IMG/VR virus record: IMGVR_UViG_3300018914_000003
Location: 1 to 54,386 of that record
DNA length: 54,386 nt
From: a virus
Reading direction: 5' to 3' (one strand)
A model generated the notes under the pieces. That model was given only the letters and a program-made list of their open reading frames with translations, searched no databases and had not been told where the DNA came from. Below, in pieces: positions 1-54,386 of the stretch. How positions within the stretch are numbered: the stretch's first letter is position 1; each line of letters begins with the position of its first letter. The position numbers and the translations under genes are program-made.

Positions 1-40
1 TATTTTCTTCGCTGGTAGAGGTTATGTCTTTTTTAGCCAT
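1..40 (-). CDS. HTH excisionase-like protein, N-terminal fragment cut by window edge (prophage A)
   Basis: The reverse strand reads MAKKDITSTSEEN and runs off the left edge. These bases are identical to the start of the complete helix-turn-helix gene at 46079-46435 in prophage B (constant offset 46395). Only the unstructured N-terminus is visible here, so function is taken from the B copy. Confidence 0.7.
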   Translation of the reverse strand, partial: MAKKDITSTSEEN

Positions 41-42
41 GA

Positions 43-249
43 TTATAATATTTCAATTGTTTTACTTGGTTTCGGAAGACTTAGGTAATAATCCATGTCA
101 TATGTAAAATTCTTTCGTGTGCGTTCCATTTCGGATTTCGTTAGGACTTTGTGTAGTCGGGCAAAATACCAGGATCGGAAATTTTCGTGATCCTCTTTGT
201 CGTAAATTCTCGGTTTCTGATTGGTTTGAGGATGATGTGTTATTGCCAT
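43..249 (-). CDS. Small conserved phage protein, 68 aa (prophage A)
   Basis: No function recognised. A short basic, aromatic-rich protein with the stretch DKEDHENFRSWYFARLHKV. The B copy at 46438-46644 differs at only a few residues, so the gene is under selection in both phages. It lies between the HTH gene and the first HNH gene and is read with the early operon. Confidence 0.65.
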   Translation of the reverse strand: MAITHHPQTNQKPRIYDKEDHENFRSWYFARLHKVLTKSEMERTRKNFTYDMDYYLSLPKPSKTIEIL

Positions 250-291
250 TAGTTTTCATTTATTGTTTTTAGAATTTGATCTTTGTATTCT

Positions 292-555
292 TTAGGAATA
301 TATTTCAATGTTCTTTTTGTGAACTTCAGTCAAGTATTCTTTTGTGAAAATATTTGCGTGTGCTTTCTCATGGCAGGTTCTACATAGTGCAATAAGGTTT
401 TCAATCTTATCCTGAAGATGTTTCATTTTTGAGCCGAATTCAGATCTTCTTTTGATATGGTGAATTTCGGTTGCAGGTTTATGGCAAATCTCGCAATGGT
501 AAAACCCGGAATGAGAAGGGAAAAATTCAGTATAATTTTTAGTATGTTTCTCCAT
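292..555 (-). CDS. HNH domain protein, 87 aa (prophage A)
   Basis: A compact HNH module: a CxxC pair (CEIC) followed by a His-rich strand (EIHHIKRRSEFG) and the closing CRTCHEKAH. These form the zinc and metal site of HNH nucleases. It is little more than the nuclease fold, so it may nick DNA in recombination or packaging, or act with the second HNH gene next door; target unknown. Its start overlaps the end of that gene (539-847). The B copy at 46687-46950 is nearly identical. Confidence 0.8.
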   Translation of the reverse strand: MEKHTKNYTEFFPSHSGFYHCEICHKPATEIHHIKRRSEFGSKMKHLQDKIENLIALCRTCHEKAHANIFTKEYLTEVHKKNIEIYS

Positions 556-847
556 CTTTTTTCAATTTATTATATGGGTTTAAAGGATGGTTAGGGTTAT
601 CATGAATTATTTTATGATCAGTATTGCAAACCGTTATTAACCATTTTATATTTTCACTTTCCTTGCCTCTTATACTTTCATTATTGACATAATATGTAAT
701 ATGATGAACCTCTAACCTAACCTTTGAACCGCAAATCCTGCATTGATGTCCGTCCCTTATTTTTACTTTTCGTTTAACCTCATCCCATTGGGGATCACTT
801 TTCAATGAATTAAGATATTTGCTGGGTCTCCCCTTTATCCTTCCCAT
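539..847 (-). CDS. Second HNH endonuclease-like protein, 102 aa (prophage A)
   Basis: HNH fold with the CRICGSK knuckle, LEVHHITYY as the central His pair, and a C-terminal CNTDHKIIH. The N-terminus is basic (GRPSKYLNSL), as in DNA-binding extensions. It overlaps the other HNH gene by 17 nt and the coiled-coil gene 810-1397 by 38 nt. The start at 847 is supported by the aligned start at 47242 in prophage B. Two different adjacent HNH genes kept in both phages suggests distinct jobs. Confidence 0.8.
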   Translation of the reverse strand: MGRIKGRPSKYLNSLKSDPQWDEVKRKVKIRDGHQCRICGSKVRLEVHHITYYVNNESIRGKESENIKWLITVCNTDHKIIHDNPNHPLNPYNKLKKDGETY

Positions 848-1397
848 TTTTTAAGCTTTCAAAAAACTTTTCGTTTTTATCTGTCGAACTGAATAAATCT
901 GCTTTTTCGTGTTCAGGAATATCATATACTGCAGCAAGGCTTACATCACCGTTATCTTGCCACACATAAAAGTAGTATCTGCCTTTGTGGGGTAACCTGT
1001 AGGTCCTATTTGCCGGAACTTCTATTGAAGTTTTTTCAGCTTTAATTTCTAAAGCAAAATCACTGATTTTTGTTTGTAGCGCTCCTACTGTTTCAGATGC
1101 TGTTTCCTTTTCTTTTTTAGCAGTCTGCAGATCAGATTCTTTTTGTGCTAAATTTTCCCTAGCTTCCGGAAGTTCGTTTTCAACAACTCCCAAAATCATT
1201 TCTCTGAAATTGTGAATTTCTTCATCTGTGTACCATCTTTGAGCAAATGTTTTCTGATGTTCAGATACAGTGTTTAAAGCAAAGTATTCCTGGAATTCAT
1301 CAATTGTTTCAAAATTCCCTAAATTTTCAGGAAGATTTTCATCGTTTCCCGCTACACTAAAATTGTGTTCAAATGGTTTTTCTTCTAATAAATGCAT
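810..1397 (-). CDS. Unknown early protein with central coiled coil, 195 aa (prophage A)
   Basis: No family recognised. Residues about 70-125 are rich in Glu, Lys and Ala with heptad-like spacing (coiled coil). The C-terminal third has a beta-rich stretch (TYRLPHKGRYYFYVWQDNGDVSLAAVYD). The B copy (47205-47792) keeps length, both ends and domain order but has clearly diverged in sequence, unlike the near-identical flanking genes. That suggests diversifying selection or allele replacement. It sits with recombination genes in the early operon. Confidence 0.65.
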   Translation of the reverse strand: MHLLEEKPFEHNFSVAGNDENLPENLGNFETIDEFQEYFALNTVSEHQKTFAQRWYTDEEIHNFREMILGVVENELPEARENLAQKESDLQTAKKEKETASETVGALQTKISDFALEIKAEKTSIEVPANRTYRLPHKGRYYFYVWQDNGDVSLAAVYDIPEHEKADLFSSTDKNEKFFESLKNGKDKGETQQIS

Positions 1398-1408
1398 AAT
1401 GTTATTTT

Positions 1409-1855
1409 TTATAAATAGATTTTGTTTTCGTGTTGTTCAATTTGATTTTTGATTTCTTCCAGGTGAACCAGATCTTTCGGTTCCGGTAAATAAAGCCCTA
1501 AATGTTTTACGGAAAAGTTCCTGAATCGTTCTGTTGCTTCTGAAAATTCCTGTGTATTAAGCTCTGATGTACTTTTGATTCGGTCCCTAACTTCTCCGGT
1601 TTGATAGTTGATAAACTCAGTTTTGAAAATATGCTCATTAACTTTTTGTTTGAAAATAATTTGCTTTACATATTCTAGAGTTTCACCGTATTCCAAAGCA
1701 AACCAGCTTAGTATTAAATGCAGATAATTGTTTTGGCTGTACGTCCTGTTTTTCTTCTTTTCCAAGACTTCAATCTTTGCATTCTTATCAAGAAGATGCT
1801 TGATCCTGTTTATTGCTTTTTTTCTCATGTCTGGGTTGGAAGTATCGAAAATCAT
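1409..1855 (-). CDS. NinB-like recombination protein (prophage A)
   Basis: 148 aa. The fold resembles lambda NinB (Orf), a recombination mediator that helps load the annealing protein on SSB-coated single strands. Visible features are a basic N-terminal half (AINRIKHLLDKNAKIEV), the conserved NNYLHLILSWFALEYGE segment, and a C-terminal helical part. It lies just downstream of the exonuclease, where a red-type system would have it. Assignment rests on pattern and context; the B copy is at 47810-48256. Confidence 0.6.
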   Translation of the reverse strand: MIFDTSNPDMRKKAINRIKHLLDKNAKIEVLEKKKNRTYSQNNYLHLILSWFALEYGETLEYVKQIIFKQKVNEHIFKTEFINYQTGEVRDRIKSTSELNTQEFSEATERFRNFSVKHLGLYLPEPKDLVHLEEIKNQIEQHENKIYL

Positions 1856-1861
1856 CTTGTT

Positions 1862-2101
1862 TTACTTTTCAAGTTGTTTTAAAAGTTCATCCGCCGCTTT
1901 TAATGCTCTCGCAGCTAAATATTCAGGAGTTTGAGAATTGTTTGATGATAATAATCCTTGCAATGCTAATCCCGCAAAATATTCTCTTTTTGAAAGACCA
2001 TGATTTACTTCATAATTCCAATTCCAAACTTCAGATAATTGATTTTTACTATTTGTGTTACTGATTAATTGTGGATATATCGGTTTTTCTGAATTTTCCA
2101 T
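1862..2101 (-). CDS. Small conserved phage protein, 79 aa (prophage A)
   Basis: Carries the motif GLSKREYFAGLALQGLLSSN, seen in many Bacteroidota phage and host-borne phage genes, followed by an Ala/Leu helix ending in LLKQLEK. Function unknown. It follows the exonuclease with a 1-base gap. The B copy (48263-48496) is the same except for a short length change near residues 25-30. Confidence 0.65.
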   Translation of the reverse strand: MENSEKPIYPQLISNTNSKNQLSEVWNWNYEVNHGLSKREYFAGLALQGLLSSNNSQTPEYLAARALKAADELLKQLEK

Positions 2102-2102
2102 T

Positions 2103-2978
2103 TTATAAAGAATTTAAAAGTTGTTTTTTATGTTTTTCGGCCAATGCAAGTCGTATTTTTGCTTTCTTAATATCTTCATCATCACGATGAATTTCAATGA
2201 CGAAGAGCTGTAATTCTGGGTTCACAAACCGGTCATCATAATCAATATAAAAGCATCTTTTTCTTCCAGAAGCAAGCAAGTTCCCCTGTATTTGCCAGTA
2301 ATAATCTTTTTCATGTTTCTTGAAATCTGCCTGACTTTTAATGTTTTTAATCCTAAATAGATGTGTTTTACTATCCGGGCATTTTACTTCAGCTAAATCA
2401 TCAATTGCAATAATTCCGTCCGGAGTTCCACCGAAATACGAACACAATTGAATGAATACTTGATCAGGACCTGTACACTCACACTTAACTCCAAACTTTG
2501 CTTCAAAGGCTGCAATCGCATCAAGTTCCTTTTCATTTCCACGGTCCATTGAATCATTGGAAAATCTTTTTACACTTTTTCCTTCTGTAAGAATTTCAAG
2601 GGCTTTTTCTTCGATATATGTTAGTGCTCCTGTAGATAAATATTCGCTATATTGAAAATCCGGTTTAAGTATTTTTCTTATTAATGACTCTTCAAATTGA
2701 AATTCTTTTGATAGATCTAAAATTGAACACTTATCATTTCCTCTTGGTTTGTATTTGCTCCTGATCTCTTCAATTTTTATATCAGATAAATCCAAATAAT
2801 CTATATCAGCCATTAATCTTCCAAGATCAGAAGAAGTAAATTTTCCAAGGCGGGATTTAAACCATTCTTCACGCTTCCGAATATCTTCTAAAGCTTTGTC
2901 TATTGAAGCCAAAGCCGAATCATGTTCGGCTTTTAAAGCTTCAAGATCTGGTATGATGATATTACTCTTCGTTAGCAT
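2103..2978 (-). CDS. YqaJ/lambda-type exonuclease (prophage A)
   Basis: 291 aa, usual length for the family. The C-terminal half holds the nuclease core: RGNEKELDAIAAFEAKFG, then GGTPDG, then LAEVKCP (Asp and Glu-x-Lys of the PD-(D/E)XK site), then YYWQIQGNLLASG with the family Gln. Degrades one strand from DNA ends so an annealing protein can pair phage DNA. The first 120 residues are long and unlike the B enzyme (48498-49190), which is about 60 residues shorter; only the core is shared. It overlaps the upstream gene by 17 nt. Confidence 0.85.
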   Translation of the reverse strand: MLTKSNIIIPDLEALKAEHDSALASIDKALEDIRKREEWFKSRLGKFTSSDLGRLMADIDYLDLSDIKIEEIRSKYKPRGNDKCSILDLSKEFQFEESLIRKILKPDFQYSEYLSTGALTYIEEKALEILTEGKSVKRFSNDSMDRGNEKELDAIAAFEAKFGVKCECTGPDQVFIQLCSYFGGTPDGIIAIDDLAEVKCPDSKTHLFRIKNIKSQADFKKHEKDYYWQIQGNLLASGRKRCFYIDYDDRFVNPELQLFVIEIHRDDEDIKKAKIRLALAEKHKKQLLNSL

Positions 2979-3384
2979 CGAAAAGATTGATATTTAATTC
3001 ATCCACATCAAAAATTGGAATCTCATTTCCTCCGACTGTTTTTGTTGTACCGGTGCATGTGATTCTTACACCTTGACCGATCTTCGTACTCATTAGAGCT
3101 TGAATCAGCACTGTTTGGCCGGCAATAAAGGCTTTGTCTCCATCATGAAGTTTTGCCAGGAAATATGTATTTCCCTTAGCGTCTGTTGCTTCTTTTAATC
3201 CAAGAAAGAAACATTCAGTAGGTTTATCCTTTTCGGCAATCCATTCTTCTTTTTTCTGATATGATACCGTTAACTTTCTGTTGGTTTCGGCATTCTTTAA
3301 GGCACCGATTGCATTTGTTGAAGGCATGATGAATGTTACTTCACCGTTTTTCGGATATAATTCCACTTGATTTTCGTTTGACAT
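2962..3384 (-). CDS. Putative single-strand DNA-binding/annealing partner of the exonuclease (prophage A)
   Basis: 140 aa. Predicted mostly beta: FFLGLKEATDAKGNTYFLAKL, then TVLIQALMSTKIGQGVRITC. Alternating strands and an acidic C-terminus fit an OB-fold protein, but no family motif is certain. The gene in the same slot of prophage B (49190-49621) has a different sequence with a similar length and strand pattern. Its place directly before the exonuclease argues for a role in recombination. Confidence 0.5.
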   Translation of the reverse strand: MSNENQVELYPKNGEVTFIMPSTNAIGALKNAETNRKLTVSYQKKEEWIAEKDKPTECFFLGLKEATDAKGNTYFLAKLHDGDKAFIAGQTVLIQALMSTKIGQGVRITCTGTTKTVGGNEIPIFDVDELNINLFDANEE

Positions 3385-3404
3385 TTTATAAATTTTTAAT
3401 GTTA

Positions 3405-4550
3405 TTATTTGGAATTGTTTATTACTGAAATTGAATCAGATATTGCATCTTGTATTCTTTCCATGCATCTGATGAGTTCAACTTTCAACTTTTCATCATT
3501 AATTTCTGGATCAGCGATAGTATATTGTAAACTTTGTAAAAATTCAACAGCCTTCTGCTTTTCAGGTTTTAAAGCATCCAATCTTGCAGCCTCTGCCTTT
3601 GCTTTCTTTTCGGCATCAGCTTCTTCTTTTGCTTTACGATCTTCTTCTGCTTTGGCATCTTGTTCAGCTTTTTCTTTGGCAATTCTGTCAGATTCAATTT
3701 TTGCAAGGCGATCTTTTTCATCCTGTAATTTTTTATTTTCAGCATCAATTTTAGCCTGTTGTTCTTTCATTGCAGCATCTTGTTCTCCTTTTTCCTTAGC
3801 AAATTTTTTACGCTCGGCCTCAAGTTCAGCTTCTTGATCCGCTTTTATTTTTGCAAGGCGATCTTCATCAGCTTTACGATCTGCTTCCAATTTTGATTGA
3901 GCTGCTTCAAGTTCTTTTCTCTCTTCTTCCATCTTTATTTTTTCAAGCCTGTTTGCTTCAGCTTGTTCAAGAGCTTTAATTTTGGATGAAAGAGTATTTT
4001 TTACGAGGATTATTTTTTCATTGAAGTCAAGTTCAAATTCCTCGAATTGTGCAACATCAGTCTGGAAAAGGTTTTGTTCAAAATCAACTTTAAGAGAATC
4101 AATTGTTTCAAATGACAACTTGTTAATTTTTTGAAGGGCTTCTTCATAAAGAGAATTGATTGAATCACGAATCTTATTTTTTCTTTCTTCTTCAATCCTT
4201 AATTTCTCCTGTTTTTCTTTCTCCTTGATTTCTTCCCATCTTTTCACTTCAGATTGTTGCTTTTCTTCATGTGGTTTGGTAATGGAAATTAATCCTTCAC
4301 TTACTCCGGCAACTGCTTCCCGGAATTTTTTTATTTTGGAAGCAATTAATTTATCCTGGTTTTGGATTTCAGTTCTGGCAGTAACAAGGGTGGTCCTTGT
4401 TTTTTTTGCTTCCTCATAAGTTTTATTATCAGTGATTTCAACGAAAGGATTTTCTTTGACTATCTGCAGCTGCTTTTCTTTCATTCCCTGCAGTTCAGGA
4501 AGATCATTGACATCGATTTGATCAATTTGAATTAATGTTTGTGTGCTCAT
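3405..4550 (-). CDS. Long coiled-coil recombination-region protein, DUF1351-like (prophage A)
   Basis: 381 aa. The N-terminal 130 residues resemble the DUF1351 region found beside phage recombination genes (VKENPFVEITDNKTYEEAKK, then KIKKFREAVAG). From about residue 200 to 330 the protein is an almost pure Lys/Glu/Ala coiled coil with repeated DRLAKI and AEADRK-type heptads. The C-terminal 45 residues are globular. The B copy (49629-50792) is nearly identical up to about residue 215, then the coil differs in sequence. Confidence 0.65.
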   Translation of the reverse strand: MSTQTLIQIDQIDVNDLPELQGMKEKQLQIVKENPFVEITDNKTYEEAKKTRTTLVTARTEIQNQDKLIASKIKKFREAVAGVSEGLISITKPHEEKQQSEVKRWEEIKEKEKQEKLRIEEERKNKIRDSINSLYEEALQKINKLSFETIDSLKVDFEQNLFQTDVAQFEEFELDFNEKIILVKNTLSSKIKALEQAEANRLEKIKMEEERKELEAAQSKLEADRKADEDRLAKIKADQEAELEAERKKFAKEKGEQDAAMKEQQAKIDAENKKLQDEKDRLAKIESDRIAKEKAEQDAKAEEDRKAKEEADAEKKAKAEAARLDALKPEKQKAVEFLQSLQYTIADPEINDEKLKVELIRCMERIQDAISDSISVINNSK

Positions 4551-4568
4551 TCTGTTTGGTTTAATTGA

Positions 4569-4757
4569 TTATTTTCTTTTCTTTAATTCCCAGTATTCGC
4601 TTACTAACTGCTGATTGAAGGAAACTGTTAAAGGAGAATTGTTTTTAATTGCTGTGTTTAATCTTTCCTACCAGAAGGGCGTTTTACTGCTGATTTGCTC
4701 ATTTATGATTTCAATCCTTTCCTTTACCGGTTTTGATATATAATTTTGAAAATTCAT
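4569..4757 (-). pseudogene. Small gene interrupted by an in-frame TAG, 62 codons (prophage A)
   Basis: Read from the ATG at 4757 the frame gives MNFQNYISKPVKERIEIINE, reaches TAG at codon 30 (4668-4670), and then continues open as ERLNTAIKNNSPLTVSFNQQ to a TAA at 4569. The second half looks like normal protein with no further stops, so a single base change probably broke the gene recently. Start spacing to the next gene (4759) is 1 base, typical for this operon. Confidence 0.55.
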
Positions 4758-4758
4758 T

Positions 4759-5055
4759 TTATGAAGCAATTAAGTATGGATTGAAAGATTGTTTTCTGTA
4801 ATTTTTAAACCAGATAGCGATCATTCGCCTTATCTTTTTATAAACTGTTGAAGTTTTAAGAATTATTCCGGTTTTTTTGCTGTCAGCATTCATAAAAAAG
4901 AATTTTCCGCATTCTATTCTGATTCTAACATCTGAATCTTCAAACCAGATAAAACCGAATGTTTTCTGTTTGTTAAGTCCTGTAACATCCATTTTGTAGA
5001 ATTGAAATGTTTTTACTTTTTTTCCTAAGATTATTTTTTGTAGTTTTGTTGCCAT
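4759..5055 (-). CDS. Unknown basic protein, 98 aa (prophage A only)
   Basis: Rich in Lys, Phe and Ile, with several predicted strands and a basic C-terminus (RRMIAIWFKNYRKQ). No family recognised. Absent from prophage B, which has four other small genes in this slot (50805-51620). Probably an exchangeable accessory gene. Confidence 0.5.
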   Translation of the reverse strand: MATKLQKIILGKKVKTFQFYKMDVTGLNKQKTFGFIWFEDSDVRIRIECGKFFFMNADSKKTGIILKTSTVYKKIRRMIAIWFKNYRKQSFNPYLIAS

Positions 5056-5114
5056 ACCGGTTTGATTATTTTTTTTAATTAAGCTTTTGCCATCTGTTCC
5101 ACCAGGTGGCTTTT

Positions 5115-5387
5115 TTATTTTTTGCTAATGAAATAAAGCTCGATTGCCTTTTTAGAATCTATTTTCATCTGCTTTCCAGAGTTCATTATTGCAGCGTCAA
5201 TAATTCCTGAATTTTTAATTTCCTGCGCTTTTGTCAATCCGCAATTAAAAAGTTTTGCAATCCCTCTCATTCCGTAAACCCACTCTATTTCCTGCTTATC
5301 TTCTTTACTTATAGCAGTGCGGATTGTCTCTATAAATTCCCGGCCTGTCATTTGAAAGATGTGTTTGTCTAATATTTCGGAGTTCAT
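5115..5387 (-). CDS. DUF3853-family helix-turn-helix protein (prophage A)
   Basis: 90 aa, typical of DUF3853: an N-terminal dock (LDKHIFQMTGREFIE), then YGMRGIAKLFNCGLTKAQEI, which is a MerR/excisionase-like HTH, and a C-terminal strand (KMKIDSKKAIELY). These proteins occur near immunity and excision regions of Bacteroidota mobile elements and are expected to bind DNA. The B copy at 51676-51948 differs by two residues, although flanking genes are unrelated. It overlaps the next gene by 4 nt. Confidence 0.75.
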   Translation of the reverse strand: MNSEILDKHIFQMTGREFIETIRTAISKEDKQEIEWVYGMRGIAKLFNCGLTKAQEIKNSGIIDAAIMNSGKQMKIDSKKAIELYFISKK

Positions 5388-5620
5388 AATGTTATCTTTA
5401 TTCCGTTTGCAATTTTTAAGATCTTTTCAGCTAAAACTATTGCTTGATCTTTCTCTAAATAGCAACAATTTTCTACATCTGATTCTGAATTGTAAATAAC
5501 TAAGCAAACTTCATCAGAAGTTTCAGTTTCGCCCTGACTGTGCATGATAGATGTTTTTACTTTTTGAACACTAAGATTAGAGCCGCAGTTTGTTTCGATT
5601 TTATAGACTTTGTTTTTCAT
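5384..5620 (-). CDS. Unknown small protein, 78 aa (prophage A)
   Basis: No family recognised. Predicted beta strands at the N-terminus, then EVCLVIYNSESDVENCCYLE and a helix with LEKDQAIVLAEKILKIA. Its stop overlaps the DUF3853 start as ATGA, so translation is probably coupled. Prophage B carries a different 94-aa gene here (51994-52278) that also ends in a helix following a strand-rich half. Confidence 0.55.
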   Translation of the reverse strand: MKNKVYKIETNCGSNLSVQKVKTSIMHSQGETETSDEVCLVIYNSESDVENCCYLEKDQAIVLAEKILKIANGIKITL

Positions 5621-5624
5621 TGCT

Positions 5625-6368
5625 TTAACTTTTTCTAAATTCTAAAATTGATTTCCTCACAGATCTGGCAGCGAGGTTTGCGGTTTTAGCGCATTCTTCA
5701 TTACTATATCTTCTATTTTTCTCAATATCATCCATTGCTAAAGTTTCAGCAAAGGCAATTGATTGTAATTCAAGCAAAGACATATTCTCACGGAGATTAT
5801 CCTTTTTAGCAAGTCCTTTCTTCTCACGTATTTCCGATGCTTCTTTGCCGTATAATTCAACATACATGGCATTCGTGCATCTTTTGTAACCATCACCGAT
5901 AACACCGTGTTTTCTTAGGGTAGAGGTAAATTCATTTCTTACACCTTTTCCGGTAAGTCTCTTCATAATCCATTCGGAAGACATTCCTTTGCGTTCATAA
6001 GTCGAAATTGCCCGGTCAACAATTTTATCAGGATTTTTCTCCTCTTCAATTCTTTCAAAGAAAACTTCATTGACGAGAATGTGAAGTTTTGGATCTAAAT
6101 ATTTGGCATAAGCAAGAGCAATGTTTTTATGTGAAAATGTTCCACCGCCTTTTCCTTTTTTAGATTTTATAATGTGGTTTTTGACCGTATTTAAAATTTC
6201 AGTAGCAGCATCAATAAGATTTACCGCAGATTCGGTTCTTTGCCAATCATTTGGATTCTGGTTTTTAGGTGAGCCCGCAAGTTTCCAAAGGTCAGTCAAT
6301 GAAAACATTTCATTTTCTACTCTCACATTACTCAGGATGTCCTTCTTTCTGATTTTTTGTAGTTCCAT
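5625..6368 (-). CDS. KilA-N domain antirepressor-like protein (prophage A)
   Basis: 247 aa. The N-terminal ~110 residues are a KilA-N DNA-binding domain: SLTDLWKLAGS, WQRTESAVNLIDA, then GKGGGTFSHKNIALAYAKYL and the terminal LHILVNEVFFERI. The C-terminal half is helical. KilA-N proteins act as antirepressors or early regulators. It is the third gene of the early operon. Prophage B has a Rha-family gene here instead (52284-52898), a module swap. Confidence 0.8.
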   Translation of the reverse strand: MELQKIRKKDILSNVRVENEMFSLTDLWKLAGSPKNQNPNDWQRTESAVNLIDAATEILNTVKNHIIKSKKGKGGGTFSHKNIALAYAKYLDPKLHILVNEVFFERIEEEKNPDKIVDRAISTYERKGMSSEWIMKRLTGKGVRNEFTSTLRKHGVIGDGYKRCTNAMYVELYGKEASEIREKKGLAKKDNLRENMSLLELQSIAFAETLAMDDIEKNRRYSNEECAKTANLAARSVRKSILEFRKS

Positions 6369-6407
6369 AATTAATTTGTGAATTTTTCTGGATGTTCTTT
6401 AATTAGT

Positions 6408-6692
6408 CTAGCGAGGGTTTGCATTTATTTTAGCTGTGCGTTTTGATTTTTGTTTTATATTCATCACATTAATTAAATTTTGTGCATCATTGATCTGTTC
6501 CTGCATTTTTGCTTTCAAAACTTCCTGCACACGGTCAATTTTACTATCCGGAATTCTTGCATCATAGAACCAAAGGTTTTTAATAGATTCCGTTGATATT
6601 CCAAACTCTTTATGAAGCTGATACTTCACGTCTTCTTTTCTGTCATTGGTCAGACTTTTGAAAATTTCCTTTATGTTTTCTGCTTTGTTCAT
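6408..6692 (-). CDS. Cro-like first early gene, 94 aa (prophage A)
   Basis: The first gene transcribed leftward from the immunity region. Residues 15-60 resemble an HTH (VKYQLHKEFGISTESIKNLW), followed by a helix and a basic tail (KQKSKRTAKINANPR). By position and size a Cro-type regulator that would compete with the repressor at 6971-7510 for the same operators. Sequence is unrelated to the B counterpart at 52903-53130. Confidence 0.55.
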   Translation of the reverse strand: MNKAENIKEIFKSLTNDRKEDVKYQLHKEFGISTESIKNLWFYDARIPDSKIDRVQEVLKAKMQEQINDAQNLINVMNIKQKSKRTAKINANPR

Positions 6693-6736
6693 ATTATTTT
6701 TTATATTTGTTTGCGAGCAACAATGTTTTGTTATTT

Positions 6737-6766
6737 CAAAGATAATAAAGTTTATTTAAAGTACAA
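6737..6766 (-). promoter_or_regulatory. Leftward early promoter of prophage A
   Basis: On the minus strand a TTG at 6766-6764 is followed after 19 bases by TATCTTTG (6744-6737), a match to the Bacteroidota -33/-7 pattern TTG-N19/20-TAnnTTTG. It reads into the Cro-like gene at 6692 and the early operon behind it. Confidence 0.65.
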
Positions 6767-6802
6767 TAGTTTATATAAACTTTTTTGTTTAAAATTTAAA
6801 AC
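6748..6802. promoter_or_regulatory. Candidate repressor operators of prophage A
   Basis: Three related AT-rich sites: AAGTTTATTTAAAGT (6748-6762), the perfect palindrome AGTTTATATAAACT (6768-6781) and GTTTAAAATTTAAAAC (6787-6802). The half-site GTTTA/TAAAC recurs. The first lies between the -33 and -7 boxes of the early promoter and the second directly beside the -33 box, as expected for repressor/Cro operators. They are unlike the TACAGT sites of prophage B. Confidence 0.5.
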
Positions 6803-6970
6803 TTGTTGATTACCAATGCTATTATTTTCAATAGAAGTGGATGAATATTCCGCATAAACACGGTTAATGAATGTGAACAGATTATATAATTTTACTTTGA
6901 AAGGATGAATAAATATGGTAAACCGTAATTTAGTTAGCTAAAAAGTATTTTTTTACAAAAAACATTAAAT

Positions 6971-7510
6971 ATGAAAGAAAAAGAAAAGATAAACATGTTT
7001 ATTCAATATCTTTTAGTAAGTGGGAAGTATGAAAGCCAAGCCGATATTGGAAAAAAATTAGGCTATGATAATAAATCTTCTTTTTCTCAATTGCTTAAGA
7101 AAGAGATTACATCAACTTTTAAAGAAAAATTCATAAAACTATTTCCAGAGTATGAAGATTTTAATATAAACTTTGAAGTAAGTACAGAAAAAAAAGAAGT
7201 AAGTATAGAAAAAAAAGAGGATCAAACTAAAGAAAATGAATTCATTTCTTTACCGATTGAAGAAAAACTGAATATGATATATAGCCAAAATCTCAAAATA
7301 CAAGAAAAATTAGAAATAAATAAAAAAGCCTTAAAAACGAATGAAGAAAAAATTGAAGATATCAAACAAGACAATGCAGACCGGTATAAGGCAGCGTTAT
7401 TGTTTAACAGAATTTATTTTGACATGTTATTAGAGAATTTTAACATGCGCTTAGAAAACGAGAATAAGACAACAGTTGAAGATATTTTCGAAGAATCTAG
7501 TTTAAGTTAG
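6971..7510 (+). CDS. Phage repressor-like protein without a protease domain (prophage A)
   Basis: 179 aa, divergent from the early operon. The N-terminal 65 residues look like an HTH domain (SQADIGKKLGYDNKSSFSQL). A short duplicated linker follows (EVSTEKKEVSIEKKE). The C-terminal part begins with LPIEEKLNMIYSQN and continues as a coiled coil. The B repressor (53264-53803) shares the LPIEEKLN-IY-QN segment but has a different HTH. No S24/LexA-type serine protease is present, so RecA-triggered self-cleavage is not expected; induction may depend on the KilA-N protein. Confidence 0.7.
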   Translation: MKEKEKINMFIQYLLVSGKYESQADIGKKLGYDNKSSFSQLLKKEITSTFKEKFIKLFPEYEDFNINFEVSTEKKEVSIEKKEDQTKENEFISLPIEEKLNMIYSQNLKIQEKLEINKKALKTNEEKIEDIKQDNADRYKAALLFNRIYFDMLLENFNMRLENENKTTVEDIFEESSLS

Positions 7511-7855
7511 TTCGTAGGATTATTATACAAAATCTGAATTTAGTTACACAAAGACGCCTTGATGCTGTGGAATTTATTAATGATATCTGTTGTTTGGAGA
7601 AATACAAATCTCTTGAAAGCACACTAGTAAAAAGACCGTTGTTCTTATTATACTCATTATGATTTATTATTTTCATTTTATACATCTTTATGTTTAAAGT
7701 ATACAAGATGTCAATAATATTAATGCTAGCAGTCTTATCGTTATTCATGGTATTGAATTATAAGATTAAATATATTAAAATAATAATATTTTCTTTAGAT
7801 ATGAATAATTATTTTTAGTATCCGTCACATAACAATTAAAATTATAAACGTAAAC
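7511..7855. other. Gene-poor AT-rich stretch after the prophage A repressor
   Basis: No convincing gene. A leftward frame at 7497-7748 is open for 83 codons but its composition looks random and it has no counterpart at the matching place in prophage B. The stretch ends where the repeat shared with 54146 begins. Confidence 0.5.
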
Positions 7856-8095
7856 ATCTATAAGACAAAAGTATAATCACAAAGCGACAAAACTTGACGT
7901 ATTAAAAAAAGAATATGAATAAATTACAGATAGTTACATTTACGAAAAATATTAAATGGCGGATTTGTCGAACTAAATAAATTTATTATGAAAAAAATTA
8001 CAATCTTTTTATTAAGTGCTATTTTATTAAGTACTTCTTGCAGTAATAATGATTCAGAAGAGATTAAAACAGATATTACTGATAATCGCCCACCA
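7856..8095 (+). repeat. Direct repeat, left copy (lipoprotein leader and 5' gene part)
   Basis: Begins at ATCTATAAGACAAAAGTATA and matches 54146-54386 up to the window end. About 130 bases of upstream sequence match with scattered changes and one-base length differences, and the following coding bases (7988-8095) are identical. It is the only part of the post-repressor region shared by both prophages. Recombination between the copies would delete one prophage length. Confidence 0.9.
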
Positions 8096-8167
8096 ATACC
8101 AGTCAGATTTGTATCAAAATTTTACCAAGTCGTAGCATGGGCTTTTTTTGAAAGATTATCATACTAA
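7988..8167 (+). pseudogene. Phage-borne lipoprotein, probably truncated (prophage A)
   Basis: 59 codons. MKKITIFLLSAILLSTSC is a lipoprotein signal peptide with lipobox LSTSC, followed by an Asn/Asp/Glu-rich linker and a short hydrophobic end (FYQVVAWAFFERLSY). The first 36 codons are base-for-base identical to the gene at 54279, which runs off the window. The mature part of about 40 residues is too short for a folded domain, so the 3' part was probably lost where the VanZ-like gene follows. It could instead be a complete very small lipoprotein. Confidence 0.5.
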
Positions 8168-8171
8168 AAAT

Positions 8172-8636
8172 ATGAATTGTAATAGATTTTTTATTAGTAG
8201 TGTAACCAGTATTGCCTTGGGTATTTTGATTTATCTGCTTTTCAGAACTTCAAGCCTAAAAGTTTTCTCGTGGCTTGAATTTATAGGAGTAAATAAATTT
8301 ATCACGAAGTTTAGAAATTGGATAGACATATTTTCTTATAAACTTCCGGAGTGGTTTTTATTTTCATTTCCCGACAGCCTCTGGGTATTTTCCTATGTCT
8401 GCGTGATGCTCGGTATCTGGAAAGGCATCGTTTCGCCTTCTAACTTGTTTTGGGTAAGCATTGTGCCATTTATTGCAGTCTGTTCAGAATTAGGGCAGCT
8501 TACAGGCTTTACTAAGGGAACTTTTGATTTTTTAGATATTATTTTCTATATCATAGGCAGTCTCCTGCCGCTTTTACTTTTCAAACAATCAATAACATAT
8601 CATTTAAAATTTTTACAACATGAAAACAAACATTAA
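8172..8636 (+). CDS. VanZ-like membrane protein (prophage A cargo)
   Basis: 154 aa from the ATG at 8172; an upstream in-frame TTG at 8148 lies inside the lipoprotein frame and is less likely. It has about four hydrophobic helices and the VanZ-family pattern: PDSLWVFSYV, then a helix ending in SELGQL, then GTFDFLDIIFYIIGSLLP. VanZ-like proteins are membrane proteins of mostly unknown activity; VanZ itself gives low-level teicoplanin resistance. Its location between repressor and integrase marks it as lysogenic-conversion cargo. Confidence 0.7.
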   Translation: MNCNRFFISSVTSIALGILIYLLFRTSSLKVFSWLEFIGVNKFITKFRNWIDIFSYKLPEWFLFSFPDSLWVFSYVCVMLGIWKGIVSPSNLFWVSIVPFIAVCSELGQLTGFTKGTFDFLDIIFYIIGSLLPLLLFKQSITYHLKFLQHENKH

Positions 8637-9039
8637 ACATCTTGCCTCAGCAGGGGCATTCGCATTTTTCCTTGCCATAGCTATGGGAAGCATGGATGAT
8701 AAAAAAGATAAAATTTCATCTTACCAAAGCTCAAACGATATACAAACGCCAGATGTCGATTCCCAAGAAACAGAAACAAAACAAGAAATAGAAATAAAAA
8801 CAGATCCTAAAAAGGATGCTATAATTGTCAAATTAAAAGAAAAAGCTAAAAAAGATTGGCCAAATGATTATTCTACACAAGAATATTGGATTAATGAACA
8901 AATCGAGGCATATGATTATATGAAAACTATAGAAGATAATCCAATAAAAAGACAGGCTCAAAGAGATTGGCCCTTAGAGTTTAGTACGCAAAAATATTGG
9001 TACGAAGAACAAATTGAAGCTAAAAATAGAATAAAATAA
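8620..9039 (+). CDS. Membrane-anchored protein with two DW..STQ.YW repeats (prophage A cargo)
   Basis: 139 aa. An N-terminal hydrophobic segment (residues ~8-24) is a signal anchor or signal peptide. An acidic Ser/Thr/Glu linker follows, then two copies of a ~27-residue unit: KKDWPNDYSTQEYWINEQIE and QRDWPLEFSTQKYWYEEQIE. The units look like small helical or wall-facing repeats. No known family recognised. It overlaps the VanZ-like gene by 17 nt, so the two are probably translated together and act at the envelope. Confidence 0.65.
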   Translation: MKTNIKHLASAGAFAFFLAIAMGSMDDKKDKISSYQSSNDIQTPDVDSQETETKQEIEIKTDPKKDAIIVKLKEKAKKDWPNDYSTQEYWINEQIEAYDYMKTIEDNPIKRQAQRDWPLEFSTQKYWYEEQIEAKNRIK

Positions 9040-9054
9040 AAGAACAAATTTATT

Positions 9055-9483
9055 ATGAAAAAAATTATATTGTTATTTTTTGTTACAGCTTTTTACAGTC
9101 TTTCATTTTCTCAAGAATCTGAAGATAGATGGATTTATGTAGGTAGTTATATAACAGGTAAAATTTATGTGACAGATGTTAAACCTTCTGCTTCTTCGGA
9201 AAAATCTTTTGATTTTTGGACAAAAACAATCAATCCTCCTAAGAAAGTTAAGAATAAAAAAGGAGTTTGGGTTAACAAAGAAAATGGTCATGTGATATAC
9301 CGCGGGACTATGTATTGTGATTCAAAAAAATATCAACTACCTTCCTACAGGGAGTATAACTCTAAAGGAGAAGTAATTAGTTATGAAGAAGGATTAACTA
9401 AATATTATGACGTTTTCCCTGATAGTGCAGCAGAAGACGTTTTAGATTTTGTTTGCAAAGATAATAAAGAATTAAAGGACTAG
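9055..9483 (+). CDS. Secreted protein of unknown function, 142 aa (prophage A cargo)
   Basis: MKKIILLFFVTAFYSLSFSQ is a clear signal peptide, likely cut after Ser-18/Gln region. The mature part is beta-rich (RWIYVGSYITGKIYVTDVK, YRGTMYCDSKKYQLPSYREY) and resembles small surface-adhesin or stress-type secreted proteins of flavobacteria, with two Cys that could pair. Last gene before the integrase, 15 bases after the repeat protein. Export and position suggest host-envelope modification. Confidence 0.6.
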   Translation: MKKIILLFFVTAFYSLSFSQESEDRWIYVGSYITGKIYVTDVKPSASSEKSFDFWTKTINPPKKVKNKKGVWVNKENGHVIYRGTMYCDSKKYQLPSYREYNSKGEVISYEEGLTKYYDVFPDSAAEDVLDFVCKDNKELKD

Positions 9484-9495
9484 AAAATATATAAC

Positions 9496-10773
9496 TTGAA
9501 CCTAAAATACACACTAAATTTTTACATTAGACAGAATCAAAACGATGAACCTTCGAAGATAAGAGCTCTTGTGTCTTATAATGGTTACCGTCCAGAAATT
9601 TACACTAATACTGATGTGAAGCCTTCAGAATGGGATAAAACCATTCAAAGGATAAAAAACCCTAAAGACCCGAGAAATAAAGACATAAACAAGGTAGAAG
9701 AAATTTTTGAGAATATTTTTAAAGAATTTGACGTTATTGAAAAAAGGTTCCCAACAGTGGATGAACTCAAAATTAAATTTGCAGAAAAGACCGGAAAAGG
9801 AGCAAAGATAAAAAACATAAAAGCTCTTACTTTTGTTGAATGCATTGATGAATATGCAAGTGAGCAGGGCGAAAAAGATTCCTGGACAATTGCAAATTAT
9901 AACAGATTTAATAAATTAAAAAATCATTTCAGTTTCTTTGACAGTAAGTTATTAATTAAAAATACTACTGAAAAATCGTTAATAGCACTCGTAAAATACT
10001 TCCAAACAAAGCCGGTTATCTTTAAGTCCGGAAAACCGGGTGAACCGCACAAAAATACTACTGTTTCGAGGACGTTAAAGGATGTAAGGACAGTATTAAA
10101 ATGGGCAAAAAGAAAAGGCTTTTACGAGGGAGACCTGCACGAAACATTTTACCCAAAATTTAAAGGTGTCAATTACGACATAAATTATCCTATATATTTG
10201 AGTTGGGAAAGATTGCTGCAATTTTACAACCACAAATTCTCAAAAAATCAAAAACATTTAGAAACCACACGAGATATTATTGCATTTTGCTGTTTTACTT
10301 CTCTTAGATATTCAGATGTTTTCAATTTGAAAAAACACCAATTAAGAAAGGGCTTTTTTTATGTTACCACAATCAAGACAACCGATTCGCTTAAGATAGA
10401 TATTAACGATTATTCGAGAGAAATAATAGAGAAATATAAAGACCTTCCCGGAGAAAAGGTTTTGCCGGTTAAAAGCATGAAAGAAGCGAACGAACAGATA
10501 AAGGAAATCGGAAGGATTCTTGAATTTGATGAACTTGTAAATTACACATATTTTATAGGAGAAAAAAGATATGATGAAGTAATGCCGTTCTGTGAAATTA
10601 TGACCACCCATATAGGCCGGAAAACATTCATTGTTAACAGTCTATATTTGGGAATACCGGCCGAAGTTATTATGAAATGGACGGGACATAAAGACTATCA
10701 AAGCATGAAGCCTTATATTGCGATTGTGGACGATTTGAAGAAATCAGAAATGAGTAAATTCAATAAAAAATAA
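9496..10773 (+). CDS. Tyrosine-type site-specific integrase (prophage A)
   Basis: 425 aa from a TTG start at 9496, the first start before the conserved arm-binding domain (LNFYIRQNQNDEPSKIRALV). The order is arm-binding (1-90), SAM-like core-binding (~105-200), catalytic (~220-410). Catalytic residues visible: Arg in FTSLRYSDV, HIGR (H372, R375), TGH (H398) and the nucleophile Tyr407 in KPYIAI. It integrates and excises the phage. It lies at the end of prophage A, next to direct repeats that may be its arm sites. Confidence 0.9.
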   Translation: MNLKYTLNFYIRQNQNDEPSKIRALVSYNGYRPEIYTNTDVKPSEWDKTIQRIKNPKDPRNKDINKVEEIFENIFKEFDVIEKRFPTVDELKIKFAEKTGKGAKIKNIKALTFVECIDEYASEQGEKDSWTIANYNRFNKLKNHFSFFDSKLLIKNTTEKSLIALVKYFQTKPVIFKSGKPGEPHKNTTVSRTLKDVRTVLKWAKRKGFYEGDLHETFYPKFKGVNYDINYPIYLSWERLLQFYNHKFSKNQKHLETTRDIIAFCCFTSLRYSDVFNLKKHQLRKGFFYVTTIKTTDSLKIDINDYSREIIEKYKDLPGEKVLPVKSMKEANEQIKEIGRILEFDELVNYTYFIGEKRYDEVMPFCEIMTTHIGRKTFIVNSLYLGIPAEVIMKWTGHKDYQSMKPYIAIVDDLKKSEMSKFNKK

Positions 10774-10779
10774 AATAAA

Positions 10780-10829
10780 TTAACCACACTTTTAACCACA
10801 CTTTTTAAGTTCACTTGACTTCACTTAAA
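10780..10829 (+). repeat. Short direct repeats beside the integrase gene; candidate att arm sites
   Basis: TTAACCACACTT occurs twice head to tail (10780-10791, 10792-10803). It is followed by a second pair, TTCACTTGAC and TTCACTTAAA (10810-10829). Such short tandem sites directly after an integrase stop codon are typical integrase arm-binding sites, so the att core should be near here. The exact core cannot be fixed without the other prophage ends. Confidence 0.5.
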
Positions 10830-10919
10830 TTCATAAATAGATCGTAAACCCTTATTAATAGGCAATTTGAGTTTTTATGAATTTGAATAATATATTCAAG
10901 ACGATCCCTGTGGGTCTAC

Positions 10920-10952
10920 AAACCGCCTTATAAATAGGGCGTTTTTTTATTT
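10920..10952 (+). terminator. Probable terminator after the integrase
   Basis: AACCGCCTTATAAATAGGGCG folds into a short hairpin (CGCC with GGCG) followed by a run of seven T. It would end rightward transcription from the integrase and cargo genes. Confidence 0.55.
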
Positions 10953-10991
10953 TTATCCACAGTTTTACCCGCAGTTCCATCCTACTTTTGA

Positions 10992-11273
10992 TATTATTTT
11001 GACAAAAAAGCCTTCAATGTTCCAGGATTGGAACCATGCACCGAATGGTCTTTAAGCGGCAAATACTGTAGATGGGTGAAAGGTAAGCTAAAAATAGACG
11101 CCGACATGTCTGTGCTAAAACATACATTTGCAAACGATATTACCACAATTTACGGATTAGAAGAAGCTCAAAAAGCTTTGGGTCATACTAACCAAAGAAC
11201 TACGGAAATATACGCCGTTGATTACAGAGAGGATTTACTTGAAAAACAAAAGCATTTAAAAACAGGTTTTTAG
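10992..11273 (+). pseudogene. Tyrosine recombinase, C-terminal remnant
   Basis: The open frame begins right after a TGA at 10989 and has no good start. It encodes the last ~90 residues of a different tyrosine recombinase: VLKHTFANDI replaces the usual RHTFAT box, then EEAQKALGHTNQRTTEIYAV with the GH box and nucleophile Tyr, then the tail EKQKHLKTGF. The N-terminal and most catalytic residues are gone. It is not part of the 9496-10773 integrase family. Probably a scar of an older element at the same attachment site. Confidence 0.75.
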
Positions 11274-11357
11274 GAATATTTAAAAATTTGTCTTACATTT
11301 GCTGTAGAATTCTTGTGATTACGAATCATGAATTTAACTTATATTATATTGTCCAAG

Positions 11358-11378
11358 GCCCTAAATCGAGGGCTTTTT
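11358..11378 (+). terminator. Rho-independent terminator
   Basis: GCCCT, loop AAATCG, AGGGC, then TTTTT. A compact 5-bp stem with a T run, in the gene-free stretch 11274-11767. That stretch also holds a second terminator and the toxin-antitoxin promoter; no gene was seen in it. Confidence 0.65.
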
Positions 11379-11555
11379 GACATTTTATTCTTTTATATAT
11401 AGATAATTAATATTGATACCGTGTTTTTACGGTATTTTTTTCAGTGTTTTCACTGATATGTTTTTATTTTTTTTGAAACTAAATTTGTAATAACAAAGAG
11501 TATTAAATTACACAAGTATTCATGAGGCTCATTAGTTAATTAAAATTGTATCTGA

Positions 11556-11583
11556 ACCATCCCAATTTTGGGGTGGTTTTTTG
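11556..11583 (+). terminator. Strong rho-independent terminator
   Basis: ACCATCCC, loop AATTTT, GGGGTGGT forms an 8-bp stem with one T-G pair, followed by TTTTT. It insulates the next operon from rightward transcription. Confidence 0.75.
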
Positions 11584-11663
11584 TTTTGATTATATTCTTC
11601 TAACAAATATTATAATATGACGATTTTAGAGTGATCTTTGTTAATAAATAGTAGATATTAAAT

Positions 11664-11694
11664 TTGCATAATATATTGAAACATTATACTTTTG
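11664..11694 (+). promoter_or_regulatory. Promoter of the Panacea toxin-antitoxin pair
   Basis: TTG at 11664-11666, 20 bases, then TACTTTTG at 11687-11694, a good match to the Bacteroidota vegetative promoter. Transcription would start near 11701 and give a leader of about 65 bases before the ATG at 11768. Confidence 0.7.
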
Positions 11695-11767
11695 CAAACT
11701 TTTTTTGATATATCAATTATAAGTGTTAGATTTACCACAAGATATTTTAATATTTAATAAACAACTA

Positions 11768-12304
11768 ATGAATACAGAACACTTTTTACAAGCCTACATA
11801 CAGCCTGTTTTATACGTTCTAAACAAGGCTAATCAAGCTTTAGACACTCACAAAATCAGCAAGATTTTGTATTTTGCTGATAGAGAACATTTAGCCAAAT
11901 ACGGTACGTCAATTTCTAACGATTGCTATATTAAAATGGAATATGGACCTGTGCCATCTTCAATTTATGATATTATAAAAGCAGTGCATGGAAAGCCAGG
12001 GATAATTTCTAAATCAGAAGTAGACTCTTTTTTTGAAGTTTCAGAAGGAAATAAGATTGCTGCAAAATTAAATTTTGACCAGGATGAATTTTCTGTAACA
12101 GAAATGGAGTGTTTAGACGCATCAATAGAAGAACATTTATCTAAATCTTTCATATATCTTACTTATAAATCCCATGATGTTGCATGGAAATCTGCCATAG
12201 ATACAATGGACACAATAAAAATTGCAGAAGCCGGGGGCGCGGATGAAAATATGCTAAATTACATTAGGCATTTTAATGAAATCAATACATCAAGATTTGC
12301 ATAA
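11768..12304 (+). CDS. Panacea-domain (DUF4065) antitoxin-like protein
   Basis: 178 aa from ATG 11768. A GTG at 11723 would add 15 residues, but homologues start close to the ...PVLYVLNKAN helix. The Panacea/SocA-like domain is clear: HKISKILYFADREHLAKYG, then MEYGPVPSSIYDIIK and a C-terminal helical part with the family DVAWKSA segment. These proteins neutralise many unrelated toxins. It overlaps the next gene as TAATG, so the pair is co-translated. The location at the late end of prophage B suggests a phage-maintenance or anti-phage role. Confidence 0.8.
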   Translation: MNTEHFLQAYIQPVLYVLNKANQALDTHKISKILYFADREHLAKYGTSISNDCYIKMEYGPVPSSIYDIIKAVHGKPGIISKSEVDSFFEVSEGNKIAAKLNFDQDEFSVTEMECLDASIEEHLSKSFIYLTYKSHDVAWKSAIDTMDTIKIAEAGGADENMLNYIRHFNEINTSRFA

Positions 12305-12708
12305 TGGTTTCAGTTGGCGATGTATTGAAATTGTTTGTTGAAGACACATATCCTCCCAAAATAAAATATTTTTTTGTTTTGGGCTGCACAAAAGATCAAA
12401 TTTCTATTGCTTCTTTTTATGTTAATTCAATAGTAAATTTAAGCATCAATGATAATCCGGTATTAGTAAAATATAATATTGAAATAAAACCCGAAGATTT
12501 TCCTTTTCTCAAGCACGTATCTTATGTTGATTGTACCAAGATGGTTGTCAGAAATAAAGCGGAATTTGATGATATAGTTAAAAATCGTCCAGAAGCAATA
12601 GTTTATAAATTAACTGAAGACCAATTACAATTTTTCAGAGCAGTTATAAGAGAGTCCCCAACTTTTAAGGGAAAAATAATTAAAAATTTTGGATTTTATG
12701 ATAAATAA
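12304..12708 (+). CDS. Candidate toxin partner of the Panacea protein, PemK/MazF-like
   Basis: 134 aa. Residues 1-60 show the order expected for the PemK/MazF beta barrel: an initial VGDVLKLFVED, then IKYFFVLGCTKDQISIASFY and later strands with VEIKPEDF-like turns. The last part is helical (EDQLQFFRAVIRES). This is a fold-level guess; no catalytic residues can be named with certainty. Its start overlaps the antitoxin stop, the common layout for Panacea pairs, and a hairpin follows immediately. Confidence 0.55.
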   Translation: MVSVGDVLKLFVEDTYPPKIKYFFVLGCTKDQISIASFYVNSIVNLSINDNPVLVKYNIEIKPEDFPFLKHVSYVDCTKMVVRNKAEFDDIVKNRPEAIVYKLTEDQLQFFRAVIRESPTFKGKIIKNFGFYDK

Positions 12709-12739
12709 GAAATGACTCTAAATAATAGAGTTATTTCTT
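12707..12739 (+). terminator. Terminator of the toxin-antitoxin operon
   Basis: AAGAAATGACTCTA, loop AATAA, TAGAGTTATTTCTT: a 14-bp stem with one G-T pair, starting at the toxin stop codon. The flanks are A- and T-rich, so it may work both ways between the convergent operons. Confidence 0.75.
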
Positions 12740-12747
12740 ATTTGATA

Positions 12748-12771
12748 GAAAAAAGCCCCAACTCGTGGGAC
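12748..12771 (-). terminator. Terminator of the prophage B late operon
   Basis: Read on the minus strand: GTCCCA, loop CGAGT, TGGGGC, then a run of T. It starts 7 bases after the last late gene stop (12778). Confidence 0.7.
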
Positions 12772-12777
12772 CCTAGA

Positions 12778-13275
12778 TTATACTTCCAAACATTTAATCT
12801 TTTCAGTTTTTGATTTAGAAATATCCAAAGTAACACTACCTGGAACATAAACGCCACCTACTCCACTGATGGCGGATGCTATTTTTTGAAGCTCCGCCAT
12901 CAACTGTTGATTATGTTTTACTAATTCTTTATTGAGTTCTTTATAAGATACAAAATTATCTTTGTTTCCTGCAATCTCAATTACACCGTCATTTTTTAAT
13001 TTTACGTCAACCATTACTTTCTCACCCCATTCGTCAAGCGAGTAAAATCGAGTTTCTCCTGGTTGTGATATTCTTTCCCGCTGCAAATACCCAATTATAA
13101 CAGCTTCACCGTCGGAATCGGTTTCGGCAAAAATAGCATCCATACCATCAACCGGATTAGAATCTAATCCAAACGGAGAGCATTCATCTGCTGTTTTTGT
13201 TCCGTATTGGGTAACAGTTATAATTCTAAACCCATTTTCAATATTGGTTTCTTCTACTACGCTATTGCTGATCAT
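12778..13275 (-). CDS. Mu gp45-like baseplate spike protein
   Basis: 165 aa. N-terminal OB-like region with the gp45 signature (TVTQYGTKTADECSPFG, then MDAIFAETDSDGEAVIIGYL), a repeat-like strand region (VKLKNDGVIEIAG), a coiled stretch and a C-terminal strand (VTLDISKSKTEKIKC). In Mu-type tails this trimer forms the membrane-piercing tip under the hub. It is the last gene of the late operon; its ATG overlaps the upstream stop as ATGA. Confidence 0.75.
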   Translation of the reverse strand: MISNSVVEETNIENGFRIITVTQYGTKTADECSPFGLDSNPVDGMDAIFAETDSDGEAVIIGYLQRERISQPGETRFYSLDEWGEKVMVDVKLKNDGVIEIAGNKDNFVSYKELNKELVKHNQQLMAELQKIASAISGVGGVYVPGSVTLDISKSKTEKIKCLEV

Positions 13276-14408
13276 AAGAAAATATTTTTTGGTTCTTGCC
13301 CAATAAAGGCTTCAATCAAAGTGGCATCTATACTCATTGATTGTCCTGAAGCTGATTGGCTTCTTGATATCGAATCAATCATTAATTTGGTTTTATTTCT
13401 CAAAAACAAAGATTGAGATTCAATCTCGATTATATCTCCAAAGCTTAAATTAAGCCATTCGTTTATTTCAATTGAAAAAGAAATATTACCTAATTCGTCA
13501 GATATATAATCTCTGACAGCAGCTTCGGTTGATAAATCCTCGCCCGCTGTCATTTTTTGAACAGCAGGCCTGAAAACTTCAATCATAGGATTATTAACGG
13601 TATCAAAAAATTGAGGTTTAGGCCTCTGTTTTACTTGTTTGGTTTTAATTGTTACAACAGGAGGTGTATTTGGAATAAGGTCACCATTTTCGTCATGCTC
13701 AAACTCTTTGTGTTTTTTGGTTTTTGTTTTTAAAACCGGTTTTTTCTTTGGCTTAGGTTGTCTGATCACGGTTAATTGATTATGCATATTTTGTCCGTTT
13801 ACTGACAGCCCCATAGATGTTGTATTTTCGTCTGTAAAAATATACTTGACTTCAGCTCCCACGTCAGGCCTAAACATCAACAAATCGCCTTTAACTGTGT
13901 GCGAAAGAATAATATTTCTTTGCGCTGCTAACTTAGCCAGATATTCTTTGATCGTTTCTTCAGGACCGCAAACCGATTTCGGATAAACTAAATTTACTTC
14001 TTTTTCAATTAAAGGATCAATTATCAGATTTAACCCAAAAGGTTCAATAACTCTTCTGGTAATTTCCGCAAGATTCATTTTTAAATTTTCTAACGGATAC
14101 ATGGAGTAAGGTATATTGCAATCTTCAATTACCCCGGGTAATGAGTAACCACTAATATTTATTAATTCTGAAGCAGATTTATTACCTATCTCATGATTTA
14201 GAATAGTACCGGTTAAAAGTAAATCTTCGTTATCTCCGAATATTTCAATTTTATTATATTTTAAAGGGCGAAAAATTTCCCTGTCTTCAGGATTGTTTAA
14301 ATCAAAAAAAGCTCCTATTGAAAAAGTAGAAGCAACCGAGTCTATACTGGAATCTATCGAAACAGAATCAAAATTTATATACGTTTGATTGTTAACCCGA
14401 ACCTTCAT
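13272..14408 (-). CDS. Mu gpP (gp44)-like baseplate hub protein
   Basis: 378 aa. The N-terminus (VRVNNQTYINFDSVSIDSSID...STFSIGA) and the DREIFRPLKYNKIEIFGDNE stretch match late-control/gpP hub proteins. NLIIDPLIEKEVNL and KEYLAKLAAQRNIIL follow, as in that family. A Lys/Pro-rich insert (about 222-270) is unusual and may be a flexible loop. It links the tail tube to the spike. Confidence 0.75.
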   Translation of the reverse strand: MKVRVNNQTYINFDSVSIDSSIDSVASTFSIGAFFDLNNPEDREIFRPLKYNKIEIFGDNEDLLLTGTILNHEIGNKSASELINISGYSLPGVIEDCNIPYSMYPLENLKMNLAEITRRVIEPFGLNLIIDPLIEKEVNLVYPKSVCGPEETIKEYLAKLAAQRNIILSHTVKGDLLMFRPDVGAEVKYIFTDENTTSMGLSVNGQNMHNQLTVIRQPKPKKKPVLKTKTKKHKEFEHDENGDLIPNTPPVVTIKTKQVKQRPKPQFFDTVNNPMIEVFRPAVQKMTAGEDLSTEAAVRDYISDELGNISFSIEINEWLNLSFGDIIEIESQSLFLRNKTKLMIDSISRSQSASGQSMSIDATLIEAFIGQEPKNIFL

Positions 14409-15637
14409 ATAAAGTATTTTATTTTAAACCCTTTTTTCACAATAAACAATCTATCATTTTTGATTTCATTGATAGACCTGAACAATTCCAGTTTTTCGTC
14501 ATTGTCATCTAAACCCATGTATTTATGGCACAATAAAATTAAATTTGAATCATTTTTTAACTCGATTATTCTTTCCTGCTTGTAGTTAAACGAAATCGAA
14601 AACATTTCAAAAATAGTTTTTTTAACTATCGAATTTAATTCTGACTGAATACTGAAACTGATACCATAATTGTTGTTTTTATTGTCTCTTAAAAATTCAA
14701 AAACATTTAAAATTTCAAAATAATTTTTATAGGTATTATCTATTATTGAAGATACTTTTTTGACATCATTTCTTGAATTATAATCATTTTTCCCGGGATT
14801 CAAACCAATTGTTGCCATTGTTGATATGATGGAAGCTCCGGCAGATTCAAAGTAAAACCTATTAAAATCAGTTATTTGCTTAAATGTAAACTCTGAAATT
14901 AACTGGTTAAACAGATTGCTCAAAGAAGTTATTTTTTGAAAAACATTAACATTAGGTATGTTTTTAATTGCATCTATGGTCCTGCTAACGTCTAAAATCA
15001 GACTTCTTGAATCGATAATCATTCCATCAACCGAATCTCTTGCTTTTGATAAAACCTCCTGGTATTTATTATACCCGGAATCATCAAGGAGTTTTTTATA
15101 TTCACCATCTAAAGTATTGATAAATTCTCTAACTTTATTTTGATTGATTGGTTTTGTATTGGTTTTTAATTCAAAATTATTTGCGGATTCGTTGTCTAAA
15201 TTTTCTTTTTTCAGATCAATTTCATCTTTTATAGTCTGAACTTTTTCAGCATCTTTGGTAATAATGGATTCCCAAAACTCAATTGACACTTCTACCACAT
15301 TCATATTAGTGTCAGATCTCTCGAGTGAAGTAGGCTGACCTTTTAAAACACCATATATTGGATGCTGAATAACCCAATATCTGTTATCTTTAGCAGAATT
15401 TTCAAAGTCATCCACTACAGTATTACAGTTTTCTCCTTGAAAAAAAATTAATAAATCGTATTTTGACGATTTTGGTTTTCTTCGATCAACATATGTACCT
15501 GATCTGTTTATGAATTCAAAGGAAGTAGCATTAAACTCCGTTGATTTATTGGCCTCTTTCCATAAAGGATAAAAAACCTTACCATCACCGGTAGTAATAG
15601 AAAATTTACTGTTTTCAAAAATTTCTTTCCAACTCAT
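14405..15637 (-). CDS. Mu gpN (gp43)-like tail/DNA circularisation protein
   Basis: 410 aa. Residues 1-110 carry the N-terminal domain of the phage DNA-circularisation/gpN family (SFEFINRSGTYVDRRKP, YDLLIFFQGENC, HPIYGVLKGQPTSLERSD, VEVSIEFWES). The remainder is helical. In Mu this protein belongs to the baseplate hub. Start and stop overlap both neighbours by 4 nt. Confidence 0.75.
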   Translation of the reverse strand: MSWKEIFENSKFSITTGDGKVFYPLWKEANKSTEFNATSFEFINRSGTYVDRRKPKSSKYDLLIFFQGENCNTVVDDFENSAKDNRYWVIQHPIYGVLKGQPTSLERSDTNMNVVEVSIEFWESIITKDAEKVQTIKDEIDLKKENLDNESANNFELKTNTKPINQNKVREFINTLDGEYKKLLDDSGYNKYQEVLSKARDSVDGMIIDSRSLILDVSRTIDAIKNIPNVNVFQKITSLSNLFNQLISEFTFKQITDFNRFYFESAGASIISTMATIGLNPGKNDYNSRNDVKKVSSIIDNTYKNYFEILNVFEFLRDNKNNNYGISFSIQSELNSIVKKTIFEMFSISFNYKQERIIELKNDSNLILLCHKYMGLDDNDEKLELFRSINEIKNDRLFIVKKGFKIKYFI

Positions 15638-16290
15638 CTCATGCGACTTATTAAAAAATTAGCATTTCGTATAAAAATTTCATTCATTTTTAAACCTTCT
15701 ATTTCAGCAGAATGTTTAATAAATCCTTTTCTTCTTATCTGAACCTTTCTATTTCTCATAAAGCTATACAAAGGCTTTAGCTTTTGATTTATTCTTCCGT
15801 TTTTTGTCTGAAATAAAGTACCTTTTCCGTTTTTCTGAATTAAAATATGGCCAGTTCCCGTACCTCTACTTCTTCCCGAGGGTAGGGTTATTTTTTGCAA
15901 ATAATTTGCTGATCTAACCTTTTTATCGTTAGCTCCTGAAATCCTTGCGGTATCCATCGGAATTAAACCTCTATCTGCTACACCTCCAATTTCTTGTTTT
16001 GCTAAACCTTCCGCTGTCTTTTCGTTATTGTTAAAAATACCTACTTCTGCTTGCATCGAATCAATACTCCCAGTCACTGATTTGTTGACAAAAATAAACG
16101 CTCTAAACAAACTTCTATTTCTTATTTTAAAGGTTTGTTGAGCTACTTCAGGCACTCGTCTCTTAGTGTTAAAGGCAACGTCATTTAAAGTGTTTCTCAC
16201 AGCTTTAGGCAATAATGTTTCTCGTATTGTGTTTAGACGATTTGAGTATCTTGTAAGCTCTATACTGTTGACGTTGATATGTAAACTCAT
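15634..16290 (-). CDS. Minor tail protein Z-like (tail completion)
   Basis: 218 aa. Basic throughout, with an N-terminal helix and NTLNDVAFNTKRRVPEVAQQTF, which resembles lambda gpZ-type tail proteins. SGRSRGTGTGHILIQK and a basic C-terminus follow. gpZ helps complete the tail end so it can join heads. Unusually, here it lies among baseplate genes, after the fibres. Confidence 0.6.
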   Translation of the reverse strand: MSLHINVNSIELTRYSNRLNTIRETLLPKAVRNTLNDVAFNTKRRVPEVAQQTFKIRNRSLFRAFIFVNKSVTGSIDSMQAEVGIFNNNEKTAEGLAKQEIGGVADRGLIPMDTARISGANDKKVRSANYLQKITLPSGRSRGTGTGHILIQKNGKGTLFQTKNGRINQKLKPLYSFMRNRKVQIRRKGFIKHSAEIEGLKMNEIFIRNANFLISRMR

Positions 16291-17468
16291 AACTGTATTC
16301 GTTTTGCAGAGTGACCATCAGTGTAGTAATAATCAAAACCAGCTTTAAAAATCTGGCCTATCAAAGCTCCGTAAGTTTCTTTGACTACGGTTGTACCATT
16401 GTTTTTAAAATTAGTTAACAAACCACTTGCTAAAGAAAAAATAAAATCATTTTTATTCACACAGTTGGAATTTTTAATAAAAGTGGCTGATATATTAAAA
16501 TCAACCAAATGCTTTAATTTATTGGTTATTTTATCATATTCATACTTTGATATCAAATGATCGGTAGCGCTGTTGCCTCCTTGATTTGTAAATAAAATAT
16601 TGATACCATCCGGATACATATTAATTTTCAGATCTGAAGTAGGACTGTTTGAAGATAGCTGAAGGCCTTGATAAGTTACCAGTTGAGGGTCGGTAAAATT
16701 ACCTTCTTCGAAACTATAAATTTCAAATTTATTATTACCTGGTCTGAAAACCAAGCAAATAAACCTATTATCTATTTGAGTAACATCTCTTAACTCTAAA
16801 TTGACATCATTAACGTACTGCACCAAAACATCCTGAATATTGAAGAACTCAAGATTCATATTCGATAAAATTTTGTTTGCGTAATACCAAATTTTAGAAA
16901 CTGATCTATTTTGAGATATTGGATTACCGAAAACTTGAAAAGAGTCAATATTTGCTTTTGCAACAGATAACGGATTTAAGCTGTAAATCCTTGAAGCATT
17001 GCCTTCGAATATAAAAATACAATCATCGCCACCTAAAACAGGAGTCATAGCTATTGTATTGAATATTAAACCATTTTCATCATTTAATTTGTAGATTTTA
17101 TTTTGATCTAAAAAATCCGTTAATTTAACGTTAAAAACAGTACTGCCCGGTACTTTCGTTAAATCTACAGGTAGTAATAAATCGTCTAAATTTATTTTTT
17201 GTAAAGTTCTAACAACATCTATAATTTCGTTAAAAACTAATTTTAAAGCCTTTAAAATTTGATAACCAGTCGTGTCGCTGTCTTCAATATTGTTAATTGT
17301 AATACCTCTATCCTTTAATAAAGCATACATGTTAACTAACATATCATTATAAACACCTCTAACAACAGGCGTACCTATTACTGTGTCTGTCTCATCGAGT
17401 ATAGCTCCTTGAGGCCATTTTGCATAATTTTGATCGTGAACAACATTTTGACTTTTTAGACTTTTCAT
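16287..17468 (-). CDS. Tail fibre protein with beta-propeller-like distal part
   Basis: 393 aa. The N-terminal 75 residues (AKWPQGAILDETDTVIGTPV, then DTTGYQILKAL) share a pattern with the next fibre gene (17483-18448), so they are probably the baseplate-anchoring part. The rest is beta-rich with repeated FxxKxxxxFIF/CLVFRPGNNKFEIYSF-type strands, as in WD/Kelch-like or head-fibre receptors. Likely host-binding. Confidence 0.6.
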   Translation of the reverse strand: MKSLKSQNVVHDQNYAKWPQGAILDETDTVIGTPVVRGVYNDMLVNMYALLKDRGITINNIEDSDTTGYQILKALKLVFNEIIDVVRTLQKINLDDLLLPVDLTKVPGSTVFNVKLTDFLDQNKIYKLNDENGLIFNTIAMTPVLGGDDCIFIFEGNASRIYSLNPLSVAKANIDSFQVFGNPISQNRSVSKIWYYANKILSNMNLEFFNIQDVLVQYVNDVNLELRDVTQIDNRFICLVFRPGNNKFEIYSFEEGNFTDPQLVTYQGLQLSSNSPTSDLKINMYPDGINILFTNQGGNSATDHLISKYEYDKITNKLKHLVDFNISATFIKNSNCVNKNDFIFSLASGLLTNFKNNGTTVVKETYGALIGQIFKAGFDYYYTDGHSAKRIQL

Positions 17469-17482
17469 ATTTTTGATGTTTT

Positions 17483-18448
17483 TTAACCTATATATTCAAT
17501 AAATAAAACAGTTCTGTATGGTGGTAAATTATTATGCGATTCGTCATTACCTATATCAAGCTTGACTCCGGCGTGTTTAAAAGGAACTGATACACCACCG
17601 ATTGAAGCTGAAGCAGCGTAAGGTTGAGAAAAAACTCCTGATGGATTAGCTCCTTGTCCTGCGGTTGTTTCAAATTGACCGGTTAATTTTGGTAATTGAC
17701 CAGGTGATAAAGTTGTTCTCTTTTCACCGCCAACACCACCTAAAACCTGAAAATCCAATTGGCTAACATCCATACCAACCGGAAACCTACCTCTCCAATT
17801 TACAACCTCTTGCCAACCGGTAGGAATTTGATTTGCGGGTTTATTCCAAAACATCATTGTACCGCCAGGAATAAAAACCGCTAATATTTTAGTTAAATTT
17901 GCAAATGTTGCATTGATTGTTGCTATATTATTAATAAGGTTTGGTAAAACTTCTGAATCATACAAACCTACTATATTTATTGCACTGCTTTTATTAATCA
18001 AACGAACTTTTTGGCCTGATTGAAAACCACCTAAAATAGTAAGATTTTTTGAAATATTATCAGAACCTCGAATTGAAACCATAGCATTGGTTGACGCAAA
18101 ATTAGACTGAAATATAATTGATTCATCTTCTTTCAAGGCTTCAATTTTAACAGGAATTAAAAGAGTTGTATCATTAATTTTTGTAATAGTTTTTATCATA
18201 TCGTTTTTGCCTCCTAATGACATCAGAGCCTCATATAATTGATAACCATTTGTTTGATTGTCCGGTAAATTATTGTAGGTGGTTTTTGAATCACGCATGA
18301 TTTTATCTTTGGTTTCGTGAAGATCACCATAAACCGATTCGTCAACAGGAGTACCATTTCCTGATCCGTCATTATTTCTTATTCTACCATTTGGATAGTT
18401 AAATAAATCACTATTATCTATATTAACTTGATTTGCTTTATTTCTCAT
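17483..18448 (-). CDS. Tail fibre with tail-collar domain
   Basis: 321 aa. N-terminal anchor (YPNGRIRNNDGSGNGTPVDE... TNGYQLYEAL), a middle beta domain, and a C-terminal phage tail-collar domain: PGGTMMFWNKPANQIPTGWQ, GRFPVGMDVSQLDF, ending in NLPPYRTVLFIEYIG. Collar domains fold into compact trimeric tips. The TAATG-like junction with the upstream gene suggests coupled translation. Confidence 0.8.
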   Translation of the reverse strand: MRNKANQVNIDNSDLFNYPNGRIRNNDGSGNGTPVDESVYGDLHETKDKIMRDSKTTYNNLPDNQTNGYQLYEALMSLGGKNDMIKTITKINDTTLLIPVKIEALKEDESIIFQSNFASTNAMVSIRGSDNISKNLTILGGFQSGQKVRLINKSSAINIVGLYDSEVLPNLINNIATINATFANLTKILAVFIPGGTMMFWNKPANQIPTGWQEVVNWRGRFPVGMDVSQLDFQVLGGVGGEKRTTLSPGQLPKLTGQFETTAGQGANPSGVFSQPYAASASIGGVSVPFKHAGVKLDIGNDESHNNLPPYRTVLFIEYIG

Positions 18449-19245
18449 TATTGATATGTTATTAAAGTGAAAGCAACTAATTGAGCTGGTTTTAATTTTA
18501 AAATTAATTCTTTAAATTCTTTTTTTCTTTCAAAAGGAACCGATCCACCCTGAAACAAACTTGATTTAGAAGCTATAAAAAAGGTAGCCCATAAATTTTG
18601 ATTTCCACCTATTGAATAAACTTCATCATCTATGTTATTAGCTATGACTTCAAACAAACCAACTCCATGCTGGGTTGATATTCCATGCTGCGTTGGATTT
18701 CCATGCTGAATATCAAAGGTTGCTAAATTTATTAGGTTTTGAGGACTTTCATGATAATAATTTCCGTTTGCATCTTGAAAAATATTCTCATAAATTTTAA
18801 CGTTAAAACCATATAAGTCTATTTGTTCTTGAATATAAAGCAAACCTTGACGTGCTTTAATGTTTTGAGGGAAAGCTATTTTTCTATAAATAATCTCCCT
18901 GCGTTTCTGTAAGGATAATGAATTACTTGAAATCAAGCCTAGTTTGTTTTCCCAAAATTCGCAATCTTCAATAGTAAACTCTTCGTTATCCGGAAAATAA
19001 CTGTTTATTGTTGATTCAGCAAAATTTCTAACTTTTAAAATAGAATTATTTAATACTTTGTGAAATTTTCTAAACACTCCGTTTTCAGGTAAATACCACG
19101 CTCTTCCGGTTGGATACAGTAAATTAACCTGGTCATCAAGTTGCTTAACAGTCTCTTTTATAATTGAAGTTGGATATCTATGTTTGGTATTATAACCAAA
19201 CTTAAATTTACCATGGACGGTTTGATTATTATTGGTAAGTGACAT
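18448..19245 (-). CDS. Mu gp48/P2 gpI-like baseplate protein
   Basis: 265 aa from the ATG at 19245 (MSLTNNNQTVHG). A longer frame from 19302 would overlap gene J by 74 nt and is unlikely. LDDQVNLLYPTGRAWYLPEN, then FRKFHKVLNNSILKVRNFAE and CEFWENKLGL are typical of gp48/gpI proteins, which wrap the baseplate wedge. A short QHGNPTQHGISTQHG repeat sits near residue 185. Confidence 0.75.
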   Translation of the reverse strand: MSLTNNNQTVHGKFKFGYNTKHRYPTSIIKETVKQLDDQVNLLYPTGRAWYLPENGVFRKFHKVLNNSILKVRNFAESTINSYFPDNEEFTIEDCEFWENKLGLISSNSLSLQKRREIIYRKIAFPQNIKARQGLLYIQEQIDLYGFNVKIYENIFQDANGNYYHESPQNLINLATFDIQHGNPTQHGISTQHGVGLFEVIANNIDDEVYSIGGNQNLWATFFIASKSSLFQGGSVPFERKKEFKELILKLKPAQLVAFTLITYQ

Positions 19246-20404
19246 TTCTAAAGTATGGTATATTTGATAATGCGAATTTAAAAGACGTAATCTCCTGCCC
19301 ATCTACAAAGGTTTTGACATCATTAAAAAAATTGCCACTACCTAATGAATCTGATATTACTCCCTGAAGCCTGCCTGCATAAAGAATATCATTTTTATTT
19401 CTAAGGAGTTCAGCTCCGTCAATAAAAGGTCTGATTTCGTTTAAAAATAATCTTATATTGGTCTTGAGCAAATCTTGAATATCTAAATTATTTTCCTGCA
19501 AACCTACAATTATAACATCGACAGGTCTTAATGTGATTGGTAAAACCTCCAAAATGCATTGCATAGGTTTTCTGCCTCTTTCATTTATTGGCTTGGTATT
19601 ATCCGGGTCCATAATTATTACCTCTCTAACTGAATTTAATAAAAATGCAGAAGGGGTACCTAACCCATCAATTGAATCATTCGATTTAGCTTCGACAAAA
19701 ACCTGTACAGTACCTGCACTGCTTTGTTTAACGTAAGGGTAAACCTGCCTCACTCCTTGCGCATCTTGTGCCCAAAGCCTGTAATCAGTTTTAGCGCCTC
19801 CTTGAGGTTCTAACTGAATGGCGTCTATGATTTTCTTTCGGTATTCGTCTATCGTTTCTGATTGTAGTGGCACTTGGGTAATGCTTTTTACCACCACAGT
19901 AGAATCAACGCCGATTACCGGTTCGGTAATTGTCAATTCGTTTCCAACCGAAAGCAACGAATCACTACCTGACTCAAGACTTCTAACTTCAACCACATCA
20001 TTAGTTCCATTACAGATGTATTCACTTTCTAAAATAAATAATTTTCCGGGATTTTTAGAGTCTTCGTTCGATTTAAAGGTGAGTGAATTCCTTAGTTTCG
20101 CGTTAGGTTCAGCGTCAAGGGTTATTATATATTTACCATTAGTTGCCGGTTTTGGCTGTCTGTTTAAGTAGATTTCTCCCAACCTATTCAATCCGCCACC
20201 ATTTTCAGCAGTATCAGCAGTATCAGGCAATAAATTATTAAATTTATCAGAAATATATAAATAAATCAATTTCAATTGACCTGCAAGTACAGCAGAAACA
20301 GCATTAAGAACCATTTTTGTATCAACATCATCAATATTCAGTGTGCTTTTAAAATCACCTTCTATTGAAGAAAATAACTGCTTTATTGTTGGTATCTTTT
20401 TCAT
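19229..20404 (-). CDS. Baseplate J-like protein
   Basis: 391 aa. Clear baseplate wedge J: LKLIYLYISDKFNNLLPDTA, AENGGGLNRLGEIYLNR, the central QVPLQSETIDEYRKKIIDAI and the PQGGAKTDYRLWA core, then the RQVYPYVKQSSAGTVQVFVE strand. Works with gp46- and gp48-like neighbours. Overlaps its upstream neighbour by 4 nt (ATGA). Confidence 0.9.
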   Translation of the reverse strand: MKKIPTIKQLFSSIEGDFKSTLNIDDVDTKMVLNAVSAVLAGQLKLIYLYISDKFNNLLPDTADTAENGGGLNRLGEIYLNRQPKPATNGKYIITLDAEPNAKLRNSLTFKSNEDSKNPGKLFILESEYICNGTNDVVEVRSLESGSDSLLSVGNELTITEPVIGVDSTVVVKSITQVPLQSETIDEYRKKIIDAIQLEPQGGAKTDYRLWAQDAQGVRQVYPYVKQSSAGTVQVFVEAKSNDSIDGLGTPSAFLLNSVREVIIMDPDNTKPINERGRKPMQCILEVLPITLRPVDVIIVGLQENNLDIQDLLKTNIRLFLNEIRPFIDGAELLRNKNDILYAGRLQGVISDSLGSGNFFNDVKTFVDGQEITSFKFALSNIPYFRNVTYQ

Positions 20405-20874
20405 ATTTTTTTATATAAAATAACGCTGTTTTGAACATTATCCCAAAGGTATTGCAGATTAACGTCTTCTTTTCCTTGATACTTGTTCAGGAAAATAGTC
20501 ATTTCCACTCTCTGGCTGTCTTTTATTTTTACGTCTACTTTAACGTCAACGACATCATTTAAAAACGATAAATCTTCTTCAATAGCTCTTTGTATGGAAA
20601 TTCTTCCTGACGAGCTTAAAGGCGTGTTTCTTAGAGTTTTTTCAGTCAAAGAATTAAACTGCTTTTTCGGTTCTATTCCAAAAATTAAAGAATTTGCCCA
20701 CCAATCATATCTTAATTGAGATTCGATTTCATTACCAAGAGTTGATGCTTGAACGTTGCCACCAAACAAGCAGATATAAACGACCTGAAGCAAATAGTTT
20801 CCCAAACTAATGTCACCATCAACAATTAACAGTTCACCTCCGTTACCGGATTCGTATAATGAAAAATCAACCAT
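20401..20874 (-). CDS. Mu gp46-like baseplate wedge protein
   Basis: 157 aa. Contains LLIVDGDISLGNYLLQVVYICLF-type N-terminal helix region, LRYDWWANSLIFG and the SSGRISIQRAIEEDLSFL segment found in Mu gp46 wedge proteins. It sits between the tape measure and J, as gp46 precedes gp47 in Mu. Confidence 0.75.
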   Translation of the reverse strand: MVDFSLYESGNGGELLIVDGDISLGNYLLQVVYICLFGGNVQASTLGNEIESQLRYDWWANSLIFGIEPKKQFNSLTEKTLRNTPLSSSGRISIQRAIEEDLSFLNDVVDVKVDVKIKDSQRVEMTIFLNKYQGKEDVNLQYLWDNVQNSVILYKKI

Positions 20875-22709
20875 TATCTTGCGCCTTTTGTTTTCGTAAC
20901 TCTGATATTGTTTTTATTACCCCCATTATTAACAACTTGGAGTATATTTTGTCGATCTTTCACGTTTATATCAAGACTATTTTGAGTATTAATATTCTTA
21001 TAGATAGCTTCCGTAGTTCCGGCAAATAGTGAAGGTAAAGCCTCTTTTTTCACTTTAGCTCCAATTTTTCTTTTCTCTTTGTCTTTCCTTTCCCATTCTT
21101 CAGACGAATCAACCCCTAAACTATCCCTTATCCCTTGAATACTGGCAATACCTTTTGCAGCAAGATTGCTCAAACCGGGAATATTTGAAAGCAGACCCAA
21201 AACAGTTTGTATAGGTTTTAATAATACGTCAAGAATTACCCTTCCAATAGCTTTTAAACCTCCAATTATACCTTCCTCTTTGAAGGCTTTTTTAATCATA
21301 TCCCAATTTTGTTTCAAGGTCATGATTAAATCTATAACTATACCTAAAGGACCCATAAATCGATTCACAGTTGATCCCCATTCATCCCAGTAATATATAA
21401 CACCAGCAATCAAAGCAACAAGGGCGGCAATACCAATAATTATTAAACCTATCGGATTTGCCGCCATGGCAATATTCCAAAGCCATTGCGCTGCTGTAAC
21501 AAGTTTTATAAATTCTTGTACAATCATTAATGTTCCGAAATATATTGTTACCCACTTTACAACTGGTGCAATATTATCAGCCAACCAGCCTAAAGCTTCT
21601 TTAATGTTATCTGTGCTTTTTTTACTATCGTCAGAAGTAGTTATGTAGTTGGTCCAGGCAGATTTTAATTCGTCAATTTTTCCCTTTAAAGTATTAGAAT
21701 TTATACCAGCCGCCTTGGTAGCTTCAGATGTTCCGGTAACACCATCTGTAAACTTTTTATAAGTCTCAGTACCGTCAATTAAGATCCTGCCCGTGTTAAT
21801 ATGGTTTTCTCCAATCAAATCAGTTAAGTAAGCGTCTTTTTGTTTTGCGGTTTTTAGTTTATCGTAATTTTTCTTAGCCTGCTCTAAAGCTTCGTTAACA
21901 TTAAATACACCTGTTTTATACCCTAAACCCGCTTTCTGAAGCCTTAAAATAACAGCTTTCAAACCAGTACCGGCTTCTGTACCGGTAATCATTTTACCGG
22001 CCAAAGTCTGAATCAACCCCATTGATTCTTCCAGCGTTATATTGGCGCCTCTGGCAACCGAACCGAAATTTTTATAAGCCTCAACGGACTGGGTGATTGA
22101 AGCAGCACCCACAGCCTGACCAGCAGCCAAAACATTAATTACGCGACCTGAATCTTTTGCACCCAAATTAAATTGGTTCATTATTCCTACCAAATTTTCA
22201 GCAGAAGTTCCTAAATCATCACGTGAAGCTTTTGATAAAATTATTGCCTGTTTTGAAACTTCTGCAATCCCTTCCGGAGTGTCGGCAAGTGTCGAGTTTA
22301 AACCAGCTATTTTTTCATAAGCCTGCGCTACTTCAATGGTGCTTTTTTTGGTTTCGGTAGCCACCTTGCCCATTGATGATTCGTATTTGGCAAAATCCGT
22401 ATCATTAAGATCAGAAACAATTGTCCTAAAACTTGCTACCTGATCTTCATAATCCATGATAGATTGAGCCGATGAACCGGCCAAACCAAAAGCGGCCCCC
22501 GCAACACCCGCAGCGGACGCATATGACAATAGCTGCCTACCAGCTCCTCCTATTGAAGGCGTTAATCTATTAAGAAGCCTGTTCGCCCTACCAACTCCGG
22601 TCTGAACTCTGTTTGTAAATGACTGAACGCTTCTTGTCATGGTTCTAAGCACCGAAGAAACTCCATCTCTGGCGGAAAATATTGTGGGTACTCGTAAACT
22701 TAAAGCCAT
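20874..22709 (-). CDS. Tail tape measure protein
   Basis: 611 aa. The tape measure hallmark TPEGIAEVSKQAIILSKASR, FGSVARGANITLEESMGLIQ and TGTEAGTGLKAVILRLQKAG is present, then a hydrophobic region (NPIGLIIIGIAALVALIAGV) and a Lys-rich helical C-terminus. It sets tail length; at about 1.5 angstrom per residue this means roughly 90 nm. The upstream chaperone is read by frameshift. Confidence 0.9.
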   Translation of the reverse strand: MALSLRVPTIFSARDGVSSVLRTMTRSVQSFTNRVQTGVGRANRLLNRLTPSIGGAGRQLLSYASAAGVAGAAFGLAGSSAQSIMDYEDQVASFRTIVSDLNDTDFAKYESSMGKVATETKKSTIEVAQAYEKIAGLNSTLADTPEGIAEVSKQAIILSKASRDDLGTSAENLVGIMNQFNLGAKDSGRVINVLAAGQAVGAASITQSVEAYKNFGSVARGANITLEESMGLIQTLAGKMITGTEAGTGLKAVILRLQKAGLGYKTGVFNVNEALEQAKKNYDKLKTAKQKDAYLTDLIGENHINTGRILIDGTETYKKFTDGVTGTSEATKAAGINSNTLKGKIDELKSAWTNYITTSDDSKKSTDNIKEALGWLADNIAPVVKWVTIYFGTLMIVQEFIKLVTAAQWLWNIAMAANPIGLIIIGIAALVALIAGVIYYWDEWGSTVNRFMGPLGIVIDLIMTLKQNWDMIKKAFKEEGIIGGLKAIGRVILDVLLKPIQTVLGLLSNIPGLSNLAAKGIASIQGIRDSLGVDSSEEWERKDKEKRKIGAKVKKEALPSLFAGTTEAIYKNINTQNSLDINVKDRQNILQVVNNGGNKNNIRVTKTKGAR

Positions 22710-22713
22710 GTTA

Positions 22714-23318
22714 TTATTTTTTGTTTATTTGTCGATGCTGTTCTTCGACATCATTATACCAAAATTCTAAACCGAAAAAATCTTTATCATCACAAAACAT
22801 ATCATTTAATATATTTGGAGACGCCCAACCGTAAGAACGCGCAACTGTCTTTATGAAAGCTTCAACGTTTTGTATGGTCGGAAATTTTACAAAAAAACGG
22901 TTGAAATTTGATCAATAACCCGGTAATCGAATTTACTGAACTTATCAAGCATTGCTTTTGGTTGTCCTATTAAATAGGCATGTGCTCTAAGTGAATACTC
23001 CAATTGATTTTTTGTTAAATCGACTCCCTTCATGATTTCAGCTAATTGGGTAGGTTTAATCCTGCTTCTAAAAGTGATTTCACCTAACGCAATATCTCCT
23101 TCATCGTTTTTTATCGGATTTTTAAGTGTAAATTTAGGTTTGCCATTTTCAAAAATTAACAAACCAAGCTCAACAGCTCTAATGATTTGAGGGTAATCAC
23201 TTTCAATTTCATGATCTTTTTTATCTAGATCAGCTTCATCTCTGATGAATTTTTGCACTTCTTTGATTGCGATTTCTTTTGAAACCTTGTTTTCGTTTTT
23301 TTCTAGATTCATGTCCAT
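22714..23318 (-). CDS. Tail assembly chaperone, made in two forms by -1 frameshift
   Basis: The zero-frame product (22887-23318, 143 aa) runs through EIAIKEVQKFIRDEADLD to DQISTVFL and stops at TAA. Near its end the slippery run T TTT TTG (22896-22890) allows a -1 slip. The new frame then gives about 58 more residues, VKFPTIQNVEAFIKTVARSY to EEQHRQINKK, ending at TAA 22714 just before the tape measure. Total about 201 aa. This is the G/GT (gp41/gp41') arrangement of tailed phages. The extension has good protein character and no start codon of its own. Confidence 0.8.
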
Positions 23319-23412
23319 TTTATAAAATTTAAAGGTTGAATTGTATTAAAAAGCCCTTAACAATCAATTAGTTAAAGGTTATATTTTTTATCAATTTTTT
23401 TTAGCATAAAAA

Positions 23413-23826
23413 TTATGTAATTTTTTCAAGTTTTCCGCTTCCTGAAACTTTTAAGGTTGATTGAGCAGTACCTGTATCAGATTGAAAGTCACCTACCGGA
23501 ATTCCCAAACCTTTCCAAATAGTCCCTGAAATATGAGTAATAGTCCAGGTACCTAATTCAGGACTTTCAGCTAATTTAGTGATTGCATCAAATTCAGTGT
23601 CAGCCTGATAATCAACTGCAATTGGTCCCTCGACAGACCAAAGCATCCTGTTTTTCTTCTGGATCATCGTTCCATCTCCTGTAACATTGCTTGAATCATC
23701 ATCGTTTCTAATTCCACCTTTGTCTAAGGTAAAACTTTCGCCGGCCTTCGCGGCAAATCTAAAATCTCCAAGGGTTGGGTGAGAACAAACAACTTCAATA
23801 ATATCACCACCTACATATCTTGCCAT
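23413..23826 (-). CDS. Tail tube protein
   Basis: 137 aa, beta-rich, starting MARYVGGDIIEVVCSHPTLG. FRFAAKAGESFTLDKGGIRN, then GTMIQKKNRMLWSVEG and the C-terminal TLKVSGSGKLEKIT. Length, composition and its place right after the sheath identify the inner tube. It forms stacked hexameric rings through which DNA passes. Confidence 0.8.
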   Translation of the reverse strand: MARYVGGDIIEVVCSHPTLGDFRFAAKAGESFTLDKGGIRNDDDSSNVTGDGTMIQKKNRMLWSVEGPIAVDYQADTEFDAITKLAESPELGTWTITHISGTIWKGLGIPVGDFQSDTGTAQSTLKVSGSGKLEKIT

Positions 23827-23847
23827 AATATTTATTTATTTTAAAGG

Positions 23848-25368
23848 TTAAAATCCAGCTTCGGCAGTTGTTGATTCAACTCTTGCAATTCCGGTTCTTT
23901 TATATCTGAAAAAAGTTTCAAATCTATTTGGGTTCGTTGTTGGAATTGCTACCTGAAGACTTTGTTTAGAAAATTCAGGCTCATTTATAAGGGCTTTTTT
24001 ACCCATTTCATCAAACAAATCAAAAAGAACCGCTTTCCATTCTTTAGGTTTAATAGCGTTTTTTGAATCGGTTACTTGCGTATCTCTTATTATTACCTTA
24101 TCTCTTAATCTGATTTTTTCAAGAGTACGGTAAGAATCAGCAACATTCCAATCTAAATTTAGGTTTCTACAATAATTAAATTGCAAAGGATTTTCACCAT
24201 CAGGGTGGTAAGTTGTTACAAGATCTTGAATTATATACTGACCTTTGTCTAATATTACAGTTGAACAACCTTTTTTAATTAAAAAATCCCGGTTATCGTA
24301 ATTGCTCATATCGCCAATATTTCCATCTATTGGAGCCGGCATATCAGGATATGCAAAACCATTAACATCAATTTCAGGCGTGTCTTGCATCGTTCTCGCA
24401 AACAATCTAACGACATTCGCAGCGGCCTCGTAAGGAAATGCATCAGAATTCGGAGCAGGACACAATACATTAGTTACCTGGTCTATTCTTGCGGCAGCGT
24501 TCGTGATTGTCGATAAATCAGCCAAAGTAGATTTAGTAGAACCAAAGAAAGCCATAAAAGGTTTGAAAACAGAACCTTCATATCTTCCGGTAGGTATAGA
24601 AGCTGAAGGAGAACCATTGAACTGTTCAAAAATGTCTAAAACTGATTCACCATAAGAATTTAAAACAATTGTATACCAGTCAGAACCAATCAAATTTAAA
24701 GAATTTGAAAGATTTACAACGCCTGAACCGTTAACTTTGTCAGCAACCGCATACGATATTCCTGAAGGTTCACCGTTGTTATTGAATTTTAAAGTTAAAC
24801 CTGCGGAAGAAGCTCCTTTCCATTTAGTTTTTAAAGTAATTGTAGAAGAAACCAAAGTAGCGGTTACCGGACTTGATAAATTGTTATTAATAACATCTAA
24901 AATTCGCTGTGCAATTACTGAAGAAGTGTCACCTTTTACAATAGAAAAAGAATAGGGTTTGAAATCTAAGGATTCCCGGCCTGCAATTCTTAAAAAATGA
25001 GTACTGTTTTTGGTAGCTGTTCCGGAAACAACCACTTCAAAGCTTGTTTCAGTGAAACCTACCGTTTCTAGCTGTGGAAAAACCACCGTAGGAATACCAC
25101 CAACTCCAACTTCTGAATTAGGTCTTAAAATTCTCATGATCTGATGAATTGGAGAACCGTAACCATATATTCTTCCAGCTTCATCTGAAGAAGTGATTTC
25201 TTTTTTTTCAATAGAAATTGATGCTTGATTCGCTGTATTGGCTTGGGCAAAAATTGCTATCATTTGAGGTAAATTATCGGTTTCATTTGAAAAAAAACCT
25301 TTTTTAATTGCAAAACCTGAAGTTCTGCTTCGTCTTTCTGTACCTATTGCCGATGATAATGATGCCAT
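23848..25368 (-). CDS. Contractile tail sheath protein
   Basis: 506 aa. N-terminus MASLSSAIGTERRSRTSGFA; central plug domains with AGRIYGYGSPIHQIMRILRP and DWYTIVLNSYGESVLDIFEQ; the C-terminal polymerisation part (LNLDWNVADSYRTLEKIRLR, then DRDFLIKKGCST-like handle). Organised like Mu gpL. It proves that the tail is contractile (myovirus). Confidence 0.85.
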   Translation of the reverse strand: MASLSSAIGTERRSRTSGFAIKKGFFSNETDNLPQMIAIFAQANTANQASISIEKKEITSSDEAGRIYGYGSPIHQIMRILRPNSEVGVGGIPTVVFPQLETVGFTETSFEVVVSGTATKNSTHFLRIAGRESLDFKPYSFSIVKGDTSSVIAQRILDVINNNLSSPVTATLVSSTITLKTKWKGASSAGLTLKFNNNGEPSGISYAVADKVNGSGVVNLSNSLNLIGSDWYTIVLNSYGESVLDIFEQFNGSPSASIPTGRYEGSVFKPFMAFFGSTKSTLADLSTITNAAARIDQVTNVLCPAPNSDAFPYEAAANVVRLFARTMQDTPEIDVNGFAYPDMPAPIDGNIGDMSNYDNRDFLIKKGCSTVILDKGQYIIQDLVTTYHPDGENPLQFNYCRNLNLDWNVADSYRTLEKIRLRDKVIIRDTQVTDSKNAIKPKEWKAVLFDLFDEMGKKALINEPEFSKQSLQVAIPTTNPNRFETFFRYKRTGIARVESTTAEAGF

Positions 25369-25375
25369 AATTTTT

Positions 25376-25969
25376 TTAGTTTATAAATTTATACATGTAA
25401 CCTTTTTCGGTTAATTCTAATTTTACGTTGGTTTGGTTTTGCTGAAGGTTTACTCCTTGTTCCATCAATTGAGATTCATACGCTCTGACTGAAAAAATCA
25501 TCCTAGCCATTTTTACAAAACCAGAATCCTGCTTCTGATCATTTTCTATTATGTAAAAGCTATCAATCGAAGTTCCTTCTATTATTCCAAGTGGCAAAGA
25601 GAGCGTTCGGTAAGAGGTGTGACTCAAGATATACCTAATAAGCCCGATATGCCTATGAAGTCTTACAGAAGAATCATAAGAACCATTTTTTGATGAAGAC
25701 GAGTAACCAGAAGTATAGATATCTATATTGTAGATATATTTACCTGATGCCCCGTGCTGCGTCTTTGAATTGTAGTCACCGCTTTCTAGATTTAAATTAA
25801 TGGTCAACAATTCATCATTTGAAATAGGTGTTGTTCTTTCAGAAAATATATTAATTTTTTCTTCAAAGTTCTGGATAGTTCTTTGGTTAGTTAATTCTTG
25901 CAAAAGTATGGTTGCTATGTTGTCTCTAATTATTTCGAAACTTTGCGGAAAAATTGCAGATGCAAACAT
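25376..25969 (-). CDS. Tail terminator/neck protein, gp37-like
   Basis: 197 aa. Contains SFEIIRDNIATILLQELTNQ, the strand GKYIYNIDIYTSGY, RLHRHIGLIRYILSHTSYRT and a final strand. Position between connector and sheath plus size suggest a tail-terminator ring protein (Mu gp37 role). Family assignment is by context and shape. Confidence 0.55.
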   Translation of the reverse strand: MFASAIFPQSFEIIRDNIATILLQELTNQRTIQNFEEKINIFSERTTPISNDELLTINLNLESGDYNSKTQHGASGKYIYNIDIYTSGYSSSSKNGSYDSSVRLHRHIGLIRYILSHTSYRTLSLPLGIIEGTSIDSFYIIENDQKQDSGFVKMARMIFSVRAYESQLMEQGVNLQQNQTNVKLELTEKGYMYKFIN

Positions 25970-25972
25970 AAT

Positions 25973-26359
25973 TTAAATATTTTTTCTGTCGCCTAATACA
26001 CAAACAATAAGACCTGTAGTCTCGCTTGGCCAATTCTCGTTGATACAATAACTTTTTTGAATTCCGGTTGAATCGCTACAAGAAACCAGCAAATGTCTTA
26101 TATCTATATTTCCGTTTGCTTTTCTTGTTTCAATACCACCTTTAATCAAATCATCTTCCAAAATAGAAATATGGGCATTTTTTGAATTGATAGGGCTACC
26201 TTCTGAATCAAACTGAATCCAATGCTTTGAATGCAATCCGGTAATAATGATCTGTTTAGAAGTAAGCGGATCAGAAATTGTAATTACCTCTTCAAATCCG
26301 CTTTTACTTAAAATTTTCTTTATATCACGCCTGGCCGCTTGCAATAGTTTCCCTGGCAT
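25973..26359 (-). CDS. Head-tail connector candidate, 128 aa
   Basis: Begins MPGKLLQAARRDIKKILSKS, then mostly beta: KQIIITGLHSKHWIQFDSEG, DIRHLLVSCS and IVCVLGDRKNI. Resembles head-completion/connector proteins such as lambda FII by size and strand order, and lies between capsid and tail terminator where one is expected. Confidence 0.5.
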   Translation of the reverse strand: MPGKLLQAARRDIKKILSKSGFEEVITISDPLTSKQIIITGLHSKHWIQFDSEGSPINSKNAHISILEDDLIKGGIETRKANGNIDIRHLLVSCSDSTGIQKSYCINENWPSETTGLIVCVLGDRKNI

Positions 26360-26370
26360 AACTTTTATTT

Positions 26371-26637
26371 TTATTTTTTACTAGCTTTTACTTCTTTTTC
26401 AGATTCTTCTTTAGCCTCTTCATCAACTAATCTTTGCACCTCAGCCTCTTCTTCCGCTTCCTTTTCAGCCTCTTCTAATTTATTAATATCAGCTTTTGTA
26501 GCTAGGTCAATATAACCTTGTTTTTTTAGTTCTTCAGCAGGACTGCTGAAAGATTCTTCATCGACAATATCGCCAAATTCAGCCATTTGATTGTTTCTCA
26601 AAAGAAGTCCAACCACTTTAATTTTATACTTTGCCAT
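26371..26637 (-). CDS. Small acidic head-region protein, 88 aa
   Basis: The first 45 residues form a small beta/alpha domain (KYKIKVVGLLLRNNQMAEFG, then DIVDEESFSSPAEEL); the tail is an almost unbroken Glu/Ala/Lys helix. Similar in place and style to lambda FI-type or connector-associated proteins. Function unproven. Confidence 0.5.
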   Translation of the reverse strand: MAKYKIKVVGLLLRNNQMAEFGDIVDEESFSSPAEELKKQGYIDLATKADINKLEEAEKEAEEEAEVQRLVDEEAKEESEKEVKASKK

Positions 26638-26655
26638 TTTAATTGGTTTTTAAGA

Positions 26656-27720
26656 TTAAGCTGTTTTTAAGGTGTAAATTCTGTCAACAGTGTAAGGAAC
26701 AACCAGTGGAGCTGAAGAAATAATAAAATCCCAGGTTGTTTTAATTTGGTCAATTACATCTCTAATGAAGAATTCACCTTCGACAGGACCAACGTATTGA
26801 CCTGAAACATTGTCACCCATAATTGCAGGAATTCCACCAAACATAGTGTTACCCATGAAATCGTCAGAAATCATAACCACATTATCTGGTTCAATATATG
26901 GCGTATTTACCCCAGTTACCGGGTGCAGATACATTTCGTTATACGTCCAAATATTAACCATATAATCTTTAGTTCCAATTTGACCGTGGTAAACTAAACC
27001 TGAAACATTGTCAAATTGAGGCATACCAATTTCAATTCGTTTCAAATTTCTCCAATCAGCCTGTTTCTGAACCTTTTCATTATTTAAAAAATTGCTTAAA
27101 GCATTTGATCCGAAAATAGCATTGATTGCTGTTGCACCTGAAAGACCCTGATTTCTGATAAACTCCATTCCAATGCCTAAGTCACCAAACATATCAGAAG
27201 CTTGATTGCTCCATTGGGCTGTACCAGTTAAAACCCGCATTGATTCAGCTCGTCTTTTATAGTCAATTGAATCTCCATTCTTCAAAACAACGACACCAGT
27301 CTGAATCACTTGAGCTCTTTGTAATTCAATAGCTCTTAAAATTTTATTTTTTAAAGACTTTATATATGCAGATGCATCCCTAAGTAGCATGGTCGCGTCT
27401 ACTCTGGTAGGCATGTTGTTTTGACCGAAAGTCTCATCGTATCTTTGGCAAGATGTGAAATCAAACATTTCGTTATAATAAGGCGGAATGAAAATCTTTT
27501 CCGTTGAACGAGAAAAAACATTCCTTACCGGATCAGTACATCTTTGAACATCAACCGCAACATTTTGTCTCATTCTTTGAATTTCAATTGAAATTCCTTT
27601 TGTAGGTGTGGTTTGATTAGGAAAAAATGCCTGAAGACCTTGTTTTGGATCTTTATCAAGCGTGAACTTTTTTACAAGTGTTTGCGTGATATGCTTTCTG
27701 TGTTGATTAAGAGTTATCAT
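26656..27720 (-). CDS. Major capsid protein, lambda gpE family
   Basis: 354 aa. Carries family features of gpE-type capsids: ISIEIQRMRQNVAVDVQRCT, EKIFIPPYYNEMFDFTSC, RAIELQRAQVIQTGVV, then NAIFGSNALSNFLN and PYIEPDNVVMISDDFMGNTM, VGPVEGEFFIRDVID. The HK97-fold shell protein of the head. Preceded by protease/scaffold and decoration genes in lambda order. Confidence 0.85.
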   Translation of the reverse strand: MITLNQHRKHITQTLVKKFTLDKDPKQGLQAFFPNQTTPTKGISIEIQRMRQNVAVDVQRCTDPVRNVFSRSTEKIFIPPYYNEMFDFTSCQRYDETFGQNNMPTRVDATMLLRDASAYIKSLKNKILRAIELQRAQVIQTGVVVLKNGDSIDYKRRAESMRVLTGTAQWSNQASDMFGDLGIGMEFIRNQGLSGATAINAIFGSNALSNFLNNEKVQKQADWRNLKRIEIGMPQFDNVSGLVYHGQIGTKDYMVNIWTYNEMYLHPVTGVNTPYIEPDNVVMISDDFMGNTMFGGIPAIMGDNVSGQYVGPVEGEFFIRDVIDQIKTTWDFIISSAPLVVPYTVDRIYTLKTA

Positions 27721-27736
27721 CTATTTTTTTAATTTT

Positions 27737-28171
27737 TTAAGGTGTAAAATCAGTCATTTCAACCGTTCCTTCTGTTAGGTGAAGACCTAATGATTCCAAA
27801 ACATCTCTCAAAGTTTTATTACCTACCACGGTTGTTAAACTTACTCCCGAAGGAAAAACCAAATACATGCTTTCTACGGTTCCTTTTGTACAAATGTTTA
27901 AGCTTGTTTCTTCATTGACTGCTAAGGTTTTAGTACCCTCATAAGCCGAAATACCAATTACATCAGCTAAATTTGAAGAAGTAACCGGAATAAAACCATC
28001 AGCAACGGTCGTACTTCTGGCAACTAGCATTCCGCCTTTATGTTCAGCAGCGGCACCAGTTGTGTTTTTAAATGTTCCTACTACATACCTGTTGTCGAAA
28101 ATAAAAATCCGTTTACTTTCGTAATTGGCTGTAGACTGATTTCTGGTTTGGTTTGTTTGTGTAACTCCCAT
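27737..28171 (-). CDS. Head decoration protein, gpD-like
   Basis: 144 aa. GVTQTNQTRNQSTANYESKR, then RYVVGTFKNTTGAAAEHKGG and SNLADVIGISAYEGTKTLAV are typical of gpD/HDPD-like decoration trimers that strengthen the shell. Located between protease and capsid, as in lambda (C-D-E). Confidence 0.7.
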   Translation of the reverse strand: MGVTQTNQTRNQSTANYESKRIFIFDNRYVVGTFKNTTGAAAEHKGGMLVARSTTVADGFIPVTSSNLADVIGISAYEGTKTLAVNEETSLNICTKGTVESMYLVFPSGVSLTTVVGNKTLRDVLESLGLHLTEGTVEMTDFTP

Positions 28172-28173
28172 GA

Positions 28174-29436
28174 TTATAAATCTTTATAAAAGTTTGCAGC
28201 TTCTTTTTCTTCCTCGCTTGCAGGATTGTCATTCGATTCTCCCGTAGCAATTTCAGCAGGTGAACTGTTTTCTAAACCTACCAATTTTGCTTTTTGAGAA
28301 CTTTTCACAATGAATTCTTCTCTTTGAGTTGCGGTGATTTCTTTTCCTGATTTAACACCGTTTTTTACAGCTTCAGGATCAGTTTCAAAATGAGCCATCC
28401 AAACCCCAACTCGATCTTGTTCAGCAGAAACCCCGGCCTGAAAAATAGCGTTATAAGTTTCTGGATGTAACGATTTTAATGTTGCAATATCCATCCTATT
28501 TTTTATTTGATTATTGTTATTGTTATTGTTTGGTTCTGATTGACGATTTTTAACATCTGATGAAATTTCTTTAACAACCTGATCAAAGCTCTTTAAACCA
28601 TCTATATAAGTACCAACTGCATCTTTCGCAAAGACTGTATTCCCGTTGTCAAAGTCAGTTCCTTTAAGTAAAGGTCTGTCGCTTACGACATTTTTTATAA
28701 AAGATTCATTAACCGGATCTAATAATTCGCTAATTAATAGTTGGTAATTATCATTGTTTAAGGCTTGTTCAAATGCCTCATTTTTTTTAGTTGATTTAGT
28801 AGCGTAAATTCTGATGTGTTTCATTCCGTCTGCGTAATCAGTGTTAGCTGCTTTGCCGTCAAACTGAATCATTGTGCCAACTGAACCAACCACACTCATA
28901 CCGTCTTCTGCATAAATCTTATCGCAAGAGGCTAAAATACCATACATCGCTGAACACGCATACCCGCCTTTTTCAACTAATCCATAAACTGGTTTAGTCT
29001 TTTTTACTAAATTAATAGTATCACGCATGATATTCACAGCGCCTGAAGCGCCGCCTCCTGAATCAGAATACAGTATAAAACCAATAACTTTATTATATTG
29101 AGAAAGATTCAACATTAAGGATGAAATTTGATTCATTCCATAGGATGACATTCCACCTGACTTAGTTATGGGACCGTCTATTTTTATAATCGCAATAGCT
29201 TCAAAGTCATTATCTGAATTTAAATCTTGTACATCTGACCAAGTTCCTGTAACTAATTTAGTTTTCTGATCTAATTTTAGAAAAAAAGTAGAATTTAATT
29301 TTTGGTCTGTTTCGCCAACCTCAATTCCATTTCTGAAATTGTTTAAAATTGCCATCATAGCCGGTAGAGAATTTTGGTCTATAAACCAAGGGTTCATGCC
29401 GTAAATTTCTTTCGCTAAATGCCAATTCATTTTCAT
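28174..29436 (-). CDS. Capsid maturation protease (S49/SppA) fused to scaffold
   Basis: 420 aa from ATG 29436 (MKMNWHLAKEIYG); the frame is open to 29556, but the added 40 residues are Phe/Ile/Asn-rich and not protease-like. The S49 core: AIIKIDGPITKSGG, YSDSGGGASGAVNIM, and KGGYACSAMYGILASCDKIY with the catalytic Ser, then GSVGTMIQFDGKAA. An Asn-rich linker (8 Asn) separates this from a ~105-residue helical scaffold part that could also start internally at ATG 28494, as lambda Nu3 does within gene C. Confidence 0.85.
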   Translation of the reverse strand: MKMNWHLAKEIYGMNPWFIDQNSLPAMMAILNNFRNGIEVGETDQKLNSTFFLKLDQKTKLVTGTWSDVQDLNSDNDFEAIAIIKIDGPITKSGGMSSYGMNQISSLMLNLSQYNKVIGFILYSDSGGGASGAVNIMRDTINLVKKTKPVYGLVEKGGYACSAMYGILASCDKIYAEDGMSVVGSVGTMIQFDGKAANTDYADGMKHIRIYATKSTKKNEAFEQALNNDNYQLLISELLDPVNESFIKNVVSDRPLLKGTDFDNGNTVFAKDAVGTYIDGLKSFDQVVKEISSDVKNRQSEPNNNNNNNQIKNRMDIATLKSLHPETYNAIFQAGVSAEQDRVGVWMAHFETDPEAVKNGVKSGKEITATQREEFIVKSSQKAKLVGLENSSPAEIATGESNDNPASEEEKEAANFYKDL

Positions 29437-29540
29437 TTTGTCAAATATTGCATCAAATATAATAAAAACAACATAAATAAACAAATAAAAATTATTATTT
29501 ATAAAAATTATATAACCATAATGATTATTTTTTATTTTTT

Positions 29541-30011
29541 TTAAAATTTGTTCCACTGGAAATGCATCCAGTCATAATTCTTTTCTCTTCCGAGACTTAT
29601 AAAACCGTGCTTGTAAAAAATATCAATCATAGCTTTATATTCCGGTCTGGCAAATCTCGCTGTCTTTGATGTTTCTTTTAGTTTATTGCGATCAGGATCT
29701 AAATCAACAGCAAGTCCCCAGGCATGAACCGAATAAGATGTTCCCCCTCTCATTTGCCGGAAATTAAAACAACCGCCAAAAAGGTCTATTCCTAACGACT
29801 TTATTTTTTCATAACCGTATTCCTTCAGTATATCATTAAAAACGTTTTTCAAAGGCTGTGCGATATCTTTATGACACGACATTTTCTTTACTAAGGTGTC
29901 TTTATCCCACGCAAGGCGCATAGGAAATGGCAAATCAATCATTGTCAGATAACCTATACCGGTTTGATTTGGTAATCCGAATTTTGAAATGTATTGTGAT
30001 GTTGTTTTCAT
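29541..30011 (-). CDS. Endolysin: M15-type L-Ala-D-Glu/D-Ala peptidase
   Basis: 156 aa. The zinc peptidase motif [12 protein letters not shown] (H96, D103) and the closing DWMHFQW (H150) are intact; [14 protein letters not shown] precedes them, as in M15C enzymes such as T5 or Ply500-type endolysins. It cleaves peptidoglycan peptide links at lysis. No signal peptide, so it needs the holin at 30799-31182. Confidence 0.85.
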
Positions 30012-30019
30012 CGTAAATT

Positions 30020-30481
30020 TTATTTAATCAATAACAATCCAACAACTCCCAAGATGGCCACCGAAACACCACCTATTTTAATACCGGTCCAGAGTTTTTT
30101 TCGTGCTGTTTTTTTCGATTGGATTTCAAGTATAGAAAGATCACCCTTCAAAATATCAATATTTGATTTTAGTTGATTTTCCCGTTCAACACATCCGTTT
30201 TTTTCCTGTTTCAAAATCTCCTGATTCGTAGCAATAATCTCATCTTTTGCTTTCAGCAGAATCTTTCCGGCAGTAAGTTGCTTTTCCTGCTCTGAAATTA
30301 ATTCGTTTGCACTGTTTAAAGTGTTTTCTGTTTTGTGAAGCCGAAGTTTCAGATAATCATTTTGCTTAATACCTTTGTATAATTCTGAAATCTGCGCTTC
30401 ACTGATATTCCTTGTAGCGGTATTTTGTGATAAAATCGAACTGCTCACTGATAGGAGCATTAACAATATGATCTTTTTCAT
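30020..30481 (-). CDS. Spanin-like protein: signal peptide, coiled coil, C-terminal membrane helix
   Basis: 153 aa. [19 protein letters not shown] is a signal peptide without lipobox Cys. Residues ~25-110 are a coiled coil ([20 protein letters not shown]...), and the C-terminus is a membrane helix ([20 protein letters not shown]). It could bridge the periplasm like a single-protein spanin, though the membrane ends are unlike the known lipid-anchored type. Its first 83 nt lie inside the end of the upstream gene in another frame, like Rz/Rz1. Confidence 0.6.
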
Positions 30482-30812
30482 TTTGTATGGTTTTTAAATC
30501 TTTAAAATTTTTATCGTAAGCGGATCTCATATTGACAACATTTGAATTTAAATTCATAAAATTTTTATTCATCAAATTCATTTCTACGGTCTGCTTAGCG
30601 AGAACAGTCAAAGCGGAATCGCTTTTAAAATTCGCTTTCTGTTCCCGGAGTTCTGCCTGCTTCCTTTCGGCTTCTTGGTTTTTCTGAATCTTTTTGATTT
30701 CAGTCACTTCATTTTCACTGTTTTGTTTGAAAATAATTCCTACAAATAAAGAAAAACCTGAAATGATCAGAACAGCGATAAAACCATAAATTATATCCTT
30801 ATTGATCTTCAT
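30399..30812 (-). CDS. Inner-membrane spanin-like protein (Rz-like)
   Basis: 137 aa from ATG 30812 (MKINKDIIYG); a longer frame to 30896 would overlap the holin deeply. One N-terminal membrane helix (DIIYGFIAVLIISGFSLFVG) is followed by a charged periplasmic coiled coil. This is the i-spanin layout. It overlaps the holin by 14 nt and the following spanin-like gene by 83 nt. Confidence 0.6.
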   Translation of the reverse strand: MKINKDIIYGFIAVLIISGFSLFVGIIFKQNSENEVTEIKKIQKNQEAERKQAELREQKANFKSDSALTVLAKQTVEMNLMNKNFMNLNSNVVNMRSAYDKNFKDLKTIQNEKDHIVNAPISEQFDFITKYRYKEYQ

Positions 30813-31182
30813 CTTCTTTGGTTGTGTTGTTGTTTTCATCCTTATCATCTTTTTCGTTATTGAGATTAAACCCTGCTTTCTTTGAAGCGGTGTCAAAAAT
30901 TTTTAAATATCTTTTATCGATCCAGTCTGCGATATACTGCCCGCCAAAAGCGACCATGGTAAGAGCCGGAGCACTCCACTTCCCCCAGTTTGACACTTTC
31001 AATAAGCCTGAAGCTACATAGGTTAAGCAAAAATTGATGAGCACCACCGCTACAACATAAGGTAAACTCACTTTTACTTTGTTTTTTATATACACAAAAG
31101 ATATATAAGCCCCCGAGCCAATTAACACAGAAAATAGTATTGCGAGAAATTCGCTTATGTTGTAGGGGGTTATATTTTCCAT
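30799..31182 (-). CDS. Holin-like membrane protein
   Basis: 127 aa with three hydrophobic helices (residues ~10-30, 37-57, 68-85: EFLAILFSVLIGSGAYISFV, LPYVVAVVLINFCLTYVASG, WSAPALTMVAFGGQYIADWI) and a highly charged cytoplasmic tail ending in KEDEDQ. Size, topology and the tail fit a class I holin; it opens the membrane for the endolysin. Confidence 0.65.
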   Translation of the reverse strand: MENITPYNISEFLAILFSVLIGSGAYISFVYIKNKVKVSLPYVVAVVLINFCLTYVASGLLKVSNWGKWSAPALTMVAFGGQYIADWIDKRYLKIFDTASKKAGFNLNNEKDDKDENNNTTKEDEDQ

Positions 31183-31208
31183 TTAATTCAATAGTGCTGT
31201 TACAAAGT

Positions 31209-31306
31209 CTAAAGCTCGGTAAATCCTATATTAGCATCTAAACCAAAAGCACTTCTTAAAGTGTAAAAGTATTATCTGTGGCTGTTAAAGTAAATTTTTG
31301 TTTCAT
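31209..31306 (-). pseudogene. Tiny frame-shifted ORF after the head fibre gene
   Basis: From ATG 31306 the frame gives 16 residues (MKQKFTLTATDNTFTL) and stops at 31256. A -1 change in the run of T just before the stop would continue as YTLRSAFGLDANIGFTEL to TAG at 31209. It could be a damaged small gene, a true 16-residue peptide, or chance. Confidence 0.25.
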
Positions 31307-31315
31307 TTTGACACA

Positions 31316-32512
31316 CTAATTATAAATTTCTAATTTAAAAGGAACATTTATGAACTCATCATAAGTTTGCGCACCTCCTGATGCATTAGTACCATCAATA
31401 TGATTTTTAAAAACAAGAGATGTAGGAGTAGAAGCTGCATTATCTAAAACTAAAAAAGTTTCTGTTTGATTTACTCCATTTATCAAATAGCCTACACCAG
31501 TACTGAAAAAAACTTTATTTAAAGTGAATGCAGGGAAACTTGAAGTATCCATTGTGTAAACTCCTGCCGCAGTTCTGGTAAACAAAGCATCGGCAACACC
31601 AGAAAAACTAATATCTGATTTCACTGTCACAAAAACTGGGTTTTGCGTACCCGTTTGTGAAATGTAACCTATAATTTCTTTTTTCTTTTTTTGAGCATCT
31701 ACATATTTTCTTTGAACATAATCCAATTCATTAGGATTTTCTGAATAATCTGAACCTCCCACAAGACCTCTATTAGGCTGTACATAAACACGACCTGCGA
31801 CAGATCCGGGAGTAACTGAAATTGCTTGCATTTCAATCCCATCGTTACCATGTACATGTATCCAAGATGCACCTCCTGTACCCGGAGGACTAGCAACAGG
31901 AGAACCGGATGTAAAAATTCTTGCTCCAAAATCTTCAAAGTAAATCTCTGAAGAACAATTATCATTAGCAGGTTGATTTTTTACAAATTTACCAGCAGGT
32001 ACCATTTTTACTGGTCCTGATAAAGGTTTATCGGGTAAAGTACCTGATAAAGGCAATAAGCTTTCGGAAAGAGATTCAACTGATTGTGTTAAGGTATCCC
32101 AACCTGCAATGTTGGTATTATTAAGACCTGTAACCCAAACTACATTTTCACCAGTATTAATCAAATTCCATACATCGCCCTCAACTTGACCAGTAGTTGG
32201 CAAAGCTGCTGCATTAGCAACCGAACCTCGATATCTTAAGTAACCAGTTCCGCCTGGACCTCCACCAGTAACACCAAGTTTATTTTGCCATTGTACTACA
32301 TTTTGTGTAGACAAATTAGTCGCGTCTTTAAATGGAAATTTTCCATCTTGAGCTGATTCACCTAGATACATGAAGTTCGAATTTCCTTCAGGGACATTAT
32401 TGTTGATCCCATTTAAACTTACATAATATCCACCTTGATATTTTACCACTGAACCAGCTTTAATGACTAAACCTGATGCCCAATCTTGCGAATTAATTTT
32501 TTTGTTGTTCAT
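31316..32512 (-). CDS. Fibre-like virion protein inside the head module
   Basis: 398 aa, Gly/Ser/Thr/Asn-rich and beta-type: DWASGLVIKAGSVVKYQGGY, then YLRYRGSVANAAALPTTGQV, a collar-like SWIHVHGNDGIEMQAIS region, NELDYVQRKYVDAQKKKKEI and a C-terminal beta domain. The first part is a carbohydrate-binding-like module typical of fibres. Its place between portal and holin is odd for a tail fibre, so it may be a head fibre or cargo adhesin. Confidence 0.6.
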   Translation of the reverse strand: MNNKKINSQDWASGLVIKAGSVVKYQGGYYVSLNGINNNVPEGNSNFMYLGESAQDGKFPFKDATNLSTQNVVQWQNKLGVTGGGPGGTGYLRYRGSVANAAALPTTGQVEGDVWNLINTGENVVWVTGLNNTNIAGWDTLTQSVESLSESLLPLSGTLPDKPLSGPVKMVPAGKFVKNQPANDNCSSEIYFEDFGARIFTSGSPVASPPGTGGASWIHVHGNDGIEMQAISVTPGSVAGRVYVQPNRGLVGGSDYSENPNELDYVQRKYVDAQKKKKEIIGYISQTGTQNPVFVTVKSDISFSGVADALFTRTAAGVYTMDTSSFPAFTLNKVFFSTGVGYLINGVNQTETFLVLDNAASTPTSLVFKNHIDGTNASGGAQTYDEFINVPFKLEIYN

Positions 32513-32524
32513 TATGTTTAAAGG

Positions 32525-34207
32525 TTAGTTTTTTTCTTTTATTTTTTCTGGTTTTTGTTCTGGTATAGGTGGTTTTTTCATTTCTTCGGCCTTTTCAATA
32601 ATATCTTTACCTATATCCGTTTCTGTTTTAAATTTTGTAAAGTTATCATACCATTCGCCTTGGTTTAGTTCTTCTGATGCTCTTTCGTGAGAAATCAATG
32701 GTAATTGACCTTTCATTTGATCGCCCAGCATTTCGCGAATCGCTTTAACCTCTTTTAAAGGATCAATGTGTGGCATGTTTAAACCAGTAAATTTAGAACC
32801 TGAAAAACATTCAATAACGAACTCGTCATTATTTAAATACGCTTTTAGCAACGAAGGTGATTTTAATTTTCCTTTTAAAATCTCAACCTCTAACCAAAGA
32901 TTGTAAAAATTTTGGTAAAAATCAAAAGCAAAATCTTTTCTATATTTTACAACAATATAACCCCATCCATTTGTCGCAGCTCTTGATGCTGAATAGTTTG
33001 ATGAATACTTTTGTAGGGCAACTTCAGGAGGCATATCAATAGAAGCAGATATTTGCATAAAAAGCGCATCAAAAAACGGTGCGTAATTATCTTCTTGTTT
33101 TGAATCAAGCGCGTTTAATTTAGCTCCAATCGGCATATTGAAAGCTTGTTTTCCCGTGGTTCTGGTAATAACTTTGCTAATCTTATCCCCATCATCATAA
33201 CTGGTTACCTCACCTGTTGGGCCCATATTCTTACGCATAGCATCAACCAAAGGACTTTCCCCAGTAGATGTAGAATTATGTTCAATCGAAAACGCTATTT
33301 TTGCTCTTTCTTCAGCTCCACCAACGGAGGCTTCCGTATATCTGTCTAGTTTATCAACCTTCTCTAAAATGGCAGTAATTTTCGGAATACCTCTGTGGTG
33401 GTTTGACCTGTGCTTGTCTCCATAGATCATCCAAGCCATTAACCTTCCCTCTTTGGTCTTAGATTCGATCCTTTCAAATTCATAAAGTAAATTGTCTTTA
33501 CCTTCAATTTTAACGAAATATGCAACGTGCTGATTTTTTGAATCTAGTTCAATACCATGAATTATTTTATTCCCTCGATCTTTTGCTTCTTGATAAAATT
33601 TAGATTCTAAAACGGGATTCATCACTTCAGCACCATCAATCACTTGAACTTTGACTGTCTGGTTTATTACTCTTAATATAATAAGAGCATCACCACTTAA
33701 AAAAGCAGTTTTAAACGCTTCAGAAGCTCGTCTGTGCAGGTTTTCCATTCCAGCGAAATCACTTAGCTTTGAAGAAGAAAACACTTTAAAACGAGCTTCA
33801 ACGTGAGTCTTAAATTGACTTAAATCTTCAGAAATACCTTCTGTTAAAAGAGCATCTTCATTTGGCTCTGCTTGAAGTTTTAAACCGTTTCCTACTACCC
33901 ATGTAAAGAATTTACCAGTAATAATCTTTACAATATCTGATTTTAGATTGGCTTCATAAGCTCTATACCTAAGCCCTTGATGTTCAGGAACGATATTAAC
34001 CGGAGTTCCAAGCTCTCCTGGTGTTTTTTCACCATCAAAAGCATAAGTATTAGCCGCGTACCATGGTGACTGTATAATGGATCCAGGAGGATAACCAAAA
34101 GAACTGTCGGTTTCTTTTATTATAGGTTTTGTCGTGGTATCATTCGTTTCGGAAACTCTTGTACCTAAACTAATACTATTGAATATTGATTCAAAAAATT
34201 TTTTCAT
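32525..34207 (-). CDS. Portal protein, lambda gpB family
   Basis: 560 aa. Contains the gpB pattern LRYRAYEANLKSDIVKIITG, VVGNGLKLQAEPN, AFKTAFLSGDALIILRVINQ, VQVIDGAEVMNP, HRSNHHRGIPKITAILEKVD, then DMPPEVALQKYSSNYSASRA. The dodecameric DNA gate of the head. Overlaps the gpW-like gene by one base. Confidence 0.9.
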   Translation of the reverse strand: MKKFFESIFNSISLGTRVSETNDTTTKPIIKETDSSFGYPPGSIIQSPWYAANTYAFDGEKTPGELGTPVNIVPEHQGLRYRAYEANLKSDIVKIITGKFFTWVVGNGLKLQAEPNEDALLTEGISEDLSQFKTHVEARFKVFSSSKLSDFAGMENLHRRASEAFKTAFLSGDALIILRVINQTVKVQVIDGAEVMNPVLESKFYQEAKDRGNKIIHGIELDSKNQHVAYFVKIEGKDNLLYEFERIESKTKEGRLMAWMIYGDKHRSNHHRGIPKITAILEKVDKLDRYTEASVGGAEERAKIAFSIEHNSTSTGESPLVDAMRKNMGPTGEVTSYDDGDKISKVITRTTGKQAFNMPIGAKLNALDSKQEDNYAPFFDALFMQISASIDMPPEVALQKYSSNYSASRAATNGWGYIVVKYRKDFAFDFYQNFYNLWLEVEILKGKLKSPSLLKAYLNNDEFVIECFSGSKFTGLNMPHIDPLKEVKAIREMLGDQMKGQLPLISHERASEELNQGEWYDNFTKFKTETDIGKDIIEKAEEMKKPPIPEQKPEKIKEKN

Positions 34208-34509
34208 TATCTAAATGATTTCAGATCTCTCAAAACAACACACCTACCATTAAAACGGTTAATGTAAATTTGTTTGATATGTTCTAGGTTTTTTAAACCG
34301 TTAGTTACTTCGGTTAAACTTCTGTAGCCTGTTTTTATCTTTACTTGTCCGTCATCCAATTGATATTCACTTATGGTTGATCCTGAACCAGTTACGTATT
34401 CAGCCATAGAAACAATCATTAAATCAATTAAATTATCAATAGCTCTGATTTTATCAATAACCGAGGTCTTTGACATTAGATAAGTTGATATATTTTCATA
34501 TTCACACAT
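34207..34509 (-). CDS. Head-tail joining protein gpW-like
   Basis: Best start is ATG 34509 (MCEYENISTYL, 100 aa) or ATG 34476 (MSKTSVIDKI, 89 aa); the frame is open to 34542. DKIRAIDNLIDLMIVSMAEY, then YQLDDGQVKIKTGYRSLTEV and NGLKNLEHIKQIY fit lambda gpW (usually ~70-90 aa). It plugs the portal for tail joining. Confidence 0.65.
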   Translation of the reverse strand: MCEYENISTYLMSKTSVIDKIRAIDNLIDLMIVSMAEYVTGSGSTISEYQLDDGQVKIKTGYRSLTEVTNGLKNLEHIKQIYINRFNGRCVVLRDLKSFR

Positions 34510-34706
34510 AATACACAAATATAAGAAAATATTTATATACATAAATATTTATGTGTATAAAAAAAACAAACATAAAGTTAAATATTTACAGTATTAAAAA
34601 TATCAAAAATAGAAAAAGGAACTTTATGGCAATGTGATAAGTCAAAAAAAGAAATTCCTGAAAGCCGGGAGTATTTGGTGAAAATGAATTTGTTGTTTTT
34701 TCGAAA

Positions 34707-36761
34707 TTAACTAATCAACCTCATGAAATCTTGCCAGGTTAAAGATTTAATTTTTGGATCTGTAAGTTTAACCAAATCCAAATAAATTTCCCTGGCCGCC
34801 ATGTTATAAATACGAACATCCCAAAAGTGATTTTGACTTTGAGATGTTTTTTTCTCCCAGCTATAACCAATTACTTCGCCATTTTCTTCGATTTCGGTTT
34901 TCTTTTCACCTTCATAGTGAACGAAGTATGACTTATAGGTATATTTTCCGTCTTTAGGTTGTGGGAAATTCATAAACCCTTCAGGCTGACCCCCGTCCAT
35001 ACCTTCCCTTAGCTTCATGTTTTCAGCAACCAAATCCTTTAATTGATTAACTTGAAGAAGATATAAATTTCTCGCTTCTTTTGATCTTGAAGTCAAGGGT
35101 GTATCTTTTGAAATTAAACGATAATTATTTTCGACCCTACCTTTTACGCCTACAATCACAATCCCCTTTGTCACCATGGAATTTATGAATAATTGAGCAC
35201 TTCGAGTAAAGAATCCGGTATCAACAACTGTCAGATTTATTTTAAATATCTTGCCTGATTCTGATTTATATTCATTGTTGATTATTTCTTCAAAATACGG
35301 CCAAACTGAATTAGGTTGGTTTATTGCATACGTCATTTTGTACCTGTCACCGTCTCGGTCTCTTTCTTCTTTTAAGACATTTCTTGATCTCCTGAATGAT
35401 CCAATACTACCATGATCAATTGAATAGGTTTGTCCTCCCGTAGTATGCGCAACTATTTCCCAGTCTAATCTAACATCTTCAACATCTGTGTGACCCTCTC
35501 TTTTCATCACACCGTTTAAATCACATGCTAAAGTCAATAAAATAATTTTTCCATTACCTTTTTCTTCACAACTCAAATCAGGAACAATACCCGGGTCATA
35601 CGATCCGGTATTATGCATTAAATCCAAAACCTTAGGCGTTTCTCCTTGTTCTTCCCAAGTTTGTCCCATTCTGATGTTAAGAAAAGTTTGAAGCATACTT
35701 TTTTTGACGGGCTGTCCTGGTGGACATGCTTCTATCCATTCCTTAACCAAATCGACCCAAGTTACAAACCCGGGCGGAATGACAAGCGCGTTCAAGTGAT
35801 AAGAATAGTAATTTTTAATTTTAGGTTTTGCAGTTGGCACCCATTGTCCTGCTTTGTTAAATTCAAATTTATCTTCTTCAAATATTTCTCCTCCGCAAAG
35901 TTGGCAAATATATTTTACCGAAAACTCATCTAAATCTCCATGCTCATCAATTTTCCAAACTATCCCAGCAAAGGTGCCATCTTCTTTTTCAACCCGCCAT
36001 TTCAAATCAATTAGTTTCTTGCAGTGAGGGCAGGTCCAATGCCATTTTCTTTGATCACCTAATTCGTAAATTGGTTCAATGTTTGAGGTTTGTTTTATGG
36101 TTGGGGTTGAAATGAAATACGTTTTTGCCATGTTTCCATATGAGGTCTGTCTACCTTCCATAAGTTTCCTAAGCGAACCTTCGTTTTTATCATTACGTGG
36201 AGCAGCTTCCCAGTCATCAGCGAAAATATGCTTCACGGAAATCTGACGCATCTTCGTCACGTTGTTTGTTCCTTCAACTGTCATACGTCCTCCCGCATAT
36301 TCTTTAGACAAACTTGTGTCACCTGTTCTTTGGTTTTTAGCTCTAACAACTGACGGTCTTATTAAACCTTGCAAACCAGAAGATTGCATAATTGGATCAA
36401 ACCTCTCCTGAATAGAGGTTTTGGCAAGTTCTTTGTCACCCGCCATAAATAAAATTGGATAAGCATCTTCGGATATAATATATGCCATTCCGGGAATGAT
36501 CAAACCTTGGGTTAAACCAATTTGGGCAGGCTTCATAACGGCCACAACGCGAGCAGGGTCATCACTTGAAATCCTATTCACAATTTCCTTAACGTATGGA
36601 GAAATTTCATAAGAAAAAGGCCCGGTATATCTTGAAACACCATCTGGTAATATTATGTTTTCTTCGATCCAATCTGAAGGTTTTTTCTTTACAAAATTTA
36701 CATTGTACGCTTTTGTGTGAATTTCCTGGTAAGCTTTTAGCCATATTTTATTTGTCTCCAT
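34707..36761 (-). CDS. Terminase large subunit, lambda gpA/GpA family
   Basis: 684 aa, full family length. ATPase: VVAVMKPAQIGLTQGLIIPG (Walker A-like with family deviation) and VKHIFADDWEAAPRNDKNEG (Walker B region). Two CxxC pairs (CPHCKKLIDLKW and CQLCGGEIF) and the nuclease part with LACDLNGVMKREGHTDVEDV. It cuts concatemers and packs DNA into heads. A 164-base AT-rich gap follows before the gpW gene. Confidence 0.9.
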   Translation of the reverse strand: METNKIWLKAYQEIHTKAYNVNFVKKKPSDWIEENIILPDGVSRYTGPFSYEISPYVKEIVNRISSDDPARVVAVMKPAQIGLTQGLIIPGMAYIISEDAYPILFMAGDKELAKTSIQERFDPIMQSSGLQGLIRPSVVRAKNQRTGDTSLSKEYAGGRMTVEGTNNVTKMRQISVKHIFADDWEAAPRNDKNEGSLRKLMEGRQTSYGNMAKTYFISTPTIKQTSNIEPIYELGDQRKWHWTCPHCKKLIDLKWRVEKEDGTFAGIVWKIDEHGDLDEFSVKYICQLCGGEIFEEDKFEFNKAGQWVPTAKPKIKNYYSYHLNALVIPPGFVTWVDLVKEWIEACPPGQPVKKSMLQTFLNIRMGQTWEEQGETPKVLDLMHNTGSYDPGIVPDLSCEEKGNGKIILLTLACDLNGVMKREGHTDVEDVRLDWEIVAHTTGGQTYSIDHGSIGSFRRSRNVLKEERDRDGDRYKMTYAINQPNSVWPYFEEIINNEYKSESGKIFKINLTVVDTGFFTRSAQLFINSMVTKGIVIVGVKGRVENNYRLISKDTPLTSRSKEARNLYLLQVNQLKDLVAENMKLREGMDGGQPEGFMNFPQPKDGKYTYKSYFVHYEGEKKTEIEENGEVIGYSWEKKTSQSQNHFWDVRIYNMAAREIYLDLVKLTDPKIKSLTWQDFMRLIS

Positions 36762-36810
36762 AATCCATGCTCTGTGTGTAAGAAGTTAAATAAAATCTGT
36801 TTTTTTTATT

Positions 36811-37545
36811 TTATTTTCTCTCACCTCTACTTCTTGACTCAGCATAATTCTCAACCACGTTTTCGATTTCTTGAAAAGCAGTCTGTTCAGTTCTCTTGAT
36901 TGTACTGTTTAATTTCTGCCTTATTTTCAAAATCAATTCAGCCAATTTATCTCTATTGCCTCCCGACAACACATCACAATAAATTGAAGCAATATTAATT
37001 AAATCCTGTTCAAAGTTTTTATTTATATGCTGAATATTTACTTTTAAAATTGATTCAACCAAATCTACAGGCATTAAACTTCCATTTAATTTATTGATTT
37101 GTATTTGCTGCATTTCAACTGACTTTTCCGCTTTAATTGCGTCAGCTTTCTTTTTTCGCAAATCCCAACTGGTGGTCTCCCCGTCTTCTTCATTCTGTTC
37201 TAACCTCTTTTTTCTTTCCGTTGGGGTTTCTTCTTTGGTATAAATTTCTTCAATTAAATCTTCGTCTTCTTCAGGAATTGCGTCTTCAATTATTTTTTTT
37301 AAATCTGATTTCTCTTTTGCTTCAATATAGACCTTTACTTTCTTTTCCGCTCTTTCATTTGCTAATTTTTCAGCGGCTAAAGCCAATTGTTTTTTTTTGA
37401 AAATCTTGTTTAAAGGATTTTCAGTATCAACCATAGTCTTGTTATTCGTTAAAACAGAAATTTTTTTCCTGCTAATATTTGTGTTGATGATTTGAATCGT
37501 TGTCTTACAAATCGCAGCAAATTCAGATCTTGTTATGATTGACAT
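36811..37545 (-). CDS. Terminase small subunit candidate, first late gene
   Basis: 244 aa. N-terminal HTH (ITRSEFAAICKTTIQIINTN), a long Lys/Glu coiled coil (~45-150), and a C-terminal domain with NKLNGSLMPVDLVESILKVN and helices ending near EIENVVENYAESRS. DNA-recognition domain plus coiled coil immediately before the large subunit is the usual layout. Its 5' flank holds a perfect inverted repeat. Confidence 0.6.
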   Translation of the reverse strand: MSIITRSEFAAICKTTIQIINTNISRKKISVLTNNKTMVDTENPLNKIFKKKQLALAAEKLANERAEKKVKVYIEAKEKSDLKKIIEDAIPEEDEDLIEEIYTKEETPTERKKRLEQNEEDGETTSWDLRKKKADAIKAEKSVEMQQIQINKLNGSLMPVDLVESILKVNIQHINKNFEQDLINIASIYCDVLSGGNRDKLAELILKIRQKLNSTIKRTEQTAFQEIENVVENYAESRSRGERK

Positions 37546-37560
37546 AAATTCAAGGTTTTA

Positions 37561-37630
37561 ATATTTTGTTATTTTTGACTTTAAGGAGCTGTTTTAGAGG
37601 TTTTTATGTATTACAAAAATAACAAAATAT
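37561..37630. promoter_or_regulatory. 17-base inverted repeat at the late operon start
   Basis: ATATTTTGTTATTTTTG (37561-37577) and its exact reverse complement (37614-37630) are separated by 36 bases, 15 bases before the small terminase start. On the minus strand the outer arm contains TATTTTTG, a TAnnTTTG -7 box pointing into the late operon. It could be a late-promoter operator, or a packaging (cos/pac) recognition site. Confidence 0.55.
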
Positions 37631-38042
37631 AACAGCACTTACGAATGTTTAAAACAAAGTTTATAACATATCAAAAATCAGTGTCAAGTGTGTAAAAAAA
37701 GCAGGGCGCAACCTACTGCATAAATCAAAGAAATAGCCCACAGTACCTAACGATTTTCGGCATAGTCCGACACGCAGATAGTCATCCTATGTTTGAGATG
37801 AAAATAAACGATTTAAGGCATGTATATGACGTTATAAATAATTAAGAGGCAGCATATAAAATTCATATAAAAAAAAGCAATATATAAGATTACAGGTCAT
37901 GACGATAAAACTTCTCAAGATGTACTCAAATTAATAATAATACAGACATAACCAACCCTTACTCTTGAGTTTATTCATACCATACAACGAGATACGGATG
38001 ATCGGGATAAAGGCTTGTTTTCTAATGCATTATCCATATCGT
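37631..38042. other. Gene-free gap between early and late operons
   Basis: No open frame of note. Sequence is AT-rich apart from a more mixed island near 37705-37800 with a small hairpin (GCAGGGCGCAACCTACTGC, 37710-37728). The gap must hold late promoter signals and possibly a packaging site; nothing more specific can be read. Confidence 0.5.
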
Positions 38043-38387
38043 TTATTTTACTGTTAATTCCTGACCCCTCAAAGCGAAATAAAGGTTTTGGAGCTGGTGG
38101 ACACTTTTTATGAATACTCTTCCCTGTTCTTGTATAATGTAGAAGTCTTTATCGCTAGTATGAATACATAAACCATCAGTCCAATATTTAGCATCTTGAT
38201 AATTAAAACCAAACTTCAAAAGCCATTCCTCTGATAATTCGATGGGTTCAATCTCCCATGCTGTGTTTTTAAAAAATTCTTCATCTTCATTTTCTGCATA
38301 AAAGGATTCTTGATTTATCTCTGAAACACGTAACTTAATAGTTCCTAATTTCAAATAGTTCCCAATTCTTAATTCTGTTCGCTTCAT
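38043..38387 (-). CDS. Conserved Bacteroidota phage protein with VHQLQNLYFAL end
   Basis: 114 aa. LRIGNYLKLGTIKLRVSEIN, a Trp-rich middle (EEWLLKFGFNYQDAKYWTDG) and the family ending VHQLQNLYFALRGQEL, common in flavobacterial prophages and islands. Function unknown. Last of the small-gene chain. Confidence 0.65.
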   Translation of the reverse strand: MKRTELRIGNYLKLGTIKLRVSEINQESFYAENEDEEFFKNTAWEIEPIELSEEWLLKFGFNYQDAKYWTDGLCIHTSDKDFYIIQEQGRVFIKSVHQLQNLYFALRGQELTVK

Positions 38388-38392
38388 AAGTG

Positions 38393-38563
38393 TTAATTTT
38401 GTGAATTAGTTTTCAAATACTGGATTATAGCTATCATAACAATTAAATATATAATTGATAAAACAAATAAGAACCAGTCAAATTGAATAAATAAACTTTT
38501 AATAATGACTGGTAACCCAATTGACATTCCAATCAATAAAATAGCTGGTATTAAATATTTCAT
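38393..38563 (-). CDS. Small membrane protein, 56 aa
   Basis: Two hydrophobic helices (LIPAILLIGMSIGLPVIIKS and FLFVLSIIYLIVMIAIIQYL) joined by a short loop; ends five bases before the next start. Unknown function. Confidence 0.5.
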   Translation of the reverse strand: MKYLIPAILLIGMSIGLPVIIKSLFIQFDWFLFVLSIIYLIVMIAIIQYLKTNSQN

Positions 38564-38575
38564 CGTCTTTTGTTT

Positions 38576-38887
38576 TTAAAATGGCAGATCATCATCTTCA
38601 TCTTGAAAATCACTTGCAGTCGCTTCTTTAACTTTTGGACTATGTAGCTTTAGATTTCCAATATATGGTGCTTTCTCTCCGGTTTCTCTCGCTTCTTTCT
38701 TTAATTGGAGCTGAACACCTGCAACATTACCGTATTGGTCCTCTTCATCATTAACCCAGACATTAATTCCGACTGAACGGAAAGTTTCACCATTTTGCCT
38801 GGTCACTATTGAGGTATTTATTTTCCCGGTTTTAATTTGGTTCAGCAACTCATCATAGTTGATTGATCCGTAAAATAGTTTTGACAT
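38576..38887 (-). CDS. Single-stranded DNA-binding-like protein with SSB acidic tail
   Basis: 103 aa. Core strands (KINTSIVTRQNGETFRSVGI, then AGVQLQLKKEAR) fit an OB fold, and the C-terminus is acidic and ends in DDDLPF, the hallmark SSB tip used to recruit repair and replication partners. Unusually short core, so an SSB-like or tail-mimic protein rather than ordinary SSB. Confidence 0.6.
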   Translation of the reverse strand: MSKLFYGSINYDELLNQIKTGKINTSIVTRQNGETFRSVGINVWVNDEEDQYGNVAGVQLQLKKEARETGEKAPYIGNLKLHSPKVKEATASDFQDEDDDLPF

Positions 38888-38914
38888 TGTTATATATTAT
38901 TTTTAGGTTTAATA

Positions 38915-39121
38915 CTAAATTTCTTTTTCAATCCGAGTATAGATCATCTTCCATTCATCAGATAGCTGCATAATTTCAGCATCTTCTGAAATAGCATTCA
39001 AAACATCTTGCTCATTCATGTATCTTTTATGAAATTCAATCATTGTTTTCTCATATTCTTTAGAAACGACAATTAATTTTTTAAGGTCATTTTTTAAATC
39101 TTCTTTAAATCCAGTTTTCAT
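38915..39121 (-). CDS. Small helical protein, 68 aa
   Basis: Mostly alpha-helical, charged (LKKLIVVSKEYEKTMIEFHK, then AEIMQLSDEWKMIYTRIEKE). No family recognised. Confidence 0.5.
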   Translation of the reverse strand: MKTGFKEDLKNDLKKLIVVSKEYEKTMIEFHKRYMNEQDVLNAISEDAEIMQLSDEWKMIYTRIEKEI

Positions 39122-39127
39122 TGCTCC

Positions 39128-39187
39128 TTATTTAAATTTAGGTTTCAAATTCTTTTTTCCGTTGGGTAGTAAGCCGTATTTCTTCAT
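39128..39187 (-). CDS. Possible 19-residue basic peptide
   Basis: MKKYGLLPNGKKNLKPKFK, starting with ATGA overlap on the upstream stop. Very short; kept because the coupling matches the rest of this chain. Confidence 0.25.
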   Translation of the reverse strand: MKKYGLLPNGKKNLKPKFK

Positions 39188-39480
39188 CGGGAATTGTATA
39201 TTTCGTTTGCTAATTCAATTCCTTTACCCATAGCTAAATTTCTATCCTGAACTAAATTAATATCAGTTCTTAATTGATCATCCGTATTAATTTCAACTAT
39301 AAACTGCTTTATATTTCTTACATACCCAATTACAACATGTATTCCTACTGAATCCAACCATTCAAGGATTAATGAAGCTTTAAATTTATCCGACAAAGAA
39401 TTAAATCCACCTTCGGGAAGAATAATAATTTCATCCTTCATCCATTTTTCATAATCTTTCTGTGCTTTTCCTGTTAACAT
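39184..39480 (-). CDS. Unknown protein, 98 aa
   Basis: Start set at ATG 39480 (MLTGKAQKDYEKWMKDE), which overlaps the upstream stop as ATGTTAA; the frame is open 12 codons further. Alpha/beta pattern with SLILEWLDSVGIHVVIGYVR. No family recognised. Confidence 0.5.
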   Translation of the reverse strand: MLTGKAQKDYEKWMKDEIIILPEGGFNSLSDKFKASLILEWLDSVGIHVVIGYVRNIKQFIVEINTDDQLRTDINLVQDRNLAMGKGIELANEIYNSR

Positions 39481-39647
39481 ATTTTTCTGCGTTTTATTTC
39501 GCCACACTTTATACATTCTTGAACATAGATGTCATATTCAGGAAGTTCGCCAGAGTACATTGTATAAACTCTTATTTTTTTAATGATTTTCCATTTATGT
39601 TGGCATGAGTAAAATAGAAAATCCCATAATTCTTTTAACATAAGCAT
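39474..39647 (-). CDS. Small protein with CxxC knuckle, 57 aa
   Basis: WKIIKKIRVYTMYSGELPEY, then QECIKCGEIKRRK; with the earlier CQH pair (SCQHKW) it could form a zinc ribbon (C..H..CxxC). Similar short proteins with a GELPEYD segment occur widely in flavobacteria. Function unknown. Confidence 0.55.
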   Translation of the reverse strand: MLMLKELWDFLFYSCQHKWKIIKKIRVYTMYSGELPEYDIYVQECIKCGEIKRRKIC

Positions 39648-39653
39648 TTTGTT

Positions 39654-39839
39654 TTATAGTTGCTTGTCTAAATGTTTGTAAGGTTTACCCTCAATACATA
39701 ATTCAAGTTTCTCTTTTGCAACTGCTTCGGTATGACCTTTCATAGAAATTTGCATTTCTCTTTTACCTTCGTACAATGTAGTTTTAGCAACAAATACATT
39801 TCTGCAAATTTTCTCAACTGTTATTTCCTTTGCTTTCAT
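39654..39839 (-). CDS. Unknown small beta protein, 61 aa
   Basis: KEITVEKICRNVFVAKTTLY, then REMQISMKGHTEAVAKEKLE. Overlaps the upstream gene by 26 nt. No family recognised. Confidence 0.5.
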   Translation of the reverse strand: MKAKEITVEKICRNVFVAKTTLYEGKREMQISMKGHTEAVAKEKLELCIEGKPYKHLDKQL

Positions 39840-40005
39840 TAGAATTTTGTTTTGATTGTAAGTAAAATAAATTAATAATTACAATAAGGGCCAAAACGGC
39901 AGCAATCCAATACATTTTTTCGCAGTAAAACAATCCTGCCATAAAAGAATTAATACTTACTGTCAACGGTCTTATGTTAGAACAAATTTTAAATATTGTG
40001 TTCAT
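39814..40005 (-). CDS. Small membrane protein, 63 aa
   Basis: Two hydrophobic stretches (LTVSINSFMAGLFYCEKMYW and AAVLALIVIINLFYLQ) and an Asn/Lys-rich tail. ATGA overlap with the upstream gene. Confidence 0.5.
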   Translation of the reverse strand: MNTIFKICSNIRPLTVSINSFMAGLFYCEKMYWIAAVLALIVIINLFYLQSKQNSNESKGNNS

Positions 40006-40115
40006 TTGTTTTTATTTTTATGTCTATAAATATCTGAAATTGTGTCACAGACTGTGTATATTATTAAAAACACCACAATAGCAACTACTGATATTGTAAA
40101 CTCATTCCATATCAT
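40002..40115 (-). CDS. Single-span membrane peptide, 37 aa
   Basis: MIWNEFTISVVAIVVFLIIY followed by a charged tail (RHKNKNK). Overlaps the next gene by ATGA. Starts 2 bases after the cupin-like gene stop. Confidence 0.45.
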   Translation of the reverse strand: MIWNEFTISVVAIVVFLIIYTVCDTISDIYRHKNKNK

Positions 40116-40117
40116 AT

Positions 40118-40543
40118 TTAAAAGTTTAAGGGTTTAAATTCATTTTCGTTGTGCTGGCGTACGAATACTTTCCCATCTTCAAACCTGTAAAAGCAGGGTT
40201 CTTTCACCTTTTTCTTCGGGGTAATCATGCTATAAAAACCACCTTCTGAAACTTCAACTATTTTATGAACTGTATTTGCTAAAACAAAATGAGACTGACC
40301 TGCTCTCCTTTCAAAAACCTGCCACTCTAAGGTATCCAAATTATAAACCTTTTCGATATACCAACCATGAATAATATAGCTTATAAAACTAAATGGATGA
40401 TCGTGCGGGTCACCTCGATCAAAATCAGTAAAATGATGTAAGACTGCATAAATAGGTTTACCGTCTTTGTCTGTAAGTCCGTCAATGTGATATTTGTCAA
40501 AGAAATCACACATTGGTTCGTGTCTGAATGTTAGGTTTTTCAT
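40118..40543 (-). CDS. Cupin-like protein
   Basis: 141 aa. A beta-barrel pattern with paired metal-type His: PHDHPFSFISYIIHGWYIEK, then GQSHFVLANTVHKIVEVSEG and the closing YSMITPKKK. This resembles small cupins found in phages; whether it binds metal or sugar is unknown. ATGA overlap with the upstream gene. Confidence 0.55.
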   Translation of the reverse strand: MKNLTFRHEPMCDFFDKYHIDGLTDKDGKPIYAVLHHFTDFDRGDPHDHPFSFISYIIHGWYIEKVYNLDTLEWQVFERRAGQSHFVLANTVHKIVEVSEGGFYSMITPKKKVKEPCFYRFEDGKVFVRQHNENEFKPLNF

Positions 40544-40797
40544 AGTAACAAAATGTTTTCTTTATTTATTATTGAATCTTTATCTAATTCAACCCATCCT
40601 TCGTAATACATGCCTTCTTCATAATTTAACATTGAATTCTCGAAAGCTTTATCCAAAGAAGCTGCGCAACATTCTTTTGCGTATTGTTTTATAGCATTCA
40701 ATGTCTGGTCGTCTATAGCATAAGCACGTACTCGCTTATTATTCCAATCGAAGAAAGTTTCTTCTTGCCCTCCTAATAACTCTTCTAATCTGCTCAT
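40540..40797 (-). CDS. Unknown protein, 85 aa
   Basis: Helical, with RVRAYAIDDQTLNAIKQYAK and an acidic Tyr-rich end (YEEGMYYEGWVELDKD). No family recognised. Confidence 0.5.
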   Translation of the reverse strand: MSRLEELLGGQEETFFDWNNKRVRAYAIDDQTLNAIKQYAKECCAASLDKAFENSMLNYEEGMYYEGWVELDKDSIINKENILLL

Positions 40798-40800
40798 AGT

Positions 40801-41289
40801 TTATTTGTTTAAAGTTTCTTTCTTTATAAATTCTGATTCTTCCAAATTGAAAACATTAAAATGCCATTCAATTAACTTCATAACAACACAATATTCTACT
40901 TTACTATCAATTAGTTTTATTGACTTGAAATGCCCATAATTAATATATTCGTCAAACATTGGTGCGTTAGGAAAAATTGATCTTAGTTCATTAATCACAT
41001 TAAACCTTTCCCCTTTATGCTCTATTTCTTTGGTTAGCATGTCCATGCTCCATAATAGTGGCTTTACTTCATTGTATTTAAAACCATACCCTATCGCTGG
41101 TCTTATTTTATTATTGATACCAGGCTTCCACTCCAATGTCTTTTCATCCCAATTAGTTGATGCCCATAAAGGGTACTCTTTTTCTAACTCTATTCCAGTA
41201 AGTTGATACCTTTCATTATTTGAGATAAATTTCAACTCATACGGTAAATAGGCTGAGTAAATCCTAAGTAGTTCTTCTTTTGTTTTCAT
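40801..41289 (-). CDS. Conserved phage protein of unknown function, 162 aa
   Basis: LRIYSAYLPYELKFISNNER, ASTNWDEKTLEW, VKPLLWSMDMLTKEI and a C-terminal VMKLIEWHFNVFNL; this set recurs in flavobacterial phages with no known role. It overlaps its neighbour by 1 nt. Confidence 0.6.
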   Translation of the reverse strand: MKTKEELLRIYSAYLPYELKFISNNERYQLTGIELEKEYPLWASTNWDEKTLEWKPGINNKIRPAIGYGFKYNEVKPLLWSMDMLTKEIEHKGERFNVINELRSIFPNAPMFDEYINYGHFKSIKLIDSKVEYCVVMKLIEWHFNVFNLEESEFIKKETLNK

Positions 41290-41492
41290 TACATTAATTT
41301 TTCAAGTTCTTGTTTTACTTCCTGCCAATAATTTATTTCTCCCATTAAATCATTTCCATATAAATCAAAGGCATTTAGTATCTCTTCAACAGCAATTAAC
41401 GCCATACCTTTACATGCGTCTATCGCATATCCATAAGTAAATGGTTTAAATCTTTGAGCCAATTTAAAGGCTTTCTCTTTAGGTGTTTCCAT
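41289..41492 (-). CDS. Small helical protein, 67 aa
   Basis: Three predicted helices: KAFKLAQRFKPFTYGYAIDA, then MALIAVEEILNAFDLYGNDL and WQEVKQELEKLM. Short proteins of this layout are frequent in Bacteroidota phages; function unknown. Confidence 0.5.
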   Translation of the reverse strand: METPKEKAFKLAQRFKPFTYGYAIDACKGMALIAVEEILNAFDLYGNDLMGEINYWQEVKQELEKLM

Positions 41493-41494
41493 TT

Positions 41495-41995
41495 TTAAAC
41501 TATTTCAAATATTAAACTTTTATCTGGGTTGAAGGTTTTAGCTTCTGCTTCTTGCCATTTTTTAAAAGCCTTATAATACTCATCTTCTCCTTCTTCATAC
41601 ATCCATCCGCTATCTTCCTCTGGGTGCCCTGAAGCATACCAACCATAATCGGACATTTTAGGTTCACCTAACGAATTTTGACCCCAAAACCAACCTTGTG
41701 CTTCAATAGCTGAAATGAAAGATTCTAAGGCAGTTTTACACCATCTATCAACTACACTTTTACTGTTGTAGTTTTGGTAATGTTGATTGTTCATTACTTT
41801 TTCAACCAATCCTTTTGCAATCTCTTCGTTTAATTCAGAGCCTTTACAGATGAGTTTTGCTTTACCTTTTATAGCTATAAATTTTTTATCTTCAATGACA
41901 CCAGTATTAAAACCTGGCTGAACATCGATTATTTTTTCTATCTCTCCTTCCACGATAAGGAGTCTTTTGTTTGTTTGAATTTCTAAGGTTTTCAT
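41495..41995 (-). CDS. Unknown protein, 166 aa
   Basis: Beta-type N-terminal domain (KRLLIVEGEIEKIIDVQPGF), helical middle (VDRWCKTALESFISAIEAQG) and an acidic aromatic end (WMYEEGEDEYYKAFKKW). No family recognised. Confidence 0.5.
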   Translation of the reverse strand: MKTLEIQTNKRLLIVEGEIEKIIDVQPGFNTGVIEDKKFIAIKGKAKLICKGSELNEEIAKGLVEKVMNNQHYQNYNSKSVVDRWCKTALESFISAIEAQGWFWGQNSLGEPKMSDYGWYASGHPEEDSGWMYEEGEDEYYKAFKKWQEAEAKTFNPDKSLIFEIV

Positions 41996-42429
41996 AATCC
42001 TATTTTCTTTATTGCTGATTCCGTGAGTTCTATATCAAAATCATTATTTAACAGTGCTTTTTCTATGGATATTAATTTATTTTTTTCAATAAATAAACCA
42101 TATCCTAAATAATGATTTAATTCCCAAAACTGCTCACATTCTCCCACATATTCAAAACCTTTGAACAGAACATTTTCTTTTGCTTGATTCCACTCTTTAA
42201 ATAAATCAGTTGTGTTTATTAAATCCGTGCTTTTTATTGGTGTATAAATTCCGTTTCTAAACCAACAAGCCACGAACATTCCTAATTTCAAAGGCTGTTT
42301 TAAAAAATCAGTGTAATTATAAATAAGTTCTAGTTTGAAGTTGTCAAAAAATGGATCATATTCTTTTTTACCATTGTTTTTTATATGCAGAACAAAGTCT
42401 GTCATTGGGATTAATTTAAAGTCTTTCAT
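41992..42429 (-). CDS. Unknown protein, 145 aa
   Basis: FKLELIYNYTDFLKQPLKLG, then FVACWFRNGIYTPIKSTDLI and FKGFEYVGECEQFWELNHYL. Aromatic-rich alpha/beta protein. ATGA overlap with the gene after it. Confidence 0.5.
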   Translation of the reverse strand: MKDFKLIPMTDFVLHIKNNGKKEYDPFFDNFKLELIYNYTDFLKQPLKLGMFVACWFRNGIYTPIKSTDLINTTDLFKEWNQAKENVLFKGFEYVGECEQFWELNHYLGYGLFIEKNKLISIEKALLNNDFDIELTESAIKKIGL

Positions 42430-42456
42430 GCTTTCTGAATATTTAATTATTAATAA

Positions 42457-42663
42457 TTATGTCTTAAGGTTATTATCTAATTCAAAGGTTCCTTTTTTAA
42501 TACGTCTTAATAATCCTGATTTAACCATTCTTGAAAGTATACCGCCTGGATGTTTACAGCCGTTTATAAAGTAATCACTGCCTATTAATCTAACAGCTTC
42601 TTTTATGGTTACTTTATTGTTTTTTTTAACATACTCAAATATTATTCTCTCTTTATTTTTCAT
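42457..42663 (-). CDS. Winged-helix-like DNA-binding protein, 68 aa
   Basis: Start set at ATG 42663 (MKNKERIIFEYVKK), where TAATG overlaps the upstream small frame; an ATG 12 bases upstream is also possible. VTIKEAVRLIGSDYF, then GGILSRMVKSGLLRRIKKGT is a winged-helix recognition helix and wing. Perhaps a regulator of the small-gene chain. Confidence 0.55.
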   Translation of the reverse strand: MKNKERIIFEYVKKNNKVTIKEAVRLIGSDYFINGCKHPGGILSRMVKSGLLRRIKKGTFELDNNLKT

Positions 42664-42761
42664 TAGTTCAAGCATATTGTGAAACCGATTAAGTCTCTTG
42701 TTAATAAAATTCTTTGACGTGTGTAAACTAGATAAATATACCCTGTTGTAAATTCTTTCAT
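42663..42761 (-). CDS. Possible 32-residue peptide
   Basis: MKEFTTGYIYLVYTRQRILL, overlapping the next start as TAATG. Very short; kept for the coupling. Could be chance. Confidence 0.25.
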   Translation of the reverse strand: MKEFTTGYIYLVYTRQRILLTRDLIGFTICLN

Positions 42762-42818
42762 AATCTTATATTTTTATTTTATTTAAATTCTGCACAAACG
42801 CTTTCACCGTAATTTCTA

Positions 42819-43181
42819 TCAGTTAAATTTTGAAGATGGATATTTAAATTTATTTTTGTCATATTGAACTGTTTTTAAAACAATATCATTTAATGCTTTC
42901 GTTGCACAATAAAACAAATCAATCATAGGTTTTTTTGATTCTATTGATCTCTCAATATTTAATCCAGCAAAAAAGGCTTGTCCTTTATATTCTACCCAAT
43001 CAAAAGAAAAAGGAACATTTTTAAATAACTTTGCAATTTTATCTAACTCTTGACTATTTTCCATTTTTTTATAATTAAGTTTCCTTTCTTCTCGATTCTT
43101 CTGGTAAACTTCCTTGAAGGCTTCCATCTTTTCTTTTAGACTTGATTCAGGTCGTAAAGGTTTGACCAGTGTTTTATCCAT
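42819..43181 (-). CDS. Unknown protein, 120 aa
   Basis: Charged helical N-terminus (LKEKMEAFKEVYQKNREERK), then AKLFKNVPFSFDWVEYKGQA and a second helix. Overlaps the gene upstream by 46 nt. No family recognised. Confidence 0.5.
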   Translation of the reverse strand: MDKTLVKPLRPESSLKEKMEAFKEVYQKNREERKLNYKKMENSQELDKIAKLFKNVPFSFDWVEYKGQAFFAGLNIERSIESKKPMIDLFYCATKALNDIVLKTVQYDKNKFKYPSSKFN

Positions 43182-44029
43182 TCCGTTTCGGTTTCTTCGT
43201 TTAATTTTAAGTGTAAGATGTACTGCTTTATGATTTCGTCCTGGAACTCTACATACACATCTTTTTTTATTACTTTCGGTAGTTGTGTCGATCCGGTAGC
43301 TGTTAATTTCCCTTCTGCGACTTCTGGTACAAAGTTTTTCAAGAATTCTTCCACGAACTGCAGCCGGATCTTATCACCTCTTTTTTTCTTTATGAGATCA
43401 TAGAAAAGTGGCGTTGCTAAAACTTTCCCGTCAGCATTGAACCTGTGATAATCTTTTTTAATATTTTCAAGACTCATTTTTTTAAGTTCGTCATCCGTTA
43501 CTTCTTTCGCAGGAGGTGCAAGAAATTTCTGTAATTCTCGTTTTCCGTTTGCGTATCTTGTATCCTGCTGCTTGAATATCTGATAAGCCTGTTCGACTTC
43601 TGAAAGATTAATCTGATTGATTTCACGGTAGATTTTTACTTTCTGTTCGTCTAAAACCAATTGACCTTTCATTGCCATTTCCAAAGCGAGTAAATATTCA
43701 CCCTCTGTCAGATCACATCTTCTGCCGAAATCTTTAACTTTATTTTTCGCAATATTGAAATCTGAAAATTGGTCATCGGTATCGTCATCTGAAAATTTCG
43801 GATCGATCGCTAATAAAACACGATTAGCAAATCTTTCAAGGGTTGCATTATCTGACCACTTCAACTTCGATTGTTGTATCTCCGCTTTGACCGTTTCCGG
43901 TAGACTGCTCACGAGCTTGTCGGGCAAGTATGGAAGAAGAGGAGACTTTCCCGGAAACTTTAGAACCTCCAAAGGTATTTCTGTTATGGCCTGTAAAGCC
44001 GTTGTTTGTGTTGCTATTTGATTGTCCAT
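43136..44029 (-). CDS. Replication-associated protein of unknown family, 297 aa
   Basis: Helical protein: FANRVLLAIDPKFSDDD, NKVKDFGRRCDLTEGEYLLA, then EVEQAYQIFKQQDTRYANGK and RLQFVEEFLKNFVPEVAEGK. Its first 61 codons overlap, in a different frame, the C-terminus of the initiator gene. Order (initiator then this gene) suggests a helicase loader or replication partner; this is inference. Confidence 0.55.
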   Translation of the reverse strand: MDNQIATQTTALQAITEIPLEVLKFPGKSPLLPYLPDKLVSSLPETVKAEIQQSKLKWSDNATLERFANRVLLAIDPKFSDDDTDDQFSDFNIAKNKVKDFGRRCDLTEGEYLLALEMAMKGQLVLDEQKVKIYREINQINLSEVEQAYQIFKQQDTRYANGKRELQKFLAPPAKEVTDDELKKMSLENIKKDYHRFNADGKVLATPLFYDLIKKKRGDKIRLQFVEEFLKNFVPEVAEGKLTATGSTQLPKVIKKDVYVEFQDEIIKQYILHLKLNEETETEWIKHWSNLYDLNQV

Positions 44030-44747
44030 AAATCGGTTTTAAGTGAGGTATTGTATTTCTTAGTTTGCTTTTCCATGAAAGAATCGGTTTTTTATGCCCG
44101 TCTTTCCATCCTGAATCTATCCAGCTTTGATATTTGGCTCGTATTGCGAATTCGTAGGGCGAAAAATCCACTTTTATATCATTTTGGTATATTTCTCTAG
44201 CACAGTTGACGAAAGTCTCTAAATCGGGCGTTTCTGACTTTTCTTTTTTTGGCGCAACTTTTTTTCTTTCTTCTACATCAGGAATTTTATCTTGTTGAAA
44301 AAGTTCTTCTGGAAATTCGCTTAATAAATTATTCTCTTTTGATTCTTTTTTTAAAAGAATACTGTTTAGTTTAGTTTTGTTTAGTTTATTAATAGGTTCG
44401 GACTGCGGTGCGGACTGCGGTTCGCTTTGTGGTTCGGACTGCGGTTCGCTTTGTGGTTCATATTGGACTGCAAATGATATTAAATTATAGATTGCAGACT
44501 GATTTCCTTTTCTCTCACGCCATTCAATACGTCCTGATTGTTTTAAAATATTTCGAGCTCTTTTAAAAGAAGAATTACTTAATCCAGACTTTAAACACAA
44601 TACCGATGAAGCCACTGTAAATTCTACTTTCCATCCTGCTTTATTATTTATATGCATTAATGCGTGCCATAAAGTAATTGCTGAATCTGAAACGGAATTT
44701 GTTTCGAGCCAATCATAAAATGAGTTTATTTCTTTGATATAATTCAT
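43848..44747 (-). CDS. Replication initiator, DnaD/HTH-type, with EPQS repeat linker
   Basis: 299 aa. N-terminal winged helix (SAITLWHALMHINNKAGW, then LSNSSFKRARNILKQSGRIE), a linker of six four-residue repeats (EPQS, one APQS), a Lys-rich stretch, and a C-terminal helix region (SPYEFAIRAKYQSWIDSGWK). The last 60 residues are Ser/Gly/Asn-rich and overlap the next gene by 182 nt. Initiator genes of this type often contain the origin within them. Confidence 0.65.
   Translation of the reverse strand: MNYIKEINSFYDWLETNSVSDSAITLWHALMHINNKAGWKVEFTVASSVLCLKSGLSNSSFKRARNILKQSGRIEWRERKGNQSAIYNLISFAVQYEPQSEPQSEPQSEPQSAPQSEPINKLNKTKLNSILLKKESKENNLLSEFPEELFQQDKIPDVEERKKVAPKKEKSETPDLETFVNCAREIYQNDIKVDFSPYEFAIRAKYQSWIDSGWKDGHKKPILSWKSKLRNTIPHLKPIYGQSNSNTNNGFTGHNRNTFGGSKVSGKVSSSSILARQAREQSTGNGQSGDTTIEVEVVR
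44361..44459. other. Candidate replication origin: 12-base repeats beside an AT-rich segment
   Basis: Within the initiator gene, GGTTCGGACTGC-type 12-base units (coding the EPQS repeats) occupy 44395-44459. They abut an AT-rich stretch with the repeated GTTTAGTTTAGTTTTGTTTA at 44363-44382. Iteron array plus AT-rich element inside an initiator gene parallels the lambda origin within gene O. Function is inferred. Confidence 0.45.
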
Positions 44748-44762
44748 GATTTTTATTCCAAA

Positions 44763-44806
44763 TCTTTAATGTTACACGGGTATCTCACCCCTTTACTGTT
44801 TTTAAA
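44763..44806 (-). pseudogene. C-terminal remnant of the small 45073-45237 gene
   Basis: Reads NSKGVRYPCNIKDLE to a TAA. The neighbour at 45073-45237 ends NSKGIRFPCNIKDLE. No start of its own. Probably the leftover of a duplication of that small gene spanning 44802-45071. Confidence 0.5.
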
Positions 44807-45071
44807 TAAATTCAATTTTCAGTTGTTTTGGTTTTACTCTTACATTTACAAGAATTTCCATAAAATCATTCAAACTTTTCTTTTTGGCATTACGCCAGTT
44901 CTCTGAATGTGGTAATCTTCTTGGAGCAGGATTTGAGGGCATTGAATATTTTTGGTCAATTATATAGCCTTGAAAAGCATCAAACAACTCCTCTCTATCT
45001 CTTTCTTCTTCCATCATTAACTGACCGTAATCAATACCCATTTTAAATATTTCCATAATATCAATTTCCAT
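44802..45071 (-). CDS. Unknown protein, 89 aa
   Basis: Acidic N-terminal helix (DYGQLMMEEERDREELFDAF), a middle with MPSNPAPRRLPHSENWRNAK and a C-terminal strand (VRVKPKQLKIEF). No family recognised. Confidence 0.5.
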   Translation of the reverse strand: MEIDIMEIFKMGIDYGQLMMEEERDREELFDAFQGYIIDQKYSMPSNPAPRRLPHSENWRNAKKKSLNDFMEILVNVRVKPKQLKIEFI

Positions 45072-45072
45072 A

Positions 45073-45237
45073 TTATTCTAAATCTTTAATGTTGCAGGGA
45101 AACCTAATTCCCTTACTATTTTCATACGTTACAGCGTTTCCGCTTACAGAGATGATCTTTACTTTCTCTCCTTTCTTTCCCCAGACATGCTGTTTATACT
45201 TGTTGTCTTTGTTTAGGGTTTTAATCTCGCCGATCAT
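45073..45237 (-). CDS. Small protein, 54 aa, coupled to the methyltransferase
   Basis: MIGEIKTLNKDNKYKQHVWG, then KKGEKVKIISVSGNAVTYEN: a small beta-barrel-like domain (KOW/SH3-like strand pattern). Its ATG overlaps the methyltransferase stop as ATGA. Function unknown. Confidence 0.55.
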   Translation of the reverse strand: MIGEIKTLNKDNKYKQHVWGKKGEKVKIISVSGNAVTYENSKGIRFPCNIKDLE

Positions 45238-46052
45238 GAATATTCGGTGAATAGATTTGTTTCGGCGTTATCCATTTCGGTTTTTGCAAATCCATACTGA
45301 TCAATGTCTTTTTTTCGCTGGATGGTTTTCTCAATCCAATCTTTTGCTTTAGGATAAAACTCTTTGTCAATTTCAAATCCGTATGCTTTACGGTTTAATT
45401 CGATTGCAGCAACTAAAGTGCTTCCGCTTCCGGCGCACGGATCAATAACAACCTCATTTTCGTCCGTGAATAATTCAATCAATCTCTTCAGTAGTCCTAC
45501 CGGCTTCTGTGTTGGGTGTAATTTTGGATAATTATTAATATCTTCATCTTCCACCCATTCGATGCAATTCATTACCATTTTGCCCTTATTGTTAAACTTC
45601 GGAAGCTTTTCACGGTACAGAAGTACACCATATTCACAATTACCAACAATTTTCATATTTGCCTTTAAAACCTGGGCAGAGAATTTCTTTCTAAAAATTA
45701 ACGGAATGTAATTGTTAAGGCCGTGCTTCTTTCCTAATTCTGCAACATCATACATTTGATTGAAGGCACAAAAGACAATCATTGCAGGCGCTTTGCCCTT
45801 TTCTTTCGGTTCCGGCTTCAGCATCTTTGAACAGAAATGCATAAATTCTGCAGGTTTGAAATTGTTATCCGTCATAAAGAAATCTTTCCCGGCTAATGCG
45901 CTTTCTCCATTTGCATTATCTCCGTCAGTGTACCAAGCCGGATTTGACGCGTATGCTTTATTTCCAAGATTGTAAGGAATATCAGCAATAATCAACTGCG
46001 CTTTCGGTAAGTGATATTGTTTATAATTTTGGTGATGATCTCTGTAAATCAT
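45234..46052 (-). CDS. DNA methyltransferase, orphan (DIPY type)
   Basis: 272 aa, beta-class order: motif IV first as ADIPYNLG (D24-Y27), then the target region, LHPTQKPVGLLKRLIELFTD, and motif I as DPCAGSGSTLVAAIELNRKA binding AdoMet, near the C-terminus. Modifies adenine-N6 or cytosine-N4; the site is unknown. No restriction partner is next to it, so it probably shields phage DNA from host restriction or tunes expression. Confidence 0.85.
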   Translation of the reverse strand: MIYRDHHQNYKQYHLPKAQLIIADIPYNLGNKAYASNPAWYTDGDNANGESALAGKDFFMTDNNFKPAEFMHFCSKMLKPEPKEKGKAPAMIVFCAFNQMYDVAELGKKHGLNNYIPLIFRKKFSAQVLKANMKIVGNCEYGVLLYREKLPKFNNKGKMVMNCIEWVEDEDINNYPKLHPTQKPVGLLKRLIELFTDENEVVIDPCAGSGSTLVAAIELNRKAYGFEIDKEFYPKAKDWIEKTIQRKKDIDQYGFAKTEMDNAETNLFTEYS

Positions 46053-46078
46053 TGTTTGTTTTTAATTTGTTAGTCTAT

Positions 46079-46435
46079 CTAGGCATGAGATAATTTTGAT
46101 TTAAATCTGTCTAAGTCCGAAATCTTGAAATACTTCTTATTTCCGTGTCGTTTCAAAAAGGGAATTTTTGTTTTCGCCTGCCTACGGGAAAAAGTGTTGT
46201 AAGATAGATTCAGATATATTGCTGCATCTTTACTGTTGAGCATTCCGGCACTATCATCAATTTTATTTAATTCTCTTGAAAACTGGCTTTCTCCCTGCTT
46301 CAAGAAAACTGCTTTTCTCGGGATTGATTTTGCTTTTTCCAAAGCATGAAGCGCGTCTTCATGTGCTTTTTCCTTTGCGGTTCTCGAACCAACTTTATTT
46401 TCTTCGCTGGTAGAGGTTATGTCTTTTTTAGCCAT
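46079..46435 (-). CDS. Excisionase-like helix-turn-helix protein
   Basis: 118 aa. A charged N-terminal arm, then the MerR/HTH_17-type domain LNSKDAAIYLNLSYNTFSRR, with the wing IPFLKRHGNKKYFKISDLDR. Excisionase/regulator type. First 13 codons are identical in prophage A (1-40). Confidence 0.75.
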   Translation of the reverse strand: MAKKDITSTSEENKVGSRTAKEKAHEDALHALEKAKSIPRKAVFLKQGESQFSRELNKIDDSAGMLNSKDAAIYLNLSYNTFSRRQAKTKIPFLKRHGNKKYFKISDLDRFKSKLSHA

Positions 46436-46437
46436 GA

Positions 46438-46644
46438 TTATAATATTTCAATTGTTTTACTTGGTTTCGGAAGACTTAGGTAATAATCCATGTCGTATAT
46501 AAAACTCCCTCGTGTGCGTTCCATTTCTGATTTGGTGAGGACTTTGTGTAGTCGGGCAAAATACCAGGATCGGAAATTTTCGTGATCCTCTTTGTCGTAA
46601 ACTCTCGGTTTCCGGTTGGTTTGAGGATGATGTGTTATTGCCAT
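46438..46644 (-). CDS. Small conserved phage protein, 68 aa (prophage B)
   Basis: Near-identical to 43-249: same basic, aromatic region (ENFRSWYFARLHKV). Unknown function. Starts 4 bases after the HNH gene zone and precedes the HTH gene. Confidence 0.65.
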   Translation of the reverse strand: MAITHHPQTNRKPRVYDKEDHENFRSWYFARLHKVLTKSEMERTRGSFIYDMDYYLSLPKPSKTIEIL

Positions 46645-46686
46645 TAGTTTTCATTTATTGTTTTTAGAATTTGATATTTGTATTCT

Positions 46687-46950
46687 TTAAGAATATATTT
46701 CAATGTTCTTTTTGTGAACTTCTGTTAAATATTCTTTTGTGAAAATATTTGCGTGTGCTTTCTCATGGCAGGTTCTACATAGTGCAATAAGGTTTTCAAT
46801 CTTATCCTGAAGATGCTTTGTTTTAGAACCGAATTCAGATCTTCTTTTGATGTGATGAATTTCGGTTGCTTGTTTATGGCATATTTCGCAATGGTAGAAC
46901 CCGGAATGAGAAGGGAAAAATTCAAGATAGACCTTTGTATGTTTCTCCAT
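46687..46950 (-). CDS. HNH domain protein, 87 aa (prophage B)
   Basis: CEICHKQATEIHHIKRRSEF and CRTCHEKAHANIF define the HNH metal site. Copy of 292-555 with few changes. Small single-domain nuclease or structural zinc protein. Confidence 0.8.
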   Translation of the reverse strand: MEKHTKVYLEFFPSHSGFYHCEICHKQATEIHHIKRRSEFGSKTKHLQDKIENLIALCRTCHEKAHANIFTKEYLTEVHKKNIEIYS

Positions 46951-47242
46951 TTTGTTTCTGTTTGTTTTTAGGGTTTAAAGGATGGTTAAGGTTATCATGA
47001 ATTATTTTATGATCAGTATTGCAAACAGTTATCAACCATTTCAGATTTTCACTCTCTTTGCCTCTTATACTTTCATTATTGACATAATATGTTATATGAT
47101 GAACCTCTAACCTAACCTTTGAACCGCAAATTCTGCATTGATGTCCGTCCCTTATTTTCACTTTTCGTTTTGCTTCATCCCATTGGGGATCACTTTTTAA
47201 CGAATTAAGATATTTGCTGGGTCTTCCCTTTATTTTTCCCAT
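46922..47242 (-). CDS. Second HNH endonuclease-like protein (prophage B)
   Basis: 106 aa from ATG 47242, the start that aligns with 847 in prophage A. CRICGSKVRLEVHHITYYVN and CNTDHKIIHD give the HNH fold. The C-terminus is a few residues longer than in A (KNKQKQNGETYKGLS). Overlaps the small HNH gene by 29 nt. Confidence 0.8.
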   Translation of the reverse strand: MGKIKGRPSKYLNSLKSDPQWDEAKRKVKIRDGHQCRICGSKVRLEVHHITYYVNNESIRGKESENLKWLITVCNTDHKIIHDNLNHPLNPKNKQKQNGETYKGLS

Positions 47243-47792
47243 TTTTAAGACCTTCAAAGAATTTTTCATTTTTGTCTGTCTGACTGAATAACTCTTCTTT
47301 TTCGGAATCAGTCATCAGGGAAATTTTAACCAGAACAACTTCACCACTGTCAAGCCAGGCATAATGATAGTATTTGCCTTTTAATGCTACTTTGTTGATT
47401 CGGTTTGCCGGAATTTCAATTTCGGTTCTGCCATTTTTCACTTCTGCTGCCACATCTTGCATTTCTGTTTGAAGGGCGTTATAAGTTTCAAATGCTCCTT
47501 CTTTGAATTTTTTGGCATCTGCCAGATGAATTTCCGCTTCTCGCAAAACTTGTTTTGCTTTCGGAATTTCATCCTTTGCGATTTCCAAAATTTGTTCATC
47601 CATAGCCTGAATTTCTTCTTCTGAATAGAATCTCTGTGCAAAAGTTTTCTGATGTTCTGCAACCATATTTAAAGCAAAAAATTCCTGAAACTCTTCAATG
47701 GTTTCAAATGTTCCTAAATTTTCAGGTAAATTGTCGTCATTTCCTGAAACGCTGAAAGCGTGAATAAATGGGATTTGTTCTATTACTTGCAT
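47205..47792 (-). CDS. Unknown early coiled-coil protein, 195 aa (prophage B)
   Basis: Same length and layout as 810-1397 (N-terminal HAFSVSGNDDNLPENLGTFE, coiled middle, beta end with YYHYAWLDSGEVVLVKISLM) but heavily diverged in the middle. No family recognised. Confidence 0.65.
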   Translation of the reverse strand: MQVIEQIPFIHAFSVSGNDDNLPENLGTFETIEEFQEFFALNMVAEHQKTFAQRFYSEEEIQAMDEQILEIAKDEIPKAKQVLREAEIHLADAKKFKEGAFETYNALQTEMQDVAAEVKNGRTEIEIPANRINKVALKGKYYHYAWLDSGEVVLVKISLMTDSEKEELFSQTDKNEKFFEGLKNGKNKGKTQQIS

Positions 47793-47809
47793 AATGTTTT
47801 TTTTAATTA

Positions 47810-48256
47810 TTATAAATAGATTTTGTTGTGATGTTGTTCCAATTGATTTTCGATTTCTTCCAGGTGAATCACATCTTTCGGTTCTGGCAGATACAGGTTT
47901 AAAGTTTTGATTGAATAGTTTCTGAATCTTTCAGTTGCAGCGGACATTTCTTCTGTGTTAAGTTCTGCTGTACTTTTGATTCGGTCCCTTACTTCTCCGG
48001 TTTGATAGTTGATAAACTCAGTTTTGAAAATGTTCTCATTAACTTTTTGTTTAAAAATAATTTGCTTTACATACTCAAGAGTTTCACCATATTCCAATGC
48101 ATACCATCCAAGAATTAAATGCAGATAATTGTTTTGGCTGTACGTCCTGTTTTTCTTCTTTTCCAAGACTTCAATCTTTGCATTCTTATCAAGAAGATGC
48201 TTAATCCTGTTTATTGCTTTTTTTCTCATGTCCGGTTTGGAAGTATCGAAAATCAT
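47810..48256 (-). CDS. NinB-like recombination protein (prophage B)
   Basis: 148 aa, close copy of 1409-1855, with the same AINRIKHLLDKNAKIEV start and QNNYLHLILGWYALEYGE segment. Predicted recombination mediator. Confidence 0.6.
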   Translation of the reverse strand: MIFDTSKPDMRKKAINRIKHLLDKNAKIEVLEKKKNRTYSQNNYLHLILGWYALEYGETLEYVKQIIFKQKVNENIFKTEFINYQTGEVRDRIKSTAELNTEEMSAATERFRNYSIKTLNLYLPEPKDVIHLEEIENQLEQHHNKIYL

Positions 48257-48262
48257 CTTGTT

Positions 48263-48496
48263 TTACTTTTCAAGTTGTTGTAAAAGTTCATCCGCCGCTT
48301 TTAATGCTCTCACAGCTAAATATTCAGGAGTTTGAGAATTGTTTGATGATAACAATCCTTGCAATGCTAATCCCGCAAAATATTCTCTTTTTGAAAGACC
48401 ATGATTTACTTCACAATTCCAAACTTCAGATAGTGGAGTTTTACTATTTGTGTTACTGATGACTTGTGGATGTATCGATTTTTCTGAATTTTCCAT
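48263..48496 (-). CDS. Small conserved phage protein, 77 aa (prophage B)
   Basis: GLSKREYFAGLALQGLLSSN motif retained; two residues shorter than the A copy (1862-2101). Unknown function. Confidence 0.65.
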   Translation of the reverse strand: MENSEKSIHPQVISNTNSKTPLSEVWNCEVNHGLSKREYFAGLALQGLLSSNNSQTPEYLAVRALKAADELLQQLEK

Positions 48497-48497
48497 T

Positions 48498-49190
48498 TTA
48501 TAAAGAATTTAAAAGTTGTTTTTTATGTTTTTCAGCTAACTGAAGACGCCTTTTTATTTTTGCCATATCAAGTTCATCCCTTTCGACTTTAACAATCAGA
48601 ATTTGTTGATTTTCATTTTTGAACCTTTCATCATAAGAAATGAAGTATCCGTTTTTTCGGCCGGTTGCTAAAAGATTTCCTTGAATCTGCCAATAGTAAT
48701 TTGATTTATGTTTTTTTAGATCTACAGCAGTTTTTATATTTCGTAGATAAAAAAGATGTGTTTTTGATTTAGGACATTTAATTTCAATTAAACTATCATC
48801 ACCAAATAGTCCGTCCGGCGTTCCACCGAAATAAGAGCACATTTCAACAAACTCCTGATTATCACCGACAGCAAAACATTTAACATTCATTACTTTCTCA
48901 AACCTTTCTACTCCTTCAACCTCCTTATCAGTACCCCGCTCCATATCTTCATTCTTGTAGGTTTCGCGACTTTTACCATCAGTAAGAATTGCGACAATAA
49001 TTTCTTCTATGTAAATAATAGCACCTTTTGGAAGTTCATCAATTTTATCTTCGTAGGTTAAGAGCTTTGATAAGCATGAAGAAGTAAATTTATCATCACG
49101 CTGTTTGTGCCAACTTTCCACCTTATCAAGTTCATCGTTTAAAACCACTGCCTGTGATAAGTCAGGCAGTGTCATTTTTTGAATTTCCAT
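48498..49190 (-). CDS. YqaJ/lambda-type exonuclease (prophage B)
   Basis: 230 aa from ATG 49190, where the upstream stop overlaps as TAATG; a start at 49223 would lie inside the upstream gene. GGTPDG, LIEIKCP and YYWQIQGNLLATGRK carry the nuclease site. It lacks the long N-terminal extension of the A enzyme. Confidence 0.85.
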   Translation of the reverse strand: MEIQKMTLPDLSQAVVLNDELDKVESWHKQRDDKFTSSCLSKLLTYEDKIDELPKGAIIYIEEIIVAILTDGKSRETYKNEDMERGTDKEVEGVERFEKVMNVKCFAVGDNQEFVEMCSYFGGTPDGLFGDDSLIEIKCPKSKTHLFYLRNIKTAVDLKKHKSNYYWQIQGNLLATGRKNGYFISYDERFKNENQQILIVKVERDELDMAKIKRRLQLAEKHKKQLLNSL

Positions 49191-49621
49191 TATGATGTAA
49201 TGAATAAAGGTTTTACACTCCATCTATCGGATTGATATGCATTTGTAGCATTTTTCTGCTTTCCTAAGAATTCAATTTTTAAAGGAGTTCCCGGAACAAC
49301 TTTGTTTTGGTGAACAGCATCTTCTAACGAAGCAACAAGTCTTTTAGATCCGTTACGTATTGTTTTAAGTTCACCAGATGACTTTTGTTCCAGAAGTACA
49401 ATGCAAGGAAGTTCAATGGTCTCACCGCTTTTTTCATCGGTATAAGTCGAATTCTTGATTTCTTGAAAGAAACATAATTTGAATTCTCCTTCTTTTTCCG
49501 GCGTCCAATATTCGCTTGTTAGATCTGCCGGTATAACTTGAGCCTCTGAAAGATTTGGAAGAGTTCCCATCAGGTCAAAAGATTGTAACTGATTATCGTT
49601 GTTTTTTTGTAATTGTGACAT
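49190..49621 (-). CDS. Putative recombination partner of the exonuclease, 143 aa (prophage B)
   Basis: Strand-rich: FKLCFFQEIKNSTYTDEKSG, then CIVLLEQKSSGELKTIRNG and GTPLKIEFLGKQKNATN. Not alike in sequence to the A gene in this slot (2962-3384) but similar in strand order. Perhaps a single-strand-binding or annealing protein. Confidence 0.5.
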   Translation of the reverse strand: MSQLQKNNDNQLQSFDLMGTLPNLSEAQVIPADLTSEYWTPEKEGEFKLCFFQEIKNSTYTDEKSGETIELPCIVLLEQKSSGELKTIRNGSKRLVASLEDAVHQNKVVPGTPLKIEFLGKQKNATNAYQSDRWSVKPLFITS

Positions 49622-49628
49622 ATATGAT

Positions 49629-50792
49629 TTATTTAAAGTTTTTGATTACGGAAATTGAATCTGAAATTGAATCAGCTATTCTCTGCAAGCATTTTTGGAA
49701 TTCTTCTCTCAATTTCTCGTCTGAAATTTTAGGTTCATTGTTTAAATAATTCATGCTTTGGATATATTCAACTGCCTTTTGTTTTTCAGGTTTTAAAGAT
49801 TCCAATCTTGCAGCCTCTGTTTTTGCTTTTTTTTCGTCTTCTGCATGTTCTTTTGCAACTCGTTCAGCTTCTTCTATAACTTTGCGTTCAGCTTCATCTT
49901 TGGCGGTTTTTTCGGCTTCAATTTTCGCAAGACGTTGTTTTTCAGCTTCAATTTCTTCACGCTCTTTTCTTAAATTTTCTTCTTTTGCTTTCAGTTCTGC
50001 TTCCTGCTTTTCTTTTTCAGCTGCCAATTCTGCACGTTCGTGTAATAATTTTTTTTCGTTTTCGGCTTGAATTTTGGCTTGTTTTTCGGCTTCTGCTTTT
50101 TGATCTGCTTCCAATTTTGCTTGAGCTGCTTCAAGTTTTTTTCTCTCTTCTTCCATCTTTATTTTTTCAACCCTGTGCGCTTCAGCTTCTTCAAGAGCTA
50201 TAATTTTGGATGAAAGAGTATTTTTCACGAGGATTATTTTTTCATTGAAGTCAAGTTCAAATTCCTCGAATTGTGCAACATCAGTTTGGAAAAGGTTTTG
50301 TTCAAAATCAACTTTAAGAGAATCAATTGTTTCAAATGAAAGGCTATTGATTTTAGCAAGGGATTCATCAATTAAAGCACTGATTGAATTTTTGATTGTA
50401 TTCTTCCTTTCTTCTTCAATTCTTAATTTCTCCTGTTTTTCTTTCTCCTTGATTTCTTCCCATCTTTTAACTTCAGATTGTTGTTTTTCTTCATGTGGTT
50501 TGGTAATAGAAATCAATCCTTCACTTGCCCCAGCAACTGCTTCCCGGAATTTTTTAATTTTGGAAGCAATTAATTTATCCTGGTTTTGGATTTCAGTTCT
50601 GGCAGTAACAAGGATTGTTCTTGTTTTTTTTGCTTCCTCATAAGTTTTATTATCAGTGATTTCAACGAAAGGATTTTCTTTGACTATTTGCAGCTGCTTT
50701 TCTTTCATTCCATGAAGTTCAGGAAGGTTGTTTACATCTACCTGTTCTATTAAAAACAAACTGTTTTCTGTGTTTTCTAAAGTTTCTGACAT
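49629..50792 (-). CDS. Long coiled-coil recombination-region protein, DUF1351-like (prophage B)
   Basis: 387 aa. N-terminal half near-identical to 3405-4550; the coil from ~215 to 330 has different heptads, and the C-terminal globular end is similar again. Likely a recombination accessory. Confidence 0.65.
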   Translation of the reverse strand: MSETLENTENSLFLIEQVDVNNLPELHGMKEKQLQIVKENPFVEITDNKTYEEAKKTRTILVTARTEIQNQDKLIASKIKKFREAVAGASEGLISITKPHEEKQQSEVKRWEEIKEKEKQEKLRIEEERKNTIKNSISALIDESLAKINSLSFETIDSLKVDFEQNLFQTDVAQFEEFELDFNEKIILVKNTLSSKIIALEEAEAHRVEKIKMEEERKKLEAAQAKLEADQKAEAEKQAKIQAENEKKLLHERAELAAEKEKQEAELKAKEENLRKEREEIEAEKQRLAKIEAEKTAKDEAERKVIEEAERVAKEHAEDEKKAKTEAARLESLKPEKQKAVEYIQSMNYLNNEPKISDEKLREEFQKCLQRIADSISDSISVIKNFK

Positions 50793-50804
50793 TCTTGTGG
50801 TTTT

Positions 50805-50945
50805 TTAATTTTCGTTTTCTAAGTCCTTTATTTCTTTGATGAATTCGTTAACCGCTGTGAGTTCTGCGTGGGTTAAAGTATCATAACCTATCCTCTTGGC
50901 GTTGACATACCATCTTCCGTCTATATTTTCTATTCTGATATTCAT
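50805..50945 (-). CDS. Small protein, 46 aa
   Basis: MNIRIENIDGRWYVNAKRIG, then LTHAELTAVNEFIKEIKDLE: one strand pair and a helix. ATGA overlap with the gene upstream. Confidence 0.5.
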   Translation of the reverse strand: MNIRIENIDGRWYVNAKRIGYDTLTHAELTAVNEFIKEIKDLENEN

Positions 50946-51130
50946 TTTGGGGTTTTTAAAAATTCAGTAAATTGATTGTAATACAGCCTGATGGTAGAAA
51001 AGATGATCAATAACCCGATACAGAATAATGTCGTTGAGTAATCAAGGTTTTCACACTGGCTGTTTTTGTCTATGTCTGACCAGATCGCAACAATTAGCAA
51101 TATGATCACTGTGTTTAAGGCTGTTTTCAT
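50942..51130 (-). CDS. Small membrane protein, 62 aa
   Basis: Two hydrophobic helices (TALNTVIILLIVAIWSDI and LFCIGLLIIFSTIRLYYNQF) with a Cys-containing loop. Unknown function. Confidence 0.5.
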   Translation of the reverse strand: MKTALNTVIILLIVAIWSDIDKNSQCENLDYSTTLFCIGLLIIFSTIRLYYNQFTEFLKTPK

Positions 51131-51132
51131 AT

Positions 51133-51285
51133 CTATGTTGCTTCTTCTGAAATATTTATAATCTTCATTTCTTCACCCCAATTACAGATAAATCTACCCT
51201 TTGCAAAATCTTCATTAATTGCTTCGATTTTAATTTTTCTGATGGAGCCATCTGTATGTAAAAATTCAATAATGTAATTTTTCAT
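51133..51285 (-). CDS. Small protein, 50 aa
   Basis: MKNYIIEFLHTDGSIRKIKI, then EAINEDFAKGRFICNWGEEM: a beta hairpin, helix, strand pattern. No family recognised. Confidence 0.5.
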   Translation of the reverse strand: MKNYIIEFLHTDGSIRKIKIEAINEDFAKGRFICNWGEEMKIINISEEAT

Positions 51286-51296
51286 GATCTTTATTA

Positions 51297-51620
51297 TTAT
51301 GCGTTTAGTTTAATAATTAAATTTTCAGAGATTAATTTTTCAAGCTGTCTTCTTTCAAGCGAGTTCAGCTCGATGTCTTCGCATTCCCGGCTATCGTAAG
51401 CCGAAAGAAAATGCACTTTCACTTTAGTTACTTCGGTTCGGTTCCATGCCGGGTCAAAGGCTAAATCAATTTCAAGAGATACATCAATGCTGATCTCATC
51501 GTCTTCGCAAAGTGTCAACCTTGTTTCAAAGTATGATCTCTCGTCCGTGTAGATCATCGCTTCCAATTTTTGAGCTTTTATTTGCTCAATTGGATTTAAA
51601 AGTGTTACATTTGTTGCCAT
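51297..51620 (-). CDS. Unknown protein, 107 aa (prophage B only)
   Basis: Acidic beta-rich protein: YFETRLTLCEDDEISIDVSL, then KVKVHFLSAYDSRECEDIEL, ending in a helix. Takes the slot of the A gene 4759-5055. No family recognised. Confidence 0.5.
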   Translation of the reverse strand: MATNVTLLNPIEQIKAQKLEAMIYTDERSYFETRLTLCEDDEISIDVSLEIDLAFDPAWNRTEVTKVKVHFLSAYDSRECEDIELNSLERRQLEKLISENLIIKLNA

Positions 51621-51675
51621 TATTGGGTTTACTTTAATCGGTTAAACTTTTGCCATCTGTTGCTGCAGGTGGCTT

Positions 51676-51948
51676 TTATTTTTTGCTAATGAAATAAAGC
51701 TCGATTGCCTTTTTAGAATCTATTTTCATCTGCTTTCCAGAGTTCATTATTGCAGCGTCAATAATTCCTGAATTTTTAATTTCCTGCGCTTTTGTCAATC
51801 CGCAATTAAAAAGTTTTGCAATTCCTCTCATTCCGTAAACCCATTCTATTTCCTGCTTATCTTCTTTACTTATGGCGACCCGGATCGTTTCAATAAATTC
51901 CCGGCCTGTCATTTGAAAGATGTGTTTGTCTAATATTTCGGAGTTCAT
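51676..51948 (-). CDS. DUF3853-family helix-turn-helix protein (prophage B)
   Basis: 90 aa; two residues differ from 5115-5387. HTH region YGMRGIAKLFNCGLTKAQEI. It lies between non-homologous neighbours in A and B, so it is an island of identity. Confidence 0.75.
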   Translation of the reverse strand: MNSEILDKHIFQMTGREFIETIRVAISKEDKQEIEWVYGMRGIAKLFNCGLTKAQEIKNSGIIDAAIMNSGKQMKIDSKKAIELYFISKK

Positions 51949-51993
51949 GATGTTATCTTTTTTCAGTTGGAAACTTTTTTTGATAATTTTCCA

Positions 51994-52278
51994 TTATTTA
52001 GATATTAAAGTGTAAGTTTTAGGATTAGAATTAACAACATCAGCCAATAAATTATACAAATTAGATATCTGGGCAGGTTCAAGCAAAAACACATTAGGAT
52101 AAGATCCATTTGTACTATCTACTTTGTCGATAAATAGCATAATATCTGCCTGATCAGTGACTTGAAAACTTAAAGCGTTCTCGCCAAGAGAATTAAAAAT
52201 TATTTTGCCATTTGTTTTTTCTTCAAACTCCTCAATCTCTTTCGGTGTCATATCACCGAATAGTTTTTCGTTTTTCAT
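51994..52278 (-). CDS. Unknown protein, 94 aa (prophage B)
   Basis: LFGDMTPKEIEEFEEKTNGK, then IMLFIDKVDSTNGSYPNVFL and a C-terminal helix (ISNLYNLLADVVNSN). No family recognised; replaces 5384-5620 of prophage A. Confidence 0.5.
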   Translation of the reverse strand: MKNEKLFGDMTPKEIEEFEEKTNGKIIFNSLGENALSFQVTDQADIMLFIDKVDSTNGSYPNVFLLEPAQISNLYNLLADVVNSNPKTYTLISK

Positions 52279-52283
52279 TTTTA

Positions 52284-52898
52284 TTAATTTAAATTTGTAT
52301 TATTGAAAACGTTTTCTAAAATGTAAAGTGGATATGTTTTAACTCTTCCAAATCTTGGATCTGGAATTTCATCCATCAGAATATTATTATCTTTACATAT
52401 TTTAGAAGCAATCCTACCCATTTTAGAGGCTACCGGAAGAGGGCAGGCTATATTATTTAAAGTCGCATAACCAACTATCGTAAAGTAATCAGGTGTTGTT
52501 TTTGATTGATTTTCAATCTTATTAATTTTTGATTCTAAACTACCAATCCTTTTATCTTGCTCAATTAAAATTTGCGTTGACTGCGCAAGAATTTCTAATT
52601 GTGAAAGTGGTTTTATTTGTTTTTCAGCTTCTAAAGTTTCCCATCTTAAAACCAGTTTAGCTCTCGATTCATCATTGAATTTTGATCCAACAAATAAGCA
52701 TTCTGTTTTATCTAAAATATATTCGGGTCTACTTTTGCCTTGTTCGTCAGTATAACTAGCCAACGTAAAATTTCGTCCGCTAACTTTCTGCCATGTAGCG
52801 TCCATTTTTCTGATCGCATTTAAAATGTCAGAATGTCGTTTTCCTGTAATTTCAGCAATTTGCCTACTTGACATGGTTTGATTTCTCTGTACTTCCAT
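52284..52898 (-). CDS. Rha-family phage regulatory protein (prophage B)
   Basis: 204 aa from ATG 52898 (MEVQRNQTMSSRQIAEITGK); a longer frame overlaps the upstream gene. Rha signature: SSRQIAEITGKRHSDILNAI, FTLASYTDEQGKSRPEYILD and FVGSKFNDESRAKLVLRWET. A C-terminal half with DPRFGRVKTYPLYILE differs from plain Rha and may be a second DNA-binding part. Rha proteins antagonise lysogeny. Confidence 0.8.
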   Translation of the reverse strand: MEVQRNQTMSSRQIAEITGKRHSDILNAIRKMDATWQKVSGRNFTLASYTDEQGKSRPEYILDKTECLFVGSKFNDESRAKLVLRWETLEAEKQIKPLSQLEILAQSTQILIEQDKRIGSLESKINKIENQSKTTPDYFTIVGYATLNNIACPLPVASKMGRIASKICKDNNILMDEIPDPRFGRVKTYPLYILENVFNNTNLN

Positions 52899-52902
52899 AA
52901 TA

Positions 52903-53130
52903 TTAATTTGTGAATTTTTCCAGGTGTTTTTTTGCTTTTCCCTTTTCAAACATTTCTTTCTTTTTCAATCCCAATTCCTTTTCCAGAATCTCAACTCTGT
53001 CATCGCGGGTAAATTCAATCGGATTTTTCATCCATCTGATAAATGTTACTACCGATATACCTAATGCATAAGCGATTGGGTATTTTTTATCCCCCTTAAC
53101 TTTTTCTTTGAAAGCTTGTGTTATTTCCAT
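52903..53130 (-). CDS. Cro-like first early gene, 75 aa (prophage B)
   Basis: HTH: KYPIAYALGISVVTFIRWMK, then DDRVEILEKELGLKKKEMFE. First gene from the leftward promoter at 53169-53200. Unrelated to its A counterpart. Confidence 0.6.
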   Translation of the reverse strand: MEITQAFKEKVKGDKKYPIAYALGISVVTFIRWMKNPIEFTRDDRVEILEKELGLKKKEMFEKGKAKKHLEKFTN

Positions 53131-53168
53131 TTTTATTAATTATTTTTGGATATTCAATTTTGATATAA

Positions 53169-53199
53169 CAAATATACAGTTATTACTGTATTTAAACAA
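53169..53199 (-). promoter_or_regulatory. Leftward early promoter of prophage B
   Basis: Minus strand TTG (53199-53197), 20 bases, then TATATTTG (53176-53169). Same form as in prophage A. Confidence 0.65.
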
Positions 53200-53222
53200 A
53201 TTTATTTACAGTTTTTTACAGT
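53175..53222. promoter_or_regulatory. TACAGT operators of prophage B
   Basis: Four copies of one half-site: TACAGT-TATT-ACTGTA (perfect dyad, 53175-53190) and TACAGT-TTTT-TACAGT (direct pair, 53207-53222). The dyad lies between the early promoter's two boxes, so repressor binding there would block RNA polymerase. Confidence 0.65.
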
Positions 53223-53263
53223 AAAAATTATAACTAATTGATTATCAATAATAAAATTTAATA

Positions 53264-53803
53264 ATGGATACAGAAAATAATTCTCCTTATTATCGTCTTG
53301 AAAAAATAATGGAATATTATGGTTTAAACCCAAATGCGTTTGCTAATAAAATCGGATTAAAAAGAACACAAAACCTGTACGACATTCGTGATGGAAAGAT
53401 TAAAAAGATAACTTTCGATCTTGCAAACAAAATAAATACAGTATTTACTGCAATAAATAAAGATTGGCTTTTAACTGGTGAAGGCGAAATGCTTGTAAAT
53501 GACCATGCTGTTATCAAAGAAAAAGACAATGATTTTAAAAATCTACCAATTGAAGAAAAATTAAATATAATATACCATCAAAATATTGAAATAAACAACC
53601 AAAATATTGAATTAAAGAATCAGAATATTGAAATAAAAGCAGCTATTGCAACAAATAAAGAAACTGCTGAAAATAATAAAGAGAGAATTGATGATGTTAT
53701 GTTTATTTTGGACTCTCATACAAAAATGATTGTCAATTTGTGGGAAAAAGGAATTAAAAAGCCAGAAGATAAAAAAGTTAAAGAGATCCGAGCTAAAAAT
53801 TAA
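53264..53803 (+). CDS. XRE-family repressor without protease domain (prophage B)
   Basis: 179 aa. HTH: FANKIGLKRTQNLYDIRDG, then FDLANKINTVFTAINKDWLL and the family tail LLTGEGEM. LPIEEKLNIIYHQN links to a repetitive coiled coil (NIEINNQNIELKNQNIEI). No S24 peptidase. It faces the early operon and would bind the TACAGT sites. Confidence 0.8.
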   Translation: MDTENNSPYYRLEKIMEYYGLNPNAFANKIGLKRTQNLYDIRDGKIKKITFDLANKINTVFTAINKDWLLTGEGEMLVNDHAVIKEKDNDFKNLPIEEKLNIIYHQNIEINNQNIELKNQNIEIKAAIATNKETAENNKERIDDVMFILDSHTKMIVNLWEKGIKKPEDKKVKEIRAKN

Positions 53804-54036
53804 TTGGAATAAAATTGAATTATAAGTATACACTTCCGGAACAGATTAATATTACATGAAGCCATGTCTATTTTTAATAATTTTATTTGTGAATCATTTA
53901 ACATTACACCGTAAGCAATTTTAGATAAAAGAAACTCTTGATTAATCATATACTCATCAACATCAATAGAATGATCTGTTAAATAATTTTCATTATAAGT
54001 CATTAATGTTTTTATAATTTTCTTGTTATCGCTCAT
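53800..54036 (-). CDS. Unknown protein, 78 aa, convergent with the repressor
   Basis: KIIKTLMTYNENYLTDHSID, then QEFLLSKIAYGVMLNDSQIK: helical and plausible for ~60 residues, with a more random end. Overlaps the repressor stop by 4 nt. No counterpart in A. Confidence 0.4.
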   Translation of the reverse strand: MSDNKKIIKTLMTYNENYLTDHSIDVDEYMINQEFLLSKIAYGVMLNDSQIKLLKIDMASCNINLFRKCILIIQFYSN

Positions 54037-54145
54037 GGTAATTAATGTAATGCTTTCAAATATATAAAATGTCTAATTAATTTTTAAACATCAATAGCAA
54101 TTTATTTTTATTATAAATAAAATAATAATTAATATATATTCCTAA

Positions 54146-54386
54146 ATCTATAAGACAAAAGTATAATCACATTGCGACAAAACTTGACGTATTAAAAAAA
54201 AGAATAAGAATAATTTACACGTATTTACATTTACGGAAAATATTAAATGGCAGATTTGCCGAACTAAATAAATTTATTATGAAAAAAATTACAATCTTTT
54301 TATTAAGTGCTATTTTATTAAGTACTTCTTGCAGTAATAATGATTCAGAAGAGATTAAAACAGATATTACTGATAATCGCCCACCA
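54146..54386 (+). repeat. Direct repeat, right copy
   Basis: Matches 7856-8095. The non-coding leader shows about a dozen differences including a one-base insertion, while the coding part is identical. The repeat continues past the window end, so its full length is unknown. The stretch before it (54037-54145) is AT-rich with nothing seen. Confidence 0.9.
54279..54386 (+). CDS. Phage-borne lipoprotein, 5' part (prophage B)
   Basis: 36 codons to the window edge: signal peptide MKKITIFLLSAILLSTSC with lipobox, then a short Asn/Asp linker. Same place relative to the repressor as 7988 in prophage A. The intact gene presumably continues beyond the edge. Confidence 0.7.
   Translation, partial: MKKITIFLLSAILLSTSCSNNDSEEIKTDITDNRPP

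Follow-up and report, generated by a model that had tools for sequence, protein, structure and literature searches.

The 54,386-nt viral sequence analysed here (the window; IMG/VR virus record IMGVR_UViG_3300018914_000003) very probably carries the phage's replication origin inside the gene for its own initiator, at 44364–44459, where a GC-rich array of 12-bp repeats (iterons) adjoins an AT-rich element built on the pentamer AAACN. An origin within the initiator gene had already been suggested from the letters of the window; that suggestion is now supported by the arrays of relatives, by conservation of the region as DNA, by the way in which repeat sequence tracks a recognition helix, and by the unstable DNA that follows the array. 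Origins located inside initiator genes are of a known kind, represented by lambda O, SPP1 g38, pSK41 and Tuc2009, and three traits of this layout are found in the window: a DNA-binding initiator domain, in-gene iterons and an adjacent low-stability element.

The array and its host gene

The array and the AT-rich element are both present as the sequence-only reading had described them. Its count of six repeats holds for the YG(A/C)ACC cores, which begin at 12-bp spacing at 44460, 44448, 44436, 44424, 44412 and 44400, but not for full 12-mers, of which there are only five plus a half unit. In order, the units are GAACCACAAAGC, GAACCGCAGTCC, GAACCACAAAGC, GAACCGCAGTCC and GCACCGCAGTCC, followed by the half copy GAACCT; in peptide terms these are five full EPQS/APQS codon blocks and then EP. 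The 24-bp version of the array has a TRF score of 99, the highest of the 65 TRF rows for the window, and within the gene the best self-identity over 36 nt is 0.75 for lag 12 and 0.86 for lag 24, where 1000 codon shuffles reach a maximum of 0.67 at each lag. Inverted symmetry of the iteron units, calculated over 94 arrays, is 5.89 as against 5.92 when shuffled, that is, there is no palindromy.

The AAACN part of the element consists of AAACTAAACAAAACTAAACTAAAC and follows ATTAAT, which directly adjoins the array. The repeated GTTTA segment that had been noted beside the repeats spans 44364–44387 (TRF 44364–44388, five copies); with up to three mismatches allowed, it is matched once in the window and in none of 100 shuffles. 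The further observation that the coding repeat is also a DNA repeat, and GC-richer than its surroundings, proved correct: GC content is 0.606 for the array, 0.167 for the element, 0.359 for the gene and 0.328 for the window, and of all 66-nt stretches of the window only 0.08% match the array in GC-richness. A search of the window for a second origin revealed no recurrence of either the AAACN element or the array; a loose 12-mer scan gave 28 matches versus 21 expected, with a tandem cluster only at the array.

Table 1. Features of the putative origin and of the initiator gene (window coordinates).
Feature	Position	Strand	Remarks
Iteron array, five 12-bp units plus half unit	44394–44459	(-)	encodes EPQSEPQSEPQSEPQSAPQSEP
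Putative DNA unwinding element	44364–44393	(-)	ATTAAT then (AAACN)5; encodes INKLNKTKLN
Initiator gene	43848–44747	(-)	299 aa; ORF call, PHROG matches, AlphaFold model
N-terminal winged-helix domain (NTD), residues 1–92	44472–44747	(-)	pLDDT 91–98 in the AlphaFold model
Predicted recognition helix, residues 58–70	44538–44576	(-)	helix in the model; residues 56–66 best predict iteron similarity
Helical C-terminal domain (CTD), residues 172–238	44034–44234	(-)	common to initiators with other NTDs

The AlphaFold model of the initiator reveals a winged-helix NTD, a linker carrying the array, which is predicted to be disordered (block mean pLDDT ≤62, residues 91–170), and a helical CTD. In the PHROG profile scan the protein matches PHROG 186, DnaD-like helicase loader (4.3e-12, residues 1–143), and its N-terminal half matches PHROG 19658, replication initiation (1.1e-9). 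Structure comparison indicates that the best solved fold matches of the NTD are those of plasmid RepA proteins (4pql_B, Z 11.0, rmsd 2.2 over 86; 4pt7_B, Z 10.8, rmsd 2.4 over 86; Foldseek E 3e-3). Two other candidates, the DnaB primosome protein 5wtn_C (Z 9.3) and PLE RepA 4ro3_B (Z 8.4), are weaker and were set aside. At the sequence level, a PDB search using the NTD profile returned nothing at E 10, and Pfam RepA_N (PF06970) matched neither the whole protein at E 0.1 nor any of 13 NTDs at E 1. Pfam HTH_36 matches 10 of the 13 NTDs (best 8e-6), that of the window being among those without a match; Phage_rep_O does not match the window protein and matches one of 13 relatives at E 0.078. The CTD, which is found behind other NTDs in L005, L007, L010, L011 and L046, probably recruits a helicase or loader; neither a helicase nor a loader gene was identified when nine neighbouring proteins were scanned alongside the initiator.

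The next ORF, 43136–44029, overlaps the initiator gene by 182 nt (43848–44029) in a different frame; its true start may lie further in, since its PHROG match does not start until residue 55. A 50-nt direct repeat (78%), at 44753–44802 and 45073–45122, is situated immediately upstream of the initiator gene. The latter copy forms the 3′ terminus of an ORF of 54 aa, whose product ends in RFPCNIKDLE, and the former may for this reason be a gene remnant.

Arrays and recognition helices among relatives

Tetrapeptide repeats occupy the place of the array in homologues from Chryseobacterium, Paenibacillus, Clostridia and uncultured phages. The tetrapeptides differ (VPQS, DTQT, SATL, EVNH, GTTQ, ADNH, PNLP, VADT), and so do the iterons, which include EPQS-type and TGCCGACAA-type sequences. 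A gene-blind scan, in which viral contigs were searched with the 18-base element, returned 112 loci, and 83 of the 96 distinct element contexts are read in the K-L-N frame. For the 67 ORFs that have the element with at least 40 codons ahead of it, self-identity of the DNA upstream peaks at lag 12 (0.583) and lag 24 (0.566), every other lag to 30 giving 0.25–0.28; lag-12 self-identity is at least 0.50 in 51 of them and lower in 16.

A motif-free sample was assembled by gathering relatives by the NTD alone, giving 160 loci, from which 121 non-redundant ORFs were kept (at least 110 codons, no more than 95% alike). Linker repeats beat all 20 codon shuffles in 104 of these, where about six would be expected by chance; counts of relatives are inflated by shared ancestry, near-identical sequences alone having been removed. 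The best lag is 12 in 62 arrays, 24 in 36, 23 in three, 10 in two and 15 in one. Relatives with the same initiator and no repeats, whose existence was to count against an origin, do occur as a minority: 17 of the 121 are without a significant array, as are 11 of 25 in a genome set rich in Bacillota. The signal in this second set is weaker, with significant arrays in 14 of the 25 and periods of 12 (six), 24 (five), 11 (two) and 15 (one). The element is also present without an array in some relatives, such as L322.

A domain match was obtained in 59 of 173 genomes from the genus to which the L018-bearing genome (Chryseobacterium lathyri) belongs. Thirty-one loci were read, and five phage-type initiators among them carry a 12/24-bp array. 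The remainder, mostly 105–117 aa proteins together with the "MYYQELIQKFW" group, revealed no comparable array when read without a shuffle test, the nearest approaches inside their ORFs being L359 (0.64 at lag 24) and L345 (a 15-bp repeat, 0.83). These array-free domain proteins serve as natural negative controls. The 105–117 aa protein (MNYIKHLTAFYEKVAQDNTLNPSHISLYL...; L347–L356, L360, L362–L366 and L369) is highly conserved, array-free and of the same domain type, and it occurs in many genomes of the Chryseobacterium-type genus. Three proteins with the window's CTD and another NTD also have repeats in their linkers: that of L011 contains two distinct 12-bp arrays (EALD and STVQ), and those of L007 and L046 contain AT-rich repeats of the NDN/VNVND type, possibly another hidden type of origin.

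The phase between array and element is fixed. On the 12-bp grid set by the element, YG occupies columns 6–7 in a mean of 0.45 of the units, as against only 0.06–0.17 at the other equivalent codon junctions, and columns 2–5 are the most variable. Comparison of the sequences further indicates that the iteron follows the recognition helix. In a regression over 94 arrays (identity at least 0.67), iteron similarity is best predicted by residues 56–66 (beta 0.193, with none of 1000 permutations as high) and secondly by residues 43–55 (0.113, p 0.008), the rest of the domain not being significant. Where helices are at least 70% alike, iteron similarity is 0.53–0.69, versus 0.44–0.47 for dissimilar helices at similar identity elsewhere in the domain; the lowest identity band of helix-alike pairs holds two pairs only. 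The gut phages MT835516, L253 and L240, in which EPQS recurs, combine EPQ-type iterons with a KRARN/KRSRN helix resembling that of the window.

The stability of the DNA was compared in 80 relatives, and in 63 of these the 40 bp after the array rank among the least stable 10% of their gene. In the window the corresponding 40 bp lie at the 95th percentile of instability within the gene, and the array belongs to the most stable parts of that gene. We surmise that the NTD, by way of its recognition helix, would bind each 12-bp unit, presumably with one protomer per unit, given that the units show no inverted symmetry. The resulting head-to-tail complex would melt the adjoining AAACN element, and either the replicative helicase or its loader would be brought in by the CTD. 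The peptide encoded by the array would be a tolerated spacer, and a 12-bp period would allow iteron copies to be gained or lost with the reading frame kept. The AAACN register, likened here to the 3-nt DnaA-trio and to the 5-nt motif of RctB, might perhaps represent a code for single-strand recognition or helicase loading with a 5-nt step, as part of a wider undescribed replicon class. Its period leads to a specific model of melting or loading, which is testable.

The same repeats could be bound by the initiator without being an origin, as an internal autoregulatory operator or a centromere-like partition site. Fold matches of the winged helix also include repressors and TubR (4asn), which binds a plasmid centromere, and partition sites are likewise tandem repeats, but we consider this improbable: the array lies in the middle of the gene, with no second copy in the window, and an origin is the better fit to the low-stability element beside the array in most relatives, to the family assignment to replication initiators, and to related systems, in which repeats inside the gene are origins.

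Conservation as DNA

Across relatives, the sequences of array and element are conserved as DNA and not as peptide, as shown by out-of-frame repeats, by the codon choice in AAACN and by a 5-nt period that is not that of codons. Two contigs, L246 and L248, possess one identical intact ORF in which the array continues out of frame; the iteron is first read as VPQ(S/F)EPQN, and a single step of 11 bp then shifts the same DNA into a different frame, where it reads NHNVNHNLYHNMN. In L219 and L222, 18 of 18 bases are repeated at lag 23. In plasmid pBac41 the period is 11 bp and the encoded peptide is not repetitive; its repeats and the 12-bp array of Paenibacillus L012 have one core in common, ACACAGAAC, and the recognition helices of the two are similar. 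Altogether, 30 stretches reach 0.83 identity at a non-codon lag, versus 0.2 expected per shuffled data set; displaced iterons are found in seven members, and most other cases represent the lag-10 period of the element.

Codon positions were compared in 42 of the 67 arrays (lag-12 identity at least 0.45, no more than 80% alike). Mismatches between adjacent copies are even (0.29/0.34/0.33), with no third-position excess, a statistic that carries weight only together with the out-of-frame and phase evidence, because neutral tandem duplication also equalises mismatches. Where the residues differ, the two codons still have the same third base in 54% of 416 cases, versus 27% in controls. Codon choice in the element was counted in the 24 of 38 relatives having the K(LQP)..(TN)K motif. 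Leucine is encoded by CTA in 19/19 cases (63/481 elsewhere in the same genes), lysine by AAA in 62/62 (370/564) and asparagine by AAC in 30/42 (183/484). The autocorrelation of the element over 99 relatives has peaks of 0.62, 0.60 and 0.58 at lags 5, 10 and 15, the null being approximately 0.45, with no peak at 3 or 12.

These data bear on the view that the array is a mere repetitive (EPQS)n peptide linker arisen through slippage, its DNA repeat a by-product and no origin. Such a linker would suit the predicted disorder of this region, the frame-preserving tetrapeptide units at period 12 and the reappearance of EPQS in the three gut phages. We regard it as very improbable: the unit peptides of relatives are chemically unrelated, yet period and place are constant, and a peptide repeat accounts neither for the seven members with out-of-frame repeats, one of them an intact ORF on two contigs, nor for the neighbouring element with its 5-nt period and fixed codons. 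A peptide-only reading is rejected because the DNA repeat runs on out of frame and the unit peptides are unrelated. A role in the mRNA, as structure, antisense target or ribosome effect, is scarcely credible. In the relatives read, the coding strand is indeed the one on which the element is conserved, but the predicted folding of 44340–44480 is no more stable than that of shuffled sequences (z −0.78) and leaves the A-rich element unpaired, and specificity tracks the DNA-recognition helix.

Comparison with known replicons

Published systems are compared here as described in excerpts of the papers cited. The comparison with lambda O that was drawn from the window's sequence is valid as an analogy where layout is concerned; among solved structures it is instead plasmid RepA (e.g., pSK41) that comes nearest. 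Lambda iterons are longer than those of the window and do not form a codon-multiple array. Like the window, ori-lambda has iterons and an AT-rich tract situated centrally within the initiator gene (PMC7466680). Phage SPP1 oriL consists of direct repeats in gene 38, bound by the initiator gp38, with an AT-rich DUE (PMC6316719); set side by side by description, the likeness lies in direct repeats inside an initiator gene together with such a DUE. SPP1 has a second origin, oriR, whereas none is seen in this window. The Rep proteins of lactococcal phages Tuc2009 and TP901-1 are annotated as DnaD-like helicase loaders and both have linker repeats, and a GenBank note places the origin within Tuc2009 orf16. 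These differ from the window in having a period of 15 rather than 12 and a weak AAAC match (13–14/20), and with that period and no AAACN they were excluded as the same architecture. Lactobacillus phage A2 was dropped as a proven relative; it gives no support because its annotated rep_origin lies downstream of the primase.

The RepA_N plasmid replicons (pSK41, pTZ2162) resemble the window, as far as the excerpts go, in the winged-helix fold of the NTD and in the modularity of NTD-origin and CTD. In pSK41 the origin and Rep boxes lie centrally in rep, in the part coding for the linker, and the origin-coded linker is dispensable in trans (PMC5703833). In pPR9 a phage-like HTH_36 NTD and the origin region have been grafted onto the pSK41 CTD in a natural swap (PMC5703833), and modularity of this type exists here as well, since the window's CTD sits behind other NTDs. 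The iterons of RepA_N are semi-palindromic around a poly-A tract (PMC7145576), whereas the window has asymmetric direct units of 12 bp and an adjacent AAACN element. The window initiator was not classed as RepA_N because it lacks both the Pfam match and palindromic iterons. The pSK41 review names pUSA03 as the carrier of a hybrid initiator like that of pPR9 (PMC5703833). This plasmid was rejected as a 12-bp case: its rep linker (L337:537–651) contains exact 23-bp repeats (not a multiple of 3) and then 15-bp repeats, which are likely its iterons.

The iterons of Vibrio cholerae ori2 are 12-mers, and to our knowledge RctB is unrelated to the window's initiator. From what is described, RctB and ori2 work alike, with iterons and a 5-nt single-strand motif, (G/A)ATCA, that differs from AAACN (PMC10797057). 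A search of openly licensed PMC papers found no description of a phage origin combining 12-bp iterons with AAACN, and this architecture, common to phages of Bacteroidota and Bacillota, looks to be new. We tentatively suggest an undescribed and widespread class of phage replicon in which an HTH_36-type initiator, 12-bp iterons and AAACN move as one cassette. It is conceivable, with similar reserve, that this specificity cassette has been exchanged between Bacteroidota and Bacillota phages and joined to interchangeable CTDs.

If the origin reading is correct, origins could be located by sequence alone in numerous phages for which no start of replication is known, uncultured gut and Bacteroidota phages among them. 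Each iteron could be paired with its recognition helix, which would give natural data for a protein–DNA recognition code and a choice of replicons that differ by nature. The odd tetrapeptide repeats of phage initiators would then be explained as DNA sites read through as protein.

The left end of the record (1–8095) repeats the early region at its right end (46395–54385) with 84–94% DNA identity, the left-end copy being cut off before its initiator gene. An integrase-like ORF is present at 9496–10773. Two related prophages may adjoin in this record, one of them represented by its end only.
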